Origin: an uncultured Pelagibacteraceae bacterium
Lineage (GTDB): Bacteria; Pseudomonadota; Alphaproteobacteria; Pelagibacterales; Pelagibacteraceae
Assembly: GCA_902632545.1 (NCBI GenBank)
Contig: CACPCX010000002.1
Span: 1-64,000, forward strand
Reading direction: 5' to 3'
Length of the DNA stretch: 64,000 nt
A program made the translations under genes and the position numbers. Below, piece after piece: positions 1-64,000 of the stretch. A model generated the notes under the pieces. That model did not search any database and was not told the origin of the DNA. It saw only the letters and a program-made list of their open reading frames with translations. Each line of letters starts with the position of its first letter. Positions within the stretch are counted from its first letter, which is position 1.

Positions 1-828
1 AGCATCAAATTTATTTTTTTTAAAATTATAAAGTTTAAAACACAATATATTATAATATATGGTCAAAATTAATGATGGAATCAAAAATGCAAGACCAACA
101 AATCCAAGAGCGTAAGGTAAAATTACAACAGGTAACATCAATAATGAATAAATTAATATATTCAATTTTGTACTTTCAATGCCGTTGGTTAATGGAAGCA
201 TTGGCACTTTTGCTTTTTTATAATCATCAGATTTATACAAACTTAATGCCCAAAAATGAGATGGAGTCCAAAAAAATATAATCAGAAAAAATGTTAGAGA
301 CTCAATAGATAACGAATTTGTTGCAATGGTCCATCCTATAACTGGTGGCAAGGCTCCTGATGCGCCTCCAATAACTATATTCTGAGGAGTTTTTCTCTTT
401 AGCCAAATTGTATAAACAAAAACGTAAAATAAGATTGTAAACAACAATAATCCCGCTGATAGTCTGTTTGCAAAATAATCAAGTGCTATAACTGAAAATA
501 TTGATAACGAAATACCAAATACTAACGCCTGATTTTTATTTATTTTACCTGTTGGTATTGGTCTTAAACAAGTTCTTGTCATTAAAGCATCAAGATCAGA
601 CTCATACCACATATTTAATGCGCCTGCAGCTCCTGCCCCAATTGAAACAAGCAAAATTGCAACAATGGCATCTTTTGTAGGAACAGCGTTTGGTGCCATT
701 AGCAATCCAACTGCACAAGTAAAAATTACCAAAGACATGACTCTTGGCTTCATTAATTTAAATAATTCTGATAGATTAAAAACGTCTTCTTGACTTAAAT
801 TTCTTAATTTTAATTTCGACTTAATCAT
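1..828 (-). CDS. ctaB: Protoheme IX farnesyltransferase (heme O synthase), 3' end beyond window
   Basis: Membrane prenyltransferase that adds a farnesyl group to heme b to make heme O, the precursor of heme A for cytochrome oxidase. The ORF track lacks it because no stop occurs before the left edge. I read it open from the ATG at 828 through base 1 (276 codons). The UbiA-superfamily first aspartate motif NMWYESDLD lies near residues 72-80, followed by MTRTCLRPIP. The second motif region reads YKSDDYKKAKVPMLP. Several hydrophobic segments are evident. It lies 24 bases downstream of coxA on the same strand, so it is very likely co-transcribed with the oxidase. The C-terminus is not seen. Confidence 0.95.
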   Translation of the reverse strand, partial: MIKSKLKLRNLSQEDVFNLSELFKLMKPRVMSLVIFTCAVGLLMAPNAVPTKDAIVAILLVSIGAGAAGALNMWYESDLDALMTRTCLRPIPTGKINKNQALVFGISLSIFSVIALDYFANRLSAGLLLFTILFYVFVYTIWLKRKTPQNIVIGGASGALPPVIGWTIATNSLSIESLTFFLIIFFWTPSHFWALSLYKSDDYKKAKVPMLPLTNGIESTKLNILIYSLLMLPVVILPYALGFVGLAFLIPSLILTIYYNILCFKLYNFKKNKFDA

Positions 829-852
829 TTTTATTTTAAAAAATCTTAATTA

Positions 853-3305
<2,453 letters not shown>

Positions 3306-3312
3306 TTTTTTA

Positions 3313-3324
3313 CTCTATATAGAG
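3313..3324. repeat. 12-bp perfect palindrome upstream of coxB
   Basis: CTCTATATAGAG reads the same on both strands and lies 7 bases upstream of the coxB start, in the gap between rsmE and coxB. It could be a -10-like element, a weak operator or chance in AT-rich DNA. It is too close to the start codon for a typical promoter with a long leader, and the sequence alone does not decide. Confidence 0.35.
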
Positions 3325-3366
3325 CGTCTTTTAAAAAAATACACTTTTACTTTTAGCGACAAAATA

Positions 3367-4065
3367 TCAAAAAATCGCGTAATTAATGATCGATAGAGCA
3401 GAAATTACAGCCGTTTCAGACCTCAAAATGTTTTCATTAATTTTGATTGGCTGAACACCATTAAACTTAAGAATCTCTATCCTTTCGTCTTCAGAAAAAT
3501 CTCCCTCCGGCCCTATTATTACGCAAGTTGGTTTTGCTGTTAATTTTTTTAAATTTATTTTTGTATTATTGGTATTGATGTCTGTAAATATTAAATCCAT
3601 TTCTTTGTTAAGAAAATTTTTCAGTTTTTGAGGTTCCTCAATTATTGGTACATTAATTCTATTTGATTGTTCGGCAGCTTCTATAATTACTTTTTCTAAT
3701 CTTTCTTTATTTATTTTTCTAACGATTGTTCGATTAAAAATAATTGGCAAAAATTTTGTTACACCAAGTTCTGTAGCCTTTTGAATCATAAAATTAAAAT
3801 AATTTGATTTAATCGGAGAAAAAGCTAACCAGAGTTCTTTGTTATTTTCTTTTTGTCTTAATTGCTTTGTAACATTAAATTCAACGATACTTTTTGAGAT
3901 ATTTAAAATTTTTGCTTCCCATTCACCACTATTATTAAATAAAGAAAAAACTTCATTCTCTTTAACTCTCATAACTTTCCAAACATAGTGAGATTGAGAT
4001 TTGTCAAGTTTGTCGGTCAAATTAAGAGATAAACTTTTCGGAAAAAATAATCTAATGTTACTCAT
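3367..4065 (-). CDS. rsmE: 16S rRNA (uracil-1498-N3)-methyltransferase RsmE
   Basis: SPOUT-class methyltransferase that methylates U1498 of 16S rRNA using SAM. The 232-residue length is usual for RsmE. An N-terminal PUA-like region (about 1-70, beginning MSNIRLFFP) is followed by the knotted domain. Motifs include the conserved ATELGV segment, VIIGPEGDFSEDE near residues 180-192 and the C-terminal knot LRSETAVISAL. It lies upstream of coxB on the same strand with a 61-base gap and diverges from the HAD gene with only 16 bases between the two start codons, so promoters must overlap or be leaderless. Confidence 0.93.
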   Translation of the reverse strand: MSNIRLFFPKSLSLNLTDKLDKSQSHYVWKVMRVKENEVFSLFNNSGEWEAKILNISKSIVEFNVTKQLRQKENNKELWLAFSPIKSNYFNFMIQKATELGVTKFLPIIFNRTIVRKINKERLEKVIIEAAEQSNRINVPIIEEPQKLKNFLNKEMDLIFTDINTNNTKINLKKLTAKPTCVIIGPEGDFSEDERIEILKFNGVQPIKINENILRSETAVISALSIINYAIF

Positions 4066-4081
4066 TAAGATAGTTTTAATT

Positions 4082-4744
4082 ATGAAAAATATTAAAGCAA
4101 TAATTTTTGATGCATACGGAACTTTATTTGATGTAAATTCAGCTGCTGAAAAGTGTAAAGATAAAATTGGTGATAAGTGGGAAGGTTTTGCTAATTATTG
4201 GAGAACCACTCAATTAGAATACACTTGGCTTAGAAGTTTAATGAAACGCCATAAAGATTTTTGGCAAGTTACAGAGGATAGTTTAGATAAATCAATGAAA
4301 GCCTATGAAATAGATTCTTCGATGAGAAATGAGTTGTTGGATCTTTATAAAATTCTTTCACCATTCAAAGAAGTGCCAGAAGTCTTAAAATCATTAAAAG
4401 ATAAAGATTTAAAACTTGCAATTCTTTCTAATGGTACTCCTGATCTTCTTGAACAATTAGTTAAAAATAATAATTTAGAAAATTTATTTGATAATATTTT
4501 TTCTATTGAAGAGGTTGGTATTTATAAACCAAATTATAAAGTTTATGATATCCCAATTAAAGAATATCAAATTAACAAAAATGAAGTTGTTTTTTTAAGC
4601 TCTAATACTTGGGACGTGTCTGGTGGAGGAAATTATGGTTATAATTCTATTTGGGTAAATAGAAATCAAAATATTTTTGATAATTTAGATTACAATCCTA
4701 GGTATAAAATAAAAAATTTATTAGAGCTATTGCAGTTATTTTGA
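4082..4744 (+). CDS. Haloacid dehalogenase type II family hydrolase
   Basis: HAD-superfamily hydrolase of the (S)-2-haloacid dehalogenase subfamily, which releases halide from short 2-haloacids through an aspartyl ester. I chose the ATG at 4082 (220 residues) because the ORF-track start at 4001 would run antisense through rsmE and because MKNIKAIIFDAYGTLFD puts the nucleophile at D10, as in the family. Other motifs are LSNGTPD (motif II), the Lys in YKPNYKVYDIPI, and SSNTWDVSG, which matches the dehalogenase-type S-x-N-x-x-D signature rather than the phosphatase-type motif. The true substrate could be another small acid. It diverges from rsmE. Confidence 0.82.
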   Translation: MKNIKAIIFDAYGTLFDVNSAAEKCKDKIGDKWEGFANYWRTTQLEYTWLRSLMKRHKDFWQVTEDSLDKSMKAYEIDSSMRNELLDLYKILSPFKEVPEVLKSLKDKDLKLAILSNGTPDLLEQLVKNNNLENLFDNIFSIEEVGIYKPNYKVYDIPIKEYQINKNEVVFLSSNTWDVSGGGNYGYNSIWVNRNQNIFDNLDYNPRYKIKNLLELLQLF

Positions 4745-4808
4745 GGCGATCATTTAGCTCATGTCATAAGATTATTTAAAATATATCTTTCATTTAAAAG
4801 GAATAAAT

Positions 4809-4997
4809 ATGAGTGAAAAAAAAGAAATATCTTTTGAAATATATTCTGACTCAGAGAAAATGTTAGAACAAATAGTTGATAAATATGATCTACCAGACAC
4901 GTCAAAGGCATTAAGATGCTTAATGGATTACGTTGAGGAAAAAGAAGACGATTGGGATGATATTTTTGCAACAATTCGTTGTAATAGATGTGGTTAG
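4809..4997 (+). CDS. Small acidic protein with C-terminal CxxC, unknown function
   Basis: A 62-residue protein that I do not recognise. Support for it being real is a ribosome-binding site (AAAAGGAATAAAT just before the ATG), a clean position between the HAD and DoxX genes, and non-biased codon content. The first two thirds look helical (SEKMLEQIVDKYDLPDTSKALRCLMDYVEE), somewhat like a ribbon-helix-helix arrangement of a strand plus two helices. The end reads IRCNRCG, a CxxC pair that could bind a metal or form a disulfide. It precedes the DoxX gene by 18 bases and may be co-transcribed with it. Confidence 0.7.
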   Translation: MSEKKEISFEIYSDSEKMLEQIVDKYDLPDTSKALRCLMDYVEEKEDDWDDIFATIRCNRCG

Positions 4998-5015
4998 GAG
5001 TTAAATTAAGTTTTA

Positions 5016-5384
5016 ATGACAAATATTATAGATTTAGTAGGTAGAATATTTATATCGGTATTGTTTTTTATAAACGGAATTTTCAAAATTAATAATTATG
5101 ACGGTACTATTGAATGGATGGATAGCTACGGCTTGCCCGGCATTATGATCATACCGGCAATTATTATTGAAATAGTTGCCCCTTTACTTATCGTAATTGG
5201 ATATAAAACAAAAATTGCTGCAGCATTATTATTTTTATTTTGTATTTCTACTGCTTTTATTTTTCATAATGATTTTAGCGATCAAATGCAATTAACAGCC
5301 TTCCTTAAAAATATTGCATTAGCTGGTGGCTTTATGTTCCTAATTGCAAATGGAGCAAGAGCTTATAGTTTAGATAAAAAATAA
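5016..5384 (+). CDS. DoxX family membrane protein
   Basis: A 122-residue inner-membrane protein with four hydrophobic segments, the size and layout of the DoxX family. Family hallmarks are the N-terminal GRIFISVLFFINGIFKI helix, the polar break with GLPGIMIIPAIIIEIVAP, then GYKTKIAAALLFLFCISTAFIFHNDF, and a last helix ending ANGARAYSLDKK. DoxX proteins are linked to quinone or thiol redox processes, but the specific reaction is generally unknown. Neighbours (pirin, quinone oxidoreductase) also point to redox or stress metabolism, which is inference only. Confidence 0.85.
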   Translation: MTNIIDLVGRIFISVLFFINGIFKINNYDGTIEWMDSYGLPGIMIIPAIIIEIVAPLLIVIGYKTKIAAALLFLFCISTAFIFHNDFSDQMQLTAFLKNIALAGGFMFLIANGARAYSLDKK

Positions 5385-5422
5385 TATTGATTTATAAAAT
5401 ATAATTACTATTTCTTTAAATT

Positions 5423-6259
5423 ATGAAAACAATTGAAGTAAGCAAAATTATAAAACCCATTCAGGCATCAGATGGTGCTGGTGTAAAACTTAAGAGGAGT
5501 ATTGGTGTTGAGCCAAATTATTTTGATCCTTTTTTAATGTTAGATGAGTTTGGATCTGAAAATAGTGAAGATTACATTGCGGGCTTTCCACCGCACCCAC
5601 ACAGAGGAATTGAGACAGTTACTTATATGTTAGCTGGGGACTTCGAGCATGAAGATAGTACTGGAGGAAAGGGAACAATGACCTCCGGAGATGTACAATG
5701 GATGAAAACAGGAAGTGGAATAATTCACTCTGAAATGCCTGCAATGAAAGAAGGTAGGCTTCACGGTTTTCAATTATGGATAAATATGCCTGCTAAACTA
5801 AAAATGAGCAAACCTGAGTATATTTATATTGATGCAGATAAAATGAGTGTTCATAAAGACGATAACAAGCAAGTTAAAGTAATAGCTGGTAAATTTGAAA
5901 ATGCAGAAGGCCCTGTTAAAGGTCATAACGTTGAGCCTATTTATTTTGATGTCGAATTAAATAAAGATAAAAAATTCAATTTTAAATTACCATCTACTCA
6001 TAATACTTTTATTTATTTGATTAATGGTGAAATTGAAATTGGCAAAAATAAACACGACAATGTTAAAGATAGTACTTTAATATTATTAAAAAAAGGTGAA
6101 GATTTAACTGTAAAAGCTATGACGGATACTAAATTTTTACTTATTTCGGGAAAACCAATCAATGAAGAAATTGCTAGAGGTGGACCATTTGTAATGAATA
6201 CAAAAGCAGAAATCTTGCAAGCGGTTCAAGATTATCATAATGATAAATTTGTAAAATAA
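5423..6259 (+). CDS. Pirin family protein (cupin)
   Basis: Bicupin of the pirin family (278 residues). The N-terminal cupin carries the metal-binding motif PHPHRGIETVTYMLAG (about residues 57-72), with HEDSTGGKGTM and a further GSGIIHSEMP segment holding the remaining His and Glu. The C-terminal cupin is degenerate and ends with GGPFVMNTKAEILQAV, typical of pirins. Bacterial pirins include quercetin dioxygenases and regulators of pyruvate dehydrogenase; the sequence cannot decide between these. Its stop abuts the ATG of the following oxidoreductase gene with no spacing, indicating translational coupling. Confidence 0.92.
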   Translation: MKTIEVSKIIKPIQASDGAGVKLKRSIGVEPNYFDPFLMLDEFGSENSEDYIAGFPPHPHRGIETVTYMLAGDFEHEDSTGGKGTMTSGDVQWMKTGSGIIHSEMPAMKEGRLHGFQLWINMPAKLKMSKPEYIYIDADKMSVHKDDNKQVKVIAGKFENAEGPVKGHNVEPIYFDVELNKDKKFNFKLPSTHNTFIYLINGEIEIGKNKHDNVKDSTLILLKKGEDLTVKAMTDTKFLLISGKPINEEIARGGPFVMNTKAEILQAVQDYHNDKFVK

Positions 6260-7237
6260 ATGATGAAAGCTGTAGAAATTAATAAAACTGGTGGACCTGA
6301 AGTTTTAGAAGTTAAGGATATTTCTTTAGATAAGCCTGGCCCTGATCAAGTAACAATTGAACAAAAAGCAATTGGTCTTAACTATATTGATACTTACCAT
6401 AGGTCAGGTCTATATCCTTTAAAACTACCTATAGGTTTAGGTTTAGAAGGTGCTGGAGTTATCACTGATCTTGGAGATAATGTAAAAGACTTTCAAATTG
6501 GTGATAAAATTTCTTATGCTGGTATTCCTTTAGGTTCTTATTGTTCACACAGAAACTATCCAACGAGGAATTTAGTAAAAGTACCGGATGGTATCGATCT
6601 AGAGATTGCAGCAACTTTAATGACAAAAGGATTAACAACTTTTTATCTTTTACACAAAACTTATCCGGTTAAACCAGGAGAAACAATTTTATTTCACGCA
6701 GCTGCTGGTGGTGTTGGTCAGATTTTTGGACAATGGGCAAAAAGCTTAGGTTGTACTGTAATAGGCACCGTTGGATCAGATGAAAAAGTAAACATAGCAA
6801 AAGAAAATGGTTATAATTATGTAATTAACTATAACAAAGAGGACTTTGCTAAAAAAGTTTTAGAAATTACAAATGGTAAAGGTGTCCCTGTTGTTTATGA
6901 TGGAGTTGGTAAAGACACACTAGATGGATCAATTGAATGTTTAGCAGTAAGAGGAATGATGGTCTCATTTGGAAATGCATCTGGACCATTGTCAGATATT
7001 AATGTACCAAAAGTTATTCAACCTAAGGGCCTATATCTTGTAAGACCGTCGATGCAACAATATCTTTCAACAAGAGAAGAATTAGATGAAGCTTCAAGAA
7101 CAATGTTTGAAAAAATTAGCTCTGGTAAAATAAAAATTAAAATTTTTAAAAAGTATAAATTAGAAGAAATTATTGATGCTCATCAAGACCTTGAAGGCAG
7201 AAAAATTTTAGGTCCAGCTGTAATAGTTCCTAATTAA
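6260..7237 (+). CDS. qor: NADPH:quinone oxidoreductase (zeta-crystallin type)
   Basis: Zinc-independent medium-chain dehydrogenase/reductase that reduces quinones with NADPH. Of 325 residues, the N-terminal GroES-like domain includes LNYIDTYHRSGLYPL and LGLEGAG. The nucleotide-binding motif is HAAAGGVGQIFGQWAKSLG (about residues 148-166), with the AAGGVG form usual for QorA. No catalytic zinc cysteines are seen. Tandem ATG codons start directly after the pirin stop, so pirin and qor form a coupled pair. Its 3' end overlaps the convergent DUF2721 gene by 8 bases. Confidence 0.92.
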   Translation: MMKAVEINKTGGPEVLEVKDISLDKPGPDQVTIEQKAIGLNYIDTYHRSGLYPLKLPIGLGLEGAGVITDLGDNVKDFQIGDKISYAGIPLGSYCSHRNYPTRNLVKVPDGIDLEIAATLMTKGLTTFYLLHKTYPVKPGETILFHAAAGGVGQIFGQWAKSLGCTVIGTVGSDEKVNIAKENGYNYVINYNKEDFAKKVLEITNGKGVPVVYDGVGKDTLDGSIECLAVRGMMVSFGNASGPLSDINVPKVIQPKGLYLVRPSMQQYLSTREELDEASRTMFEKISSGKIKIKIFKKYKLEEIIDAHQDLEGRKILGPAVIVPN

Positions 7238-7634
7238 CATCAACATCCATATCAGACATATGGAGCTTAAGTGCATTTGTTGAAATTTGAATTTCTCTAA
7301 TAAAAAAGATTATAGATATAATCATTGATAAACAGCATGACCCAAAAATTATTCTTGCTAAAAGAACTTCATCTAAATAAAGCGCAAATACTGTAAGCAT
7401 ATTAAATAAAAATCCAAATGCAGCAAATAATATTGTCCATCTTAAAAGTGTTATTCTGCCACTAAGGTTGATGAACTGCTTCTTCCATTCTGGAGGTATG
7501 TGTTTTTCATAAACATGTTCATCATGAAGCTGACGAATTAAAATACTAAGTGAATGAAATCTATTGCTATATACACCCATTAATAAAGGAATTGCTGGAA
7601 ACATAAGTGCTGTGACTGTGTAGTCTATATTCAT
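7230..7634 (-). CDS. DUF2721 family membrane protein
   Basis: A 134-residue protein fitting the DUF2721 family: an N-terminal hydrophobic segment (VTALMFPAIPLLMGVYSNRF), a charged middle (LSILIRQLHDEHVYEKH), then two hydrophobic segments near the C-terminus (about 65-90 and 95-115). I take the ATG at 7634; the ORF-track start at 7643 is a TTG without extra support. Function unknown. It converges on qor, overlapping its last 8 bases, and diverges from ubiA with about 50 bases between. Confidence 0.82.
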   Translation of the reverse strand: MNIDYTVTALMFPAIPLLMGVYSNRFHSLSILIRQLHDEHVYEKHIPPEWKKQFINLSGRITLLRWTILFAAFGFLFNMLTVFALYLDEVLLARIIFGSCCLSMIISIIFFIREIQISTNALKLHMSDMDVDVN

Positions 7635-7686
7635 ACGAATCAATTTGATTATGAAACTAGCCTTTGTTATTTACAAGTAAAATATT

Positions 7687-8550
7687 ATGAACCAATTAAA
7701 ACTTTTCATTGAATTAACCAGATTAAATAAACCAATTGGTTTTATGCTTTTATTTTGGCCATGTGCTTGGGGCTTAACAATAGCTTATGATTTTAATTCA
7801 AGTTTAAATACTTATTTCTTTTATTTGACTCTATTTTTTTTAGGTTCTGTTTTTATGAGATCAGCTGGCTGCATAGTAAATGACATCTTAGATAAAGAAT
7901 TTGACTCTAAGGTATTTCGTACAAAAAATCGACCAATCGCATCAGGGAATGTTACGGTTAAACTTGCAATTATTTATTCACTTGTATTGTGTTTTTTAGC
8001 ATTGCTAATTTTATTAAATTTTAATTTTTTTACAATTATTCTTGCTTTAGGCTCTATGCCACTTGCATTCACGTATCCTCTAATGAAAAGATTTACTTAT
8101 TGGCCGCAGTTATTTTTAGGTATTACATTTAACTACGGTCTAATTCTAGGTTGGACATCTATACATTCAGAATTTAATTTAGCTCCTCTTATATTTTATC
8201 TAGGAGCCATATTTTGGACATTAGGTTATGACACAATTTACGGATATCAAGATATTAAAGATGATGAAATAATAGGACTAAAATCAACATCAATTAAATT
8301 TAAAAATAAACCATATACTTTTTTGTTTATATGTTATTTTGTTTATTTACTTAGTTTGTTGGTTTCTGGTTATTTATTAAATTTTAATAAAATTAGTTTA
8401 TTAATATTCATTTTAATTTTAATACACATGCTTTATTTTCAATTAAAAAAATTAAAAATAGATAATTCAATAAATTGTCTTAAAATATTTAAATCAAATA
8501 ATATTTTAGGTTTAATTGTGCTTATAGGTTTGATTATTGGTAAATTATAA
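7687..8550 (+). CDS. ubiA: 4-hydroxybenzoate polyprenyltransferase
   Basis: Membrane enzyme of ubiquinone synthesis that attaches the polyprenyl tail to 4-hydroxybenzoate. Of 287 residues, the N-terminal part reads RLNKPIGFMLLFWPCAWG, diagnostic of UbiA. The first aspartate motif is NDILDKEFDSKVFRTKNRP and the second is GYDTIYGYQDIKDDEIIGLKS. About eight to nine hydrophobic segments are evident. It is followed after 1 base by msbA, so ubiA may lead the lipid A operon in this genome. Confidence 0.94.
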   Translation: MNQLKLFIELTRLNKPIGFMLLFWPCAWGLTIAYDFNSSLNTYFFYLTLFFLGSVFMRSAGCIVNDILDKEFDSKVFRTKNRPIASGNVTVKLAIIYSLVLCFLALLILLNFNFFTIILALGSMPLAFTYPLMKRFTYWPQLFLGITFNYGLILGWTSIHSEFNLAPLIFYLGAIFWTLGYDTIYGYQDIKDDEIIGLKSTSIKFKNKPYTFLFICYFVYLLSLLVSGYLLNFNKISLLIFILILIHMLYFQLKKLKIDNSINCLKIFKSNNILGLIVLIGLIIGKL

Positions 8551-8551
8551 A

Positions 8552-10291
8552 ATGAACAAAATAGAAATAACCAAACGTTTATATGCAACTTATACAAAAA
8601 AATATTTAAAAAATATTTTTATTGCATTTTTTTTTTCTATACTTCTTGCTGGAAGTACATCCTCAGTTGCATATTTGTTGGACCCAGCAATAAAAAAATT
8701 GTTTATTGAGCAAAATCAATCATTAATACTTATTATACCTTTTGCGATTGTTTTGGCATTTGCGATAAAAGGTGCTTCATTATATTTAGCGAGAGTTATA
8801 ATGATTGGGGTATCTGAGGAAGTAAAAAAAGATATTCAAAATGATATTTTTGAATCTTTACTAAAAGCAGATACCAGAATAATTGATGAAAAACATTCTG
8901 GAAAATTTATCGCAAATTTAACAAATGATGTTCACATGATAACGCAATTACTTAGTACGGTAGTATTAAATTTATTTAAAGACTCCTTAACCCTGCTTGG
9001 ATTATTATCTGTTATGTTTTATCAAAATTGGAAACTATCTTTGATAGCAATAATAATGATACCATTAGCAAGTTTTGCCGCAAAGTCTTTAGGTAAAAGA
9101 ATTAGTAAAGTTGCTACTCAACAAATGAATAGAGCCGGAATATTAACTTCTTACTTAATGGAAATGTTTAAAAATCATAAATTAATTAAAATTTTTCAAA
9201 GAGAAAAATATGAAAAGCAAAGAGCTTTTGAATTTATAAATAATCTCAAAGAATCAGCAAAAAAAATTGCTATAGTTTATGTTAGGGCTTCTCCTATTAT
9301 GGAGTTCTTGACAGGAATTATGATTGCCTTTTTAATTTTTTTTGCTGCAAAATTAATTATTAAAGAAGAACTTGAGGTAAATAATTTTTTCTCATTTCTT
9401 GCAGCTATGATGCTAGCATACCAACCTGTAAGATCCTTGGCTACTTTAAATATAGCAATTCAACAGGGTATTTCTGGTGCAAATAGAGTTTTACCGATAA
9501 TTGACGATGTTCCTGAGGTAAGTGAAAAGAAAAATGCCGAAAATTTGAAGATCGGTAAAGGTAAAATTGAATTTAAAAACATTTATTTTAAATATCCAAA
9601 TACTGAAAAAGAAATTTTAAAGTCTATAAATTTAAATTTTTCAGGAGGAAAAATGACTGCTTTAGTTGGTCATAGTGGAGCTGGTAAATCAACAATATTG
9701 AATTTAATCCCTAGATTTTATGATTCTAACAAAGGGGACATCAAAATTGATGAACAATCAGTTTATAATTCAACTATTTTTTCTCTTAGACAAAATATAT
9801 CTTTAGTTAGCCAAGATACCACTTTATTTGATGATACAATTCAAAATAACATAGCATATGCAAACGCGAAAGCATCTCAAGACGAAATTGAAGAAGCAGC
9901 AAGATTATCATTCGCTTATGAATTTATAGAAAAATTACCAAATAAATATGAAACATTAATTGGCGAAAATGGTATTCGATTATCTGGAGGAGAAAAACAA
10001 AGGCTTTCGATTGCTAGAGCAATTCTAAAAAAAAGCCCTATAATTTTATTAGATGAAGCAACTTCTTCTTTAGATGCCGAAACTGAGGATAAAATTCAAA
10101 AAGCTATTAATTTTCTTACAAAAGGGAGAACTACAATTGTTATTGCGCATAGATTATCTACCATATTAAATTCTGATAAAATATATGTAATAGATCAAGG
10201 AGTTGTAAATGGAGAAGGAACTCACAATGAATTATTAGAAACTTCTATCGTTTATAAAAACTTTTATCAAAAACAGATAAAAAAATCTTAA
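8552..10291 (+). CDS. msbA: Lipid A export ABC transporter MsbA
   Basis: Half-size ABC exporter (579 residues), with six transmembrane helices fused to an ATPase domain, that flips lipid A-core across the inner membrane. I start at the ATG at 8552, not the upstream TTG in ubiA. The ATPase has Walker A GHSGAGKST near residue 373, the signature LSGGEKQRLSIARA near 477, Walker B IILLDEATSSLD and the switch His in IAHRLST. Assignment to MsbA rather than a generic exporter rests on the waaA-lpxK-acyltransferase genes that follow with overlaps of a few bases. Confidence 0.92.
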   Translation: MNKIEITKRLYATYTKKYLKNIFIAFFFSILLAGSTSSVAYLLDPAIKKLFIEQNQSLILIIPFAIVLAFAIKGASLYLARVIMIGVSEEVKKDIQNDIFESLLKADTRIIDEKHSGKFIANLTNDVHMITQLLSTVVLNLFKDSLTLLGLLSVMFYQNWKLSLIAIIMIPLASFAAKSLGKRISKVATQQMNRAGILTSYLMEMFKNHKLIKIFQREKYEKQRAFEFINNLKESAKKIAIVYVRASPIMEFLTGIMIAFLIFFAAKLIIKEELEVNNFFSFLAAMMLAYQPVRSLATLNIAIQQGISGANRVLPIIDDVPEVSEKKNAENLKIGKGKIEFKNIYFKYPNTEKEILKSINLNFSGGKMTALVGHSGAGKSTILNLIPRFYDSNKGDIKIDEQSVYNSTIFSLRQNISLVSQDTTLFDDTIQNNIAYANAKASQDEIEEAARLSFAYEFIEKLPNKYETLIGENGIRLSGGEKQRLSIARAILKKSPIILLDEATSSLDAETEDKIQKAINFLTKGRTTIVIAHRLSTILNSDKIYVIDQGVVNGEGTHNELLETSIVYKNFYQKQIKKS

Positions 10292-11544
10292 TGATCATTG
10301 CTTACAGATTATTAATTAACTTAGTTCTTATTTTATCACCAATTATATTAATTTTTAGATTTTTAAAAAAAAAAGAACACACTAAAAGATTTAAAGAAAA
10401 ATTTTGTTTTTTTACAAAAAAAAGAGGTGAAGGAAAACTTTTATGGTTTCATGGCGCAAGTGTTGGTGAACTTCAAAGTATTATTCCCTTAATTGAGAAA
10501 ATAGAAAAAAAAAAAAATATTAAGAAAATATTAATTACAACAAATACATTAAGCTCAATGAAAGTAATTGATAAATTAAATTTAAAAAAAACTATTCATC
10601 AATTTTTTCCTATTGATACAAACTATCATTCAAATAAATTTTTAAATTATTGGAAACCATCAGCTGTTTTTTTTATTGATTCAGAAATTTGGCCTAACAC
10701 TATAATAAATTTAAATAAAAAAAAAATTCCCATCACAATTTTAAATGGACGTATAACAAAAAAGACATTTAATCGATGGTGTTATTTTCCTAATTTCTCG
10801 AATTTAATTTTTAAAAAAATTAATCTTGGTTTATCTTCTAGCAAGATCTCATCATTTTATTTGAAAAAATTGGGAGTAAAAAAAGTAAAATATTTTGGAA
10901 ATTTAAAATTTTCACAATCAGAAAATGAAAAACTAATTAAATTTAACCATTTAAGTAAATTAATTAATAATAAAAAAGTTTGGTGTGCATCAAGCACGCA
11001 TTATAATGAAGAATTAATATGTGGATTGGCTCACTTAGAGTTAAAAAAAAAGTTTAAAAATATTTTTACAATTGTAATCCCAAGACATGTAGAAAGAACA
11101 CAATCAATAAAAAAAGAATTACAAAAATTAAATTTAAATGTGTACACACATGGGTCTCATGTAAAACCTGATAAAAAAATTGAAGTATATATTGTTGACT
11201 CATATGGAAAAACAAAATCAATATATAAATATTGTAAAAATATATTTTTAGGTGGATCTCTAGTTAGACATGGAGGACAAAATCCACTAGAGGCAACAAG
11301 ATACGGCTGTAAAATATTGCATGGACCTCATGTAGAAAACTTTAAAGAAATTTATGATTATCTAGGAAAACTTAAAGTATCCACCAAGATAAAAGATCAT
11401 TCACAATTATCAATTAAACTGGATAAGCTTTTATCTCAAAAAAATAACTCAAAAAAAATTCAAAATAAACTTAACAAAATTGGAGATAAAATTTTAAATG
11501 ATACTTATAATGAAATTTTTAAATTCATAAAAAATGAGAATTAA
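10291..11544 (+). CDS. waaA: 3-deoxy-D-manno-octulosonic acid (Kdo) transferase
   Basis: GT30 glycosyltransferase that adds Kdo to lipid IVA at the cytoplasmic face of the inner membrane. The 417-residue length is typical. An N-terminal membrane anchor (IAYRLLINLVLILSPIILIF) is followed by the acceptor-binding motif LLWFHGASVGELQS with the catalytic Glu, then FIDSEIWPN and the C-terminal sugar-nucleotide segment LGGSLVRHGGQNPLEATRYG. It overlaps the msbA stop by one base and the lpxK start by 11 bases. The number of Kdo residues transferred cannot be read from the sequence. Confidence 0.94.
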   Translation: MIIAYRLLINLVLILSPIILIFRFLKKKEHTKRFKEKFCFFTKKRGEGKLLWFHGASVGELQSIIPLIEKIEKKKNIKKILITTNTLSSMKVIDKLNLKKTIHQFFPIDTNYHSNKFLNYWKPSAVFFIDSEIWPNTIINLNKKKIPITILNGRITKKTFNRWCYFPNFSNLIFKKINLGLSSSKISSFYLKKLGVKKVKYFGNLKFSQSENEKLIKFNHLSKLINNKKVWCASSTHYNEELICGLAHLELKKKFKNIFTIVIPRHVERTQSIKKELQKLNLNVYTHGSHVKPDKKIEVYIVDSYGKTKSIYKYCKNIFLGGSLVRHGGQNPLEATRYGCKILHGPHVENFKEIYDYLGKLKVSTKIKDHSQLSIKLDKLLSQKNNSKKIQNKLNKIGDKILNDTYNEIFKFIKNEN

Positions 11545-12469
11545 AAAACCAAAATTTTGGGATAATAAACAAAAAACATTAATATCTATTTTACTAATTC
11601 CAATTTCTAAACTTTATCTATTATTTTTTTTAGTAAATAAAATATTTGTTAATTCTAAAACTTACAAGAAACCAATTATACCTATAATTTGTGTTGGTAA
11701 TATTTATCTTGGTGGAACAGGAAAAACACCTTTAGTTAGGGAAATTTATAAAATTTTAAAATCATTTGGTAAAAACCCAGCAATTATTAAGAAATATTAC
11801 GATTATCTTTCAGACGAAATTAAGATGCTAGAAAAAACTGGAAAGACTTACACAAGCCGTAAAAGAAATACAGCAATATTCTTATCTGCTTCAAATAATC
11901 ATGACGTTGCAATATTGGATGATGGATTTCAAGATTTCTCAATTTCACCAAGTCTGTCAATCTTATGTTTTAATTCAAAACAAATGATTGGAAATGGTCA
12001 AATAATACCCTCTGGGCCCTTAAGAGAAAGTTTAAATGCAATCCAAAGAGCTGACTGTATAATAATTAATGGAGATAAAAATTTAGAATTTGAAGAAAAA
12101 ATTTTCAAATCTAAAGGAAATAAAAAACTACATATATTTTATTCAAAATATAAAATTAAAAATATTGAAAAATTTAAAGATAAGGCAATTACTGCTTTTG
12201 CAGGAATAGGAAATCCTTCAAATTTTTTTGATCTATTAAGAAAAAACAATTTAAATTTAATTAAGACACATACTTTTCCGGATCACTATAATTATTCTAC
12301 AAAAGATTTTGATGTCTTAAATGAAGACAAATCAAATGTATTAGTAACAACAGAAAAAGACTATTATAGACTTAATGATAATCAAAAAAAGATTTGCCAA
12401 TGTATAGAAGTCGATTTAGAAATTGAAAACCAAGAATTATTTGAAGATATAATTAGATCTAATTTATGA
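11534..12469 (+). CDS. lpxK: Tetraacyldisaccharide 4'-kinase
   Basis: Phosphorylates the 4' position of the lipid A disaccharide. Of 311 residues, an N-terminal membrane-associated helix (LISILLIPISKLYLLFFLVNKIF) precedes the P-loop VGNIYLGGTGKTPLV (about residues 56-70). The LpxK-specific motifs DVAILDDGFQD and GPLRESLNAIQRADCII follow, then FPDHYNYS near the C-terminus. It overlaps waaA at its start and the acyltransferase at its end by four bases (ATGA), so the lipid A genes are translationally coupled. Confidence 0.95.
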   Translation: MRIKKPKFWDNKQKTLISILLIPISKLYLLFFLVNKIFVNSKTYKKPIIPIICVGNIYLGGTGKTPLVREIYKILKSFGKNPAIIKKYYDYLSDEIKMLEKTGKTYTSRKRNTAIFLSASNNHDVAILDDGFQDFSISPSLSILCFNSKQMIGNGQIIPSGPLRESLNAIQRADCIIINGDKNLEFEEKIFKSKGNKKLHIFYSKYKIKNIEKFKDKAITAFAGIGNPSNFFDLLRKNNLNLIKTHTFPDHYNYSTKDFDVLNEDKSNVLVTTEKDYYRLNDNQKKICQCIEVDLEIENQELFEDIIRSNL

Positions 12470-13326
12470 AAATAATAAAATATTTTTTTGAATTTTTATT
12501 TATTATTATTTTTTTTTCTATTTTTAAAATAATTGGTTATAAAAATGCATCAAATTTAGGAGAAAAAATTGGAAGAATTATTGGTCCAATATTTAGATCT
12601 AGTCATATAGTTCTCAAAAACTTTAAAAATTTAAACGATAGTTATTCACACAATGAAATAAAAAATATCATAAAAAATATGTGGGGTAATTACGGAAGAA
12701 TATTTGCAGAATACATGTATCTCGATAAATTTAGAAATGATGTTCTTTCAAGTAATATTGAAATAAATGGTCAAAAAATTTTAGATGAAATAAAAAGAGA
12801 AAAAGAACCTGTGATATTTGTATCTGGACATTTTAATAATTTTGAATTGATGGCTATGCATTTAGAAAAATCTGGAATTAATCTTGCTGCAATATATAGA
12901 CCTTTAAATAATAAATTTTTGAATCCATTAATGGAAAAAATTAGAAAAAATTATATCTGCACAAAACAGATAAAAAAAGGTATTGCTGGTACAAAGGAAA
13001 TTTTAAAGTATTTTAAGGAAGGCACATCAATTGCATTAATGATTGACCAAAGAGTTTCGGAGGGAATAAGGTGTGATTTTTTCAACAAGCAAGCTCTAAC
13101 AACAACTATCCCAGCTCAATTTGTTAAAAAATTTAACTGTAAAATTGTTCCTTTATATATTCATAGAATTCAAGGACATAAATTTAAGTTAGAGGTTCTT
13201 GATCCATTAATTTTTTCAAAAGATGAAAAAATAGAGGTAATTACTCATAAATTGAATGAAATACTTGAGGAGATGATTAGAAGAAATCCAGAACAGTGGA
13301 TTTGGACACACAACAGATGGAAGTAA
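12466..13326 (+). CDS. Lipid A biosynthesis lauroyl/myristoyl acyltransferase family
   Basis: LpxL/LpxM (HtrB)-type late acyltransferase, 286 residues, that adds a secondary acyl chain to Kdo-lipid A. An N-terminal membrane helix (about 5-25) precedes the catalytic HX4E-like motif in SGHFNNFELMA (about residues 120-130). AAIYRPLNN and MIDQRVSEGIRCDFFNKQA, the conserved Arg/Asp block, and the C-terminal PEQWIWTHNRWK follow. It overlaps lpxK by four bases and is the last gene of the run. The acyl chain specificity cannot be assigned from sequence, so no lpxL/lpxM symbol is given. Confidence 0.9.
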   Translation: MKIIKYFFEFLFIIIFFSIFKIIGYKNASNLGEKIGRIIGPIFRSSHIVLKNFKNLNDSYSHNEIKNIIKNMWGNYGRIFAEYMYLDKFRNDVLSSNIEINGQKILDEIKREKEPVIFVSGHFNNFELMAMHLEKSGINLAAIYRPLNNKFLNPLMEKIRKNYICTKQIKKGIAGTKEILKYFKEGTSIALMIDQRVSEGIRCDFFNKQALTTTIPAQFVKKFNCKIVPLYIHRIQGHKFKLEVLDPLIFSKDEKIEVITHKLNEILEEMIRRNPEQWIWTHNRWK

Positions 13327-13328
13327 TT

Positions 13329-13511
13329 TTATTTTCTTTTTTTTGATGCCTCTATATAAGAAAAATACGGCTCTTGAAGCTCTACATTCCAATAAGTAAG
13401 TTCATTAAGAGAAATTTTTTTTCCACTAACTGAGCAAATAACATAATCACCATTTTCTATAACTTCAAAATTATTTGGTAAATATTTTATTTTTGCTAAT
13501 TTTTTATACAT
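13329..13511 (-). CDS. DUF2093 family small protein
   Basis: A 60-residue protein with the pattern of DUF2093, a small alphaproteobacterial family: AKIKYLPNNFEVIENGDYVICSVSGKKISL, then LTYWNVELQEPYFSYIEA. Function unknown. It ends 2 bases after the acyltransferase stop on the opposite strand and starts 21 bases from the divergent purD start, so it occupies the whole gap between them. Confidence 0.85.
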   Translation of the reverse strand: MYKKLAKIKYLPNNFEVIENGDYVICSVSGKKISLNELTYWNVELQEPYFSYIEASKKRK

Positions 13512-13532
13512 TATTGGTTTATATATTATTAT

Positions 13533-14795
13533 ATGAATGTTTTAATAATTGGAAGTGGTGGAAGAGAACATGCTTTATGTACATCGTGTAAAAAATCAGA
13601 AAATATAAATAAAATCTTTTGTGCCCCGGGAAATGCAGGCACAGATCTAATAGCTAAGAATATTTATATAGATATTAATGATTTTCAGGAAATAACAAAT
13701 TTTGTAAACAAAAATGAAATCGAAATTGTTATTGTAGGTCCAGAAAAACCACTTGTTGATGGCATTGTAGATTATCTAGAAAAAAACAATATTAAAACTT
13801 TTGGGCCAAGCAAATTAGCTTCCAAACTTGAGGGCTCTAAAATATTTACCAAAGAATTATGTGATAAATATAATATTCCAACAGCAAAATTTGGAATTTT
13901 TAAAAATTCTAATGATGCAAATAATTTTGTAGAAAAATGTGATCTACCAATTGTAGTAAAAGCAGATGGATTAGCCTCTGGTAAGGGGGTTTATATTTGT
14001 AATAAAAGAGATGAGGCAGAGATTGCTATTAAAGAAATTTTTAATGGAAAATTTGGACTAACAAATGAAATACTAATTGAGGAATTTCTTGATGGAGAAG
14101 AAATGAGTTTTTTTATAATTTCAGATGGTGAAACTTATTTTCCTTTTGGTACTGCTCAAGACCACAAAAGAGTTTTTGAAGGTGACAAAGGTAAAAATAC
14201 TGGAGGCATGGGCGCCTATTCTCCTTCAAGATTAGAAAATGATGAACTAAATAATAAAATTATAAAAAAAATTATAAACCCTACTCTTAAAGCGCTTAAA
14301 GATTTAAATACAAGTTTCAAAGGATTTCTTTATGCAGGTCTTATGATTATAAAAAATGAACCATTTTTGATAGAATACAACGTAAGAATGGGTGATCCAG
14401 AATGTCAAACAATTTTGCCTAAACTGAAAACTGATTTTGTAAAATTAATAAGCGCTTGTGTAAATAAAAATTTGAATTCAATAAATCTAGAGTGGCACAA
14501 TGACAAGAGTTTATGTGTTGTATTGTGCTCAAAAGGTTACCCTGAAAGTTACGAGAATAATATTGAAATTCAAAATTTAAATAAAGTTAAATTGAAAAAA
14601 AATGAATATATTTTTCATGCAGGCACAAAAAAAGAGAAAGATAAAATTTTATCAAATGGCGGGAGGGTACTCAATTTTGTTATCAGATCAAATAATTTTA
14701 AAAATAATAGAGAAACAGCAATAAACCTTATTAATGAGATAAATTGGGAAAACGGATTTTTTAGAGGTGATATTGGATATAAAGTCATTGATTGA
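13533..14795 (+). CDS. purD: Phosphoribosylamine-glycine ligase
   Basis: ATP-grasp enzyme for the second step of de novo purine synthesis (phosphoribosylamine plus glycine to GAR). The 420-residue length is typical. It starts MNVLIIGSGGREHALC, the family N-terminal motif. VGPEKPLVDGIVD and the ATP-grasp segment VVKADGLASGKGVYI follow, then GTAQDHKRVFEGDKGKNTGG and YNVRMGDPECQ, the PurD signature. The stop overlaps the rsmD ATG by one base (TGATG). Confidence 0.97.
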   Translation: MNVLIIGSGGREHALCTSCKKSENINKIFCAPGNAGTDLIAKNIYIDINDFQEITNFVNKNEIEIVIVGPEKPLVDGIVDYLEKNNIKTFGPSKLASKLEGSKIFTKELCDKYNIPTAKFGIFKNSNDANNFVEKCDLPIVVKADGLASGKGVYICNKRDEAEIAIKEIFNGKFGLTNEILIEEFLDGEEMSFFIISDGETYFPFGTAQDHKRVFEGDKGKNTGGMGAYSPSRLENDELNNKIIKKIINPTLKALKDLNTSFKGFLYAGLMIIKNEPFLIEYNVRMGDPECQTILPKLKTDFVKLISACVNKNLNSINLEWHNDKSLCVVLCSKGYPESYENNIEIQNLNKVKLKKNEYIFHAGTKKEKDKILSNGGRVLNFVIRSNNFKNNRETAINLINEINWENGFFRGDIGYKVID

Positions 14796-15355
14796 TGAGA
14801 ATAATTGGAGGAAAAAATAAAGGTAAAAAGATTAACTTACCAATTGATAAAAATACAAGACCACTTAGAGACCTGGTTAAAGAGTCTATCTTTAATCTTA
14901 TAGAGCACTCAAATAAGTTTAATGCATCTATTTTAAATTCTGTTGTTTTAGATTTATTCTCAGGTACAGGTTCTTTCGGTCTGGAATGTTTTTCAAGAGG
15001 TGCGAAGTTTATTACGTTTGTTGAAAATTATCCTAATATTCTAAATATACTGAAAAAAAATATATCACAGATGAATGCATCATCATCTTCTGAGATAATT
15101 GAAAATAACTGTTTTGAATTAATGAAAAACAATAAAAAATTTTCCAAAAGATTTGATATAATATTTATAGATCCGCCATATAGAGATAAAAATATTAATA
15201 TTTTAATTGATCAAATAATTGATCAAAAAATTTTAAAAAAAAATGGTATTGTTTTAATTCATAGACATAAAAAAGATGATATTAAGATCACATCTAAGCT
15301 AAATATCTTAGATACTAGAAAATATGGAATTTCAAAAATAATTATTGGAAATTAA
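14795..15355 (+). CDS. rsmD: 16S rRNA (guanine-966-N2)-methyltransferase RsmD
   Basis: SAM-dependent methyltransferase acting on G966 of 16S rRNA. I use the ATG at 14795 (186 residues), one base into the purD stop, instead of the TTG at 14792. Motifs are MRIIGGKNKGKKI and RPLRDLVKESIFNLI at the N-terminus, the SAM-binding VLDLFSGTGSFGLECFSRGA, and the catalytic IFIDPPYRDK (DPPY). Length and motif order match RsmD. The stop is interlocked with that of the convergent pgi gene. Confidence 0.92.
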   Translation: MRIIGGKNKGKKINLPIDKNTRPLRDLVKESIFNLIEHSNKFNASILNSVVLDLFSGTGSFGLECFSRGAKFITFVENYPNILNILKKNISQMNASSSSEIIENNCFELMKNNKKFSKRFDIIFIDPPYRDKNINILIDQIIDQKILKKNGIVLIHRHKKDDIKITSKLNILDTRKYGISKIIIGN

Positions 15356-16518
15356 CTTCTAATTAATCTTTTTTTAGTCTCTTTTTTAATAAGTTCTACA
15401 GAAGGTTGGTCATAAGGATTTATTTTTAAAGCTTTACCCAATAAAATTGTCTCAAGTATAAAATAAGTAAATAATGTTCCTAGTGTACTTTCGTCTCTTT
15501 TTTCAATTATAAAACTTCTGAAAGGAATATTTTTCTTTTTGAATACTTTTTGAGTTGCGAGGAATTGATCATAAAAAACATGCTGTAAATTTTTGTTTTT
15601 TAAGTAATTTCTTGAACTCAATAGTCCTTCACTTTTAATTTTTTGAGAAAAAATTTCTTTAGTAAAAAAAAAAGTATAAAAATTATTCTTTTTACCATCC
15701 AAATAAAATTGCATTAGACTATGATTGTCTTGAGGCATTTTTGAAACTATTGGCAAAATTCCCTTACTTTTTTTCCCTAAACTCTCAGCAACAAGTTGTT
15801 GATACCAATAAAATAAATCTAGTGACTTTTCGTCATAATTAAGAATTACTGAATTAAATTTATTTTTTTTGATCAAGCTTAATGTATTTGAAACACTATT
15901 AATTATTGAATTCAAAAAAAACTTATTTTTTACTAGATCATTAAATTTTCTAAATTTATCTATTTTTAAACCCATTAACATTGCTGGGAGCATTCCAACC
16001 TCAGATAAAACCGAATATCTACCACCAATAAAATTGTTGTGATCAATCACATCTGACTTTAATTTTGTAGCTATAGACCTGAGATAATTTGTATTATTTT
16101 CGGTTATAAAAATATTTTTTACTTTTTTATTAATAATTACATTAGAGTTTACAATTGTTTCTAAAGTATTTCCAGATTTTGAGATTATTAAATTTAATTT
16201 ATTTTTTTTTTTTATATTTCTAATTTTATCATTTTCAAAATTATCAAGAAAAAAAAAATTTTTTTTTATTTTATTTTTTAAAAAACTATAAATAGATTTC
16301 GATCCCATTATAGATCCACCCATACCAATCAATGTGATATTAGAAAGTTTTTTATATTTTTGAATTTTTTTTAAATCCCATGAATCTTTATAAGTATTTT
16401 TCAAAGATTTAATAATATGATTATCTTCTTGAATTAATTCATTTAATAAACTTTTTAAGTTTTTATGGGGTTTTGCTTTATTAAAATTTTTAATTTTAAT
16501 ATTTTCAATTTGAATCAT
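15352..16518 (-). CDS. pgi: Glucose-6-phosphate isomerase (short form)
   Basis: SIS-fold isomerase interconverting glucose 6-phosphate and fructose 6-phosphate. At 388 residues it is shorter than typical enzymes (about 440-550). Recognised by ITLIGMGGSIMGSKSI and IISKSGNTLETI (phosphosugar-binding SIS motifs), the GRYSVLSEVGMLPA segment, ESLGKKSKGILP with the catalytic Glu region, and NPYDQPSVELIKKETKK at the C-terminus, all in the usual order. The lysine/phenylalanine-rich composition reflects the AT-rich genome. Its start overlaps the DUF3035 lipoprotein gene by 14 bases. Confidence 0.87.
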   Translation of the reverse strand: MIQIENIKIKNFNKAKPHKNLKSLLNELIQEDNHIIKSLKNTYKDSWDLKKIQKYKKLSNITLIGMGGSIMGSKSIYSFLKNKIKKNFFFLDNFENDKIRNIKKKNKLNLIISKSGNTLETIVNSNVIINKKVKNIFITENNTNYLRSIATKLKSDVIDHNNFIGGRYSVLSEVGMLPAMLMGLKIDKFRKFNDLVKNKFFLNSIINSVSNTLSLIKKNKFNSVILNYDEKSLDLFYWYQQLVAESLGKKSKGILPIVSKMPQDNHSLMQFYLDGKKNNFYTFFFTKEIFSQKIKSEGLLSSRNYLKNKNLQHVFYDQFLATQKVFKKKNIPFRSFIIEKRDESTLGTLFTYFILETILLGKALKINPYDQPSVELIKKETKKRLIRS

Positions 16519-16825
16519 TTTTCTTGATATTTTTTAATATCAATTCCTCTGTTGAATTAATAGCTATATTATCTTCTTGATTTTCATTTTTTTTGCCATC
16601 GTTTAAAATTTTTTCTTCAAAAGACTTCTCAGTATTTTCATTAGATATTTCGGTTTTACCTGGTTCTGGAAGTTCATTAAAATTTGGTGGCAAAACTAAA
16701 GGATTTTTCTTTTCTACTAAAAATTCATCTCCTGTATTACCTTTTTTCAACTTAAACCCTTCAGAAACTGAACTACAGCTTTGTAAAAAATTAAATATTA
16801 AAATAAATAAAATATATTTTTTCAT
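16505..16825 (-). CDS. DUF3035-like lipoprotein
   Basis: A 106-residue putative outer-membrane lipoprotein. The ATG at 16825 overlaps the lspA stop (TGATG). The leader MKKYILFILIFNFLQSCSS ends in a lipobox-like LQSC, so the Cys would be lipidated. The following DEFLVEKKNPLVLPPNFNELPEPG matches the alphaproteobacterial DUF3035 pattern (a DEF...P-L-LPP-F segment). Function unknown; an envelope role is inferred from the signal. It sits next to lspA, the peptidase that would process it. Confidence 0.75.
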   Translation of the reverse strand: MKKYILFILIFNFLQSCSSVSEGFKLKKGNTGDEFLVEKKNPLVLPPNFNELPEPGKTEISNENTEKSFEEKILNDGKKNENQEDNIAINSTEELILKNIKKNDSN

Positions 16826-17292
16826 CAAATTTTTTTATTTTTTAAAAATACTTCAGTATATATTAATAGTATAACTCCTGAAGTTATAAATATATCAGCT
16901 ACATTAAATATAAACCAATGAAAATTTTGATAATGAATATCTATAAAGTCTGGTACCGCTGAATATAGAAATCTATCAAAAACATTACCTAAGGCCCCTC
17001 CAAGAATTGCTATAAAACTATATTTTTCAATTCCTCTCGTTTTCCTAATAAAATAAATCAATGTTAGTATAACTATAATTATAAATCCTGTTATCAAATT
17101 GTAAAAAGATTTATCATCGAATGCAAATAATCCAAAAGCTACTCCCTCATTCCAAATTAGCTGGATGTTAATAAATTTTGAAGTAATGATTTTAGAATTT
17201 AATAATATTTCATCTAAATGAATTACATAAATTTTAGAAATTCTATCTAATAAAAAAATTAATGAAACTATAATAATATCTTTTAACCTCAT
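16825..17292 (-). CDS. lspA: Lipoprotein signal peptidase (SPase II)
   Basis: Aspartyl protease of the inner membrane that cleaves the signal peptide from lipidated prolipoproteins. Four hydrophobic helices in 155 residues. The family signatures are IQLIWNEGVAFGLF (N-x-G-x-x-F/A type), GALGNVFDRFLYSAVPDFID and WFIFNVADIFITSG, holding the two catalytic aspartates. Its start abuts the ileS stop by one base, giving the widespread ileS-lspA order. Confidence 0.96.
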   Translation of the reverse strand: MRLKDIIIVSLIFLLDRISKIYVIHLDEILLNSKIITSKFINIQLIWNEGVAFGLFAFDDKSFYNLITGFIIIVILTLIYFIRKTRGIEKYSFIAILGGALGNVFDRFLYSAVPDFIDIHYQNFHWFIFNVADIFITSGVILLIYTEVFLKNKKI

Positions 17293-20006
17293 TATGGATG
17301 TCTAGGACAAGAACTTTCGTTAATTTTCCAACACACAGGACACTTTGATCCTTGAGCTTTATTAGTTTTAACTGAAACTTCTAAATCATCTTTATAAATC
17401 ACCTCAGCCTTAGATGTAATGCATAATTCTGAAAAATCTATATTATCGATTTTATCTTTTAGGTTTTTATTTAATTCAATTTTTAATTCTGCTTCAAGAC
17501 TAGATCCAATTTCTTTTGCTGCTCTTTTCTCCTCGATGCTAATATTGCAAATATTTCTAATTTTAATTAATTCTGTCCATTTTCCATTTAAATTTTCATT
17601 TTTAAATTTTAGTGGATATTTTTTAAATTTTTCTAAATGAATACTTTTGTTGTTATTTAACAATAATTTATAAATTTCTTCAGTTGTAAATGATAATATA
17701 GGGGCAAACCATTTAAGCAATGAATCTAGAATTATATTCAATAAAATAATTGTTGATTTTCTTTTTTGTGAGTCGATAGGATCACAGTACAGAGTATCTT
17801 TTCTAATATCAAAATAAAAAGCAGAAAGATCAACGGTACAAAAATTTAATAACTCTTTATACAAATTATGAAAATCATATATTTTAAAATATTTTTCAAA
17901 ATTATTATTTAAGTTATAAATTTTGTGAAGCATAAATTGCTCTAATTCTGGCAATTCATTTATATTTATTTTATTTAAATCTAATATTTCAAATTTATCA
18001 TTTATGTTTCCTAATAAATATCTGAATGTATTCCTTATTTTTCTATATGAATCCGCGTGCTGATCTAAAATAGAATAATCAATTCTTAAATCCTCAGAAT
18101 AATTAGATGAAGCTACCCAAATTCTTAAAATATCAGCACCATATTTCTTTAGAATATCCTCAGGGGCAATTACATTTCCTAAGGATTTAGACATTTTTAA
18201 ACCTTTGCCATCTACAACAAAACCATGGGACAAGATAGATTCGAAAGGTGCTCTACCTCTTGTTCCACAAGACTCTAACAAAGAAGAATGAAACCAACCT
18301 CTGTGCTGATCTGATCCCTCTAAATACATAGAAGCTGGCCACTTTAAATCATCTCTTTTTTCCAGTACAAACGAATGTGTCGAGCCACTATCAAACCAAA
18401 CCTCAACAATATCGCTTAATTTTTCATATTCATTTGCTTTATATTTTTTTCCTAAAAATCTTTGAGGATCATCTGAAAACCAACCGTCAGATCCTTCTTT
18501 TTCATAAATTGATGCAATATTTTCTATTACTTCATCATCAACTAAAATTTCTTTTGTTTTTTTATTTACGAAAATTGGAAGTGGAACTCCCCAAACTCTT
18601 TGTCTTGAGACACACCAATCAGGCCTTGTTTCTATCATTGATTTTAATCTTTCTTTACCTTTGCTTGGATAAAAAGTTGTTTCATCAATAGCCTTTAATG
18701 CTTTATCTCTTAATTTATGGCTTTCCATAGAAATAAACCATTGTGGTGTGGCTCTATGTACAAGTGGTGCTTTTGATCTCCATGAATGTGGGTAAGAATG
18801 AACTAGCTCTCCATTGAATAGTAAATTTTTTTGTTCTTTTAGCTTTTCAATTACAACAGGATTTGCTTTAAAAATATGCATCCCTTCAAACAATTTCACA
18901 TTGTTTGTGTATTTTCCATCTCCATCTACAGTTTCAATTGCTTTAATTCCATTATTTAAACATAAATTAAAATCATCCGGTCCATGACTAGGTGCGCAGT
19001 GAACTATTCCAGTTCCTTGTTCGGTTGTTACAAATCTAGCTTCAAGCATTGGGATATCATGATCATAACCAAGATTAAAAAAAGGGTGACTACAAATAGT
19101 ATTATTAAATTCTTTTCCTTTAAAGGCATGAATTTTTTTATAATTAATTAGTTCACACTCTTTAACAACTGATTCTAGTAGAGCATCTGCAATAATGATT
19201 TTTCTATTTTTAAAGTTACCTTCGTCATTAATTTCTAATATTATATAATCAAGAGACTCGTTATATGCTAGAGCTTTATTGGCAGGTATTGTCCACGGAG
19301 TTGTTGTCCAAATAACTATTTCACTTCCAACTAAATCTTTTAAATTAGATGATTTAACTTTAAACGAAGTGTAAATTGTATCTGATTTATGATCTTGGTA
19401 TTCTACCTCAGCATCTGCAAGCGCGGTTTTTTCAACTGTTGACCATAATACAGGTTTAAAACCTTTATATAAGCTTCCTTCTTTTAAAAATTTACCAAGC
19501 TCCCTAACTATTTGAGCTTCTGCATTAAAACTCATTGTTGAGTAATAATTTTCCCAATCCCCTACAACACCTAATCTTTTAAATTGATTTTTGTGAACTT
19601 CAATCCACTTCTCAGCAAATGTTCTACATTCTTTTCTAAACTCAACTATTGGAACTTCATTTTTATTTTTTTTATTTTTTTTATACTGTTCTTCAATTTT
19701 CCATTCTATTGGCAAACCATGACAATCCCAGCCTGGAACATAAATAGAGTCTTTACCATCCATTTGATGAAATTTTACAATTATGTCTTTAAGAATTTTG
19801 TTTAGAGCTGTACCCATGTGAATATTTCCGTTTGCATACGGAGGACCATCATGTAAGACGAATTTTTCTCTTCCTTTACTTTGATTTCTTAATTCGTTGT
19901 AAAGATTTATTTTTTTCCAATATTCAAGAATTTCTGGTTCTCTAGTAGGCAGGTTAGCTTTCATGGAAAAAGCTGTTTTTGGAAGATTTATTTGTGATTT
20001 AGTCAT
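17292..20006 (-). CDS. ileS: Isoleucine-tRNA ligase
   Basis: Class I aminoacyl-tRNA synthetase charging tRNA-Ile, with an editing domain (904 residues). Visible are the HIGH-equivalent HMGTALNKILKD with GPPYANGNIH before it (about residue 55), the editing-domain segment VIWTTTPWTIPANKALAY, GSDQHRGWFHSSLLES and the KMSKSLGN motif. The C-terminus carries a zinc-finger-like KCPVCW...SCPRHP in which the last ligand position appears to be His and not Cys. It lies between ribF (4-base overlap) and lspA. Confidence 0.98.
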   Translation of the reverse strand: MTKSQINLPKTAFSMKANLPTREPEILEYWKKINLYNELRNQSKGREKFVLHDGPPYANGNIHMGTALNKILKDIIVKFHQMDGKDSIYVPGWDCHGLPIEWKIEEQYKKNKKNKNEVPIVEFRKECRTFAEKWIEVHKNQFKRLGVVGDWENYYSTMSFNAEAQIVRELGKFLKEGSLYKGFKPVLWSTVEKTALADAEVEYQDHKSDTIYTSFKVKSSNLKDLVGSEIVIWTTTPWTIPANKALAYNESLDYIILEINDEGNFKNRKIIIADALLESVVKECELINYKKIHAFKGKEFNNTICSHPFFNLGYDHDIPMLEARFVTTEQGTGIVHCAPSHGPDDFNLCLNNGIKAIETVDGDGKYTNNVKLFEGMHIFKANPVVIEKLKEQKNLLFNGELVHSYPHSWRSKAPLVHRATPQWFISMESHKLRDKALKAIDETTFYPSKGKERLKSMIETRPDWCVSRQRVWGVPLPIFVNKKTKEILVDDEVIENIASIYEKEGSDGWFSDDPQRFLGKKYKANEYEKLSDIVEVWFDSGSTHSFVLEKRDDLKWPASMYLEGSDQHRGWFHSSLLESCGTRGRAPFESILSHGFVVDGKGLKMSKSLGNVIAPEDILKKYGADILRIWVASSNYSEDLRIDYSILDQHADSYRKIRNTFRYLLGNINDKFEILDLNKININELPELEQFMLHKIYNLNNNFEKYFKIYDFHNLYKELLNFCTVDLSAFYFDIRKDTLYCDPIDSQKRKSTIILLNIILDSLLKWFAPILSFTTEEIYKLLLNNNKSIHLEKFKKYPLKFKNENLNGKWTELIKIRNICNISIEEKRAAKEIGSSLEAELKIELNKNLKDKIDNIDFSELCITSKAEVIYKDDLEVSVKTNKAQGSKCPVCWKINESSCPRHP

Positions 20007-20926
20007 TTAGTTTTTTTTGCAATATTTAAATCTTTTTTTATTTGAGCTTTTAATTGATTAACATTAATAAATTTTTTTTCCTTTCTTATAAACTTTAAAA
20101 ACTCTACTGATAAAAGTTTATTATAAAGATTTCCAGAAAAATTAAATAAATGAACTTCTAATAATATTTTTTTTTGATTAAAAGTTGGTCTGTATCCAAG
20201 ATTAGCAATTCCTTTAAGATATTTATCATTATTTTTTCTCAAAACCCTGACAGCATAAACTCCCGGTTTTGCTAAAACATAATCATCGATATCTATGTTG
20301 CAAGTTGGAAAACCAATTTTTTTTCCTACTTGTCTCCCCTTTTTGACTACTCCTTGTATAGCCCAGTTTCTTTTTAAAAGATTATTAGCTTTGTCTAAAA
20401 GACCCTTTTCTAAAAGATTTCTTATTAAAGATGATGATACAATCTTTTTACTTTTTACTAATGGTTCTGGTTTAACAACTTTATAATTAAGCAATTGTTC
20501 GTATTTTTTTAATAACTTAACATTTCCTTCTCTTTTATTTCCAAATCTAAAATTATTGCTAACAAATATAAATTTAGAAATTAATTTTTTATTTAAAATC
20601 TGACTAATAAAGTTAAACGCTTTAGTTTTTGAAAATTTTTTATCAAATTTTTTTGTAATAACAAAGTCTACTTTTAAATTTCTAAGTAATTTAATTTTTT
20701 GATCAATATTAGTAAGTCTAAAATTTTTTAATTTTTTATTGAAAAACATTTTTGGCATTGGATCAAAACTTACAACACCAATCTTTAAGTTATATTTTTT
20801 CTTATATGATTTGGCTAATTGAAATAATTTTTGATGTCCTATATGCAAACCATCAAAATTACCTATTAGAATAATTGATCCTTTGTGTAATTTTTTAATA
20901 TTAAAATTTCTATAATGTTTTACCAT
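20003..20926 (-). CDS. ribF: Bifunctional riboflavin kinase/FAD synthetase
   Basis: Converts riboflavin to FMN and then FAD. Of 307 residues, the N-terminal nucleotidyltransferase domain has IILIGNFDGLHIGHQKLF (the GxHxGH-type motif, about residues 18-35) and FVSNNFRFGNKREGN. The C-terminal kinase domain has GRQVGKKIGFPTCNID and GVYAVRV with the later ANLGYRPTF segment. It overlaps ileS by 4 bases and the HAD IIA gene by 7 bases. No FMN riboswitch is possible in this close packing. Confidence 0.96.
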   Translation of the reverse strand: MVKHYRNFNIKKLHKGSIILIGNFDGLHIGHQKLFQLAKSYKKKYNLKIGVVSFDPMPKMFFNKKLKNFRLTNIDQKIKLLRNLKVDFVITKKFDKKFSKTKAFNFISQILNKKLISKFIFVSNNFRFGNKREGNVKLLKKYEQLLNYKVVKPEPLVKSKKIVSSSLIRNLLEKGLLDKANNLLKRNWAIQGVVKKGRQVGKKIGFPTCNIDIDDYVLAKPGVYAVRVLRKNNDKYLKGIANLGYRPTFNQKKILLEVHLFNFSGNLYNKLLSVEFLKFIRKEKKFINVNQLKAQIKKDLNIAKKTK

Positions 20927-21738
20927 TTTAAATCTGATTGAATAAAATTGACTATCGCTTCATACTCTTTTGAAACATCTTGGATGCCTTTATTTTTTAT
21001 TTCATTTCTATGTATTCCGTTACTAATTAATAAAGAATCATAATTTAAAAGATTTGCACCTTTGATATCTGTATTTAAATTATCACCAATTGCTAATATT
21101 TTTTTATTTTTATTATCAATTGACTGATTATAAACCTCTGGATGTGGTTTTCCAAAATATACAACTTCCCCACCCATTTTTTCAAAAACCATTGCGACAG
21201 AACCTGCACATAACTCTCTAACTTCGCCACGATCAACGATTAAATCTGGATTTGTACAAATCATTTTTTTAGTAATATGTCTTTCAAGTAAATCTTTATA
21301 AAATTTTAAATCCTTGTCATGATCATCAAACAACCCTGTACACAATAAATATTCACTATCACTAATATCTTCACACTTATTTTTCTCAAATAAATAAAAT
21401 AAATCAAAATCCCTTGGGGGACCTATGTGGTAAAACTTTTTTGTTAGAAAAGATTTTTTCAAATAATTTAAAGCTGCCTCTCCTGAGGTAAATACATGAT
21501 CTCTAAGTACTTTATCCATACCCATCTTTTCTAGAAAGTTTTGGACCGTTTTATTTGGTCTGGGAGCGTTTGTTAAAAGTACAAGCATTTTCTTTTTTTT
21601 TAAAAGTTCCTTTAAAACATAAATTGCCTGTTCATGAAGATTAACCCCATTATGAACAACACCCCATAAATCTATATAAAAAAGATCGTAATTATCAGCT
21701 ATTGATTGTAGGCCATTTAAATCTAAATTTTTGCTCAT
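20920..21738 (-). CDS. HAD class IIA hydrolase (TIGR01459-type)
   Basis: A 272-residue HAD-superfamily phosphatase with the class IIA cap (NagD-like). The catalytic motif I is YDLFYIDLWGVVHNG (nucleophile in the DLWGVVH variant, about residues 19-27). LLTNAPRPNK is motif II, and VVYFGKPHPEVYN with ILAIGDNLNTDIKGAN gives motifs III and IV. The D-x-W-G variant is characteristic of the TIGR01459 group. The substrate is unknown. It opens the minus-strand HAD-ribF-ileS-lspA operon and diverges from groESL. Confidence 0.88.
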   Translation of the reverse strand: MSKNLDLNGLQSIADNYDLFYIDLWGVVHNGVNLHEQAIYVLKELLKKKKMLVLLTNAPRPNKTVQNFLEKMGMDKVLRDHVFTSGEAALNYLKKSFLTKKFYHIGPPRDFDLFYLFEKNKCEDISDSEYLLCTGLFDDHDKDLKFYKDLLERHITKKMICTNPDLIVDRGEVRELCAGSVAMVFEKMGGEVVYFGKPHPEVYNQSIDNKNKKILAIGDNLNTDIKGANLLNYDSLLISNGIHRNEIKNKGIQDVSKEYEAIVNFIQSDLKW

Positions 21739-21805
21739 ATTTTAAGGTATAAACCATAAAATCCAGAATTTACTAGCAATATTAACATCCAAATGAGTTT
21801 CCCAT

Positions 21806-21833
21806 CTTGAAATAGTCGACGAAATATCTATAT
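21806..21833 (+). promoter_or_regulatory. RpoH (sigma-32)-type heat-shock promoter of groESL
   Basis: CTTGAAA at 21806-21812 is a -35 match. Exactly 17 bases after CTTG lies TCTATAT (21827-21833), matching the alphaproteobacterial RpoH pattern CTTG-N17-CYTATNT at all but the first base. It is about 38 bases upstream of the groES start. No CIRCE inverted repeat (TTAGCACTC-N9-GAGTGCTAA) is present, so HrcA control is not supported. Confidence 0.75.
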
Positions 21834-21870
21834 GAAGCTCTTATTTATAAAGATTTATAAAGGAGAATTT

Positions 21871-22161
21871 ATGAAGTTTAAACCGTTACATGACAGAGTT
21901 TTAATCGAAGTATTGGACAGTAGTGAAAAAACTGCTGGTGGAATAATTATTCCAGATACAGCTCAAGAAAAACCCCAAGAGGGTAAAGTTGTTGCTGTGG
22001 GTGGTGGAGCAAAAACTGAAGATGGAAAAATAATTCCAATGGATGTTAAAGTTGGTGACAAAGTTTTATTTGGCAAATGGTCAGGAACTGAAGTCAAAAT
22101 TAACGGCAAAGAGTACAGCATAATGAAAGAGTCTGACATTATGGGAATTTCAAGTAAGTAA
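21871..22161 (+). CDS. groES: Co-chaperonin GroES
   Basis: Ten-kilodalton lid of the GroEL chaperonin. The start is the ATG at 21871 (96 residues), placed 5 bases after the Shine-Dalgarno AGGAG; the ORF-track start at 21832 adds 13 residues not found in Gro[16 protein letters not shown], the mobile loop [24 protein letters not shown], and [18 protein letters not shown] are all standard. groEL follows after 22 bases in an operon driven by the RpoH-like promoter. Confidence 0.98.
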
Positions 22162-22171
22162 TTTAATTTAA

Positions 22172-23845
<1,674 letters not shown>

Positions 23846-23870
23846 TCCCTCATTTTCTTGAATTAATTCT

Positions 23871-23901
23871 AAAAAGGCCATCTCAAGATGGCCTTTTTTT
23901 T
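23871..23901 (+). terminator. Rho-independent terminator after groEL
   Basis: AAAAAGGCCATC and GATGGCCTTTTT pair around a TCAA loop, and the 3' arm runs into eight T residues. The stem has GGCCATC/GATGGCC GC-rich core, unusual in this AT-rich DNA. It ends the groESL transcript. Confidence 0.9.
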
Positions 23902-23916
23902 ATGTGAAGTTTAATC

Positions 23917-24033
23917 ATGTCAAAAAGATATAGTGGCAAATCATTTAAAGACTCTAGTGTTAAAAAAAAACCTAAATTAAGCTTTAAAGAAAAAAGAAAA
24001 CTTAAAAAAGATAAGCAAAAAAAGTCAAATTAA
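23917..24033 (+). CDS. Short lysine-rich ORF, unknown
   Basis: An ATG-to-TAA ORF of 38 codons, below the ORF-track threshold, in the 273-base gap between groEL and typA. It starts MSKRYSGKSFKDSSVKKKPK and continues with mostly Lys, Ser and a LSFKEKRKLKKDKQKKS tail. It begins 15 bases after the groEL terminator. GAAG about 8 bases before the ATG is a weak ribosome-binding site. Lysine-rich composition can arise by chance in A-rich DNA, so this is a candidate only; conservation in related genomes would decide. Confidence 0.45.
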   Translation: MSKRYSGKSFKDSSVKKKPKLSFKEKRKLKKDKQKKSN

Positions 24034-24118
24034 TCTTGAATTTTGAAAATTATTCAAGCCAGTTATGAGTTTTTTTGAGTTTTAATATCCTTTTAAATAT
24101 GTATAAGAGCCAGAATTT

Positions 24119-25945
24119 ATGAGCAATAATATCAGAAACATCACAATCATAGCCCATGTTGATCATGGCAAAACTACTCTAATTGATAATTTAATGAAAC
24201 AAAGTGGTTCATTTAGAGATAATGAAGTTGTTGATGAAAGATTAATGGACTCAGGTGAGCTTGAAAAAGAGAGAGGAATTACAATTTTAGCTAAACCTGC
24301 TTCAATCAATTGGAACAAATCAAGAATAAATATAATCGATACTCCAGGCCACAGAGATTTTGCTGCAGAAGTTGAAAGAGTTTTAAGTATGGCAGACGGA
24401 GCACTGTTATTAATTGACTCTGCAGAAGGTGTTATGCCTCAGACAAAATTTGTATTATCAAAAGCACTTAAACAAGGATTAAAGCCAATTGTTGTAATAA
24501 ATAAACTAGACAAAGCTGATCAAAGAGCTAATGAGGTTTTAGATGAAACATTTGACTTATTTGTTAGCTTGGATGCAAATGAAGAACAATTAGACTTTCC
24601 AGTTCTCTATGCAAGTGGAAGATCAGGTTGGGCTGATCATGAAGTTGATGGTCCAAAAGAAAATTTAAATCCTTTATTAGATTTGATTGTTGATCATGTA
24701 AAACCTGCTGAACTTGATAAAACTAAACCTTTTGCAATGTTATCAACACTACTTTATGCAGATAGTTTTTTAGGAAGAAGTTTAGTTGGAAGAATTACAC
24801 AAGGTACCGCGAAATCTAATCAATCTATAAAAGCAATCAATTTAAAAGGTGAAAAAGTTGATGAAGGAAAGTTAACAAAAATTTTTAGATATGAAGGAAC
24901 AAAAAAAGTTCCAATAGATGTTGGCGAGGCTGGAGATATTGTTGTTGTTGCTGGGTTAGAAAAAGCAAACGTTGCTGATACAATATGTGACCTAGAGGTA
25001 AATGAACCAATCCCTGCTACACCGATAGATCCTCCGACAATGTCAATTACAATTACTGTAAATACTTCACCTTTAGCTGGAACTGAAGGTAAAAAATTAA
25101 CCAGCACCCAAATTCGAGATAGATTAGTTCAAGAGGCACAAAACAATGTTGGTATTACATTTTCAGAAAACGAGGGAAAAGACTCTTTTGTTGTTAGTGG
25201 TAGAGGTGAGCTAATGTTAGAAATCCTTTTAACTCAAATGAGAAGAGAAGGTTTTGAAATGACAGTTAGCCCTCCAAAAGTTTTATACAAAAATGATGAA
25301 AGTGGAAATAAACTTGAGCCGATTGAAGAAATTACTATGGACATTGATGAAGAACATTCATCAAAAGTAATTGATTCAATGAACAGAAGAAAAGGGAAAC
25401 TAATAGAATTAAAAGATACAGGAATTAACAAAAAAAGATTAATTTTTCACGCACCTACTAGAGGCCTAATGGGATATACAAGTAGATTTCTTACGCTTAC
25501 AAAAGGAAATGGAGTGATCAACAGAATATTCCATAACTATGGTCCTTTTGAAGGAGAAATGGAAGGTAGAAGAAATGGAGCGTTAATCTCAATGGAACAA
25601 GGAAAAGCTGTTGCTTTCGCAATCTTCAACTTACAGGCTAGAGGAGAAATGTTTGTTACACATAATGACTCTGTTTATCCTGGAATGATTGTTGGTCTTT
25701 CGCCTAAACCAGGAGACATGATCATTAATGTAATGAAGGGTAAAAAATTGACCAATATGAGAACTCAAGGCACTGATGAGAATGTTGTACTTACACCTGT
25801 AAGAAAAATGTCAATTGCAGAACAATTAAGCATGCTTAATACTGATGAAGCTTTAGAGATAACTCCAGACTCATGCAGATTGAGAAAAGCAATTCTAGAT
25901 CCACACGAAAGAAAGAAAAGCGAAAAAGCTATAGCTGCAGCTTAA
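24119..25945 (+). CDS. typA: Translational GTPase TypA/BipA
   Basis: Ribosome-associated GTPase of the EF-G family involved in ribosome assembly and stress growth. It is 608 residues, the normal length. G1 IIAHVDHGKTTLIDNL (about 10-25), MDSGELEKERGITILAK (switch), DTPGHRDFAAEVERVL (G3) and NKLDKADQRANEV (G4) are clear. GRGELMLEILLTQMRREGFEM and GYTSRFLTLTKGNG mark the later domains and match TypA. The stop interlocks with that of the convergent YczE-type gene. Confidence 0.98.
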   Translation: MSNNIRNITIIAHVDHGKTTLIDNLMKQSGSFRDNEVVDERLMDSGELEKERGITILAKPASINWNKSRINIIDTPGHRDFAAEVERVLSMADGALLLIDSAEGVMPQTKFVLSKALKQGLKPIVVINKLDKADQRANEVLDETFDLFVSLDANEEQLDFPVLYASGRSGWADHEVDGPKENLNPLLDLIVDHVKPAELDKTKPFAMLSTLLYADSFLGRSLVGRITQGTAKSNQSIKAINLKGEKVDEGKLTKIFRYEGTKKVPIDVGEAGDIVVVAGLEKANVADTICDLEVNEPIPATPIDPPTMSITITVNTSPLAGTEGKKLTSTQIRDRLVQEAQNNVGITFSENEGKDSFVVSGRGELMLEILLTQMRREGFEMTVSPPKVLYKNDESGNKLEPIEEITMDIDEEHSSKVIDSMNRRKGKLIELKDTGINKKRLIFHAPTRGLMGYTSRFLTLTKGNGVINRIFHNYGPFEGEMEGRRNGALISMEQGKAVAFAIFNLQARGEMFVTHNDSVYPGMIVGLSPKPGDMIINVMKGKKLTNMRTQGTDENVVLTPVRKMSIAEQLSMLNTDEALEITPDSCRLRKAILDPHERKKSEKAIAAA

Positions 25946-26589
25946 TCAAAAGTTTTATCAACTAAATAAAGTCCTAAGGCAACACAAGGACCTATGCCAA
26001 ATGCGAACAATAAAGTTCCAATCCCCACTGTCCCTCCTAAATACCATCCAATACTAACAACTGAAATTTCTAATGTTCCTCTTACAACAGCTATAGGAAA
26101 ATTAGTTAATTTTTGTAGCCCTATCATAAGCCCATCTCTAGGACCGGCTCCTAAATTTGATACTAAATAAATACCCCCACCTATTCCAACTATGATTACA
26201 GAAATCATAGCTAAAATTAATTGATGTATATAATTTGATGGTGTTGGAACATATTTGATACAAAGATCAATCATCATTGCAATTATCAAAGCATTAAATA
26301 TTGTACCCATTCCTGGTTTTTGACCAAGAGGAATCCATAAAATTAAAACAGCAATACTTATTAATAACGTGATAGTTCCAATACTTAAATTAACATTTAA
26401 AGAAATACCTTGAGCTAAAACACTCCAAGGAGAGGCTCCTGTGAATGAAACAATTAACAATCCTTCACCTAATCCAAATAGAGATAAACCAAAACATAAG
26501 AAAAAAAATGTAGAAAACTTTGGCTTAAAATTAAAAGGTTTTTCTGAGCTCCATTTGACTTTTGGAATTTTTTTTATTTTTAAAAACAT
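25942..26589 (-). CDS. YczE/YitT-type multi-spanning membrane protein
   Basis: A 215-residue integral membrane protein with five or more hydrophobic helices. The FGLSLFGLGEGLLIVSFTGASPWSVLAQGIS and YLVSNLGAGPRDGLMIGLQ segments (GASPWxxL, GxGPRDGLM) are characteristic of the YczE/YyaS family, whose transport or regulatory role is unsettled. It converges on typA, sharing TTAA at the stops, and diverges from the DUF6134 gene by 53 bases. Confidence 0.8.
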   Translation of the reverse strand: MFLKIKKIPKVKWSSEKPFNFKPKFSTFFFLCFGLSLFGLGEGLLIVSFTGASPWSVLAQGISLNVNLSIGTITLLISIAVLILWIPLGQKPGMGTIFNALIIAMMIDLCIKYVPTPSNYIHQLILAMISVIIVGIGGGIYLVSNLGAGPRDGLMIGLQKLTNFPIAVVRGTLEISVVSIGWYLGGTVGIGTLLFAFGIGPCVALGLYLVDKTFD

Positions 26590-26642
26590 AATTATAATAA
26601 ACTATATCTATTAATGAAAAATTCTAATATTGTAACCATTAA

Positions 26643-27323
26643 ATGAAAAAGTTTGCGGTTATTCTAATTGTTTTATTTTTCTCATCAATTTCTTTAGCTC
26701 ATATAGGTCATTATAACAAATTTGACAAAATAGAAATGGAGATCTTGAGAAATGATGAAGTAATTGGGTACAATAATTATTTTTTTAAAAGAGATGGTGA
26801 AAAAACGATAGTAAAAAATCAATATAAATTTGAAGTAAAATTACTATCTGCAACAATATTTAAAGTAGAGGGATATGGAGAAGAAATTTATTTAAAAGAT
26901 AATTTATTATCTTTTCAATCAAAGACACTTCAAAATAAAAAAGAAAAATTTGTAAACTTAAAATTTAATAAAAATAATAAAAAGTTTGACATTAAAGGAT
27001 CTTCATATTCAGGTGAAGCTTCTGTGAATAATGTGATTGGAAACTGGTGGAGTCATAGAATTTTACAGGCAGAAAGCCAAATAAGTCCTATTTCTGGAAG
27101 TATAAAAGAACAAATAGTTACTTTTATTGGCAAGGAAAATATTTCAATTGATGGCAAAAAATACGAAACAGATCATTTCAAACTTACATCTAAAGATATG
27201 TCTCTTCCTGAAGATAAAAAATTAAATTTTGACATTTGGCTTGATAAAAAAACTTCAGTTATTGTTAAAATTACATACGCGAGAATGGGAAATTGGGAAT
27301 ATCGTTTAAAAAATCTTGAATAA
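26643..27323 (+). CDS. DUF6134-like exported protein
   Basis: A 226-residue protein with a signal peptide (MKKFAVILIVLFFSSISLA, cleavage near SLA|HIGH). The mature part looks all-beta: KIEMEILRNDEVIGYNNYFFKRDGE near the start, GNWWSHRILQAESQ in the middle, and a terminal IWLDKKTSVIVKITYARMGNWEYRL. This is the pattern of DUF6134 and related lipid-or-polymer-binding periplasmic proteins. Function unknown; a periplasmic location is inferred from the signal. Confidence 0.65.
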   Translation: MKKFAVILIVLFFSSISLAHIGHYNKFDKIEMEILRNDEVIGYNNYFFKRDGEKTIVKNQYKFEVKLLSATIFKVEGYGEEIYLKDNLLSFQSKTLQNKKEKFVNLKFNKNNKKFDIKGSSYSGEASVNNVIGNWWSHRILQAESQISPISGSIKEQIVTFIGKENISIDGKKYETDHFKLTSKDMSLPEDKKLNFDIWLDKKTSVIVKITYARMGNWEYRLKNLE

Positions 27324-27324
27324 A

Positions 27325-28296
27325 TTATTTATTTATTTTTTTAAAGAGATCGTTTGCACTTATCCATCCAGCTTCTACTCTTGGACCTACAAACCAATCT
27401 GCACAAACTCCAAAATTTAATTTATTATTCCAATAACTTTTAACCTTTAATGGTCTTGAGTTTGAAGAATATTTCCAACCATGATTTAATGAGGTTAATA
27501 TTTTTGTTTTTTTAATTCCTGTAAGTTTAAAAAATTTATCAATTAATATCTTTGAGTTTTTTTCTTTATTTTCTCTATTTTTATTTATTTTTTTGTTTGC
27601 CCATAGGTTTGTACTTTGTAAAGTCCATAAATCATTATTACTTTTAAATCTTTTTTTACTATTTTCTTTAGCAGCCCATCCTAAAATTTTATCGTTAAAT
27701 AAATAACTTGATACATTTTTATTAGTTTTTTTAATTTCAATCATGACTGTAATATTTGCATCCATTTTAATTTTTTGTTTGATGAACGGATTTTTTATAA
27801 ATTTTTTTGATAATTTTTTTAATTGTGGAAATGGACAAGTTAATATTAATTTATCATAATATTTTGTTTGGTTGTTTTTAAAATCTAATTTCCATTTATT
27901 TTTAATATATTTAATCTTCTCTAACTCACTTTGAAAATTACAATTTATATTCTTTATTAAATGTTTGCTAATATCGTTGTTGCCTTGGCAGCCAATTATT
28001 TTAACATGATTTTTATTTTCTTTTTTTAATCTGTTTAAAAAAATATGTTTGCCAGTCCATTTTTTTATAATTTTTTTTTTACTTAAATCTGTAATAAATT
28101 TTTTAAATTGAATTGATTTTGGAGAAATATATTGTACACCATGGTCAAATCCTTTTGACTTATTTAATCTTTTAAAAGAAGATCTTCCACCTGGACCTCG
28201 AGCTTTGTCATAAATGTGTACAGAATTTTTTTTACTTAATAAATTAGCTATTGTTGCTCCAGAAATTCCAGAGCCAATGACACAATAACTGCTCAT
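27325..28296 (-). CDS. FAD-dependent oxidoreductase, amine-oxidase-like
   Basis: A 323-residue flavoprotein with an N-terminal Rossmann fold: YCVIGSGISGATIANLLSKKNSVHIYDKARGPGGRSS, which contains GxGxxG and the GGR(S/T) motif of the amine oxidase/phytoene desaturase type. The C-terminal FGVCADWFVGPRVEAGWISANDL resembles the FAD-binding terminal motif of the short RenA-like bacterial flavoproteins. The substrate is unknown. It overlaps the pmbA start by four bases and lies 2 bases from the convergent DUF6134 stop. Confidence 0.8.
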   Translation of the reverse strand: MSSYCVIGSGISGATIANLLSKKNSVHIYDKARGPGGRSSFKRLNKSKGFDHGVQYISPKSIQFKKFITDLSKKKIIKKWTGKHIFLNRLKKENKNHVKIIGCQGNNDISKHLIKNINCNFQSELEKIKYIKNKWKLDFKNNQTKYYDKLILTCPFPQLKKLSKKFIKNPFIKQKIKMDANITVMIEIKKTNKNVSSYLFNDKILGWAAKENSKKRFKSNNDLWTLQSTNLWANKKINKNRENKEKNSKILIDKFFKLTGIKKTKILTSLNHGWKYSSNSRPLKVKSYWNNKLNFGVCADWFVGPRVEAGWISANDLFKKINK

Positions 28297-29609
28297 TTTC
28301 CCGCAACTGTCATTCCTTCTATCATCATAGTAGGTGAATTGATCGAATATTCAAATTCTAAATCATTAGCTAAAATTATATTTTTAAACATATCCTTAAA
28401 GTTACCAGCAATTGTTATTTCATTTACTGGATATTTAAATTCTCCGTTTTCAACTAAAAAACCAGTGGCACCTACTGAATAATCTCCTGTTACTAGGTTA
28501 GATCCGTGACCAATAGTTTCAGTAATATAAAGGCATCTTGAATTTTTTTTTAGAAGATCTTTGTAACTTATATTTCCGTTTTCAAAGTAAAGATTGGTGG
28601 TTCCACCACTTCTTCCATTTGATTTTAAATTCAATTTTTTTCCATTGTATGTGTCCACAAGATAGTTTTTAAGTATTCCATTTTCTATAAGTTGTAATGT
28701 GTTTGAGTTTACACCCTCTGAATCAAAATTTTGAGAACCCATTCCTTTAATTATGTCTGGTTTGTCAATTACATTTATTGAATTTGCAAAAACCTGTTGA
28801 TCAATTTTATCTTTTAAAAATGAAGTGCCTCTTGAAATTGCAGATGCAGATATTGCACTTGCAAAAGCACTTAACATTCCTTTTGAAATTCTTTTATCAA
28901 AAATTATGCTTATCTTCTCGCTTCCAATTTTGTTAGGACTCAATTTTCTTATAGTTTCATTAGCTGCCTTATTGCCAAGATCTGTTGCTTGCTTAATATC
29001 AGATAAATGACGTTTACTAGAGAATTCGTAATCTCTTTCCATGCTATTTTCATCTTTTGCAACTGTTACGCAAGAAGCGGTAAACGATGAAGTTTTATAG
29101 CCGTCACAAAAACCCTCACTATTAGCTAGGATAAAATTAGATTTATTTTCAGTAAAACTAGATTCTGTATTTATGATTTGATTATCTGATGATGCAGATT
29201 CCTCTAAATCTTTTAAATATTTTATTTTTTTTTCATTTTCAAATCTTGTCTCATCATACAAATTAAGGTTGCTAATTTGTTTTGCTAATAAATTTTTATC
29301 AGGCAAAGAATTAAATTCGTCCTCTGGTGTAATTTTTGTAGTTTCAAAGCACTTTTCTATTAAAGTTTTTATGTTTTCATCTAGTAAATTTGAAGATGAA
29401 ATTGAAGATCTTCTTTTACCTAAATAAGTCTCTATACTTAATGCCAATCCATCTGATCTATCTGAGGCATCTAAGGATTTGTTTCTAAAATTAACTGTTT
29501 CTGAAATTGAGTGACCTACTGTAACACTTGCATCAGTTGCTCCCATTTTTTTTGCTAAATCTAAACAGTATGAAGCTTTCGATTTTAGAAATTCTTGATC
29601 CTTAATCAT
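28293..29609 (-). CDS. pmbA: TldE/PmbA metalloprotease subunit
   Basis: Partner of TldD in the heterodimeric TldD/TldE peptidase, which trims peptides such as microcin precursors and antitoxin fragments. Of 438 residues, the N-terminal region has AKKMGATDASVTVG. The C-terminal half has GMGSQNFDSEGVNSNTLQLIENGILKNYLVDTYNGKK, SGGTTNLYFENG and ETIGHGSNLVTGDYSVGATGFLVENGE, all typical of PmbA. TldE lacks the HExxxH of TldD, and this one does too. It lies 6 bases after tldD. Confidence 0.95.
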   Translation of the reverse strand: MIKDQEFLKSKASYCLDLAKKMGATDASVTVGHSISETVNFRNKSLDASDRSDGLALSIETYLGKRRSSISSSNLLDENIKTLIEKCFETTKITPEDEFNSLPDKNLLAKQISNLNLYDETRFENEKKIKYLKDLEESASSDNQIINTESSFTENKSNFILANSEGFCDGYKTSSFTASCVTVAKDENSMERDYEFSSKRHLSDIKQATDLGNKAANETIRKLSPNKIGSEKISIIFDKRISKGMLSAFASAISASAISRGTSFLKDKIDQQVFANSINVIDKPDIIKGMGSQNFDSEGVNSNTLQLIENGILKNYLVDTYNGKKLNLKSNGRSGGTTNLYFENGNISYKDLLKKNSRCLYITETIGHGSNLVTGDYSVGATGFLVENGEFKYPVNEITIAGNFKDMFKNIILANDLEFEYSINSPTMMIEGMTVAGK

Positions 29610-29615
29610 AGTACT

Positions 29616-31028
29616 TTAAAGTTTTGTTCCACCAACAGTCATTTTATCGATTAAAATTGAAGGTTGAGCTACTCCTACGGGAACTCCCTGCCCTGCTTTT
29701 CCACAAGTTCCTATACCAGGATCCATCATCATATCGTTTCCAACCATTGAAACTTCTTTAAGTATTGATGGTCCATCACCAATTAGAGTTGCTCCCTTAA
29801 TTGGAGAACCAATTTTACCATTATTTATTTCGTAGGCTTCTGTGCAATTAAATACAAATTTTCCAGAAGTAATATCTACCTGCCCTCCTCCAAAACTTAC
29901 TGCAAAGATACCTTTATCAACAGATTTTATCATTTCATCTTGAGTTTGATTGCCACTTAACATCATTGTGTTTCTCATTCTTGGTAAAACAATATGTCTA
30001 TAATTTTCTCTTCTCCCAGAACCAGTTGATTTTGTATTCATTAATCGAGCATTATGTCTGTCTTGCATAAAACCTTTAAGAATACCTTTTTCAATTAAAA
30101 CTGTTCTTTCAGTTGGGGTTCCTTCATCGTCAATAGTTAAACTTCCTCTTCTATTATCTATTGTTCCATCATCTACAATTGTTACTCCTTCACTAGCAAC
30201 TTTTTGACCCATAAGATTATGAAATGCTGAAGTTTTTTTTCTATTAAAATCTCCTTCAAGACCATGGCCGATCGCTTCATGAATTAGAATTGCTGGCCAA
30301 CCAGGTCCTAAGACCACCTTCATTTCCCCAGCAGGTGCGGGTTTACTTTCTAAATTAACTGACGCTATTCTTAGAGCTTCCTCACAAACATTTTTCCAAT
30401 TATCATTTTTTAAATAATCATCATAAGATTGTCTACCACCAATACCATAAACACCTGTTTCTTTTCTGCCATTTTTTTCCAACATTACAGATACATTAAA
30501 TCTAATTAATGGACGCACATCAGTGATCACTTCTCCACCTGATCTTATAATTTCTATCGATTTTTGCTCACCAGCAAAACTAGCTGTAACTTGTTTTACT
30601 GACCCATCTTTTTTTCTTAAAAAATCATTTACTTTATTTAAAATCTCTAATTTTGACTTCAAAGTTTTTTGTTCAATTGGATTAATATCCTCGTACAATT
30701 TCTTGTTTGTTTTTGGTATTTCATGATTATAAGTACCTTTAATTGATTTCAGAGTTGACTTAAGATTTTCTGATGAACTTTTTAATGAGTCTTTTGATAT
30801 TTCATTTGAATATGAATAAGCAACAACCTCGTCCGAAATAGCTCTAAATCCAAATCCTAAATCAGAACTATAATTTGAACTCTTAATTTTGTTATCATCA
30901 AGTAGAATTGACTCCGATTTAGATTCCTCTAAATACAACTCACCATCATCACAATTTTTTAGGGTTTCAGATACTATTTTATCTGTATCTTGTCTTGTTA
31001 AATCAGATTTATTAAAGAAATTACTCAT
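29616..31028 (-). CDS. tldD: Metalloprotease TldD
   Basis: Zinc peptidase subunit paired with PmbA. The catalytic HExxxH is in ILIHEAIGHGLEGDFNRKKTS (about residues 254-275), with DDGTIDNRRGSLTIDDEGTPTERTVLIEKG and MQDRHNARLMN, all hallmark segments. GGGQVDITSGKFVFNCTEAYEI and GIGTCGKAGQGVPVGVAQPS lie at the C-terminus. At 470 residues it is the usual length. tldD and pmbA are adjacent in a minus-strand operon with the FAD oxidoreductase. Confidence 0.97.
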   Translation of the reverse strand: MSNFFNKSDLTRQDTDKIVSETLKNCDDGELYLEESKSESILLDDNKIKSSNYSSDLGFGFRAISDEVVAYSYSNEISKDSLKSSSENLKSTLKSIKGTYNHEIPKTNKKLYEDINPIEQKTLKSKLEILNKVNDFLRKKDGSVKQVTASFAGEQKSIEIIRSGGEVITDVRPLIRFNVSVMLEKNGRKETGVYGIGGRQSYDDYLKNDNWKNVCEEALRIASVNLESKPAPAGEMKVVLGPGWPAILIHEAIGHGLEGDFNRKKTSAFHNLMGQKVASEGVTIVDDGTIDNRRGSLTIDDEGTPTERTVLIEKGILKGFMQDRHNARLMNTKSTGSGRRENYRHIVLPRMRNTMMLSGNQTQDEMIKSVDKGIFAVSFGGGQVDITSGKFVFNCTEAYEINNGKIGSPIKGATLIGDGPSILKEVSMVGNDMMMDPGIGTCGKAGQGVPVGVAQPSILIDKMTVGGTKL

Positions 31029-31113
31029 ACATCCTAAATAGTGGTTTGTTGATAATTTTCAACTGATCATTTTACGCATGTACAATTTCTTACTAAAAGT
31101 TAATTATTGTTAA

Positions 31114-31461
31114 ATGAGGGTATATTTTAATAATTCTTGTAAAATCTGTAGATCAGAAATTAACTTATATAAAAAAGAAAATATCAAAGATATTGACTGG
31201 ATAGATATAACTAATAATTCAGACGCTGAAAAAGAGACATCTAGAAATGATAAAGAATTGTTAAGAAGACTACATGTTAAAGAAAATGGTAAAATTATTC
31301 AGGGCGCAGAAGCATTTCTTTATGTTTGGAAAAAAATTCCAAAATATAAATTTTTATATAAATTTTTTAAATTACCAATAATTTTCACAATCTTTAAATA
31401 TGGGTATGAAATGATTGCCTTTTTTTTATATTTAAAAAATAAAAAGCAACTCAAAAACTAA
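31114..31461 (+). CDS. DUF393 (DCC) thiol-disulfide oxidoreductase-like protein
   Basis: A 115-residue protein of the DUF393/DCC family. The N-terminal MRVYFNNSCKICRSEINLYKKENI carries the CxxC motif (CKIC) characteristic of the family, followed by a WIDI strand. The middle LHVKENGKIIQGAEAFLYVWKKIP is the conserved core, and a hydrophobic C-terminal helix (FFKLPIIFTIFKYGYEMIAFFLYL) could touch the membrane. Probably redox-active, but no substrate is known. Its stop interlocks with that of the next gene on the opposite strand. Confidence 0.85.
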   Translation: MRVYFNNSCKICRSEINLYKKENIKDIDWIDITNNSDAEKETSRNDKELLRRLHVKENGKIIQGAEAFLYVWKKIPKYKFLYKFFKLPIIFTIFKYGYEMIAFFLYLKNKKQLKN

Positions 31462-31751
31462 GTTAAGAAAAATATTAAAAATTCGCTAAGTAAAGACATA
31501 GATAGCAAAAACATTATTAATAAGATTGAGTACATCAGAGTTATAACTCTATTTCTTTTTCTCCTCAATCTAACAAAAGTTTTATCATCAAGATCTGAGA
31601 TATCTCTTTCACCTATAACTGGATAATCATAACTCCATCGCCATGTAGACTGACCTAACCTAGAGTCAAGACTATTAAAATATCTTATCCATGCTAGGAC
31701 ATATCTAAATATTAAATACAAAATGATCATTAATACAGATGAAAATAACAT
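31458..31751 (-). CDS. Small two-helix membrane protein, unknown
   Basis: A 97-residue protein I do not recognise. It has a hydrophobic segment at each end (about 2-22 and 70-95), with a polar middle (SLDSRLGQSTWRWSYDYPVIGERDISDLDDKT) and a basic run LRRKRNR. That suggests two membrane spans with a loop. It converges on the DUF393 gene (shared CTAA at the stops) and lies 30 bases downstream of the coiled-coil gene, so it may be co-transcribed with it. Confidence 0.65.
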   Translation of the reverse strand: MLFSSVLMIILYLIFRYVLAWIRYFNSLDSRLGQSTWRWSYDYPVIGERDISDLDDKTFVRLRRKRNRVITLMYSILLIMFLLSMSLLSEFLIFFLT

Positions 31752-31781
31752 CTTAAATGATACTTAATTATTTAAGATAAT

Positions 31782-33008
31782 TTAATTGATATTTTTGGCT
31801 CTTTTTCTTCCAATTAGTTGAGTAAGTGCGTCAACCATAGTATCTGAAGCCTTAAATATTTCATTATTTTTAAACTCATGAGAAATATTTTTTTCTGGAT
31901 TGGTTTTATCTTCAATAACTATTCCTTCATCTGGTGAATTATTTTTTATATAAATTAATAAAAGCCATTCATCATCTGAAGCTTCATCCCATTTAACAAA
32001 TATTTCTCCTGTTTCAAATCTTCTGTCTATACATCTAAAGATAGACATATGTCTTGTTATGTGTCTTTTGTTTAATTGAAATACTAAACTGCTAGCACTT
32101 CTATAAAAGCTTTCAAGAGCAAACTCAATTTTCTGTCTAGCTAAAGTATATTCTTTTTCTTTTTGTAAAAGTGTTTCTCTATCTTCATCTCCTTGAATTT
32201 TAACTCCTAAAGCCTCTACTCTTTCTCTAATTTTTTGATCTCTTATAATTCGATATTTTTCTTTTAATTTTTCTATTCTTTGTTGTAAGCCAGCATAATC
32301 CTCTCTTTTTTCTCTTAAGGAAATTTTTTCCAATTTCTCTAATTCTTTAACCTCTCTAACTCTAAACTTTTCAATTTGCTTATCTAATTTTAATTGTTGT
32401 AAAAATTGCTTTTGTTTTTCTGCTTGTTCAATTCTTAAAAGGGCTTGTTCTTTTCTTAAGAATAATTTTATTTCTTTTGTTCTTTGTTTTTCTATTCTAA
32501 TCTCATCTTTTAAAGCTTGTTCTTTTAATTTAACTTTTAATTCAGCTTCTTTTTGCTTTTCTTTTGCAGTTTCAATCTTTTCTAATCGTTCTTTTTCTTG
32601 TTTTTCTAATTTTAACCTCCTAGCTTCATCTTTTTTTAAAATTTTATACTGTGTAATTGTGTCTGCTATTTTATCAAAAAATGCCTGGATATATTTTTCG
32701 AAACCAAAATTTAATCTAAACTTAAATTCGGGCTTTAGAGAATTTTGAAAGTTAACTACCTTTAAAAGAAAATCTGGTTTCTTTAGTATAGTAGATTTAA
32801 ACTTTTTTGAAATCTTTCTTGATTGTTTTAGTTTTTTTGATTTTTTTTGTTTTTTATTTTTTTGTTTTCTACGATTATTATTTTTTTTTACAGATTTGTT
32901 TTTAATCTTAAATTTATTTGACTTTTTAGATGTTTTTTTAACTTTTTTTTTAGTTTTTCTTTGATTTTTAGAAGTACTTTTTTTTAATTTTTTTTTCTTT
33001 TTTTTCAT
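31782..33008 (-). CDS. Lysine-rich coiled-coil protein, unknown
   Basis: A 408-residue protein from the ATG at 33008 (the ORF track uses a TTG at 33032, giving 416). The first 80 or so residues are almost all Lys, Asn, Ser and Arg (MKKKKKKLKKSTSKNQRKTK), very basic and likely disordered. About residues 120-290 are a charged heptad-like coiled coil (KLEKQEKERLEKIETAKEK and similar). The last 100 or so are a folded-looking domain including FRCIDRRFETGEIFVKWDEASDDEWLLL. No signal peptide. I do not recognise the family; a nucleic-acid- or envelope-binding scaffold is possible but not shown. Confidence 0.8.
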   Translation of the reverse strand: MKKKKKKLKKSTSKNQRKTKKKVKKTSKKSNKFKIKNKSVKKNNNRRKQKNKKQKKSKKLKQSRKISKKFKSTILKKPDFLLKVVNFQNSLKPEFKFRLNFGFEKYIQAFFDKIADTITQYKILKKDEARRLKLEKQEKERLEKIETAKEKQKEAELKVKLKEQALKDEIRIEKQRTKEIKLFLRKEQALLRIEQAEKQKQFLQQLKLDKQIEKFRVREVKELEKLEKISLREKREDYAGLQQRIEKLKEKYRIIRDQKIRERVEALGVKIQGDEDRETLLQKEKEYTLARQKIEFALESFYRSASSLVFQLNKRHITRHMSIFRCIDRRFETGEIFVKWDEASDDEWLLLIYIKNNSPDEGIVIEDKTNPEKNISHEFKNNEIFKASDTMVDALTQLIGRKRAKNIN

Positions 33009-33036
33009 TTTAAGGAAATTGATTTCTACCAATTAT

Positions 33037-34227
33037 TTATTGATAAATATAGTCTCTTGTAACAGGTGTAGAAGAATAATTCTTTGTTAATTGAAATTGG
33101 TATACAACTTGATCACCCCATTTAAATGCCATCTCACAACCAGCAAGATAAAATTCCCACATTCTAAAAAATCTTTCATCAAACATTTCAATTATTTTGT
33201 CTTTATTTCGAATGCAATTTTCTTTCCAGTGTCTTAGTGTATGTGAGTAATGAAGTCTTAAAACCTCAATATCTGCAACGATTAAGCCTGCTTTTTCAAT
33301 TGGTGTTGTTACCTCACTTAAACTTGGAGTATATCCTCCTGGAAAGATATACTTAGTGATCCATGGATGTGGATCTCTTGGTGGATTTACTGATCCTATA
33401 GTATGAATTAATGATACTCCATCATCTTTTAAAAGTTTTTCAACTTGTGAAAAAAATGTTTTATAAAATTTTCTTCCTACATGTTCAAACATCCCAACAC
33501 TGACTATTCGATCAAATTTTTCATTGAGCTCTCTATAATCCATTAACTTAAAGTCTAATTGATTTTCTAAATTAAGTTCTTTTGCTCTTTTCTTGCAGTA
33601 ATTAAATTGATTTTCTGAAAGTGTAATACCTGTTACTTCACAATTAACACTTTTTGCAATATCTATTGCTAGAGAACCCCATCCACATCCAATATCTAAA
33701 ACTTTTTGATTAGGCTTTATGTTAAGTTTTTTTATTATATGTTGAATTTTATTATTTTGAGCAGTTTCCAATGTATCTGTTGCATTTTTAAAATATGCGC
33801 ATGAGTATTGTCTTTTAGGATCTAAAAATAAGTCATAAAGATCATCTGAAATATCATAGTGATGTGAAACATTCATCTTTGATTTTTTTATAAAATTAAA
33901 ATTAGTTAAATATCTATAAGACCCTCTTAATCTATTAATTAAATAACTAAAAAAATTTAAATCACCTCTTCCAAAATTCATTAAAGAAAGATCCAAGAAA
34001 TCACTAAGTGTTCCATTTTCAATAGTTATTTCACCATTTGTATAAGCTTCACCAAAATATAAATCAGGATGAATTAGTAACTTAAAATGAAGATTTTTAT
34101 TTAAAATTTTAAGTTTTATTGGGTTTTCACTTTTTGGATTACCAATAATGTAACTTTTTGAATTTGCATCGACTAATATAAATCCATCTTTTTTAAAAAC
34201 ATTATTTAAAAATCTAGCAAGTTGCAT
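33037..34227 (-). CDS. cfa: Cyclopropane-fatty-acyl-phospholipid synthase family protein
   Basis: SAM-dependent enzyme of 396 residues in the CFA synthase family, which adds a methylene bridge to unsaturated acyl chains of phospholipids. After an N-terminal lipid-binding region, DLYDLFLDPKRQYSCAYFK and VLDIGCGWGSLAIDIAKSVNCEVTGITLSENQ form the SAM site. FDRIVSVGMFEHVGRKFYKTFF and SLIHTIGSVNPPRDPHPWITKYIFPGGYTPS follow, the family core. FAD-dependent methylfatty-acid modifiers also exist in this family, so the exact product is open. It overlaps the aldolase gene upstream by one base. Confidence 0.92.
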   Translation of the reverse strand: MQLARFLNNVFKKDGFILVDANSKSYIIGNPKSENPIKLKILNKNLHFKLLIHPDLYFGEAYTNGEITIENGTLSDFLDLSLMNFGRGDLNFFSYLINRLRGSYRYLTNFNFIKKSKMNVSHHYDISDDLYDLFLDPKRQYSCAYFKNATDTLETAQNNKIQHIIKKLNIKPNQKVLDIGCGWGSLAIDIAKSVNCEVTGITLSENQFNYCKKRAKELNLENQLDFKLMDYRELNEKFDRIVSVGMFEHVGRKFYKTFFSQVEKLLKDDGVSLIHTIGSVNPPRDPHPWITKYIFPGGYTPSLSEVTTPIEKAGLIVADIEVLRLHYSHTLRHWKENCIRNKDKIIEMFDERFFRMWEFYLAGCEMAFKWGDQVVYQFQLTKNYSSTPVTRDYIYQ

Positions 34228-35111
34228 CAGGCTGCCTTAGTATTTTTTAATGAAAAGTTTAATTTATCTAAATTATTTATTAAATCAGACTCATCTTTAG
34301 AATTTAAAATGCTAAGTGGTGGTAAAAGATTTTTATAATATATTTCTTTTTTAGTAAAATAAGTATGTAAACTTGAAATCAGATTATATTTTTCGAATTC
34401 AGCTCTTACATCGCAAAGATTTTGATTTACTGTCTGGTCTTTTCCATTATTAAAATCATCATATACTTTTCTAGCCAGTGAAGAGGTAGCATTACACGTA
34501 GCTGTAATAATTCCTGAACAACCTAATTGAAGTCCTTTAAATAATTTAGACTCTGATCCAGGTAAGACTGAAAAATTATCAATTTTTAACTTTTCAAAAA
34601 GATTATAAGAACTATCTTTTACTCCAATAATATTTTTTGGATATTTTTTTACCAAATCCTCAATACATTCAATACTGAACTTATAGCCACATAGTTTTTC
34701 AAAATTATACAGTACTATTTCACAATCAGAGATTACCTCTACTATTTTACTATAAAATTCAATTACCTCTTTATCTCCATATTTATAATATGCAGGTGGC
34801 ATAATTAAGAATCTATTAAAACCTAAAGATTTAGAAACTCTCATTAAATTAATTGTTTCACCTAAAGAATTTAAACCAGTACCAATAATATACTTTTCTT
34901 TATGCTTGCTTAAAGTCAGATGATTTAACAAATTAATTTTTTCAGAGACAGGTATAAGTTGAGCTTGCCCTGTACTTCCAAATATAGCTGCTCCGTGACA
35001 GCCATTGTCTATTACCATTTCTGCGTGTAGAATGGTTTGTTTAATATCAAGCGTTAAATCATCATTTAAGATAGACATTGAGGCCGCATAAATGCCTTTA
35101 ATTTTACTCAT
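34227..35111 (-). CDS. DapA/NanA-family aldolase, probably not dihydrodipicolinate synthase
   Basis: Class I aldolase of 294 residues with a TIM barrel. The Schiff-base Lys lies in IIGVKDSSYNLFEKL and the catalytic Tyr in IVLYNFEKLCGYKFS. The substrate loop is FGSTGQAQLIPV. Two features argue against true DHDPS: the loop has S-T instead of T-T, and after Tyr the usual YN(V/I)PxRT reads YNFEKLCGY, without the Arg that binds the dicarboxylate. YNFEKLCGYKFSIECI aligns better with NanA-type YNIPxLSGVKL. A 2-keto-3-deoxy sugar acid or N-acetylneuraminate lyase-like role is inferred. It sits next to a GT9 glycosyltransferase gene. Confidence 0.8.
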   Translation of the reverse strand: MSKIKGIYAASMSILNDDLTLDIKQTILHAEMVIDNGCHGAAIFGSTGQAQLIPVSEKINLLNHLTLSKHKEKYIIGTGLNSLGETINLMRVSKSLGFNRFLIMPPAYYKYGDKEVIEFYSKIVEVISDCEIVLYNFEKLCGYKFSIECIEDLVKKYPKNIIGVKDSSYNLFEKLKIDNFSVLPGSESKLFKGLQLGCSGIITATCNATSSLARKVYDDFNNGKDQTVNQNLCDVRAEFEKYNLISSLHTYFTKKEIYYKNLLPPLSILNSKDESDLINNLDKLNFSLKNTKAA

Positions 35112-35160
35112 AATAAAAATTTATATAAAAATATAAATTAGTAAAGTTTATAAATTAATT

Positions 35161-36123
35161 ATGAAAATATTAGCTATTCAAAATAGAATGGGCATCGGTG
35201 ATACCGTAATTTTTCTTCCTTTTATTAAGGCTATATCAAAAAAATTCAATTCACCTGTAAGTTTATTGGTAAAAGAGAACTCGAAGGCAAATGAATTTTT
35301 AAATTATACAGATTATATTGATAATATTATTTACCTGAAAAGAGATAACAAAAAAAATGAAAGACATGATGGAATATTAGGTTTCTTCAAGATAATAAAT
35401 GATATCAAAAAATATAATTTTGAAAAAGTATTTATATTTAATTCCTCTCTAAGATTTAATTTAATCGCAAGGTTGGCAGGCATTAAAGAAATAAATCAAT
35501 ACCCATTATTTGAGAAACAAAAACAACATATTACTAAACCAGCTAAAAAATTAATTAAAGATAAATTAGATATCGAAGCTAATGACAATCCTGAAATTCA
35601 ACTAGAAAATAATACAATTTATCAGTCAATGATTAAATATAAAATTAGTAAAGATGATATAAATATTTTACTAGGCATAGGTGGCTCTGGTCCTACAAAA
35701 AGAATTCCCTCTAGTACATTTCTTAAAGTTATGGAAAAAATTGAGAAACAAAATAAATGTAAATTCTTTTTAGCTACTGGTAAAAATGAAGAAGAACAAA
35801 AAATTCTGAGTGAAATATACAATTCAAGTTTTAAAGAAAAATGTTATCCTTTAGATAATTTAACTATTGCAGAAACTTTACCAATAATAAAAAATTGTAA
35901 TATTTCTATATGCAATGATACTGGATTTGCACATCTATCCTCAGCACTAGGTGTAAAAACAATTACTTTAATGGCAGATACACCCTTAATTTATGGATCT
36001 TATAGTTCAAATATGCATCCAATAATACCAGATGGCGAAACTACGGTTACTCATGACACTCTTGGAAAAGATAAAATTAATCCAGAAAAAATTTTCAATA
36101 AGTTTGTTTCATTAATTAATTAA
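35161..36123 (+). CDS. Glycosyltransferase family 9 (heptosyltransferase-like)
   Basis: A 320-residue GT-B glycosyltransferase related to ADP-heptose:LPS heptosyltransferases. The N-terminal MKILAIQNRMGIGDTVIFLPFIKAI has the family GDTV(L/I) motif. The donor-binding C-terminal domain has INILLGIGGSGPTKRIPSSTF, then CNISICNDTGFAHLSSALGVKTITLM, the NDTGxxHLA-type GT9 signature. Sugar specificity is unknown. It begins 49 bases from the divergent aldolase gene and stops in a shared TTAA with the DnaJ-like gene. Confidence 0.88.
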   Translation: MKILAIQNRMGIGDTVIFLPFIKAISKKFNSPVSLLVKENSKANEFLNYTDYIDNIIYLKRDNKKNERHDGILGFFKIINDIKKYNFEKVFIFNSSLRFNLIARLAGIKEINQYPLFEKQKQHITKPAKKLIKDKLDIEANDNPEIQLENNTIYQSMIKYKISKDDINILLGIGGSGPTKRIPSSTFLKVMEKIEKQNKCKFFLATGKNEEEQKILSEIYNSSFKEKCYPLDNLTIAETLPIIKNCNISICNDTGFAHLSSALGVKTITLMADTPLIYGSYSSNMHPIIPDGETTVTHDTLGKDKINPEKIFNKFVSLIN

Positions 36124-36623
36124 GAAATATCTTTTAAAACTATTTCTTTTGCCTCATTAACAATAGCTGATAATCTTGTCGTTTCTGGAGACACATCTGG
36201 ATGTATTTTTTTTTGAATTTTCTGATAAGCTTGATTAACTATTTCTTTGTTTGGTTTTTTGTTAATATCTAAATTTAAAATTTTATATGCTTCAGAGACA
36301 GATAAATTGCCTGAATTGTTATTTTGTGAAGGATTAAATGAAAATCTTCCACTATTTCTAAGTGTCTGAATAAGCCGATATAATGAAATCAATTGAATCA
36401 AAGACAAGCCTTTCAATTTTACTAATGCTAAGCTTGCTAAAGTCAGTGGTAATGTTAATAAAAATTTTCCACCTACAGCGAACAAAACTGCAAGAACTGC
36501 CAATAAAAATATTGTAATTAGTCTAACACTTTTTGACATTTTCTTTGGAGAAATGCTGGACCACCACCTTAATAAAAAATATAAGATAATTAAAATTATG
36601 AGTGTATAAATTATAATATTCAT
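36120..36623 (-). CDS. Membrane-anchored DnaJ-domain protein
   Basis: I use the ATG at 36623 (167 residues), preceded by an AGGAAA Shine-Dalgarno; the ORF-track TTG at 36653 overlaps the divergent peptidase gene. An N-terminal transmembrane helix (IIIYTLIILIILYFLL) and a second hydrophobic stretch (ITIFLLAVLAVLFAVGGKFLLTLPLTLAS) precede a C-terminal J-like domain, EAYKILNLDINKKPNKEIVNQAYQKIQKKIHPDVSPET, with the HPD motif that activates Hsp70. Likely a co-chaperone at the inner membrane, similar in layout to DjlA or TIM14-type proteins. Confidence 0.87.
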   Translation of the reverse strand: MNIIIYTLIILIILYFLLRWWSSISPKKMSKSVRLITIFLLAVLAVLFAVGGKFLLTLPLTLASLALVKLKGLSLIQLISLYRLIQTLRNSGRFSFNPSQNNNSGNLSVSEAYKILNLDINKKPNKEIVNQAYQKIQKKIHPDVSPETTRLSAIVNEAKEIVLKDIS

Positions 36624-36638
36624 ATATTTCCTGTTAAA

Positions 36639-38714
36639 ATGAAAGTACCACAACTTAAAAAAAAACTAGAGATAAAATCTTGTCACAATATTGAATGGGA
36701 AGATAATTATAGCTGGATTCATCAAAAAGATATTTTGGAAGTTCTAAAAGATAAATCTAAACTTGATCCTGAAGTTAAGAAGTACCTAGAGGAAGAGAAT
36801 ACTTATACAGACTTTCACTTGAAGAATACAAAAAATATTCAAAAAAAATTATTTAATGAAATTAAAGGTAGAATAAAATTGGATGATGAGTCTTTACCTT
36901 TCCAAGATCATACTTATGAATACTGGACAAAAACAACGGCTAAAGGAAATTATTCTATAAAACTGAGAAAAAAAATAGGTTCAAAAGAAATAGAGGAAAT
37001 ATGGAATGGTGATAAAGAAAAAGAAAAACTACAAACAGAGTATTTTGGTGTTGGAGATTTAGAGGTAAGTAATAACGATAAATATCTAGGATATTCTTTA
37101 GATATTAAAGGTTCTGAATATTATACAATTTATATAAGAGATATAAAATCAAACAAAATTATTTCAAAAGAAATTACAGAAACATCAGGTGGTATTACTT
37201 TTAGTTTAGATGATAAATATATATTTTATTCAAAACTTGATGAAAATCATAGAGCAAGAAAAATTTATAGACACAAAATAGGAAATTTTAATGATGAAGA
37301 TGAATTAATCTTTGAGGAAAAAAGTGAGGCTTTTACAGTTGGGATAGGAATAAGCTCAGATGAAAAGTATTATTTTATAAATAGTTCTGATCATAATACC
37401 TCAGAACAATATTATTTTGAGTCAAATGAAGAAAATCCATCTCCTAAACTTATTATTAAAAGAGAAAGAGGTGTTCTTTATTCTGTCAGCTCATGGGATG
37501 GTAAATTTTATAATCATACAAACAAAAATGCTGAAGACTTTAAAATAGATATTTGTGAAAATTTAGAAGTACAGGATTGGAAACCATTTATATTAGCTAA
37601 AGATGAGGTTTTAATTGGTGGATTAACATTTCTTAAAAATTGGATAATTCGTGGCGAAACTTCAGAAGCTTTAGATAAACTGTTTGTTAAAAATATTTCT
37701 ACGAATTTAGAAGAAGAATTAACTTTTTCTGATGAAACAGTTTATGTGCCAGGAGTTACATTAATTCAAAAAGACAGAAATACGGATGAAGTCTATTTAG
37801 GATATTCATCACCCAAAACTCCTTCTAGAGTATACAAGTACAATTTAGCAACAAAGTCTAAAGAACTTGTCAAAGAGCAAGAAATTCCTTCTGGTCATAA
37901 TAAAGATGACTATATTGTTGAGAGAGTTGAGTTTAAATCTCATGATGGAAGAATGGTTCCATTAACAATCACAAGACACAAAAAAACAAAAATTGATGGG
38001 TCTGCAAATGTTTTATTATATGGATATGGGTCTTATGGAAATTCCATGTCCCCAAGTTTTTCTTCCACAAGATTAAGTCTTATAAATAGAGATATAATTT
38101 GGGCCACAGCTCATATCAGAGGTGGAATGGAAAAAGGTATGAAATGGTGGAAGGAGGGAAAATTAACAAATAAAAAAAATACTTTTGAAGATTATATTTA
38201 TGCAGCAAAATATCTAATCGAAAAAAATTATACCTCAAAAGGAAGTATTATTGGAATGGGTGGATCGGCTGGAGGATTGTTAATGGGAGCTGCAGTCAAT
38301 CAGTCTCCTGAATTATTTTTAGGAATTATCATGGCTGTTCCTTTTGTAGATTCTTTAACAACAAATCTTGATCATTCTTTACCTTTAACTGTGGGAGAAT
38401 TTGACGAATTTGGAAATGCAAAAGAGAATAAAGAACACTTTGATTATATTTTTTCATATGCACCCTACAACAATATTAAAAAAATGGATTATCCACATAT
38501 TTTTATTACAACAAGTTTAAGTGATAATAGAGTTTTATTTGATGAACCTGCAAAGTTCACAGCAAAACTAAGAGATTACAAAACAGATAATAATTTACTT
38601 CTTTTAAAAACTGAAATGAATGCTGGTCATGGTGGAAAATCTGGAAGAGATGGCGCAATAGAAGAAATTGCTATTGACTATGCATTTGCACTTAAAATTA
38701 CAGAAAAACTTTAA
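36639..38714 (+). CDS. ptrB: S9 family oligopeptidase (oligopeptidase B-like)
   Basis: Serine peptidase of the prolyl oligopeptidase family, cutting short peptides; 691 residues without a signal peptide, so likely cytoplasmic. A seven-bladed propeller (about 70-400) precedes the hydrolase domain. The catalytic Ser is in IIGMGGSAGGLLMGAA, the Asp in SLSDNRVLFDEPAKF, and the His in MNAGHGGKSGRDG. GYGSYGNSMSPSFSS and AHIRGGMEKGMKWWKEGKL are typical of oligopeptidase B, which cleaves after Lys/Arg. It diverges from the DnaJ-like gene with a 15-base gap. Confidence 0.93.
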   Translation: MKVPQLKKKLEIKSCHNIEWEDNYSWIHQKDILEVLKDKSKLDPEVKKYLEEENTYTDFHLKNTKNIQKKLFNEIKGRIKLDDESLPFQDHTYEYWTKTTAKGNYSIKLRKKIGSKEIEEIWNGDKEKEKLQTEYFGVGDLEVSNNDKYLGYSLDIKGSEYYTIYIRDIKSNKIISKEITETSGGITFSLDDKYIFYSKLDENHRARKIYRHKIGNFNDEDELIFEEKSEAFTVGIGISSDEKYYFINSSDHNTSEQYYFESNEENPSPKLIIKRERGVLYSVSSWDGKFYNHTNKNAEDFKIDICENLEVQDWKPFILAKDEVLIGGLTFLKNWIIRGETSEALDKLFVKNISTNLEEELTFSDETVYVPGVTLIQKDRNTDEVYLGYSSPKTPSRVYKYNLATKSKELVKEQEIPSGHNKDDYIVERVEFKSHDGRMVPLTITRHKKTKIDGSANVLLYGYGSYGNSMSPSFSSTRLSLINRDIIWATAHIRGGMEKGMKWWKEGKLTNKKNTFEDYIYAAKYLIEKNYTSKGSIIGMGGSAGGLLMGAAVNQSPELFLGIIMAVPFVDSLTTNLDHSLPLTVGEFDEFGNAKENKEHFDYIFSYAPYNNIKKMDYPHIFITTSLSDNRVLFDEPAKFTAKLRDYKTDNNLLLLKTEMNAGHGGKSGRDGAIEEIAIDYAFALKITEKL

Positions 38715-41281
38715 TCCCCTTTTGGATCAATATATTTGCATCCCAAACAAGTTGCAGCAGTTGGATCATTTTCTATTCTTGGAGCATTTGGATCAGATCC
38801 ACCTGCATCAGCATCGTTTGCTGCAGCCAGTGCTTGTCCAGCTTCAGCTGCTGCATCTCTAGCTGCTTCCTGAGCAGCAGATAAAATTTCAGGGTCAGCC
38901 ATAACTTCACCAAAAATATTTAATTGTTTAAGATCACCTCCAATTATTGCTATCGTATTACCCAAAGCACCCGTAGCCTCTTTGAATTCATCAAAATCTT
39001 CTTTGGAAATTCCTGCATCAGCTAAGGCTTCAGCTGAAATACCAACCTCATCTTTTAAAATAACTTGTTCAGTTACATTTTCTTTAAGTTTATCAAGTTT
39101 ATCAAGTTTATCAGTATTTACATCTCCTAAAACTTGTAATTTTTTTTGTTTTTCCCCCATTTGGATTTTTTCTTCCAAGGTAAGTGGTCTTACAACGACT
39201 GTTATATTACCCTCGTCATCTTCAACTATTTCTATGTTCCAATTATTTTCATTACTTGTCCAATAATCATTGTATCTGCTTTGATTAAACCAGCTTTCTA
39301 CTTCTTGATCTGCTTCTTCAGAAGAATAGCCTTCATAAATTTTTTCTTGATAAACAAAAGTTCCTTCCATCCATGTATCTATATAAGCGTTTCTATTATT
39401 TATTTGTATTACTCTTGCTTGCTCTTCAGTTAATCCTATTTCAATTGCTCTATCATAAAAAGCCTGGGAAACTTGATCTGCTTCACTAAACACATCGCCT
39501 TCCCATTCAAGGGTATCTGTATTGTAATTCAAATTTTCATAAACTTTCATACTTACTTCAATATCTTTTCTAATTTCAGAGGGATTTCTAAGTTCTATAG
39601 TGGTTCCTATTAAACTATCCAAATAAGCTCCGTATGTATTTGGATCTGGCATCCAATCTTTTTCTGGATCAGCATCCTCTCCCCATCTTTCAAACCATTC
39701 GTTATAGCCATGCTCATCTGAAACAGCCCATCTTTCAACAGCCTGATCTGCTTCAGCGTATGAAAGACCTGCCGCTAGTGCTTTTTCCATAACATATGTT
39801 CCATCTAACCAAATATCTAAATAAGTTGATGCAGCATTTTTGCCAAGTATATCTGCTTGTTCATTTGTAAATCCTTTATCCAAAGCTAGGTTCCTAACAA
39901 AATCATTTACTTCATCCGCCTCAGTATAAGGGTCACCTTCTCCATCACCTTGGCCTGTCATAAAATCTTGAGTTAAATAACTAACAGTTCGTGCCATTGC
40001 TTCTTTATCTAATCTGTCTTTAGACAACTCGTAAGAGTCTATTGGACCATCACCTATTTTTGCAAACCAATCTTTTAATGCGTCAGGATTTGGTAAATAC
40101 TCATCCTCATCACCCTCATCAACTTTATAAAAATTTAAAGCCCACTCGTTGTATCTGTTATTTGGATCCAGTAGCCATTTTTCCAAAGCCTCATCAGCTT
40201 CTTCCCAAGATCCACCAGCAGCTCTTGTTTGTTCAGCAATTTCAGATCCATGAAACCACATATCATAGTAAGCAGAATATGCATTATTTGCTAACTTATT
40301 GGCTCTATCTTCAGAAAATCCAAAATTTATAGCTTCATCATAAACTGATTGTTGTACCTCTAAAGCTTCATCAACTGGTCTTCCAACTGAAATTCTATAA
40401 TCATTTTTTTCCCAGCTATAATCGTAATTTTGTAAAGTCCTAAGAGTTGCAAAGTCTCTTAGACGATCTGTATTTGGATCTAGATCTTGATATGGAGGTA
40501 ATTCCGCTGGCGGCTGTGGTACAATTGGATCAATTGGATCTGGTGTTGGGAGCACTGGGCCAGGATCATCAATTGGAGGTAATTCCACTGGTGGCTCTGG
40601 TCTAACAACAGGTGGGTCTATTATTTTGACCAAATCCTCATCTTTAAGTCCTCCAGTTTTTAAATTATCGATTGTTTCTTTTCTATCACCTTCATTTAAA
40701 ATTGCATTTTCTGAATTTAAAGCTGCATTAATCTCATTTAAACCAATCGTAGAAACATCTAAATCAGTTAATTTTTGGTTTACTGAATAAATATTCAAAC
40801 CATTCTCTTCCAGATTATTCATAGAAATCAAAATGTCTGAAGTTTTTTTTGCTCTCTTTGACTTCATCGATGTTCCAATATTAGTCATTACTTTTAATGT
40901 ATTTTCATCAATATTTTCATTGTCCTCTTCTGATGCCGTTTTAGAAAATTCATTTGGAATAACTTTAGAAATATCACCGAGATATTTATCTATAACTTTT
41001 AGAGAATCTAATAATTGTTCTTGCTTACTTAAATCTAGATTTTTTTCTGTGAATGATAATAACTGAGTTAGCTCAGATAAACTTTGATCAATTATTTTTG
41101 CTTCATTTAAATCTTGCTGTTTCAATTTATCAATTCTATTTTTGAATTTTTCAAGGCCCTCTTTGTAATTTTCAAATTCTTTTTCAATGCCTTCATTTAT
41201 AGTTTTGTCTATATCAGCAAAACAACTGCTGAAGAAAAAAAGATTAAAAAATAAAATTAAAATAAATTTTTTCATGTTCAT
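38711..41281 (-). CDS. Large exported acidic repeat protein, unknown
   Basis: An 856-residue protein that I do not recognise. It starts with a signal peptide (MKKFILILFFNLFFFSSCFA). Residues about 25-210 look helical/coiled-coil. A proline-rich linker (about 220-265) has PEPPVELPPIDDPGPVLPTP. Three imperfect repeats of roughly 80-100 residues follow, spaced about 146-149 residues apart. They are marked by YYDMWFHG (338-345), YLDIWLDG (487-494) and YIDTWMEG (633-640), each preceded by an E-x-A/RANxx helix and followed by an EADxxxE(K/R/S)W segment and YNxW. A C-terminal Ala-rich tail ends CLGCKY. Very acidic. It overlaps the 214-residue gene upstream by four bases. Confidence 0.85.
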   Translation of the reverse strand: MNMKKFILILFFNLFFFSSCFADIDKTINEGIEKEFENYKEGLEKFKNRIDKLKQQDLNEAKIIDQSLSELTQLLSFTEKNLDLSKQEQLLDSLKVIDKYLGDISKVIPNEFSKTASEEDNENIDENTLKVMTNIGTSMKSKRAKKTSDILISMNNLEENGLNIYSVNQKLTDLDVSTIGLNEINAALNSENAILNEGDRKETIDNLKTGGLKDEDLVKIIDPPVVRPEPPVELPPIDDPGPVLPTPDPIDPIVPQPPAELPPYQDLDPNTDRLRDFATLRTLQNYDYSWEKNDYRISVGRPVDEALEVQQSVYDEAINFGFSEDRANKLANNAYSAYYDMWFHGSEIAEQTRAAGGSWEEADEALEKWLLDPNNRYNEWALNFYKVDEGDEDEYLPNPDALKDWFAKIGDGPIDSYELSKDRLDKEAMARTVSYLTQDFMTGQGDGEGDPYTEADEVNDFVRNLALDKGFTNEQADILGKNAASTYLDIWLDGTYVMEKALAAGLSYAEADQAVERWAVSDEHGYNEWFERWGEDADPEKDWMPDPNTYGAYLDSLIGTTIELRNPSEIRKDIEVSMKVYENLNYNTDTLEWEGDVFSEADQVSQAFYDRAIEIGLTEEQARVIQINNRNAYIDTWMEGTFVYQEKIYEGYSSEEADQEVESWFNQSRYNDYWTSNENNWNIEIVEDDEGNITVVVRPLTLEEKIQMGEKQKKLQVLGDVNTDKLDKLDKLKENVTEQVILKDEVGISAEALADAGISKEDFDEFKEATGALGNTIAIIGGDLKQLNIFGEVMADPEILSAAQEAARDAAAEAGQALAAANDADAGGSDPNAPRIENDPTAATCLGCKYIDPKGD
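39086..39112. repeat. Triplicated 9-base repeat in the 856-residue gene
   Basis: AAGTTTATC occurs three times in tandem on the plus strand, encoding the Asp-Lys-Leu run DKLDKLDKL on the minus strand. It lies in the charged stretch just after the third long repeat. Small tandem repeats like this can expand or contract by slippage in frame. Confidence 0.8.
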
Positions 41282-41922
41282 CCCTGTAAATACTCTACAA
41301 TTCTAGCAAGTTCTTGTTTTTCTATTTTTCTTTTTAATTGACCTAAAGAATTTTTAAAATCTGAAATTATTCGTTGACGTTTTTTTAATGATTTATCAAC
41401 TTTTACTTTTTCTACATTTCCTTTTTGCAAAAAATCTGCCAAAGTCCAATAGATATTTATTGCCTCCTCTGGAGAAGCTTTAATGTCAATTCCAAGTGCT
41501 GCTCGCATCGTTTTTCTACTTTCATTAGTTTTAATGAGTGATGCGATTTTTTTTCCTCTAACAATTTTTTCAGGCCATTCTGCTTTAAATTTTTTTAAAC
41601 TAGATTGATTTTTTTTTAATTTATTTTGATAAAATATCTCAAAATAAGCCATTCCATAAATTTGATTGCCAGGATTTCTTTGATTATAAGAATCTGATCT
41701 TTTAAAAATTTTTCCCATTTCTGTTGCACTTTTATCTGATATACACTTCCAACTTATGCAACCAGTCATATGCATTTCTTCAAAACCTTTTGGATAATTT
41801 TTTGGTTTTTGAAATTCACCTAATTCACTAAGCTTTGTATTTATTAAATTTATTATATCTTGATTGGCAAAGGATAATGTTGGAATAAAAACAATTATAA
41901 AAATTAAAATAATTTTTTTCAC
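41278..41922 (-). CDS. Exported protein, unknown, partner of the 856-residue protein
   Basis: A 214-residue protein with a clear signal peptide (MKKIILIFIIVFIPTLSFA) and no other recognised family. Visible features are GCISWKCISDKS with two cysteines four residues apart (about 54-58), DSYNQRNPGNQIYGMAYFEIFYQNKL, and a Lys-rich C-terminal helical region. The stop overlaps the start of the 856-residue gene by four bases, so the two are translationally coupled and both exported. That suggests a joint envelope role, which is inference. Confidence 0.78.
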   Translation of the reverse strand: MKKIILIFIIVFIPTLSFANQDIINLINTKLSELGEFQKPKNYPKGFEEMHMTGCISWKCISDKSATEMGKIFKRSDSYNQRNPGNQIYGMAYFEIFYQNKLKKNQSSLKKFKAEWPEKIVRGKKIASLIKTNESRKTMRAALGIDIKASPEEAINIYWTLADFLQKGNVEKVKVDKSLKKRQRIISDFKNSLGQLKRKIEKQELARIVEYLQG

Positions 41923-41966
41923 AATAAAAATTAAAGAAAAAAAACTTAAATTTCAAGCATTTGGAT

Positions 41967-41994
41967 CTTGAAAATAATTGATTAATACCCACAT
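41967..41994 (+). promoter_or_regulatory. RpoH-type heat-shock promoter upstream of hsp20
   Basis: CTTGAAA begins at 41967 and CCCACAT at 41988-41994, 17 bases after CTTG. This fits the sigma-32 pattern CTTGAAA-N(13-17)-CCCATNT apart from one base. It lies about 62 bases before the hsp20 start and has the same CTTG-N17 geometry as the groESL promoter. Confidence 0.7.
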
Positions 41995-42056
41995 ACTATT
42001 GGTAAGTCGCCTAATGGGGCTTGCAAAAATAAACTTGCTTAACAAAGGAGAATATT

Positions 42057-42503
42057 ATGACAAGTAAGGATCTATCTATATTTAACTCACTTAGACCTTT
42101 TTCAATTGGTTTTGATGATATGTTCGACCAATTTGAAAATATGCTAGGTAATGGAAATTTGACAATGCAGTCAAATTACCCACCATATAACATCCGAAAG
42201 ACTGGTAAGGACAATTATGCTATCGAAGTAGCATTAGCCGGTTTTAGTAAAAAAGATGTTGAGGTTGAGTTCGAAGATAATTTATTAACTGTTAGAACTA
42301 GACAAGTTGATAAATCTGAGGACAGTGACGTTAATGGAGAAATTATTCATAAAGGTATTTCTCAAAGACAATTTGCAAGATCATTCACTATAGCTGACGA
42401 TGTAAAAGTAAATGGTGCTGAACTTAAAGACGGTCTTTTAACAATATCTTGTGAAAGAATAATTCCAGAACATAAAAAAAAGAAGCTTATAGAAATTAAA
42501 TAA
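42057..42503 (+). CDS. ibpA: Small heat-shock protein, Hsp20/IbpA type
   Basis: ATP-independent holdase of 148 residues that binds unfolding proteins. It matches the IbpA subclass: LRPFSIGFDDMFDQFENML near the N-terminus, NYPPYNIRKTGKDNYAIEVALAGFSKKDVEVEFEDNLLTV at the start of the alpha-crystallin domain, and HKGISQRQFARSFTIADDVKVNGAELKDGLLTISCERIIPE with the family GxLxI motif. AAAGGAG precedes the ATG by 6 bases. An RpoH-like promoter lies upstream and a hairpin terminator downstream. Confidence 0.95.
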   Translation: MTSKDLSIFNSLRPFSIGFDDMFDQFENMLGNGNLTMQSNYPPYNIRKTGKDNYAIEVALAGFSKKDVEVEFEDNLLTVRTRQVDKSEDSDVNGEIIHKGISQRQFARSFTIADDVKVNGAELKDGLLTISCERIIPEHKKKKLIEIK

Positions 42504-42516
42504 GTATTAAACCTTG

Positions 42517-42545
42517 CTTGTGGGGATTTCTCCCCACAAGTTAAA
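42517..42545. terminator. Hairpin terminator between hsp20 and the NCS2 permease gene
   Basis: CTTGTGGGGA and TCCCCACAAG pair perfectly over ten bases around a TTTC loop, followed by TTAAAATT. It lies in the 47-base gap between two convergent genes and could act on both strands. The downstream T tract is weak, so termination efficiency is uncertain. Confidence 0.75.
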
Positions 42546-42550
42546 ATTAA

Positions 42551-43873
42551 TTATTTCTTTGCCATTATAGCATTCAAAGCAAATGCTAATAATCCAGCAG
42601 GTATAAGTCCCGTTGTTAACAGTAGTTTTAAACTTATTCCAAAATCTGGAATATTTTTCACAAAGTCTGGTAACAATGACATCCCAATTCCAAAAGACAA
42701 AGAAAGAGCTAAGATTAATAAATTTCTTTGATCCATTTCTGCCCTTGAAATCAATTTAATACCAGCAGCTACAATCATACCAAACATAATGATTGCTGCT
42801 CCACCTATCACTGACTCTGGCATTGCAGCAATTATTCCACCTAATTTTGGAAATAGTCCCATAAGAACTAAAACTATTCCAGCTATAGTTCCAACATGTC
42901 TACTTACAACTCCTGTAAACGCAACTAATCCAGCATTTTGTGAATAAGATGTATTTGGCATCGCATTAAATATTGCACCAAATGCAGTACCAACACCATC
43001 TGCCATAATTCCACCTGATATTTCCTTATCAGTTGCTTCTCGTTTAGCACCACCCATTGTCGTAGCACTTATATCTCCAATTGTTTCAATTGTTGTAACA
43101 ATTGACATAAACAACATTAGAATTATTGCACCAGGTACAAAATCTATTCCATATTGAAGTGGCATTGGAAATGCAAACCATGCTGCAGATGCAATTTTAC
43201 CATAGTTAACCATTCCTAGTGCTGCCGCAACTATGAAGCCGGCTACTATTCCAATTAAAATTGAAGCTGCAGAAGCCATTCCTTTGCCTCTAAGATTAAA
43301 AAAGATAGCAACTATAAACACTGAAGCAGCAACTGTTAAGTGATTTGCATTTGCAAAGATTTCAGGTTTATTGTTCATTAACCATCCACCTCCACCAGCA
43401 TACATAAAACCAACTTTAAGCAAACTAAATCCAATCATTAGCACAACTATACCAGTGACTAATGGTGGGAATAGATGCCTTATTGGTTTTAAAACTTTTC
43501 CAATAAAAATTTGAAAAATTCCTCCAATGAATGCAGCTGTAAATACTGCACCTAATCCTGCTGCTTTAAATGGCAGCATAATAGGTATAAATGCAAAACT
43601 TGTTCCTTGAACAATAGGGAGTCGTGCACCAATTTCTTTATATCCAACGGTTTGGATGATTGTTGCAACTCCCGCTACAAACAAAGCCATTTGAATCAAA
43701 AATATTTTTTGTTCAGGCGTTTGACCAAAAACTCCAGCCACAATTATAGGAACAGTTATATTACCGGCAAACATTGCTAGTACATGCTGAATTCCTAAAG
43801 GTATGGATTTATTTAATGGAAGTTTTCTATCTGGACTGTTTGTAGAGCCCGCTTTTGTTTTTCTTGAAGCCAT
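42551..43873 (-). CDS. NCS2 xanthine/uracil family permease
   Basis: Nucleobase:cation symporter-2 with 440 residues and about twelve to fourteen helices. Family markers are PLNKSIPLGIQHVLAMFAGNITVPIIVAG (with the QHVLAMF motif), IVQGTSFAFIPIMLPF, and the signature NAMPNTSYSQNAGLVAFTGVVSRHVG. Substrate selectivity in this family runs across xanthine, urate and uracil and cannot be read by eye. The adjacent purine degradation genes favour xanthine or another oxopurine. The strong Shine-Dalgarno AAGGAGG lies 6 bases before the ATG. It is separated from the lipoprotein gene by 134 bases with no recognisable riboswitch. Confidence 0.88.
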   Translation of the reverse strand: MASRKTKAGSTNSPDRKLPLNKSIPLGIQHVLAMFAGNITVPIIVAGVFGQTPEQKIFLIQMALFVAGVATIIQTVGYKEIGARLPIVQGTSFAFIPIMLPFKAAGLGAVFTAAFIGGIFQIFIGKVLKPIRHLFPPLVTGIVVLMIGFSLLKVGFMYAGGGGWLMNNKPEIFANANHLTVAASVFIVAIFFNLRGKGMASAASILIGIVAGFIVAAALGMVNYGKIASAAWFAFPMPLQYGIDFVPGAIILMLFMSIVTTIETIGDISATTMGGAKREATDKEISGGIMADGVGTAFGAIFNAMPNTSYSQNAGLVAFTGVVSRHVGTIAGIVLVLMGLFPKLGGIIAAMPESVIGGAAIIMFGMIVAAGIKLISRAEMDQRNLLILALSLSFGIGMSLLPDFVKNIPDFGISLKLLLTTGLIPAGLLAFALNAIMAKK

Positions 43874-44007
43874 TTACCCTCCTTATTAAAAAGACGTTAC
43901 ATTATTAATTATGAATTAATATAAAAAACTATTTATAATCAAATATTGTTATATTTATTAAGATAAAAAAAACCTATAATGAGCAGATTCAATTCAATCA
44001 ATGGAAT

Positions 44008-44313
44008 TTAAAAACAACCGTTAGATACAAAGCCCACAACTATATTTTCTGAATTAATTTCAAATCTGCGTTCACAAGGTACAAGGTATTTTTTACTATT
44101 ATAAACTAGCTCAAAATTCCCTTTCGCATTTTTAAAATCTTCGTCTGGTTTTCCAAGCTCCATCTGAAGTTTGCTGGATGATTTTCCAAGAAATTTACTT
44201 AATTTTTCGTTTTCTTTTTCTACAATAGCATCAGTTTTTTCTTTAACTGTTTGGCATCCTGATAAAAAAATTACGACTATTATAAGACTTATGGCTGATT
44301 TAAATTTTAACAT
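44008..44313 (-). CDS. Small putative lipoprotein, unknown
   Basis: A 101-residue protein from the ATG at 44313; the ORF-track TTG at 44325 has no advantage. The leader MLKFKSAISLIIVVIFLSGCQT has a lipobox (LSGC), so the Cys is probably lipidated. The rest has SSSKLQMELGKPDEDFKNAKGNFELVYNSKKYLVPCERRFEI, a beta-rich domain somewhat like small SmpA/OmlA-type proteins, with two further Cys (PCERR and NGCF). Function unknown. It could be an unrelated neighbour of the purine locus. Confidence 0.72.
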   Translation of the reverse strand: MLKFKSAISLIIVVIFLSGCQTVKEKTDAIVEKENEKLSKFLGKSSSKLQMELGKPDEDFKNAKGNFELVYNSKKYLVPCERRFEINSENIVVGFVSNGCF

Positions 44314-44438
44314 AAGTTTAAACAAACATTTTTTCTTAAAAAATTATTAACTTTAAAGTTGTATAAATAATTTATTTATTATTACTTTTAAGTTTAATTA
44401 TAGTAACAATTGTGTTCTTTATTTGATTGTTCAAGCAT

Positions 44439-45029
44439 ATGAATGAAAAAGCCTTAGAAAAGATACTAAATATATTTTTAAAGGAAGTTTTACCTCTCAC
44501 TGAGAGTGGTGTTGCTAAAGGTAGTAAAATATTTGGGGCTGCCATAATTAAAAAGAAAGATTTGTCACTTGTAATTGCCGAAACAAATAATGAAATAGAA
44601 AATCCATTATGGCATGGTGAGATGCATGCTCTTAAAAAGTTTTATGAATTAGAAGCAAAAACGAGACCCAATGAAAAAGATTGTATATTTTTAAGTTCAC
44701 ATGAACCTTGTAGCATGTGCTTAAGTGCAATCACTTTTTCTGGATTTGATAATTTTTATTATCTATTTCCATATGCAGCCACAAATGATGATTTTAATAT
44801 TCCACATGATTTAAATATATTAAAGGAAGTATTTAAAATTAATGATGGAGAATATAATAAAGAAAATTACTATTGGAAAAGTCAAAATATAAATTTACTT
44901 ATTGGAAATTTACCTCAATTAGAAAAAGAAAAAAAATTGAATCAATTAAACGAAATTAAAAAAAAATATCAAACTTTATCAAATCAATATCAGAAAAATA
45001 AAGATGGAAATTCTATACCATTAAATTAA
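44439..45029 (+). CDS. Cytidine-deaminase-fold protein, substrate unknown
   Basis: A 196-residue protein with the zinc-deaminase motifs WHGEMHALKKF (His-Gly-Glu in place of the usual HAE/CAE) and HEPCSMCLSAITFSGFDN (PCxxC). The catalytic Glu is kept. A 70-residue C-terminal extension is helical and charged. The ATG at 44439 is used; the ORF-track TTG at 44427 is less likely. It is 3 bases upstream of the ABC importer ATPase gene and thus probably in that operon. The importer context suggests a purine base or nucleoside deaminase, but it differs from guaD at 51159. It could also be a diverged, non-catalytic or other-substrate member. Confidence 0.8.
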   Translation: MNEKALEKILNIFLKEVLPLTESGVAKGSKIFGAAIIKKKDLSLVIAETNNEIENPLWHGEMHALKKFYELEAKTRPNEKDCIFLSSHEPCSMCLSAITFSGFDNFYYLFPYAATNDDFNIPHDLNILKEVFKINDGEYNKENYYWKSQNINLLIGNLPQLEKEKKLNQLNEIKKKYQTLSNQYQKNKDGNSIPLN

Positions 45030-45032
45030 TCA

Positions 45033-46523
45033 ATGAATACAAATCTTAAAATTTCAAATGTAACCAAAATATATCCTGGATGTGTTGCAAACGATAATGT
45101 GTCACTCGAATTTAATAGTGGCAAAATTTATGCTCTTCTTGGAGAAAATGGTGCTGGTAAATCTACCCTGGTTAAAATTCTATCAGGCGTCATCATACCT
45201 GACGAAGGTAAAATTTATTTAAATGAAAATAATCTAAAGCTTAATTCACCATTAGATGCAAAAAAAAATGATATTGGGATGGTCTTCCAGCATTTTAACC
45301 TTTTCGAAACTTTGTCTGTATTTGAAAACTTAATAATAGACTCAGGCGAACAAAAAGAAGGTTTAAGAGAAAAAATTGATTCAATTATGAGAAAATACAA
45401 TTTTTCAATTGATCTTGATATACCTGTTTTAAATCTTTCGGCAGGTCAAAAACAGAAAGTAGAGATAATTAGATGTCTAATAAGGAGTCCAAAAGTTTTA
45501 ATTATGGATGAACCAACATCTGTATTAACAGAGCAAGAAACAAGTGAATTATTTCTATCTTTGAAAAAATTTTCAGAAGAAGGGATTTTAATTATTTATA
45601 TTACTCATAAACTTAAGGAAGTTATGGAACTTTGCGATGAAGTTGCTGTAATGAGGAGAGGAAAGCTAGTTTCTGTAAGTGAGATAAAGAATGAAAATAT
45701 TGAATCACTCGCTAACAAAATGGTGGGTCAAAACTTAAAAACTATCAAGAAGAAAAAAGAAAAAAATTCATCAGATAAATTAATAAATATCACAAATCTT
45801 AATTTTATAAGCGAAGATCCATTTGAAACAAATTTGAGTGATATTAATTTTTCTGTTAATCGAGGCGAATGTTTGGGAATTGCTGGTATATCAGGAAACG
45901 GCCAAAGTGAATTATTTCAAGTATTAAGTGGTGAAATAATATCAGATAAGAATTCTATAGAATTTGATAAAAATTATATTGGAGATTTAAATCCTCAAGA
46001 GAGAAGAGAATATTTAATGGCCTTTTCTCCAGAAGATAGACTTGAGCAAGCTGCTATACCACAAATGGCAATTTTTGAAAATGTAGCTCTAAATAATTAT
46101 AAATCCTCAAACTTTTTTAATAATGGGTTAATCAATGAAAATAAAATTAAAGAGCATTCAAAAAAAATAATTTCGGACTTTAATGTTAACACAGACAACA
46201 TAGAGTTAAAAAGCCAATTTTTATCTGGAGGTAATCTGCAGAAATTAATTATAGGAAGAGAATTAATCACCTCTCCAGATTTATTAATTTGTTTTAATCC
46301 AACTTGGGGGCTAGATGTTGGAGCAATAAATTATATCCATGAAACATTGATTAAAATTAATGAACAAAATAAATCAATCATATTAATATCTACAGATACT
46401 GATGAATTATTAAAATTAAGCGATAAAATTTCAGTAATTCATAAAGGGAAATTATCAAAAATTATGGATGCTGATGAGGTTACCTCTGAAAAACTTGGGA
46501 TATTAATGGGAGGAGGAAATTGA
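45033..46523 (+). CDS. ABC importer ATPase (BMP-type nucleoside/purine system)
   Basis: A 496-residue protein with two ABC domains in tandem, as in sugar- and nucleoside-type importers (RbsA/YufO/NupO-like). Domain 1 has Walker A LLGENGAGKSTLVKIL (about 35-50) and signature LSAGQKQKVEI with LIMDEPTSVLTEQE. Domain 2 has IAGISGNGQSELFQVLSG, a Walker A lacking the Lys (typical of the degenerate second site), LSGGNLQKLIIGRELI, and CFNPTWGLDVGAI. It is followed by two permease genes and a BMP-type binding protein, completing an importer. Confidence 0.93.
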   Translation: MNTNLKISNVTKIYPGCVANDNVSLEFNSGKIYALLGENGAGKSTLVKILSGVIIPDEGKIYLNENNLKLNSPLDAKKNDIGMVFQHFNLFETLSVFENLIIDSGEQKEGLREKIDSIMRKYNFSIDLDIPVLNLSAGQKQKVEIIRCLIRSPKVLIMDEPTSVLTEQETSELFLSLKKFSEEGILIIYITHKLKEVMELCDEVAVMRRGKLVSVSEIKNENIESLANKMVGQNLKTIKKKKEKNSSDKLINITNLNFISEDPFETNLSDINFSVNRGECLGIAGISGNGQSELFQVLSGEIISDKNSIEFDKNYIGDLNPQERREYLMAFSPEDRLEQAAIPQMAIFENVALNNYKSSNFFNNGLINENKIKEHSKKIISDFNVNTDNIELKSQFLSGGNLQKLIIGRELITSPDLLICFNPTWGLDVGAINYIHETLIKINEQNKSIILISTDTDELLKLSDKISVIHKGKLSKIMDADEVTSEKLGILMGGGN

Positions 46524-47590
46524 TTAAAATTGTTAAAAGAGATGAACCTTCAAGAGCTATATTTTTCCTTACACCTGTTTTAGCAATTTTTTTAACCTTG
46601 GTAGCAGGAGGTTTAATTTTTTATATTCTAGGTTTTAAACCTTTTGAAGCCCTAAAGTTTTTTTTCATAGTTCCAATTGCAGATAAGTACGGATTCAGTG
46701 AATTACTATTAAAAGCCACTCCACTTTGTTTAATAGCAATTGGTTTATCTTTTTGTTTTAAAAGTAATAATTGGAATATTGGAGCAGAAGGTCAATTAAC
46801 TTTTGGAGCCATAGTTTCAGGGGGTGTCGCATTATTATTTTATGAACAAGAAGGATTTTATATTCTACCAATAGTTATTTTAGCTGGCGCAATTGGTGGT
46901 ATGCTATATGCGTCTATACCTGCAATTTTAAAAACTTACTTTAATACAAATGAAATTTTAGTAAGTCTTATGTTAGTATATGTTTCAAAATTAATTTTAG
47001 ATTATCTTGTTGTTGGCCCTTGGAGTAATCCAGAAGGATTTAATTTTCCTGAAACAAGACAGTTCAGTGACTCTGCAAGACTTCCGTTATTATTTGAAGG
47101 ACTAAGAATTCACGGAGGTATATTTCTAGCTTTAGCTGCAGTAGTTATGAGTTGGTTTATTTTTTATAAAACATATTTGGGGTTCCAAATGAAGGTTTCA
47201 GGTTTTAGTTTAAAGACAGCAAAATATGCTGGGTACAAAGGTAAAAAAATGATTATCCTCGTTTTTTTAATAAGTGGTGCTTGTGCAGGTTTAGCAGGAG
47301 TTGGGGAAATAACTGGACCTATTGGACAGCTTCATAGAGAAGTATCTCCAGATTATGGTTTTACTGCAATAATTGTAGCGTTTTTGGGTCGTTTACATCC
47401 TGTTGGAATAATTTTTGCATCTCTAGTTGTTGCAATTACTTATCTAGGTGCAGAAACAGCACAAATATTTATGCAAATTCCAAAATATACCGGTCAGGTT
47501 TTTCAAGGAATGATTTTATTTTTTCTTCTTGCTTCTGACTATTTACTTTTTTTTAAATTTAAATTTATAGGTTCAAAAAATGATTATTGA
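46520..47590 (+). CDS. ABC importer permease 1 (YufP/NupP-like)
   Basis: A 356-residue inner-membrane permease of the BPD_transp_2 type. It starts at a TTG at 46520 overlapping the upstream TGA; AGGAGG lies 3 bases before it and supports this start, with no ATG in this region. FKSNNWNIGAEGQLTFGAIVSGG and KYAGYKGKKMIILVFLISGACAGLAGVGEITG are typical of the YufP group. It overlaps permease 2 by 11 bases. Confidence 0.9.
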   Translation: MIKIVKRDEPSRAIFFLTPVLAIFLTLVAGGLIFYILGFKPFEALKFFFIVPIADKYGFSELLLKATPLCLIAIGLSFCFKSNNWNIGAEGQLTFGAIVSGGVALLFYEQEGFYILPIVILAGAIGGMLYASIPAILKTYFNTNEILVSLMLVYVSKLILDYLVVGPWSNPEGFNFPETRQFSDSARLPLLFEGLRIHGGIFLALAAVVMSWFIFYKTYLGFQMKVSGFSLKTAKYAGYKGKKMIILVFLISGACAGLAGVGEITGPIGQLHREVSPDYGFTAIIVAFLGRLHPVGIIFASLVVAITYLGAETAQIFMQIPKYTGQVFQGMILFFLLASDYLLFFKFKFIGSKNDY

Positions 47591-48512
47591 TGTAAATTTT
47601 GTTGGACTAATAATTGCATCAATAATGGCATCTGCTGTTCCTTTGATCCTAGCGTCTTGTGGTGAACTTATTACAGAAAGATCTGGTGTTCTAAACCTTG
47701 GTGTTGAAGGAATGATGATCATCGGTGCTATTTCAGGCTTTGCACTAATGACCGTTACTGGAAGTTTAATTATCGCAGTTTTTGGGGCAATGTTAGCAGG
47801 TGTTTTAATTTCAACAATTTTTGCATTTCTTACCCAAACATTAATTACAAATCATGTGGCAACTGGTTTAGCTCTTACTATTTTTGGAATAGGAATTTCT
47901 GCAATGATTGGAAAAAACTTTGTTGGTATTCCTGGAAAAGAGTTTCCTATTATATTTGAAGGTTTAAAGGATACAATACCACTTTTAAGTCCAATATTGT
48001 TTGGACATTCAATAGTTTTTTATTTTGCTTTTGCCCTGCCCTTCATAACTAGCTATTTTTTAAAAAAAACAAAAATTGGATTAATTGTGAGAGCTGTAGG
48101 AGACTCTCCCGAGTCTGCATCTAACCAAGGTATAAATGTAAAGTTAGTTCGTTACGCTTGTATATTATATGGTGGAGCTATGTGTGGGCTTGCAGGTGCT
48201 TATTTATCAATGATCTATACTCCACAATGGATTGAAAATATGACAGGTGGTAGGGGTTGGATTGCTTTAGCACTAGTTGTTTTTTCTACATGGAACCCAA
48301 TTAAAATTTTAATAGGAGCAATGATTTTTGGTGGATTAACAATTATTCAATTTCATATGCAAGCGATAGGTGTGAGAATTCCTGTTCAATTCTTAACTGC
48401 CCTGCCCTATATTGTAACAATAATAGTATTAGTTGTAATTTCTCGTGATAGTAGAAAAATTAGGTTAAGTACTCCGAGTTCACTGGGTAAATCGTTTTAT
48501 AAAGACAATTAA
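47580..48512 (+). CDS. ABC importer permease 2 (YufQ/NupQ-like)
   Basis: A 310-residue permease with about eight or more helices. SCGELITERSGVLNLGVEGMMIIGAISGF and LTKTKIGLIVRAVGDSPESASNQGINVKLVRY-type segments (RAVGDSPESASNQGI) are characteristic of the second permease in BMP-type systems. Together with permease 1 it forms the channel. The ATG at 47580 lies inside the end of permease 1. The binding protein gene follows after 79 bases holding a weak AT hairpin. Confidence 0.9.
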   Translation: MIIDVNFVGLIIASIMASAVPLILASCGELITERSGVLNLGVEGMMIIGAISGFALMTVTGSLIIAVFGAMLAGVLISTIFAFLTQTLITNHVATGLALTIFGIGISAMIGKNFVGIPGKEFPIIFEGLKDTIPLLSPILFGHSIVFYFAFALPFITSYFLKKTKIGLIVRAVGDSPESASNQGINVKLVRYACILYGGAMCGLAGAYLSMIYTPQWIENMTGGRGWIALALVVFSTWNPIKILIGAMIFGGLTIIQFHMQAIGVRIPVQFLTALPYIVTIIVLVVISRDSRKIRLSTPSSLGKSFYKDN

Positions 48513-48535
48513 TTATAAAATAATTATTTTTTTTT
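48511..48535 (+). terminator. Weak AT-only hairpin with T run between permease 2 and the binding protein gene
   Basis: AATTAT and ATAATT pair around an AAA loop, and nine T residues follow. With only AT pairs the stem is weak, so it may act as an attenuator or simply be AT-rich sequence. It could help the binding protein be made in excess from its own downstream promoter. Confidence 0.3.
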
Positions 48536-48591
48536 AATTTATTTAATTTAAGCTTCATCTAATTAAAAAATTAAATAGAGGAAATAAATTT

Positions 48592-49662
48592 ATGCATAAA
48601 TTATTTATTCGTTCTTTCGTCTCTTCTTTAGTTTTTTTGTTTACATTAACTGTAGCTGCAGTAGCAAAAGATGTTAAAGCAGCATTCGTTTATATTGGTC
48701 CAACTGGTGACCATGGATGGACGTACCAACATGATGTAGGTAGAAAAGCTGTAGAAGCTGCCGGATTTAAAACAACTTACGTAGAGGGTGTCCCAGAAAG
48801 TGCTGATGCTGAAAGAGTACTTAGACAATTAGCAAATTCTGGTCATGATGTTATTTTTACAACTAGTTTTGGATACATGAATCCAACAAACAAAGTTGCA
48901 AAAGAGTTTCCAAACGTTAAATTTGAACATGCAACAGGGTACAAAAGAGAGCATCCAAATGTTGCAACATATGCTGCTAGATTCTACGAAGGTAGAGCAA
49001 TCTTGGGGACAATAGCCGGTTCAATGACAAAATCTAATGTTATCGGTTATGTAGCGTCTTTTCCAATTCCAGAAGTAATAAGAGGAATTAATTCATTTAC
49101 TTTAGCTGCTCAAAAAGTAAATCCAAATATCAAAACTAAGATTGTTTGGGCATTTACTTGGTATGATCCTGGTAAAGAGGCTGAAGCTGCTAAAGCTTTA
49201 ATTGATCAAGGTGCAGATATAATTGCCCAGCATACTGACAGTACTGCGATTGTTCAGATTGCTGAAAAAGCAGGCGTCTATGCATTTGGTCAAGCAAGTG
49301 ACATGGATAAGTTTGCACCTAAAGCAGTATTGACTTCAGTTGAAAATAATTGGGGACCTTACTATGTAGAAAGAGTTAAAGCTGTAGCAAATGGAACATG
49401 GAATCAAAAAGATACATGGCATGGTATCGGTGACGGTATGGTTGTTATATCTGATCTTGACCCTTCCATTCCTAGCAATGTTCGATCAAAAGTTAAAAAA
49501 CTTCAAGCTGATTTGGCATCAGGTAAAGTTCATGCTTTTACTGGACCTATTTACGACCAAAAAGGAAATTTAATGGTTGCCGAAGGTAAAACTGCTGATG
49601 ATGGAATGCTTGCGGGAATGATGACTTATGTAAAAGGTGTTGAGGGCGATATACCTAAATAA
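48592..49662 (+). CDS. BMP family ABC transporter substrate-binding protein
   Basis: A 356-residue periplasmic binding protein of the BmpA/PnrA family. A signal peptide (MHKLFIRSFVSSLVFLFTLTVAAVA) precedes KDVKAAFVYIGPTGDHGWTYQHDVGRKAVEAAG, the family opening. PNVKFEHATGYK, YEGRAILGTIAGSMTKSNVIGYVASFPIPEVIRGINSF, and AFGQASDMDKFAPKAVLTSVENNWGPYYVERV follow. PnrA-type proteins bind purine nucleosides, and the aromatic residues here are consistent, but substrate is not provable by eye. GAGG is upstream of the ATG; a terminator follows. Confidence 0.9.
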   Translation: MHKLFIRSFVSSLVFLFTLTVAAVAKDVKAAFVYIGPTGDHGWTYQHDVGRKAVEAAGFKTTYVEGVPESADAERVLRQLANSGHDVIFTTSFGYMNPTNKVAKEFPNVKFEHATGYKREHPNVATYAARFYEGRAILGTIAGSMTKSNVIGYVASFPIPEVIRGINSFTLAAQKVNPNIKTKIVWAFTWYDPGKEAEAAKALIDQGADIIAQHTDSTAIVQIAEKAGVYAFGQASDMDKFAPKAVLTSVENNWGPYYVERVKAVANGTWNQKDTWHGIGDGMVVISDLDPSIPSNVRSKVKKLQADLASGKVHAFTGPIYDQKGNLMVAEGKTADDGMLAGMMTYVKGVEGDIPK

Positions 49663-49682
49663 GTTAAAAAATCTAAAATTTT

Positions 49683-49712
49683 AAAAGGCCGGTTTCATAA
49701 CTGGCCTTTTTT
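49683..49712. terminator. Rho-independent terminator after the BMP gene
   Basis: AAAAGGCCGG pairs with CTGGCCTTTT (one G-T pair) around TTTCATAA, ending in a T run. It lies between the convergent BMP gene and the phosphoribosyltransferase gene and touches the latter's stop codon. The opposite strand also has a T run, so it may work both ways. Confidence 0.88.
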
Positions 49713-50235
49713 ATTTATGGTGTCTTTTTTTTATTTCTTCAATCCTAAGCTCTTCGTAAATCTCAAAAGGCTGTACAATCCAAGGATCTCCTGAAAGTTT
49801 GTTTGCACAAAAATCTGGTTCAAATGTTGATTTCTTTTTTTTAAACAAAGTAGCAGTTTTTATATCCTCAATCTTATCTTTAATAGGTTCATATTTTCTT
49901 AACCAATCTATACTTTTATTAAATGTAATTCCTGTGTCTGACAAATCATCACATAAAAGTATTCTGCCACCCATATTAGGTGCGATAGAGCTCATTTCTC
50001 TTGAAAACACAATATCACCTTGTTCATCCTCTACGCCCTTACCACTATATGACTCGACAGCTAAATAGGCACATTTCAATTTGAAAATTCTACTTAAAAC
50101 ATCTATCATTGGTGCTGCTCCTCGCATAATACCAACTAAAATTGTAGGTTCATATCCACTTTCATGAATTTGAATTGCTAGTTTTTCAACCGTCTGATTG
50201 TATTCATTCCAACTAACAATTAATTTTTCTGTCAT
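49711..50235 (-). CDS. Purine phosphoribosyltransferase (xanthine/guanine type)
   Basis: A 174-residue type I phosphoribosyltransferase: SGYEPTILVGIMRGAAPMIDVLSRIF and the PRPP-binding GGRILLCDDLSDTGITFNKSIDWLRKY. SGDPWIVQPFEIYEEL at the end has the W-x-V-x-P-(F/W)-E pattern of purine PRTases, like the XGPRT (Gpt) group. It probably salvages xanthine, guanine or hypoxanthine to nucleotides. It is the last gene of the xdhA-xdhB-guaD-puuD minus-strand operon. So the locus can either salvage or degrade imported bases. Confidence 0.82.
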   Translation of the reverse strand: MTEKLIVSWNEYNQTVEKLAIQIHESGYEPTILVGIMRGAAPMIDVLSRIFKLKCAYLAVESYSGKGVEDEQGDIVFSREMSSIAPNMGGRILLCDDLSDTGITFNKSIDWLRKYEPIKDKIEDIKTATLFKKKKSTFEPDFCANKLSGDPWIVQPFEIYEELRIEEIKKRHHK

Positions 50236-50250
50236 AATTTTTATATTTAA

Positions 50251-51159
50251 TTATTTAAATAATAAAACCAAAACTGCAAGAAGGATAAGTGCGATTATTG
50301 AGGAAATTAAGAAATACAACTTATGAATGTTTCTTCCTCTTAAATTGAAATAATGTCTAGCGACTGCTGTAATTACTCCTATTGCAACTAAAATTAACCA
50401 GTTATACTTATGATAGACCAAAAAACTTGAATGCCCCGAAAGCATTATAAATAGAACCAAAAAAGTTGAGTAATTGTTGTGAATGGATCTTTGTTTAGCT
50501 GCTAAAGATAAGCTCATATCAAATTTTTCACCTCTCTCACTACTGCTAATAATATTCATTTGATTAGGTATAATTACTGTAAAAACATTTCCAAACATAT
50601 TAGTACCTATAATCAATCCAACACTTAAAATTGCAAATTTTGGACCAAATAATTTAGTCAAACCAAAAGAAACAGCAGTCAGTAAAATAATTGCTATAGA
50701 AATAAATAATAAATTATTTTCGATCAATTTAGATTTACACAAACGATCATAAATAAACCATGCAACAATCAATGATAAAAGTGAAATAATAATTGCATAA
50801 CTAGGAGGCATTAACAAAACACGTTTATCAACCATTAATACACCTGCATTATAATAATAAATTACAGCTAACAGCAACATTCCAGTTACAAAAGTTAAAT
50901 AACTTTGCCATTTAAAGATTACCAGTCTATTTAAATAATCCTGTGGTGGTGATGTTTTTAATCTTGATAACTTGTAAAAAAAACCAGAATGCATCAGATA
51001 TCCTTCACCATCGACATCATCACTTGTTATATTTTTATTTAAATTATTGTCTAAGTAATTAAATAAAAAACTATTACCTACCCATAAAATAGCGAACACT
51101 ACATGGCCCCATCTTAAAATTACTTCTAACCATTTAATAGTATAAGGTAAAAATTCCAT
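50251..51159 (-). CDS. puuD: PuuD-like urate hydroxylase, membrane domain only
   Basis: A 302-residue membrane protein matching the Urate_ox_N (DUF989) domain of PuuD, the membrane urate hydroxylase that makes 5-hydroxyisourate. VILRWGHVVFAILWVGNSFLFNYLDNN, HSGFFYKL, FKWQSYLTFVTGMLLLAVIYYYNAG, and ANMFGNVF-type NMFGNVFTVIIPNQMN with KQRSIHNNYSTFLVLFIMLSGH match the family, including conserved histidines. Known full-length PuuD ends in a cytochrome c domain. Here the ORF stops after the membrane domain, and a separate c-type cytochrome gene lies at 58640. No uricase (UOX or HpxO) gene is in the window, so this is the only urate-oxidising candidate. Confidence 0.85.
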   Translation of the reverse strand: MEFLPYTIKWLEVILRWGHVVFAILWVGNSFLFNYLDNNLNKNITSDDVDGEGYLMHSGFFYKLSRLKTSPPQDYLNRLVIFKWQSYLTFVTGMLLLAVIYYYNAGVLMVDKRVLLMPPSYAIIISLLSLIVAWFIYDRLCKSKLIENNLLFISIAIILLTAVSFGLTKLFGPKFAILSVGLIIGTNMFGNVFTVIIPNQMNIISSSERGEKFDMSLSLAAKQRSIHNNYSTFLVLFIMLSGHSSFLVYHKYNWLILVAIGVITAVARHYFNLRGRNIHKLYFLISSIIALILLAVLVLLFK

Positions 51160-51629
51160 CAGTATTTTATTTTATCTACTTTTTTATCCCAAATTTCAAA
51201 TGCTTTTAGAGCGTCATCTCTAAGCATTTGTGTCATTTTTATTTTTCTATCATCTATTTTTTTAGGAATCTCTAAATAAATAAATGAGTCATCAAAATCT
51301 ATTTTTTTTGCATCTTCTCTTGTATTTGCATAATATATTTTATCTAATCTTGACCAATAAATTGCCGAAAGACACATTGGACAAGGTTCGCAAGATGTAT
51401 AAATCTCGCAACCTGATAGATCAAAAGTATTTAATTTTTTACAAGCTTCTCGAATTGCTACAATTTCACCATGAGCAGTAGGGTCATTTGAAGAAGTTAC
51501 TTTATTAGAACCTTCTGCAATAATCTCATTATCCTTGACTATTACACTTCCAAAAGGCCCACCAATTGTATTTGCACTATTTATGGAGAGTTCAATGGCT
51601 TTTGCCATAAATTTTTTTTTATCTTCCAT
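51159..51629 (-). CDS. guaD: Guanine deaminase (CDA-fold)
   Basis: A 156-residue zinc deaminase of the GuaD type that converts guanine to xanthine. The zinc motifs are DPTAHGEIVAIREACKKL (His with the catalytic Glu; Gly replaces the usual Ala) and SCEPCPMCLSAIYWSRLDKIYYANTREDAKKIDFDDSFIY. The domain-swapped C-terminal tail ends with KAFEIWDKKVDKIKY. It overlaps the xdhB stop by 11 bases and the puuD start by one. This is an entry point from guanine into the xanthine pathway. Confidence 0.88.
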   Translation of the reverse strand: MEDKKKFMAKAIELSINSANTIGGPFGSVIVKDNEIIAEGSNKVTSSNDPTAHGEIVAIREACKKLNTFDLSGCEIYTSCEPCPMCLSAIYWSRLDKIYYANTREDAKKIDFDDSFIYLEIPKKIDDRKIKMTQMLRDDALKAFEIWDKKVDKIKY

Positions 51630-53934
51630 TTAGATTTTTTAATTTTTGTTTAATTTTATTAACACTCATTAAGATTCTCTCAGGAGTTGCTGGCGCATTA
51701 AGTTCGGGTGCAATTTGGTAATTTCCAATTGAAGCAATTGCATCTTTAATTGCATAAAAAACACTCATTGCTAGCATCAGTGGTGGTTCACCAGTGGTCT
51801 TGGCTTTATTAACAACGTTTTCTTTATTTATACCTTCTTTGTAAATCTCCACATTAAATTTTTTTGGGATATCGCTAACTGCTGGTATTTTGTATGTTGA
51901 TGGAGAAAATGTTGTAATTTGTCCATTTGATTTCCAATTGAGTTCCTCGATTGTCAACCAGCCTTGTCCTTGTACAAACCCACCTTCAATCTGACCTAAT
52001 TCAAGTGCTGGATTTATTGGTTTTCCAGCATCATGCAAAATATCAACTCTTTCTAATACATTTTCACCAGTTAGAGTGTCTATACTTACTTCTGAAACAG
52101 CTGCACCATAACAAAAATAGTAAAATGGCCTACCTCTAAATTTTTTTTTATCAAAATTAATTTTTGGTGTTGAATAAAAACCTGATGATGAAAGAGAAAT
52201 TCTATTTAAATATGCCTCTTGAATAATACTTTTAAATTCAAATTGCCTATTTCCAAATATTATATGTTGATCTTTATAAACTGCTTCCTGATTATAAATT
52301 TTATATTTTTTCTTTATAAATTTTTCTAAATTTAATTTAATTTTTGCTACTGCATTTAGCGCTGCTGCTCCATTTAAATCAGTGGTTGATGAGGCTGCAC
52401 TTGCTGATGTGTTTGGAACTTTAGATGTAGTGGTAGATGAAATATGAACTAAATCATAGGGCAATCCTAATGAATTTGCTACCAATTGAGCTATTTTCGT
52501 ATGTGTTCCTTGACCCATTTCTATACCTCCATGGTTCAAATATATACTTCCATCTGTATAAATATGGACAAGTGCTCCAGCTTGATTTAAGTGAATTGTT
52601 GTAAACGAAATACCAAATTTTAATGGTGTAATGGCAATGCCTCTCTTTTTAAATTTATTTACTTCATTAAATTTTTTTATATCAGAATATCTTTTCTTGT
52701 AATTTGATTTATTTTCTAAATTTTTGAATAATTCATTAATAACATTATCCTCGATAGTCATTCCATAATGAGTTACATTCTTTTTATCTTTTTGATAAAA
52801 ATTGTTCTTTCTTACTTCGAGGGGATCTTTTTTTAAATACCTTGAAATATTATCTACAACATTCTCTATTGCCATCATTCCTTGGTTTCCACCAAATCCC
52901 CTAAATGCAGTTGAGGTTGGAATATTTGTCTTACATAGATTGTTTACCACCTCAATATCTGAAATATAATATGCATTATCTATATGAAGCAAGGCTCGTT
53001 CATTTATTGCAGCTGATAAATCAGGCGACATTCCACAATTTGAGGATAAATTTATTTTTAATCCTTCTATAATTCCTTCATCATTAAAACCAACTTCATA
53101 CTCAGAAAAAAACTCATGTCTTTTGCCAGTTAAAATTATATCATCATCTCTATCTAATCTTAATTTCACAGGTTGTCCTGATTTATTAGCCAATAACGCA
53201 CAAATACAAGCTGTCATGAAATTTGTTTCTTTACCACCGAATCCACCTCCTATTCTTCTTACTTCAACATTAATTGAATTACTTTTTTGATTAAACATTT
53301 TTGCAATTAATTGTTGTGTCTCTGAGGGGTGTTGTGTTGAGCTGTAAACTAAAAAATTATCATCCTCTTTAGGAATTACAAAAGCTGCCTGACCTTCTAA
53401 ATAAAAATGTTCTTGACTTCCTGTTGTAAAGCTACCTTTTAAAATATTTTTAGATATTTTTATTTTCTTTGAAGCATTACCTCTTTTTATTTTTCTAGGC
53501 TTGAATAGAAACTGTTTTTTATTCAAAGCTTCTTTTATTGTAATTATAGGTTTTAAATCTTTATAGGTAACCTTGGCTTTTAAAACTGCTTTTCTAGCTA
53601 ATTCTGTTGTTTCAGCTGCAACTGCAAATAAGGGTTGACCATAAAACTCAACTTTTTTTGTTGGAAAAATAGGGTCTCCATCAAAAACAGGCCCAACATC
53701 ATTTCTACCAGGAATATCACTTTGTGTAACTACTGAAATAACACCTTTGCTATTTTTTACTTCGGTTAGATCAATTTTTTTAATTATAGCGTGTGCTTTT
53801 TTACTCAAACCAATTGCACCATAAATTGTATTTTTTGGTTCTACAATATCATCGGTATACTCAGCATATCCACTTACATGTTTGTAAGCACTATCGTGTG
53901 GTCTTATATCTCCAATAATATTATCTTTACTCAT
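51619..53934 (-). CDS. xdhB: Xanthine dehydrogenase molybdopterin subunit
   Basis: The large subunit (771 residues) carries molybdenum cofactor and oxidises hypoxanthine and xanthine to urate. Landmarks are RRIGGGFGGKETNFMTACICALLANKSGQPVKLRLDRDDD and TSTAFRGFGGNQGMMAIENV with the substrate-binding Arg. GGIEMGQGTHTKIAQLVANSLG and TTGEPPLMLAMSVFYAIKDAI, which holds the catalytic Glu, follow. It follows xdhA at once (adjacent stop and start codons), in the two-subunit arrangement typical of bacterial XdhAB. Confidence 0.95.
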   Translation of the reverse strand: MSKDNIIGDIRPHDSAYKHVSGYAEYTDDIVEPKNTIYGAIGLSKKAHAIIKKIDLTEVKNSKGVISVVTQSDIPGRNDVGPVFDGDPIFPTKKVEFYGQPLFAVAAETTELARKAVLKAKVTYKDLKPIITIKEALNKKQFLFKPRKIKRGNASKKIKISKNILKGSFTTGSQEHFYLEGQAAFVIPKEDDNFLVYSSTQHPSETQQLIAKMFNQKSNSINVEVRRIGGGFGGKETNFMTACICALLANKSGQPVKLRLDRDDDIILTGKRHEFFSEYEVGFNDEGIIEGLKINLSSNCGMSPDLSAAINERALLHIDNAYYISDIEVVNNLCKTNIPTSTAFRGFGGNQGMMAIENVVDNISRYLKKDPLEVRKNNFYQKDKKNVTHYGMTIEDNVINELFKNLENKSNYKKRYSDIKKFNEVNKFKKRGIAITPLKFGISFTTIHLNQAGALVHIYTDGSIYLNHGGIEMGQGTHTKIAQLVANSLGLPYDLVHISSTTTSKVPNTSASAASSTTDLNGAAALNAVAKIKLNLEKFIKKKYKIYNQEAVYKDQHIIFGNRQFEFKSIIQEAYLNRISLSSSGFYSTPKINFDKKKFRGRPFYYFCYGAAVSEVSIDTLTGENVLERVDILHDAGKPINPALELGQIEGGFVQGQGWLTIEELNWKSNGQITTFSPSTYKIPAVSDIPKKFNVEIYKEGINKENVVNKAKTTGEPPLMLAMSVFYAIKDAIASIGNYQIAPELNAPATPERILMSVNKIKQKLKNLNGR

Positions 53935-55371
53935 TCAATTAACTCTAGTTAACTTATTGGAATTTATTTCTATAAAACATTTCATTAACAAATTTTTAGC
54001 TATCTCTAACCTATATTCTTTACTTGCTCTCATATCTCCAATAGGACTTAAATCTTCCTCAAGATAATTTTTTGCATGGTCAAAAGTATTAATATTAAGA
54101 GGCATATTTTTAAGAACTTTTTCACATGCCTTGGCTCTTTTTGGCACTGCAGCCATACCTCCATATGCAATATATGCCTCTTTAATTTGATTATTATTAA
54201 TTTCAAAATTAAAAGAGCCACAAACAGAAGAAATATCATCATCAAATCTTTTTGAAATTTTAAAGGCTTTAAATATATTTTTTTTAAATAATGGGATTTT
54301 AATTGATCTTATAAATTCTGTTTTTTTTAGTTTAGTTTTCCTATAATCTAAAAAAAAATTATTTATTGGTATAACTTTTCTTTTATTAAAACTCTCAATT
54401 AAAATCTCAGCATTTAAAGACAATAAAATTGGTAATGAATCTCCAATTGGAGATGCTGTAGCAATATTACCTCCTATGGTACCTACATTTCTGATTTGAA
54501 CAGAACCATATCTTTTCAATACAGAATAAAAATCTGGATAATATTTCTTTATTTCATTTTCAAACTTAATTAAAGGAGTGGCTGCACCAATTTCTAAATA
54601 ATTTTTATTTACTTTAATAAAATCTAATTCTTTTATCTCTTTTAAATCTATTATAAACGGAATTTCTTTTCTTTCTTTTGTAACTGTTAAAGATAAATCT
54701 GTTCCACCTGCAAGAAAATTAAAATTAGAGTTATTTTTAATTATATTTTTTAATTCTTTGATATTTTTAGGAGAGAAGTAAACTTTATCATCTTTTTTAA
54801 TAAAAATATTATTTGGTTTGATGGTTTTTAATAATTTTATAGTTTTATTTTTATTTTTACTAAACTCATCTGTCTTATTTATCTTATTTAAACTTTTAGC
54901 AGCATCAATAATAGGTCTATAGCCAGTGCAACGACATAAATTTCCTGAAATAGAGTCTGTTATTAATTCGCTATTGTAGCTTTTATTATTCTTAAACATT
55001 GAAAACAAAGACATAACAAACCCTGGAGTACAAAATCCACATTGTGAACCGTGAAATTTCACCATTGCCTCTTGTACTGGATGAAGTTTCCCATCTTTAG
55101 AAACCAAATCCTCTACAATCAAAAGTTGTTTACCATTTAAAGATGGTACGAAAGAAATACAAGAATTAATTGAACTATATTTAACGTCATTGCTTACTAG
55201 CTCACCTAAAACAATGGTACATGCACCACAGCCACCTTCGGAGCATCCCTCCTTAGTTCCAGTTTTTTTTAATTCAGTCCTAATATAATTCAGAATTGTT
55301 TGATTAGGATCTGGGTTTTTAATTTCTAAAATTTTATCGTTCAAAAGGAACTTAACTGAATTTGATATCAC
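53935..55371 (-). CDS. xdhA: Xanthine dehydrogenase FAD/[2Fe-2S] subunit
   Basis: The small subunit (478 residues) passes electrons from the Mo site to NAD+ through two iron-sulfur clusters and FAD. The first cluster is in TKEGCSEGGCGACTIVLGE (about 37-55) and the second in HGSQCGFCTPGFVMSLFSMF with GNLCRCTGYRPIIDAA. FAD binding is in FNFLAGGTDLSL and QIRNVGTIGGNIATASPIGDSLP. The start is a GTG directly after the uraH TAA, supported by a GAGG Shine-Dalgarno about 10 bases upstream. No other start fits as well. Confidence 0.95.
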   Translation of the reverse strand: MISNSVKFLLNDKILEIKNPDPNQTILNYIRTELKKTGTKEGCSEGGCGACTIVLGELVSNDVKYSSINSCISFVPSLNGKQLLIVEDLVSKDGKLHPVQEAMVKFHGSQCGFCTPGFVMSLFSMFKNNKSYNSELITDSISGNLCRCTGYRPIIDAAKSLNKINKTDEFSKNKNKTIKLLKTIKPNNIFIKKDDKVYFSPKNIKELKNIIKNNSNFNFLAGGTDLSLTVTKERKEIPFIIDLKEIKELDFIKVNKNYLEIGAATPLIKFENEIKKYYPDFYSVLKRYGSVQIRNVGTIGGNIATASPIGDSLPILLSLNAEILIESFNKRKVIPINNFFLDYRKTKLKKTEFIRSIKIPLFKKNIFKAFKISKRFDDDISSVCGSFNFEINNNQIKEAYIAYGGMAAVPKRAKACEKVLKNMPLNINTFDHAKNYLEEDLSPIGDMRASKEYRLEIAKNLLMKCFIEINSNKLTRVN

Positions 55372-55722
55372 TTAACTGCCTCTATAAGTAGAATAGCTCC
55401 ATGGAGATACCAATAAAGGTACATGATAATGTTGTGAAGGATCTGAAATACCAAATCTAATAATTACATCATCCAAGAATGGTACATCACTTACTGATGA
55501 CGTATCTTTAAAATATTCACCAATGTAAAAAACTAATTCGTATTTACCCTTAACAAAAATATCTCCCTCTGCTAATGGAGAACTCGCTCTACCATCATCA
55601 TTGAGTTTTATTGAAGTTATTTTTTTTCTTTCTGAATTATTTAAATAAAACAACTCAACTAAGATACCTTTTCCAGGTTTACCTGAATATACATCTAAAA
55701 CATGAGTTGTGAGCTTTGTCAT
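55372..55722 (-). CDS. uraH: 5-hydroxyisourate hydrolase
   Basis: Transthyretin-like enzyme of 116 residues that hydrolyses 5-hydroxyisourate to OHCU. The N-terminal TTHVLDVYSGKPGKGILVELF has the catalytic-site His, DDGRASS the conserved Arg, and HYHVPLLVSPWSYSTYRGS the terminal YRGS signature of HIU hydrolases. It opens the minus-strand uraH-xdhA-xdhB-guaD-puuD-PRT operon and diverges from uraD with 48 bases between. Confidence 0.96.
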   Translation of the reverse strand: MTKLTTHVLDVYSGKPGKGILVELFYLNNSERKKITSIKLNDDGRASSPLAEGDIFVKGKYELVFYIGEYFKDTSSVSDVPFLDDVIIRFGISDPSQHYHVPLLVSPWSYSTYRGS

Positions 55723-55770
55723 AAAATTATAGTATCATTTAAATTTCAAACTTAAATTATTTAAAATTAT
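55723..55770. promoter_or_regulatory. Divergent promoter region between the two purine-catabolic operons
   Basis: Forty-eight bases separate the uraH and uraD start codons, so promoters for both operons must lie here or overlap. The sequence is nearly all A and T with an imperfect inverted repeat AATTT-CAAACTT-AAATT. No established operator motif is recognised, and no repressor gene is nearby. Confidence 0.5.
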
Positions 55771-56268
55771 ATGAGAACAATAGATAACATTAACGATCTT
55801 AACAAGTCTGATTTTTTGTCAATATTTGGTAATGTTTTTGAAAAGACTGAATCTGTGGCTTTAGAGGCTTTTGAGTCTAAACCATTTAAAAATTTTGAAG
55901 ATATTGTGCTTAAAATGTTAAATATTTATGAAAATTATGAAAAAAATAAAATTTTAGAAATTTTAAACGCACATCCAGAACTTGCAGTAGCAAAAAAAAT
56001 GACTTCAGAATCTATATCGGAACAAGCTTCAGCAAAATTGAACCAATGTTCTGACGATGAATATGAGGAATTTAAAAAGCTAAATTTAGAATATAAAAAA
56101 AAGTTTAATTTTCCTTTTATAATTGCGGTAAAAGGTAAAGATAAAAATGAAATTTTGAATAATTTTAGACAAAGAATACAAAGTGATGTAGAAAGTGAAT
56201 TCTTTGAAGCAAAAAAACAAGTAAAAAAAATTGCAACCTTTCGTTTAAATGAAATAAATAAAAAATGA
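55771..56268 (+). CDS. uraD: OHCU decarboxylase
   Basis: Converts 2-oxo-4-hydroxy-4-carboxy-5-ureidoimidazoline to S-allantoin. It is 165 residues, as usual. Key motifs are NAHPELAVAKK with the catalytic His, SEQASAKLNQCSDDEYEEFKKLNLEYKKKFNFPFIIAVKGKDKNEILNNFRQRI with conserved Glu and FPFIIAVKG, and ATFRLNEI at the C-terminus. First gene of the plus-strand uraD-alc-allA-puuE operon, each overlapping the next by four bases. Confidence 0.95.
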   Translation: MRTIDNINDLNKSDFLSIFGNVFEKTESVALEAFESKPFKNFEDIVLKMLNIYENYEKNKILEILNAHPELAVAKKMTSESISEQASAKLNQCSDDEYEEFKKLNLEYKKKFNFPFIIAVKGKDKNEILNNFRQRIQSDVESEFFEAKKQVKKIATFRLNEINKK

Positions 56269-57251
56269 AAAAATTTATAAGTGCGAAAATGATTAATTTA
56301 GCAGATCCTAGGATTGGATCTAAAATTATATACAAGACTGATGATTTTTTTGCAGCTGCTCATAGAATATTAAAAATTGATCCTCCAGTTTTTAAAGATG
56401 GATTATTCGACAAACATGGAAAATGGATGGATGGATGGGAAACTAGAAGAAGAAGATTAAAAGGTTTCGATTATTTAATTTTAAAACTAGGAAAGCCTGG
56501 AAAGATATTTGATATAGATATTGATACAACTCACTTCAATGGAAACCAACCTACCCATGCTTCTGTAGAGGGTTGTTTCAGTAAGAATAAACCAAGCAAA
56601 AAAACAAAATGGCTTCAATTACTTGGAAAAAAAAGACTTGGGGCAAACAAAAACCATAGTTTTAAATCACAAAATAAATCAGTTTTTAATTATATAAAAT
56701 TGAACATTTTTCCAGATGGTGGAGTTGCAAGACTTAGACTTTATGGAAAAATTGAAATGGAAAAAAACATTTTGAAAAATAAAAATATTAACCTAACATC
56801 TGTCTTAACTGGTGCTTCAATTGTTGGTTGTAATAATGAACACTTTGGCAGAGCTGAAAATGTTATAGCTCCTGGTAAAGGAAAAAATATGGGAGATGGT
56901 TGGGAAACACGAAGAAGTAGAGGTAAAAACTTTGATTGGCTCATAATCAAATTTGGAAAACCAGGCTTAATTAAAAGATTGGAGATAGACACTCATCATT
57001 TTAAAGGGAATTACCCCGATACTTGCTCAATTCAAACTGCAAATATTTCAAAAGATCTATCTAATAAATCAATTGTCAATAATTCAAAGAATTGGAAAAT
57101 TATTGTAAATAAATCCAAACTATCTGCTCATAAAAAACATATTTTTAAAAAGTTCTTAATTAAAAGAAATAAGGAAAATTATCTTAGAATAAATATCTTT
57201 CCAGATGGAGGAATTTCAAGAATAAGAGCATTCGGAAATTTTGTAAAATGA
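56265..57251 (+). CDS. alc: Allantoicase
   Basis: Hydrolyses allantoate to ureidoglycolate and urea. The 328 residues hold two copies of the allantoicase domain (about 20-165 and 185-325). Each carries DGWETRR(R/S)R, F(D)(Y/W)LI(L/I)KxGKPG and ID(T/T)xHF(N/K)GN, a clear internal duplication. The N-terminal NLADPRIGSKIIYKTDDFFAAAHRILK also matches. Overlaps uraD and allA by four bases each. Confidence 0.95.
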   Translation: MKKFISAKMINLADPRIGSKIIYKTDDFFAAAHRILKIDPPVFKDGLFDKHGKWMDGWETRRRRLKGFDYLILKLGKPGKIFDIDIDTTHFNGNQPTHASVEGCFSKNKPSKKTKWLQLLGKKRLGANKNHSFKSQNKSVFNYIKLNIFPDGGVARLRLYGKIEMEKNILKNKNINLTSVLTGASIVGCNNEHFGRAENVIAPGKGKNMGDGWETRRSRGKNFDWLIIKFGKPGLIKRLEIDTHHFKGNYPDTCSIQTANISKDLSNKSIVNNSKNWKIIVNKSKLSAHKKHIFKKFLIKRNKENYLRINIFPDGGISRIRAFGNFVK

Positions 57252-57739
57252 ACGTAATAAAAGCAAAAAAAATAACTAAAAAAAATTTTTCTAAATTCGG
57301 TCAATTAATAGATACTTCTAAAAAAAATCCTATAAATATTAATGATGGGTATGCAAAACGATTTGATAATTTAATAAATATAAATACCTCTAAAAAAAAG
57401 GGAAAAGCAATCGTTAGTATTTTTAAAGCAAAAAAAAGAAAGTTTCCAATGAAGATTAATATGATGGAAAAACACCCTCTAGGAAGCCAAGCCTTTATAC
57501 CAATGGAGGATACTAAATTTTTAGTATTTGTAGCGCCAAGAGGAAATAAACCAGATATAAATAAAATCAAATCCTTTGTTGTCCCTAAACAAACTGGAGT
57601 TAATTACAATGCTGGTATTTGGCACTTTCCGCTTATTTCTATGAAAAATATGAATTTTCTTATTGTTGATAGAAAAGGAAAAGGAAACAATCTTGTTATT
57701 TATAAATTTAAAAAAGATAAAATTATTTTAAAAAAATGA
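57248..57739 (+). CDS. allA: Ureidoglycolate lyase
   Basis: Cupin-like enzyme of 163 residues that splits ureidoglycolate into glyoxylate and urea. It starts MNVIKAKKITKKNFSKFGQLID and has MMEKHPLGSQAFIPMEDTKFLVFVAPRGNKPD, the AllA core. GVNYNAGIWHFPLISMKNMNFLIVDRKG closes the cupin with the conserved His. Overlaps alc and puuE by four bases each. Confidence 0.93.
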   Translation: MNVIKAKKITKKNFSKFGQLIDTSKKNPININDGYAKRFDNLININTSKKKGKAIVSIFKAKKRKFPMKINMMEKHPLGSQAFIPMEDTKFLVFVAPRGNKPDINKIKSFVVPKQTGVNYNAGIWHFPLISMKNMNFLIVDRKGKGNNLVIYKFKKDKIILKK

Positions 57740-58635
57740 AAAAAAAATATCCAAGAGATTTAGTGGGATATGGCTCCAAAAAAGTTAATGTAAGGTGGCC
57801 TGGTAATGCTAAGTTAGCTTTGCAATTTGTGCTAAATTATGAGGAAGGGGCAGAGAATTGTACTCTTCATGGTGACAAAACTTCAGAAGTATTTTTATCA
57901 GAAATTATAGGAGCAAAACCAATTAAAGGGCGACACTTAAATATGGAATCGATTTATGAATATGGATCACGAAGAGGGTTTTGGAGAATTCATGATCTAT
58001 TTAATAAAAAAAAAATTCCACTAACTATTTTTGGAGTTGGTATGGCATTAGAAAGAAATAAAGAAGTTTGTTCAGCTATAAAAAAAGCAAATTATGAAGT
58101 TGCTAGTCATGGGTGGAGATGGATTGATTATCAAAATGTACCAAAGAAAAAAGAAAAGAATGATATGAAACTTGCAGTAAAATCTATAAAAAAGATTTTT
58201 GGTACCCAACCTGCTGGTTGGTACACTGGTAGGTGTAGTACAAATACTCTGGATTTAGTAATTGATAATGGTAATTTTTTATACTGTAGCGATACATACA
58301 GTGATGATCTCCCTTATTGGTTAAAAAAAGGTAATAAAAAACAACTCATGATTCCTTATACACTTGATAACAATGATATGAGATTTGCAACCAATCAAGG
58401 ATTTAATTCAGGTGAACAATTTTATAATTATTTAAAAGATAGTTTCGATGCTCTTTATGAGGAAGGAAAAACTTCGCCAAAGATGATGTCAGTTGGCTTG
58501 CATTGTAGATTAATTGGAAGGCCCGGTAGAATACAGTCCCTTAAAAAATTTATAAATTATATCATAAAATTTAAGGATATTTGGATTTGCAAAAGAGAAG
58601 ATATAGCTAAACATTGGATAAAAAATTATAGTTAA
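57736..58635 (+). CDS. puuE: Allantoinase, polysaccharide-deacetylase type (PuuE)
   Basis: A 299-residue member of the NodB/CE4 fold that acts as allantoinase instead of the metal-dependent dihydroorotase type. PRDLVGYGSKKVNVRWPGNAKLALQFVLNYEEGAENCTLHGD and GSRRGFWRIHDLFNKKKIPLTIFGVGMALERN match PuuE. ASHGWRWIDYQNV holds the conserved His, and GWYTGRCSTNTLDLV and CSDTYSDDLPYW follow. It opens the ring of allantoin, the substrate supplied by uraD. Confidence 0.93.
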   Translation: MKKKYPRDLVGYGSKKVNVRWPGNAKLALQFVLNYEEGAENCTLHGDKTSEVFLSEIIGAKPIKGRHLNMESIYEYGSRRGFWRIHDLFNKKKIPLTIFGVGMALERNKEVCSAIKKANYEVASHGWRWIDYQNVPKKKEKNDMKLAVKSIKKIFGTQPAGWYTGRCSTNTLDLVIDNGNFLYCSDTYSDDLPYWLKKGNKKQLMIPYTLDNNDMRFATNQGFNSGEQFYNYLKDSFDALYEEGKTSPKMMSVGLHCRLIGRPGRIQSLKKFINYIIKFKDIWICKREDIAKHWIKNYS

Positions 58636-58639
58636 TTTA

Positions 58640-58960
58640 TTATTGTTCCGCTGCTATAGAAGTATAGTGAGCAACAGCTTCTATTTCGTCATTAGTTAGT
58701 ATGCCCTCCATTGCTGGCATTACCCCTATGCCATTTCTTACAGCCATTATAATTCTTTGTATATCGGGTCTGATTTCATTTAAATTTGGACCGACCATCG
58801 CGTTAGATCCAGCATCAGAGAGAGTATGACACGCAACACAATTTCCTGTACCCAAAAAAACTTCTTTTCCTATATTAAATAATTCATCTGCATTAACTTG
58901 ATTAATTGATGCAAATATTAAAAATAATGTACAAAATAAATTTAAAAATAATTTTTTCAT
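58640..58960 (-). CDS. Soluble/periplasmic c-type cytochrome, class I
   Basis: A 106-residue cytochrome c with a signal peptide (MKKLFLNLFCTLFLIFASINQVNA). Heme binding is CVACH, and the distal Met ligand is in GIGVMPAMEGILTNDEIEAVAHY. GPNLNEIRPDIQRIIMAVRNG is the usual middle helix. It lies between puuE and xdhC, on the minus strand. Full-length PuuD proteins carry such a domain fused at the C-terminus, so this may be the detached electron acceptor for the puuD membrane domain. It could equally serve another respiratory reaction. Confidence 0.9.
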   Translation of the reverse strand: MKKLFLNLFCTLFLIFASINQVNADELFNIGKEVFLGTGNCVACHTLSDAGSNAMVGPNLNEIRPDIQRIIMAVRNGIGVMPAMEGILTNDEIEAVAHYTSIAAEQ

Positions 58961-59005
58961 TACAAATTTGGTATCATAAATTAAAAAATTAAAAAGAAGA
59001 ATTAA

Positions 59006-59335
59006 ATGGAAAATTTACACGAATTAGAAATTACAGAGAAAGCGATTTCTTGGATAAAATTTAATAAAAAAGTAGTTCTGGCAACAGTTATAAGTACTTG
59101 GGGATCATCCCCGTTCAGAACAGGAACAAAAATGATAATTAATGAGGAAGGCGATTTTTTAGGCTCGGTATCTGGGGGGTGTGTTGAGGCTAATGTAATT
59201 GAAGAAAGTATTGAATTATTGAAAAATAATTACCAATTCAAAAAACTAGAATTTAATGTTTCGGACGAAAATGCTTGGAACTTGGGTCTTGCATGCGGAG
59301 GAAACATATCAGTATACATTGAGAAAATTAATTAA
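59006..59335 (+). CDS. XdhC N-terminal domain protein
   Basis: A 109-residue protein covering only the N-terminal XdhC_CoxI domain of XdhC, which inserts molybdenum cofactor into xanthine dehydrogenase. VLATVISTWGSSPFRTGTKMIINEEGDFLGSVSGGCVEANVIEE is the domain core, and LGLACGGNISVYIEKI its end, with the cysteines conserved. Its stop overlaps the next ORF's ATG by one base, and the next ORF supplies the C-terminal domain. Confidence 0.9.
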   Translation: MENLHELEITEKAISWIKFNKKVVLATVISTWGSSPFRTGTKMIINEEGDFLGSVSGGCVEANVIEESIELLKNNYQFKKLEFNVSDENAWNLGLACGGNISVYIEKIN

Positions 59336-60021
59336 TGAAAATAGAAATACTTCAAGAAATTGTCAAAAAAAAATCCTCAAAAAAACGATTTGCAGTTTTA
59401 AAAAATTTAACGAATGGTAAAAGTGAATTATTTGAAGTTGGTAGTCCACTAAGTGATGAATTAAATGTTCACAAAAAAGATATAGAAAATTATTATAATC
59501 TTCAAAAAAACGGTATAATAAATGAAACTAATATATTTATTGAAAATTATACAAAACCTATTGAAGTTATTATAGTAGGTGCAGTTCATATTGCTCAATA
59601 TTTAATTGATTTCTCAAAAAATCTTAATTTAATGATTACCATTATTGATCCCAGAGAATATTTTACAAAGAAACAAACATTTAAAAATGTTAAGATTATA
59701 AATGAATGGCCTGAAAAAATTCTAGAACAATTACAATCTAATAATAATAGTGCATTAATTACCCTAACCCATGATCCAAAAATAGATGATCCGGCATTAC
59801 AATTTGCGTTAAAAAATAAATTTTTTTATATTGGAGCACTAGGAAGTAAAAAAACTCATGAAAAAAGATGTCAAAGACTAAAAGATTCTGGTCACACCAA
59901 AGAACAAATTGATTCTATTCATGGACCAATAGGATTAAAACTTGGTGGAAAATCTGCTACAGAAATAGCTTTATCAATAATTGCTCAGTTAGTTTTAGAA
60001 ATTAATAAATTGAAAATTTAA
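59335..60021 (+). CDS. XdhC C-terminal (Rossmann) domain protein
   Basis: A 228-residue protein with the XdhC C-terminal Rossmann domain: PIEVIIVGAVHIAQYLIDFSKNLNLMITIIDPREYF (GxxH variant), ALITLTHDPKIDDPALQFAL, FYIGALGSKKTHEKRCQRL and IHGPIGLKLGGKSATEIALSIIAQLVLE. Together with the preceding small ORF it equals one XdhC in two chains. XdhC is normally one protein near 300 residues, so this is a split. The two are coupled by an overlapping stop and start. Confidence 0.9.
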   Translation: MKIEILQEIVKKKSSKKRFAVLKNLTNGKSELFEVGSPLSDELNVHKKDIENYYNLQKNGIINETNIFIENYTKPIEVIIVGAVHIAQYLIDFSKNLNLMITIIDPREYFTKKQTFKNVKIINEWPEKILEQLQSNNNSALITLTHDPKIDDPALQFALKNKFFYIGALGSKKTHEKRCQRLKDSGHTKEQIDSIHGPIGLKLGGKSATEIALSIIAQLVLEINKLKI

Positions 60022-60073
60022 CTTTTTTTAATTTGGTAATAAGTTATTTTTCATAGAAAATTTAAAAAAAAAT

Positions 60074-60964
60074 ATGAAAATATTTGATTGTTTTATGTAT
60101 TTTGATGAAGAGATTATTTTAGATCTTAGATTAAATATTCTTAATCCATACATCGATTATTTTATCATAGTTGAGAGTTCATATACTCATAAAGGAGACA
60201 AAAGAAATTTAAAATTTGATATAAATAAATTTGATAAGTTTAAAGAAAAAATTATTTATCTAACTTATGATGAAATACCAGGCGAAATCGAAGAAGTATT
60301 TGAAAACGACAGTGAGGATGAAAAATCAAGAAAATTTATATTAAATGCTGCTCACAGAGAAAATGGGCAAAGAAACTATATTTCTAAAGGTTTAAAAAAT
60401 GCTAAAGATGAAGATTTGATTTTAATATCAGATGTTGATGAAATTCCTAATTTACAAAGTTTAAACTTTAAAGAAATTAAGAGTGAAATCATCCTATTCA
60501 AACAAGATATGTTTTATTATAAGTTAAATTTAAAAATGCCAGACATGGTATGGTCTGGTACTAAAGGATGCAAAAAAAAGAATTTTAAAAACCCACAGTG
60601 GCTAAGAAATATTAAAGATAAAAAATATCCTATTTACAGATTAGATACCCTTTTTTCAGAAAAAAAATATATCAATTTAAAATTTATAGATAACGGTGGC
60701 TGGCATTTTTCTAATATAAAAACACCAGAAGAAATTGAGCATAAACTAAAATCATATCTTCATCATAGAGAGTTTGATGTTAATCCAATATCACTAGATG
60801 AAATAAAAAATATAATAAAAAATAAACAAGCAATTTATGATTTAAAAGTTGACAAAAAAGTGAACAAAATAGGAAATGGAAGTGACTTAGAAGAGTATCC
60901 GTTATCAAAATTACCTCCTTACTTGCAAAAGAATAAAGAAAAATATAATTTGTGGTTAGATTGA
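60074..60964 (+). CDS. Glycosyltransferase family 17-like protein
   Basis: A 296-residue protein resembling the GT17 (beta-1,4-N-acetylglucosaminyltransferase III) family. It starts MKIFDCFMYFDEEIILDLRLNILNPYIDYFIIVESSYTHKG, with LILISDVDEIPNLQSLNF (a DVDE motif), then FKQDMFYYKLNLKMPDMVWSG and NGGWHFSNIKTPEEIEHKLKSY. All are typical. Bacterial GT17 proteins are largely uncharacterised. It follows xdhC by 52 bases and has no obvious link to purine use. Confidence 0.85.
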   Translation: MKIFDCFMYFDEEIILDLRLNILNPYIDYFIIVESSYTHKGDKRNLKFDINKFDKFKEKIIYLTYDEIPGEIEEVFENDSEDEKSRKFILNAAHRENGQRNYISKGLKNAKDEDLILISDVDEIPNLQSLNFKEIKSEIILFKQDMFYYKLNLKMPDMVWSGTKGCKKKNFKNPQWLRNIKDKKYPIYRLDTLFSEKKYINLKFIDNGGWHFSNIKTPEEIEHKLKSYLHHREFDVNPISLDEIKNIIKNKQAIYDLKVDKKVNKIGNGSDLEEYPLSKLPPYLQKNKEKYNLWLD

Positions 60965-60965
60965 A

Positions 60966-61256
60966 ATGAAAAAAGCTTATTGGATTGCGAATTATACTGA
61001 AATAAAAGACGACGAACGACTTAAAAAATATGCCGTTAAAGCTAAAGAAGCGGTTGAAAAATATTCTGGTAAAATAATAGCAAGAAGTGCAAATAATGTA
61101 ACTTTAGAAGGCAGAGAAATGATAAGAGTAGCTCTTGCAGAATTTCCAAATATTGAAACAGCAAAAAATTGTTACAATTCTAAAGAGTATGTTGAGGCTA
61201 GAAAACATTTAGAAAATAATGCTACTAGAGAACACATAATTTTTGAGGGAATGTAG
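60966..61256 (+). CDS. DUF1330 family protein
   Basis: A 96-residue protein with the DUF1330 ferredoxin-like fold: KKAYWIANYTEIKDDERLKKYAVKAKEAVEKYSGKIIARS at the start, GREMIRVALAEFPNIETAKNCYNSKEYVEARKHLENNATREHIIFEGM at the end (the AxxFPxxExAxxxYxSxEY pattern). Often a small enzyme or a stress-linked protein of unknown function. It starts one base after the GT17 stop. Confidence 0.88.
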   Translation: MKKAYWIANYTEIKDDERLKKYAVKAKEAVEKYSGKIIARSANNVTLEGREMIRVALAEFPNIETAKNCYNSKEYVEARKHLENNATREHIIFEGM

Positions 61257-61268
61257 GCTAATGAAGAA

Positions 61269-61904
61269 TTAATATTGAATAGGTTCGGGATCTATACTTC
61301 TCCATAAATACCAAGTTGCAACAGAGCAGTAAGGGGAAAACTTTTTGTTTAAATATTTCACATAACTTTCTGGTGGTAGATAATTTTTATTAAAATTTTT
61401 TGAAATAGCTCTTAACAAACCAATATCTTGGATTGGCCAAATATTAGGACGATTATAAGTAAATAATAAAATCATTTCTGCTGACCATCTTCCAATTTGT
61501 CTTAATTGAGACAGATAAATTATGGCATCTTCATCAGACATTTTTGAAATAAGTCTTGGGTTAAACTCTTTACTTAATATTTTTTGGGCTAAACTTTTTA
61601 TTCCTTTCACTTTCTGTCTACTTAGGCCACAACTTTTGAGCTGAATAGTAGATAACTTGCTTACTGTTTTTGCGTTAATTTTATTTTTGCATTTTTTCTT
61701 AAATTTTAAAAAAACTGAATTAGCAGCAGCTACACTAATTTGTTGACCAATTATACTTTTACAAAGAGAGAAAAAAACATCTTTTCTAGTCGTCAAAATA
61801 GTTTCTGAAGGTGACTTATACTTTTTTATTAATGAAGACATAATTTTGTCCTTTTTAGACAAATATTTTTTTGCTTTATTCCAATATAATGGAGTTTTAC
61901 TCAT
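61269..61904 (-). CDS. alkA: HhH-GPD DNA-3-methyladenine glycosylase (AlkA-type)
   Basis: Removes alkylated bases from DNA in base-excision repair. The 211-residue protein has the helix-hairpin-helix: LRQIGRWSAEMILLFTYNRPNIWPIQDIGLLRAI, with the catalytic Asp in PIQDIGL. LCKSIIGQQISVAAANSVFLKFK and the GLSRQKVKGIKSLA segment support AlkA. It has no iron-sulfur cluster loop, unlike MutY/Nth. It overlaps the EamA gene stop by 8 bases. Length is short relative to E. coli AlkA, as usual for alphaproteobacterial short forms. Confidence 0.88.
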   Translation of the reverse strand: MSKTPLYWNKAKKYLSKKDKIMSSLIKKYKSPSETILTTRKDVFFSLCKSIIGQQISVAAANSVFLKFKKKCKNKINAKTVSKLSTIQLKSCGLSRQKVKGIKSLAQKILSKEFNPRLISKMSDEDAIIYLSQLRQIGRWSAEMILLFTYNRPNIWPIQDIGLLRAISKNFNKNYLPPESYVKYLNKKFSPYCSVATWYLWRSIDPEPIQY

Positions 61905-62778
61905 GACGTGGAACAGATAGATTTTTTTTCAAATACATCTCTCTTCTAAATATAATAATAGATGAAAAAATAACTAATAATGCACCTAATAAAGTTTTAG
62001 AAGTTGGTATCTCATTCCAAATAAAATATCCAAATATTATCGCAAAAACTAGTGCGAGATATTTTAAGGGAGAAACCAAACTCACTTCTGAATATTTATA
62101 AGATTGTGATAACCATAAATTAGCAAGACCACCTAATATACCAACCATAGATAACAAAAATAAATCAATTAAACTTGGCATCATCCATCCTTGATAAAAA
62201 GAAAGAAAACTTAGAAGCATTATTGAGAATGAAAAGAAAAAACTTATTAACCAAGCGGGCTCAGTTGAGGATAATTTTCTTATAGCAATAGCAACATAAG
62301 ATAAACCTAAGCAAAAAATTATTGGATAGATATAATATATATTTAATGAATTAAAACCTGTTTCGGTTATGAAAATTATTCCAACAAATCCAACTAAAAC
62401 AGCTAACCATCTGTAAACTCCAACTTTTTCTTTTAATAAAAAAATTGAAAATATCGTAATAAATATTGGTGCAGCAAAAGAAATACTTACAACAGTTGCC
62501 AAAGGTAAATTTCTTAATGCTATGAATATAGAAACTAAAGCAATTAATCCTGCAAAACATCTTTTAAAATGAAGAAAGGGTCTGGTTGTTTTATAAAAAT
62601 CTAAATATCTGCCTTTAGGAATAAGAAATAAAATAGGAATTATTCCACAAAATCCTCTAAAAAATAACACTTGTCCAACAGGATAATCATCAGACCATTT
62701 AACAATTACATCCATAAGTGAAAATGCACATACCGATATGAACATGTAAAAAAAGCCTAATTGATTTTTTGATAGCAT
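61897..62778 (-). CDS. EamA/DMT family transporter
   Basis: A 293-residue inner-membrane transporter with ten hydrophobic helices in two halves, the EamA (DMT) layout. MLSKNQLGFFYMFISVCAFSLMDVIVKWSDDYPVGQVLFFRGFCG and LPLATVVSISFAAPIFITIFSIFLLKEKVGVYRWLAVLVGFVGI are typical of the first half. QSYKYSEVSLVSPLKYLALVFAIIFGYFIWNEIPTSKTLLGALLV repeats the pattern. Substrate unknown. It diverges from msrA with 34 bases between. Confidence 0.92.
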   Translation of the reverse strand: MLSKNQLGFFYMFISVCAFSLMDVIVKWSDDYPVGQVLFFRGFCGIIPILFLIPKGRYLDFYKTTRPFLHFKRCFAGLIALVSIFIALRNLPLATVVSISFAAPIFITIFSIFLLKEKVGVYRWLAVLVGFVGIIFITETGFNSLNIYYIYPIIFCLGLSYVAIAIRKLSSTEPAWLISFFFSFSIMLLSFLSFYQGWMMPSLIDLFLLSMVGILGGLANLWLSQSYKYSEVSLVSPLKYLALVFAIIFGYFIWNEIPTSKTLLGALLVIFSSIIIFRREMYLKKNLSVPRHE

Positions 62779-62812
62779 ATGATTAACTTTAGATTAATTA
62801 AGTTAATTATCA

Positions 62813-63256
62813 ATGGAAATAGCAATTTTAGGTTTAGGATGTTTTTGGGGACCAGAAATTAAGTTTAGCAAACTTGATGGAGTTATAAAAACAGAAGTAG
62901 GTTATTGTGGAGGTCACAATGCTGAAACAAATTACAAAGAAGTATGCACAGGTACAACAAATCATGCAGAAGTAGTGAAATTAGATTTTGATCCTAAGGT
63001 AATATCTTACGAGAAAATTCTTGAATATTTTTTTGAAATTCACGATCCAACAACCTTAAATTCTCAAGGACCAGATTTTGGAACCCAATATAGAAGTGAA
63101 ATATTTTATTTAAATGATCAGCAGAAAATTATTGCTGAGAAAATGATAGAAAAAGAAAACCTCAAATTATCAGGAAAAGTTGTAACAAAAATTTCTTTAG
63201 TCAAAAATTATTGCCCAGCTGAAGAGTATCATCAAAGATATTTGGAAAAAAGATAA
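62813..63256 (+). CDS. msrA: Peptide methionine sulfoxide reductase MsrA
   Basis: Reduces methionine-S-sulfoxide in proteins. The 147-residue protein begins AILGLGCFWGPEIKFSKLDGVIKTEVGYCGG, with the catalytic GCFWG. YKEVCTGTTNHAEVVKLDFDP and FFEIHDPTTLNSQGPDFGTQYRSEIFY are family marks, and AEEYHQRYLEKR the end. A Cys sits in NYCPAEEYHQ in place of the more usual aromatic residue; it could serve as a resolving Cys, but this is not shown. The sulfurtransferase gene follows after 1 base. Confidence 0.96.
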   Translation: MEIAILGLGCFWGPEIKFSKLDGVIKTEVGYCGGHNAETNYKEVCTGTTNHAEVVKLDFDPKVISYEKILEYFFEIHDPTTLNSQGPDFGTQYRSEIFYLNDQQKIIAEKMIEKENLKLSGKVVTKISLVKNYCPAEEYHQRYLEKR

Positions 63257-63257
63257 A

Positions 63258-64000
63258 ATGTCTTTGGTTGATACAAGTTGGTTAGAAAATAATATTGATA
63301 AAGTAAAAATTATTGATTGCTCATGGCATATGCCTCAAACTCAAAGAAATGGTTTTGAGGAATATGAAAAAGAACATATTCCAAATGCCATTTTTTTTGA
63401 TTTAGATAAAAATTCTAAATTAGACACTAATTTACCTCATATGATTACTGATCCTAAATCTTGGGAAAAAATAATTGGCAACATGGGAATAGAAAATAAT
63501 GATCAAATAGTAGTTTACGATAACTCTGATGTAATTAGTTCTTGTAGATGTTGGTATAATTTAATTTATTACGGACATAATCCAAAACTAGTTCATGTAT
63601 TAGATGGTGGATTAAGAAAATGGAAAAAAGAAAACAAGGCTACAGATAACAAAAAAGTGAACCATAAAACTTCTACATATTCATGCAAAGAAAATAAAGA
63701 ACTTGTTAAAAATAAAAAACAAATTGATGAAAATATTGAAAAAAAAGAATTTATTGTAGTTGATGCAAGAAGCAGAGAAAGGTTTGAGGGAAAAGTTGCT
63801 GAACCTAGAAAAGGTTTAAGAAGTGGCTCAATTAAAAATTCTTTTTGCCTTCCTTTTTTTGAATTAATTAATGAAGACCACACCTTTGTAAGTAAAAATA
63901 AAATTCAAGATAAATTTGAGTCACTTAATTTTGACATTGAAAAAAAGTTAGTATTTTCCTGTGGTTCAGGCGTAACAGCAAGCGTATTGGCTCTGGCTTA
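63258..64000 (+). CDS. sseA: 3-mercaptopyruvate sulfurtransferase, 3' end beyond window
   Basis: Two-domain rhodanese enzyme that transfers sulfur from 3-mercaptopyruvate. I read an open frame from the ATG at 63258 to the right edge (247 codons); it is missing from the ORF track because no stop is reached. The N-terminal domain (about 5-140) has VYDNSDVISSCRCWYNL and VLDGGLRKWKKENK, typical of the inactive domain. The C-terminal domain has VDARSRERFEGKVAEPRKGLRSGSIKNS and the active-site loop CGSGVTAS (Cys-Gly-Ser-Gly-Val-Thr). CGSGVTA-type loops fit mercaptopyruvate rather than thiosulfate use. Confidence 0.92.
   Translation, partial: MSLVDTSWLENNIDKVKIIDCSWHMPQTQRNGFEEYEKEHIPNAIFFDLDKNSKLDTNLPHMITDPKSWEKIIGNMGIENNDQIVVYDNSDVISSCRCWYNLIYYGHNPKLVHVLDGGLRKWKKENKATDNKKVNHKTSTYSCKENKELVKNKKQIDENIEKKEFIVVDARSRERFEGKVAEPRKGLRSGSIKNSFCLPFFELINEDHTFVSKNKIQDKFESLNFDIEKKLVFSCGSGVTASVLALA

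Follow-up and report, generated by a model that had tools for sequence, protein, structure and literature searches.

A two-gene cassette encoding an exported repeat protein and its helical partner is gained, lost and swapped at fixed chromosomal places in SAR11 bacteria

Introduction

SAR11 bacteria dominate the surface waters of the ocean with a very small set of genes, yet an exported pair of proteins is carried by some of them at fixed sites and exchanged between lineages. The locus described here lies in a stretch of 64,000 nucleotides from an uncultured Pelagibacteraceae bacterium (referred to below as the window) and raises the question of what the larger member of this pair is, what it is related to and what it might do. 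The original prediction, made from the DNA letters, held it to be an unrecognised exported protein with three long repeats, and argued that a gene kept in a trimmed genome was likely to have a real role.

Results

Gene B contains three homologous repeats

The features of the cassette, its two boundaries and the nearby genes referred to below are as follows.

36639..38714, + strand: putative prolyl-oligopeptidase-family peptidase, named from its sequence; left cassette boundary
38711..41281, - strand: gene B, exported repeat protein, 856 aa (stop-free ORF translation)
38714..39184, - strand: Ala-rich C-terminal tail of B, residues 700-856; model confidence low
38738-38749, - strand: Cys pair C845/C848 (CxxC) of B
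39185..39595, - strand: repeat 3 of B, residues 563-699
39596..40039, - strand: repeat 2 of B, residues 415-562
40040..40486, - strand: repeat 1 of B, residues 266-414
40487..40621, - strand: proline-rich linker of B, residues ~221-265; evolves fast
40622..41215, - strand: N-terminal helical domain of B, residues 23-220; common to the whole family
41216..41281, - strand: signal peptide of B, residues 1-22, predicted by eye
41278..41922, - strand: gene A, exported all-helical partner, 214 aa; GTG start, signal peptide
42057..42503, + strand: putative HSP20-type small heat-shock protein, named from its sequence; right cassette boundary
45033-49662: nucleoside-type ABC transporter, read from sequence
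51619-55371: xanthine dehydrogenase, read from sequence

The hydropathy of B is at its maximum at residue 6, and the profile gives no transmembrane segment after the signal peptide. The protein is strongly acidic, as had been predicted, with a calculated pI of 4.19, and the proposed proline-rich hinge corresponds to the linker at residues ~221-265. The terminal CxxC is not a conserved motif, as the cysteine pair at the end is C-x8-C or C-x3-C in relatives and is lacking in some homologues. Signal peptides predicted on both A and B make the suggested assignment as a marine envelope protein plausible.

Comparison of the repeats by Smith-Waterman alignment against 500 shuffles gave Z scores of 25.1 for repeats 1 and 2, 16.7 for repeats 1 and 3 and 24.1 for repeats 2 and 3 (Gumbel P <= 3e-10). 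Profiles built from one single repeat retrieve both of the others, with values of 1.5e-18 for repeat 2 and 3e-10 for repeat 3 when the profile is that of repeat 1. Together these results rule out that the likeness arose by chance. The repeats start at residues 266, 415 and 563, giving a spacing of 149 and 148 residues. The unit is longer than originally described: it starts ~30 residues further towards the N-terminus, where there is a DRL..A..RT helix together with a predicted beta-hairpin. A possible variation in repeat number was not borne out: all six relatives with complete repeats have three (L001-L005 and L028, the last a more distant relative with its cassette at another place in its genome). 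In the AlphaFold model of B, which is only moderate over the whole chain (pLDDT 64.7, pTM 0.50), the repeats mostly have a pLDDT of 80-95 and each contains a 31-residue central helix (residues 324-354, 473-503 and 619-649).

Among close relatives repeats 1 and 2 are the most constrained parts of B, with dN/dS of ~0.04-0.16, synonymous sites being near saturation for the distant pairs. The linker and tail give ~0.3-1.2, the tail approaching 1 between sub-types. Purifying selection on these two repeats is better evidence for a role of B than its retention in a small genome; the latter argument is not supported, the cassette being accessory and missing from most relatives.

The N-terminal domain of B is paired or fused with gene A

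While the repeats and the novelty of B had been recognised from the outset, the partner gene, the shared N-terminal domain, the fusions and the island behaviour had been missed. Gene A immediately precedes B in the direction of transcription and shares 4 bp with its start (ATGA), and the two genes are translationally coupled. An A-type protein accompanies the B N-terminal domain at 30 of 30 distinct loci with an uncut upstream region, separated by a gap of -41 to +5 bp (mostly -4 to +3); some of these loci were found through A itself, and the pairing rule holds too for the set found with the profiles of B or its N-terminal domain. The A proteins are 214-331 aa long, with one member being a 529-aa frame, and signal peptides, judged by eye, are present on A and B in essentially all family members.

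The part of B that is paired with A, residues 23-220, is also the part that is fused to it. In nine further proteins (L035, L041-L048) the A domain and the B N-terminal domain are found in one chain. The clearest case is L035, where a single ORF matches A over residues 24-217 (3e-67) and the N-terminal domain over residues 219-422 (1e-30); in L041-L048, of which L041 is the weakest, A matches at ~1e-30 and a divergent N-terminal domain at ~1e-12 to 1e-5. The AlphaFold model of the L035 fusion, for which an alternative alignment that misplaced helices was dropped for another, has a pLDDT of 89.6 and a pTM of 0.80 and is all-helical except for two short strands, one per domain. The pTM, taken with the fusions, suggests that A and the N-terminal domain are in direct contact. 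The trees of the two domains agree (r = 0.74, Mantel 0/2000), which could follow from linkage alone. Two A proteins also have a SHOCT-like N-terminal segment (for example L026 6280-7113), its best E of 0.0016 being under Pfam reporting strength.

A constant base carries differing passengers

When 300 genomes of the same genus were searched with a profile, further genomes matched over the first ~200 residues only, with the remainder differing (698-1649 aa). The N-terminal domain is thus the shared element, inherited in common across the family, the repeats being one passenger type among several. Long coiled coils form the passenger in L023, L026, L027, L036, L038 and L039, and in L022, L024 and L032 a coiled coil is combined with degenerate 149-residue units. 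In L025 and L037 it is built of 45-residue repeats, in L082-L090 it is Met/Gly-rich and the B protein of L034, from a single-contig genome, has almost none, being 319 aa in all. Passenger type largely tracks the clades of A and the N-terminal domain, so passengers are not freely shuffled.

Some of these passengers have features of their own. The arrays of ~45 residues (L025 6965-9040 and L037 2292-3785) have the consensus YGAGEVDxPTLTGxWxDELSPRGHSIYxSM and no clear relative. Met, Gly and Ala are extremely abundant in the L082-L090 passenger, and gene A is divergent in these loci. In L023 a second gene-A homologue and another coiled-coil protein, of which only the end is present before the contig breaks off (15480-17793), stand across NAD-kinase-like and DmdA-like genes from the first cassette. 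There are apparently two cassette copies in one region of this genome (G078), and its HSP20 site is occupied by a cassette as well.

The family and the fold of the base are new to the databases searched

No family was found for B in Pfam (best E 0.026, 14.9 bits against a cut-off of 27) or above cut-off in NCBIfam, the best PHROGs match was only 0.0043, on a coiled segment, and neither A nor B matched PADLOC. Against PDB sequences, profiles of the N-terminal domain, gene A, whole B and the repeat gave a best E of 0.039, to a designed helical bundle. Foldseek found nothing at E <= 0.001 in the PDB, using the models of B and the fusion, or among the viral models of BFVD, where the best of any match was 0.018. 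Weak Pfam matches to DUF7161 and a transpeptidase, and NCBIfam matches to gene A, were set aside as chance or coiled-coil noise. PHROGs coiled-coil matches and SMC/JetC matches to the coiled-coil passengers were likewise treated as noise, and Pfam matches on the 45-residue repeats of L025 were set aside, each being a partial match recurring along the array.

The ORF, the repeat statistics and the family searches all agree with the description of B as an unrecognised exported repeat protein, and neither the profile search with the repeats nor structure prediction of the whole chain led to a characterised family. As far as the tools used can detect, both the protein family and its base fold are new, the fold in respect of the PDB and viral models. 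A literature search found the A-B pair nowhere described, which is weak evidence as coverage was thin for subscription journals. Gene A, the B N-terminal domain and the 149-residue repeat would each deserve a Pfam entry, and the base has no solved relative.

The cassette is exchanged at fixed chromosomal places

The peptidase gene is convergent to B, the two overlapping by 4 bp at the B stop, and the HSP20 gene is divergent from A. Close relatives of the cassette (L001-L005) are present in five SAR11 single-cell genomes and, where the contigs are long enough, have the same order of HSP20, gene A, gene B and convergent prolyl-oligopeptidase-type peptidase. In 11 genomes of the same genus the site is empty, with HSP20 ~100 bp past the peptidase and nothing between, and alignment shows the HSP20-side intergenic sequence to be common to filled and empty sites. 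The site hosts two unrelated cassette types, that of the window and that of L022, L024 and L032. A second site, upstream of tuf and near NAD-kinase-like and DmdA-like genes (named by inspection), hosts the coiled-coil and 45-residue-repeat types.

The DNA identities of B and of the peptidase are discordant. L004 and L005 are 0.915 identical in B and 0.769 in the peptidase, whereas the window and L005 are 0.706 identical in B and 0.916 in the peptidase. The identity of L005 to the window rises from 0.39 to 0.94 exactly at the junction of B and the peptidase, where that to L004 falls. L005 combines a B gene of the L004 type with a peptidase of the window type, which is allelic exchange through recombination in the flank and the one clear event of its kind. 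The same site thus holds alternative content or is empty, and there is homologous recombination at its boundary.

The cassette is sparsely distributed. The N-terminal domain (E <= 0.001) is found in 16 of the 152 near-complete genomes of the order, strong gene-A matches (E < 1e-10) in ~20 of 397 genomes and the 149-residue repeat in 4 of 297. Matches to the gene-A profile within model positions 1-110, seen in many genomes, were read as signal-peptide or low-complexity matches and not as relatives. A class-wide search with gene A (289 genomes) and a phylum-wide search with the repeat (299 genomes) each returned the window's own genome only, and these searches, with those of phages and plasmids, found no relative beyond the Pelagibacterales. 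The cassette is an accessory island, gained, lost and swapped at fixed chromosomal places in SAR11.

Discussion

The explanation that we favour, and to which we would give about an even chance, is that A and B, encoded in cassettes exchanged by recombination, form a complex of two exported subunits, its base constant and its exposed part variable, that serves an interaction at the envelope or surface. A and B would be exported by Sec, as predicted from their signal peptides, placing B outside the inner membrane, and would then join in one complex. Gene A and the B N-terminal domain would make up the constant all-helical base, with a fold that has no PDB match, most simply seen as an assembly module, while the variable remainder would meet something outside. 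Here B would add the proline-rich linker, the three constrained repeats and the fast-evolving tail as the exposed part that gives specificity, and in other SAR11 lineages the same base would carry different passengers. Whole cassettes would be inserted, lost and exchanged through homologous recombination in the flanking genes. The likely role would be an envelope or surface interaction favouring difference, such as contact, capture or the avoidance of phages or grazers. A more tentative proposal, possible in our view, is of a hitherto unknown protein-based surface system with a helical base of new fold and interchangeable passengers, which is kept at low frequency by phages or predators that recognise its common versions.

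The cassette has neither an outer-membrane anchor nor a gene for dedicated secretion linked to it, and B may therefore remain periplasmic. This is the starting point of the main rival explanation, in which A and B are a periplasmic scaffold, a structural or spacing element whose geometry is set by passenger length and which has no role at the surface. The presence of Sec signals only, with no later transmembrane segment and no linked outer-membrane exporter, the helical or coiled-coil nature of most passengers and the SHOCT-like segment in two A proteins would all be consistent with it. It would however be unusual for such an element to be an accessory gene carried by roughly one in ten near-complete genomes and to undergo allelic exchange, and the passengers are too dissimilar, L034 having almost none and that of L082 being Met/Gly-rich. 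We regard it as doubtful, while still deserving serious consideration.

It would seem improbable that the repeats instead bind a nutrient, metal or polymer, with the cassette acting as a niche-specific aid to uptake. The strong constraint on repeats 1 and 2 and the purine-uptake and -degradation gene set nearby in the window would fit such a capture protein, but no transporter is linked inside the cassette, the peptidase and HSP20 neighbours stay the same whatever the passenger type and there is no resemblance to known binding folds.

The conserved N-terminal part and dissimilar C-terminal parts are also reminiscent of polymorphic toxins and contact-dependent antagonism, where a variable C-terminal effector follows a conserved N-terminus. 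This reading is very improbable, as no toxin family was found in Pfam, NCBIfam or the other libraries searched, the C-terminus here is an Ala-rich tail of low model confidence and the partner gene is upstream and constant. Nor is there a downstream immunity gene, the next gene being the convergent peptidase whose stop overlaps that of B. Least probable of all, and rejected, is derivation from a phage, for instance from a gene for a tape-measure or tail protein: tape-measure proteins are among the weak, non-significant BFVD fold matches, but IMG/VR pattern scans and tblastn of 50,697 phage records and of plasmids gave no relative, there are no surrounding phage genes and signal peptides are present.

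Returning to an exported complex with an exposed variable part, the closest parallel is with the replacement flexible genomic islands of aquatic bacteria, which typically encode exposed structures and are swapped by homologous recombination, plausibly driven by phages (PMC4033161), the O-chain cluster of the Pelagibacterales being a case (PMC11898729). The cassette shares with them a fixed site, strain-specific content, recombination in the flanks and, on the favoured reading, an exposed product; it differs in consisting of two genes for exported proteins of a new family and not of genes for polysaccharide synthesis. In its site and its recombination at the boundary it conforms to the definition of such an island, and the exposure of its product would complete the likeness. 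Should the cassette form an exposed structure, it would match the variable O-chain island as an equivalent coded in protein, and would give direct access to the interactions of SAR11 with grazers, phages or particles.

Two-partner secretion (TpsA/TpsB) and CdiA-type systems likewise have adjacent genes and an exported protein with a conserved N-terminal part and a variable remainder. In contrast to these, gene A encodes a helical protein of 214-331 aa (one 529-aa frame) and not an outer-membrane barrel, and it can be fused to the N-terminal domain. No TpsB-type barrel of ~500-600 aa lies beside B, where the partner is the 214-aa helical protein and the flanks are the peptidase and HSP20. Pfam gives neither a TPS beta-helix domain nor any other significant match in B, the N-terminal domain being modelled as helical with high confidence in the fusion. 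Nor does it give an autotransporter or type V beta-barrel at the C-terminus, where the Ala-rich tail is helical or of low confidence. The giant extracellular proteins of Apilactobacillus (PMC12863079) are also large, exported, lineage-specific helical-repeat proteins of a small genome, whereas B is far smaller, has a Gram-negative host and is accompanied by gene A; no homology between them and B was found in the families searched. Within SAR11, the hypervariable regions HVR1-4 (PMC2217521) are variable loci with many unknown and secretion-related genes, and the genes listed in the part of that account considered here do not name the A-B pair or its flanks. The cassette accounts for one set of the 'hypothetical proteins' at SAR11 variable loci.

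Two further observations concern the neighbourhood of the cassette. A short hairpin-like sequence, AAGTCGCC-TAAT-GGGGCTT, lies at 42004-42022 just upstream of the HSP20 ribosome-binding site and is present in filled and empty sites; it has no match in Rfam and is possibly an RNA thermometer. Beyond HSP20, at 42551-60021, is the purine-uptake and -degradation gene set, its members named from their sequences. In addition to the ABC transporter and xanthine dehydrogenase listed above it includes a xanthine/uracil permease and urate oxidase-like, guanine deaminase-like, HIU hydrolase-like, OHCU decarboxylase-like, allantoicase-like, ureidoglycolate lyase-like, PuuE-like and XdhC-like genes. Aerobic purine degradation has been described in one SAR11 genomospecies (PMC7318151).
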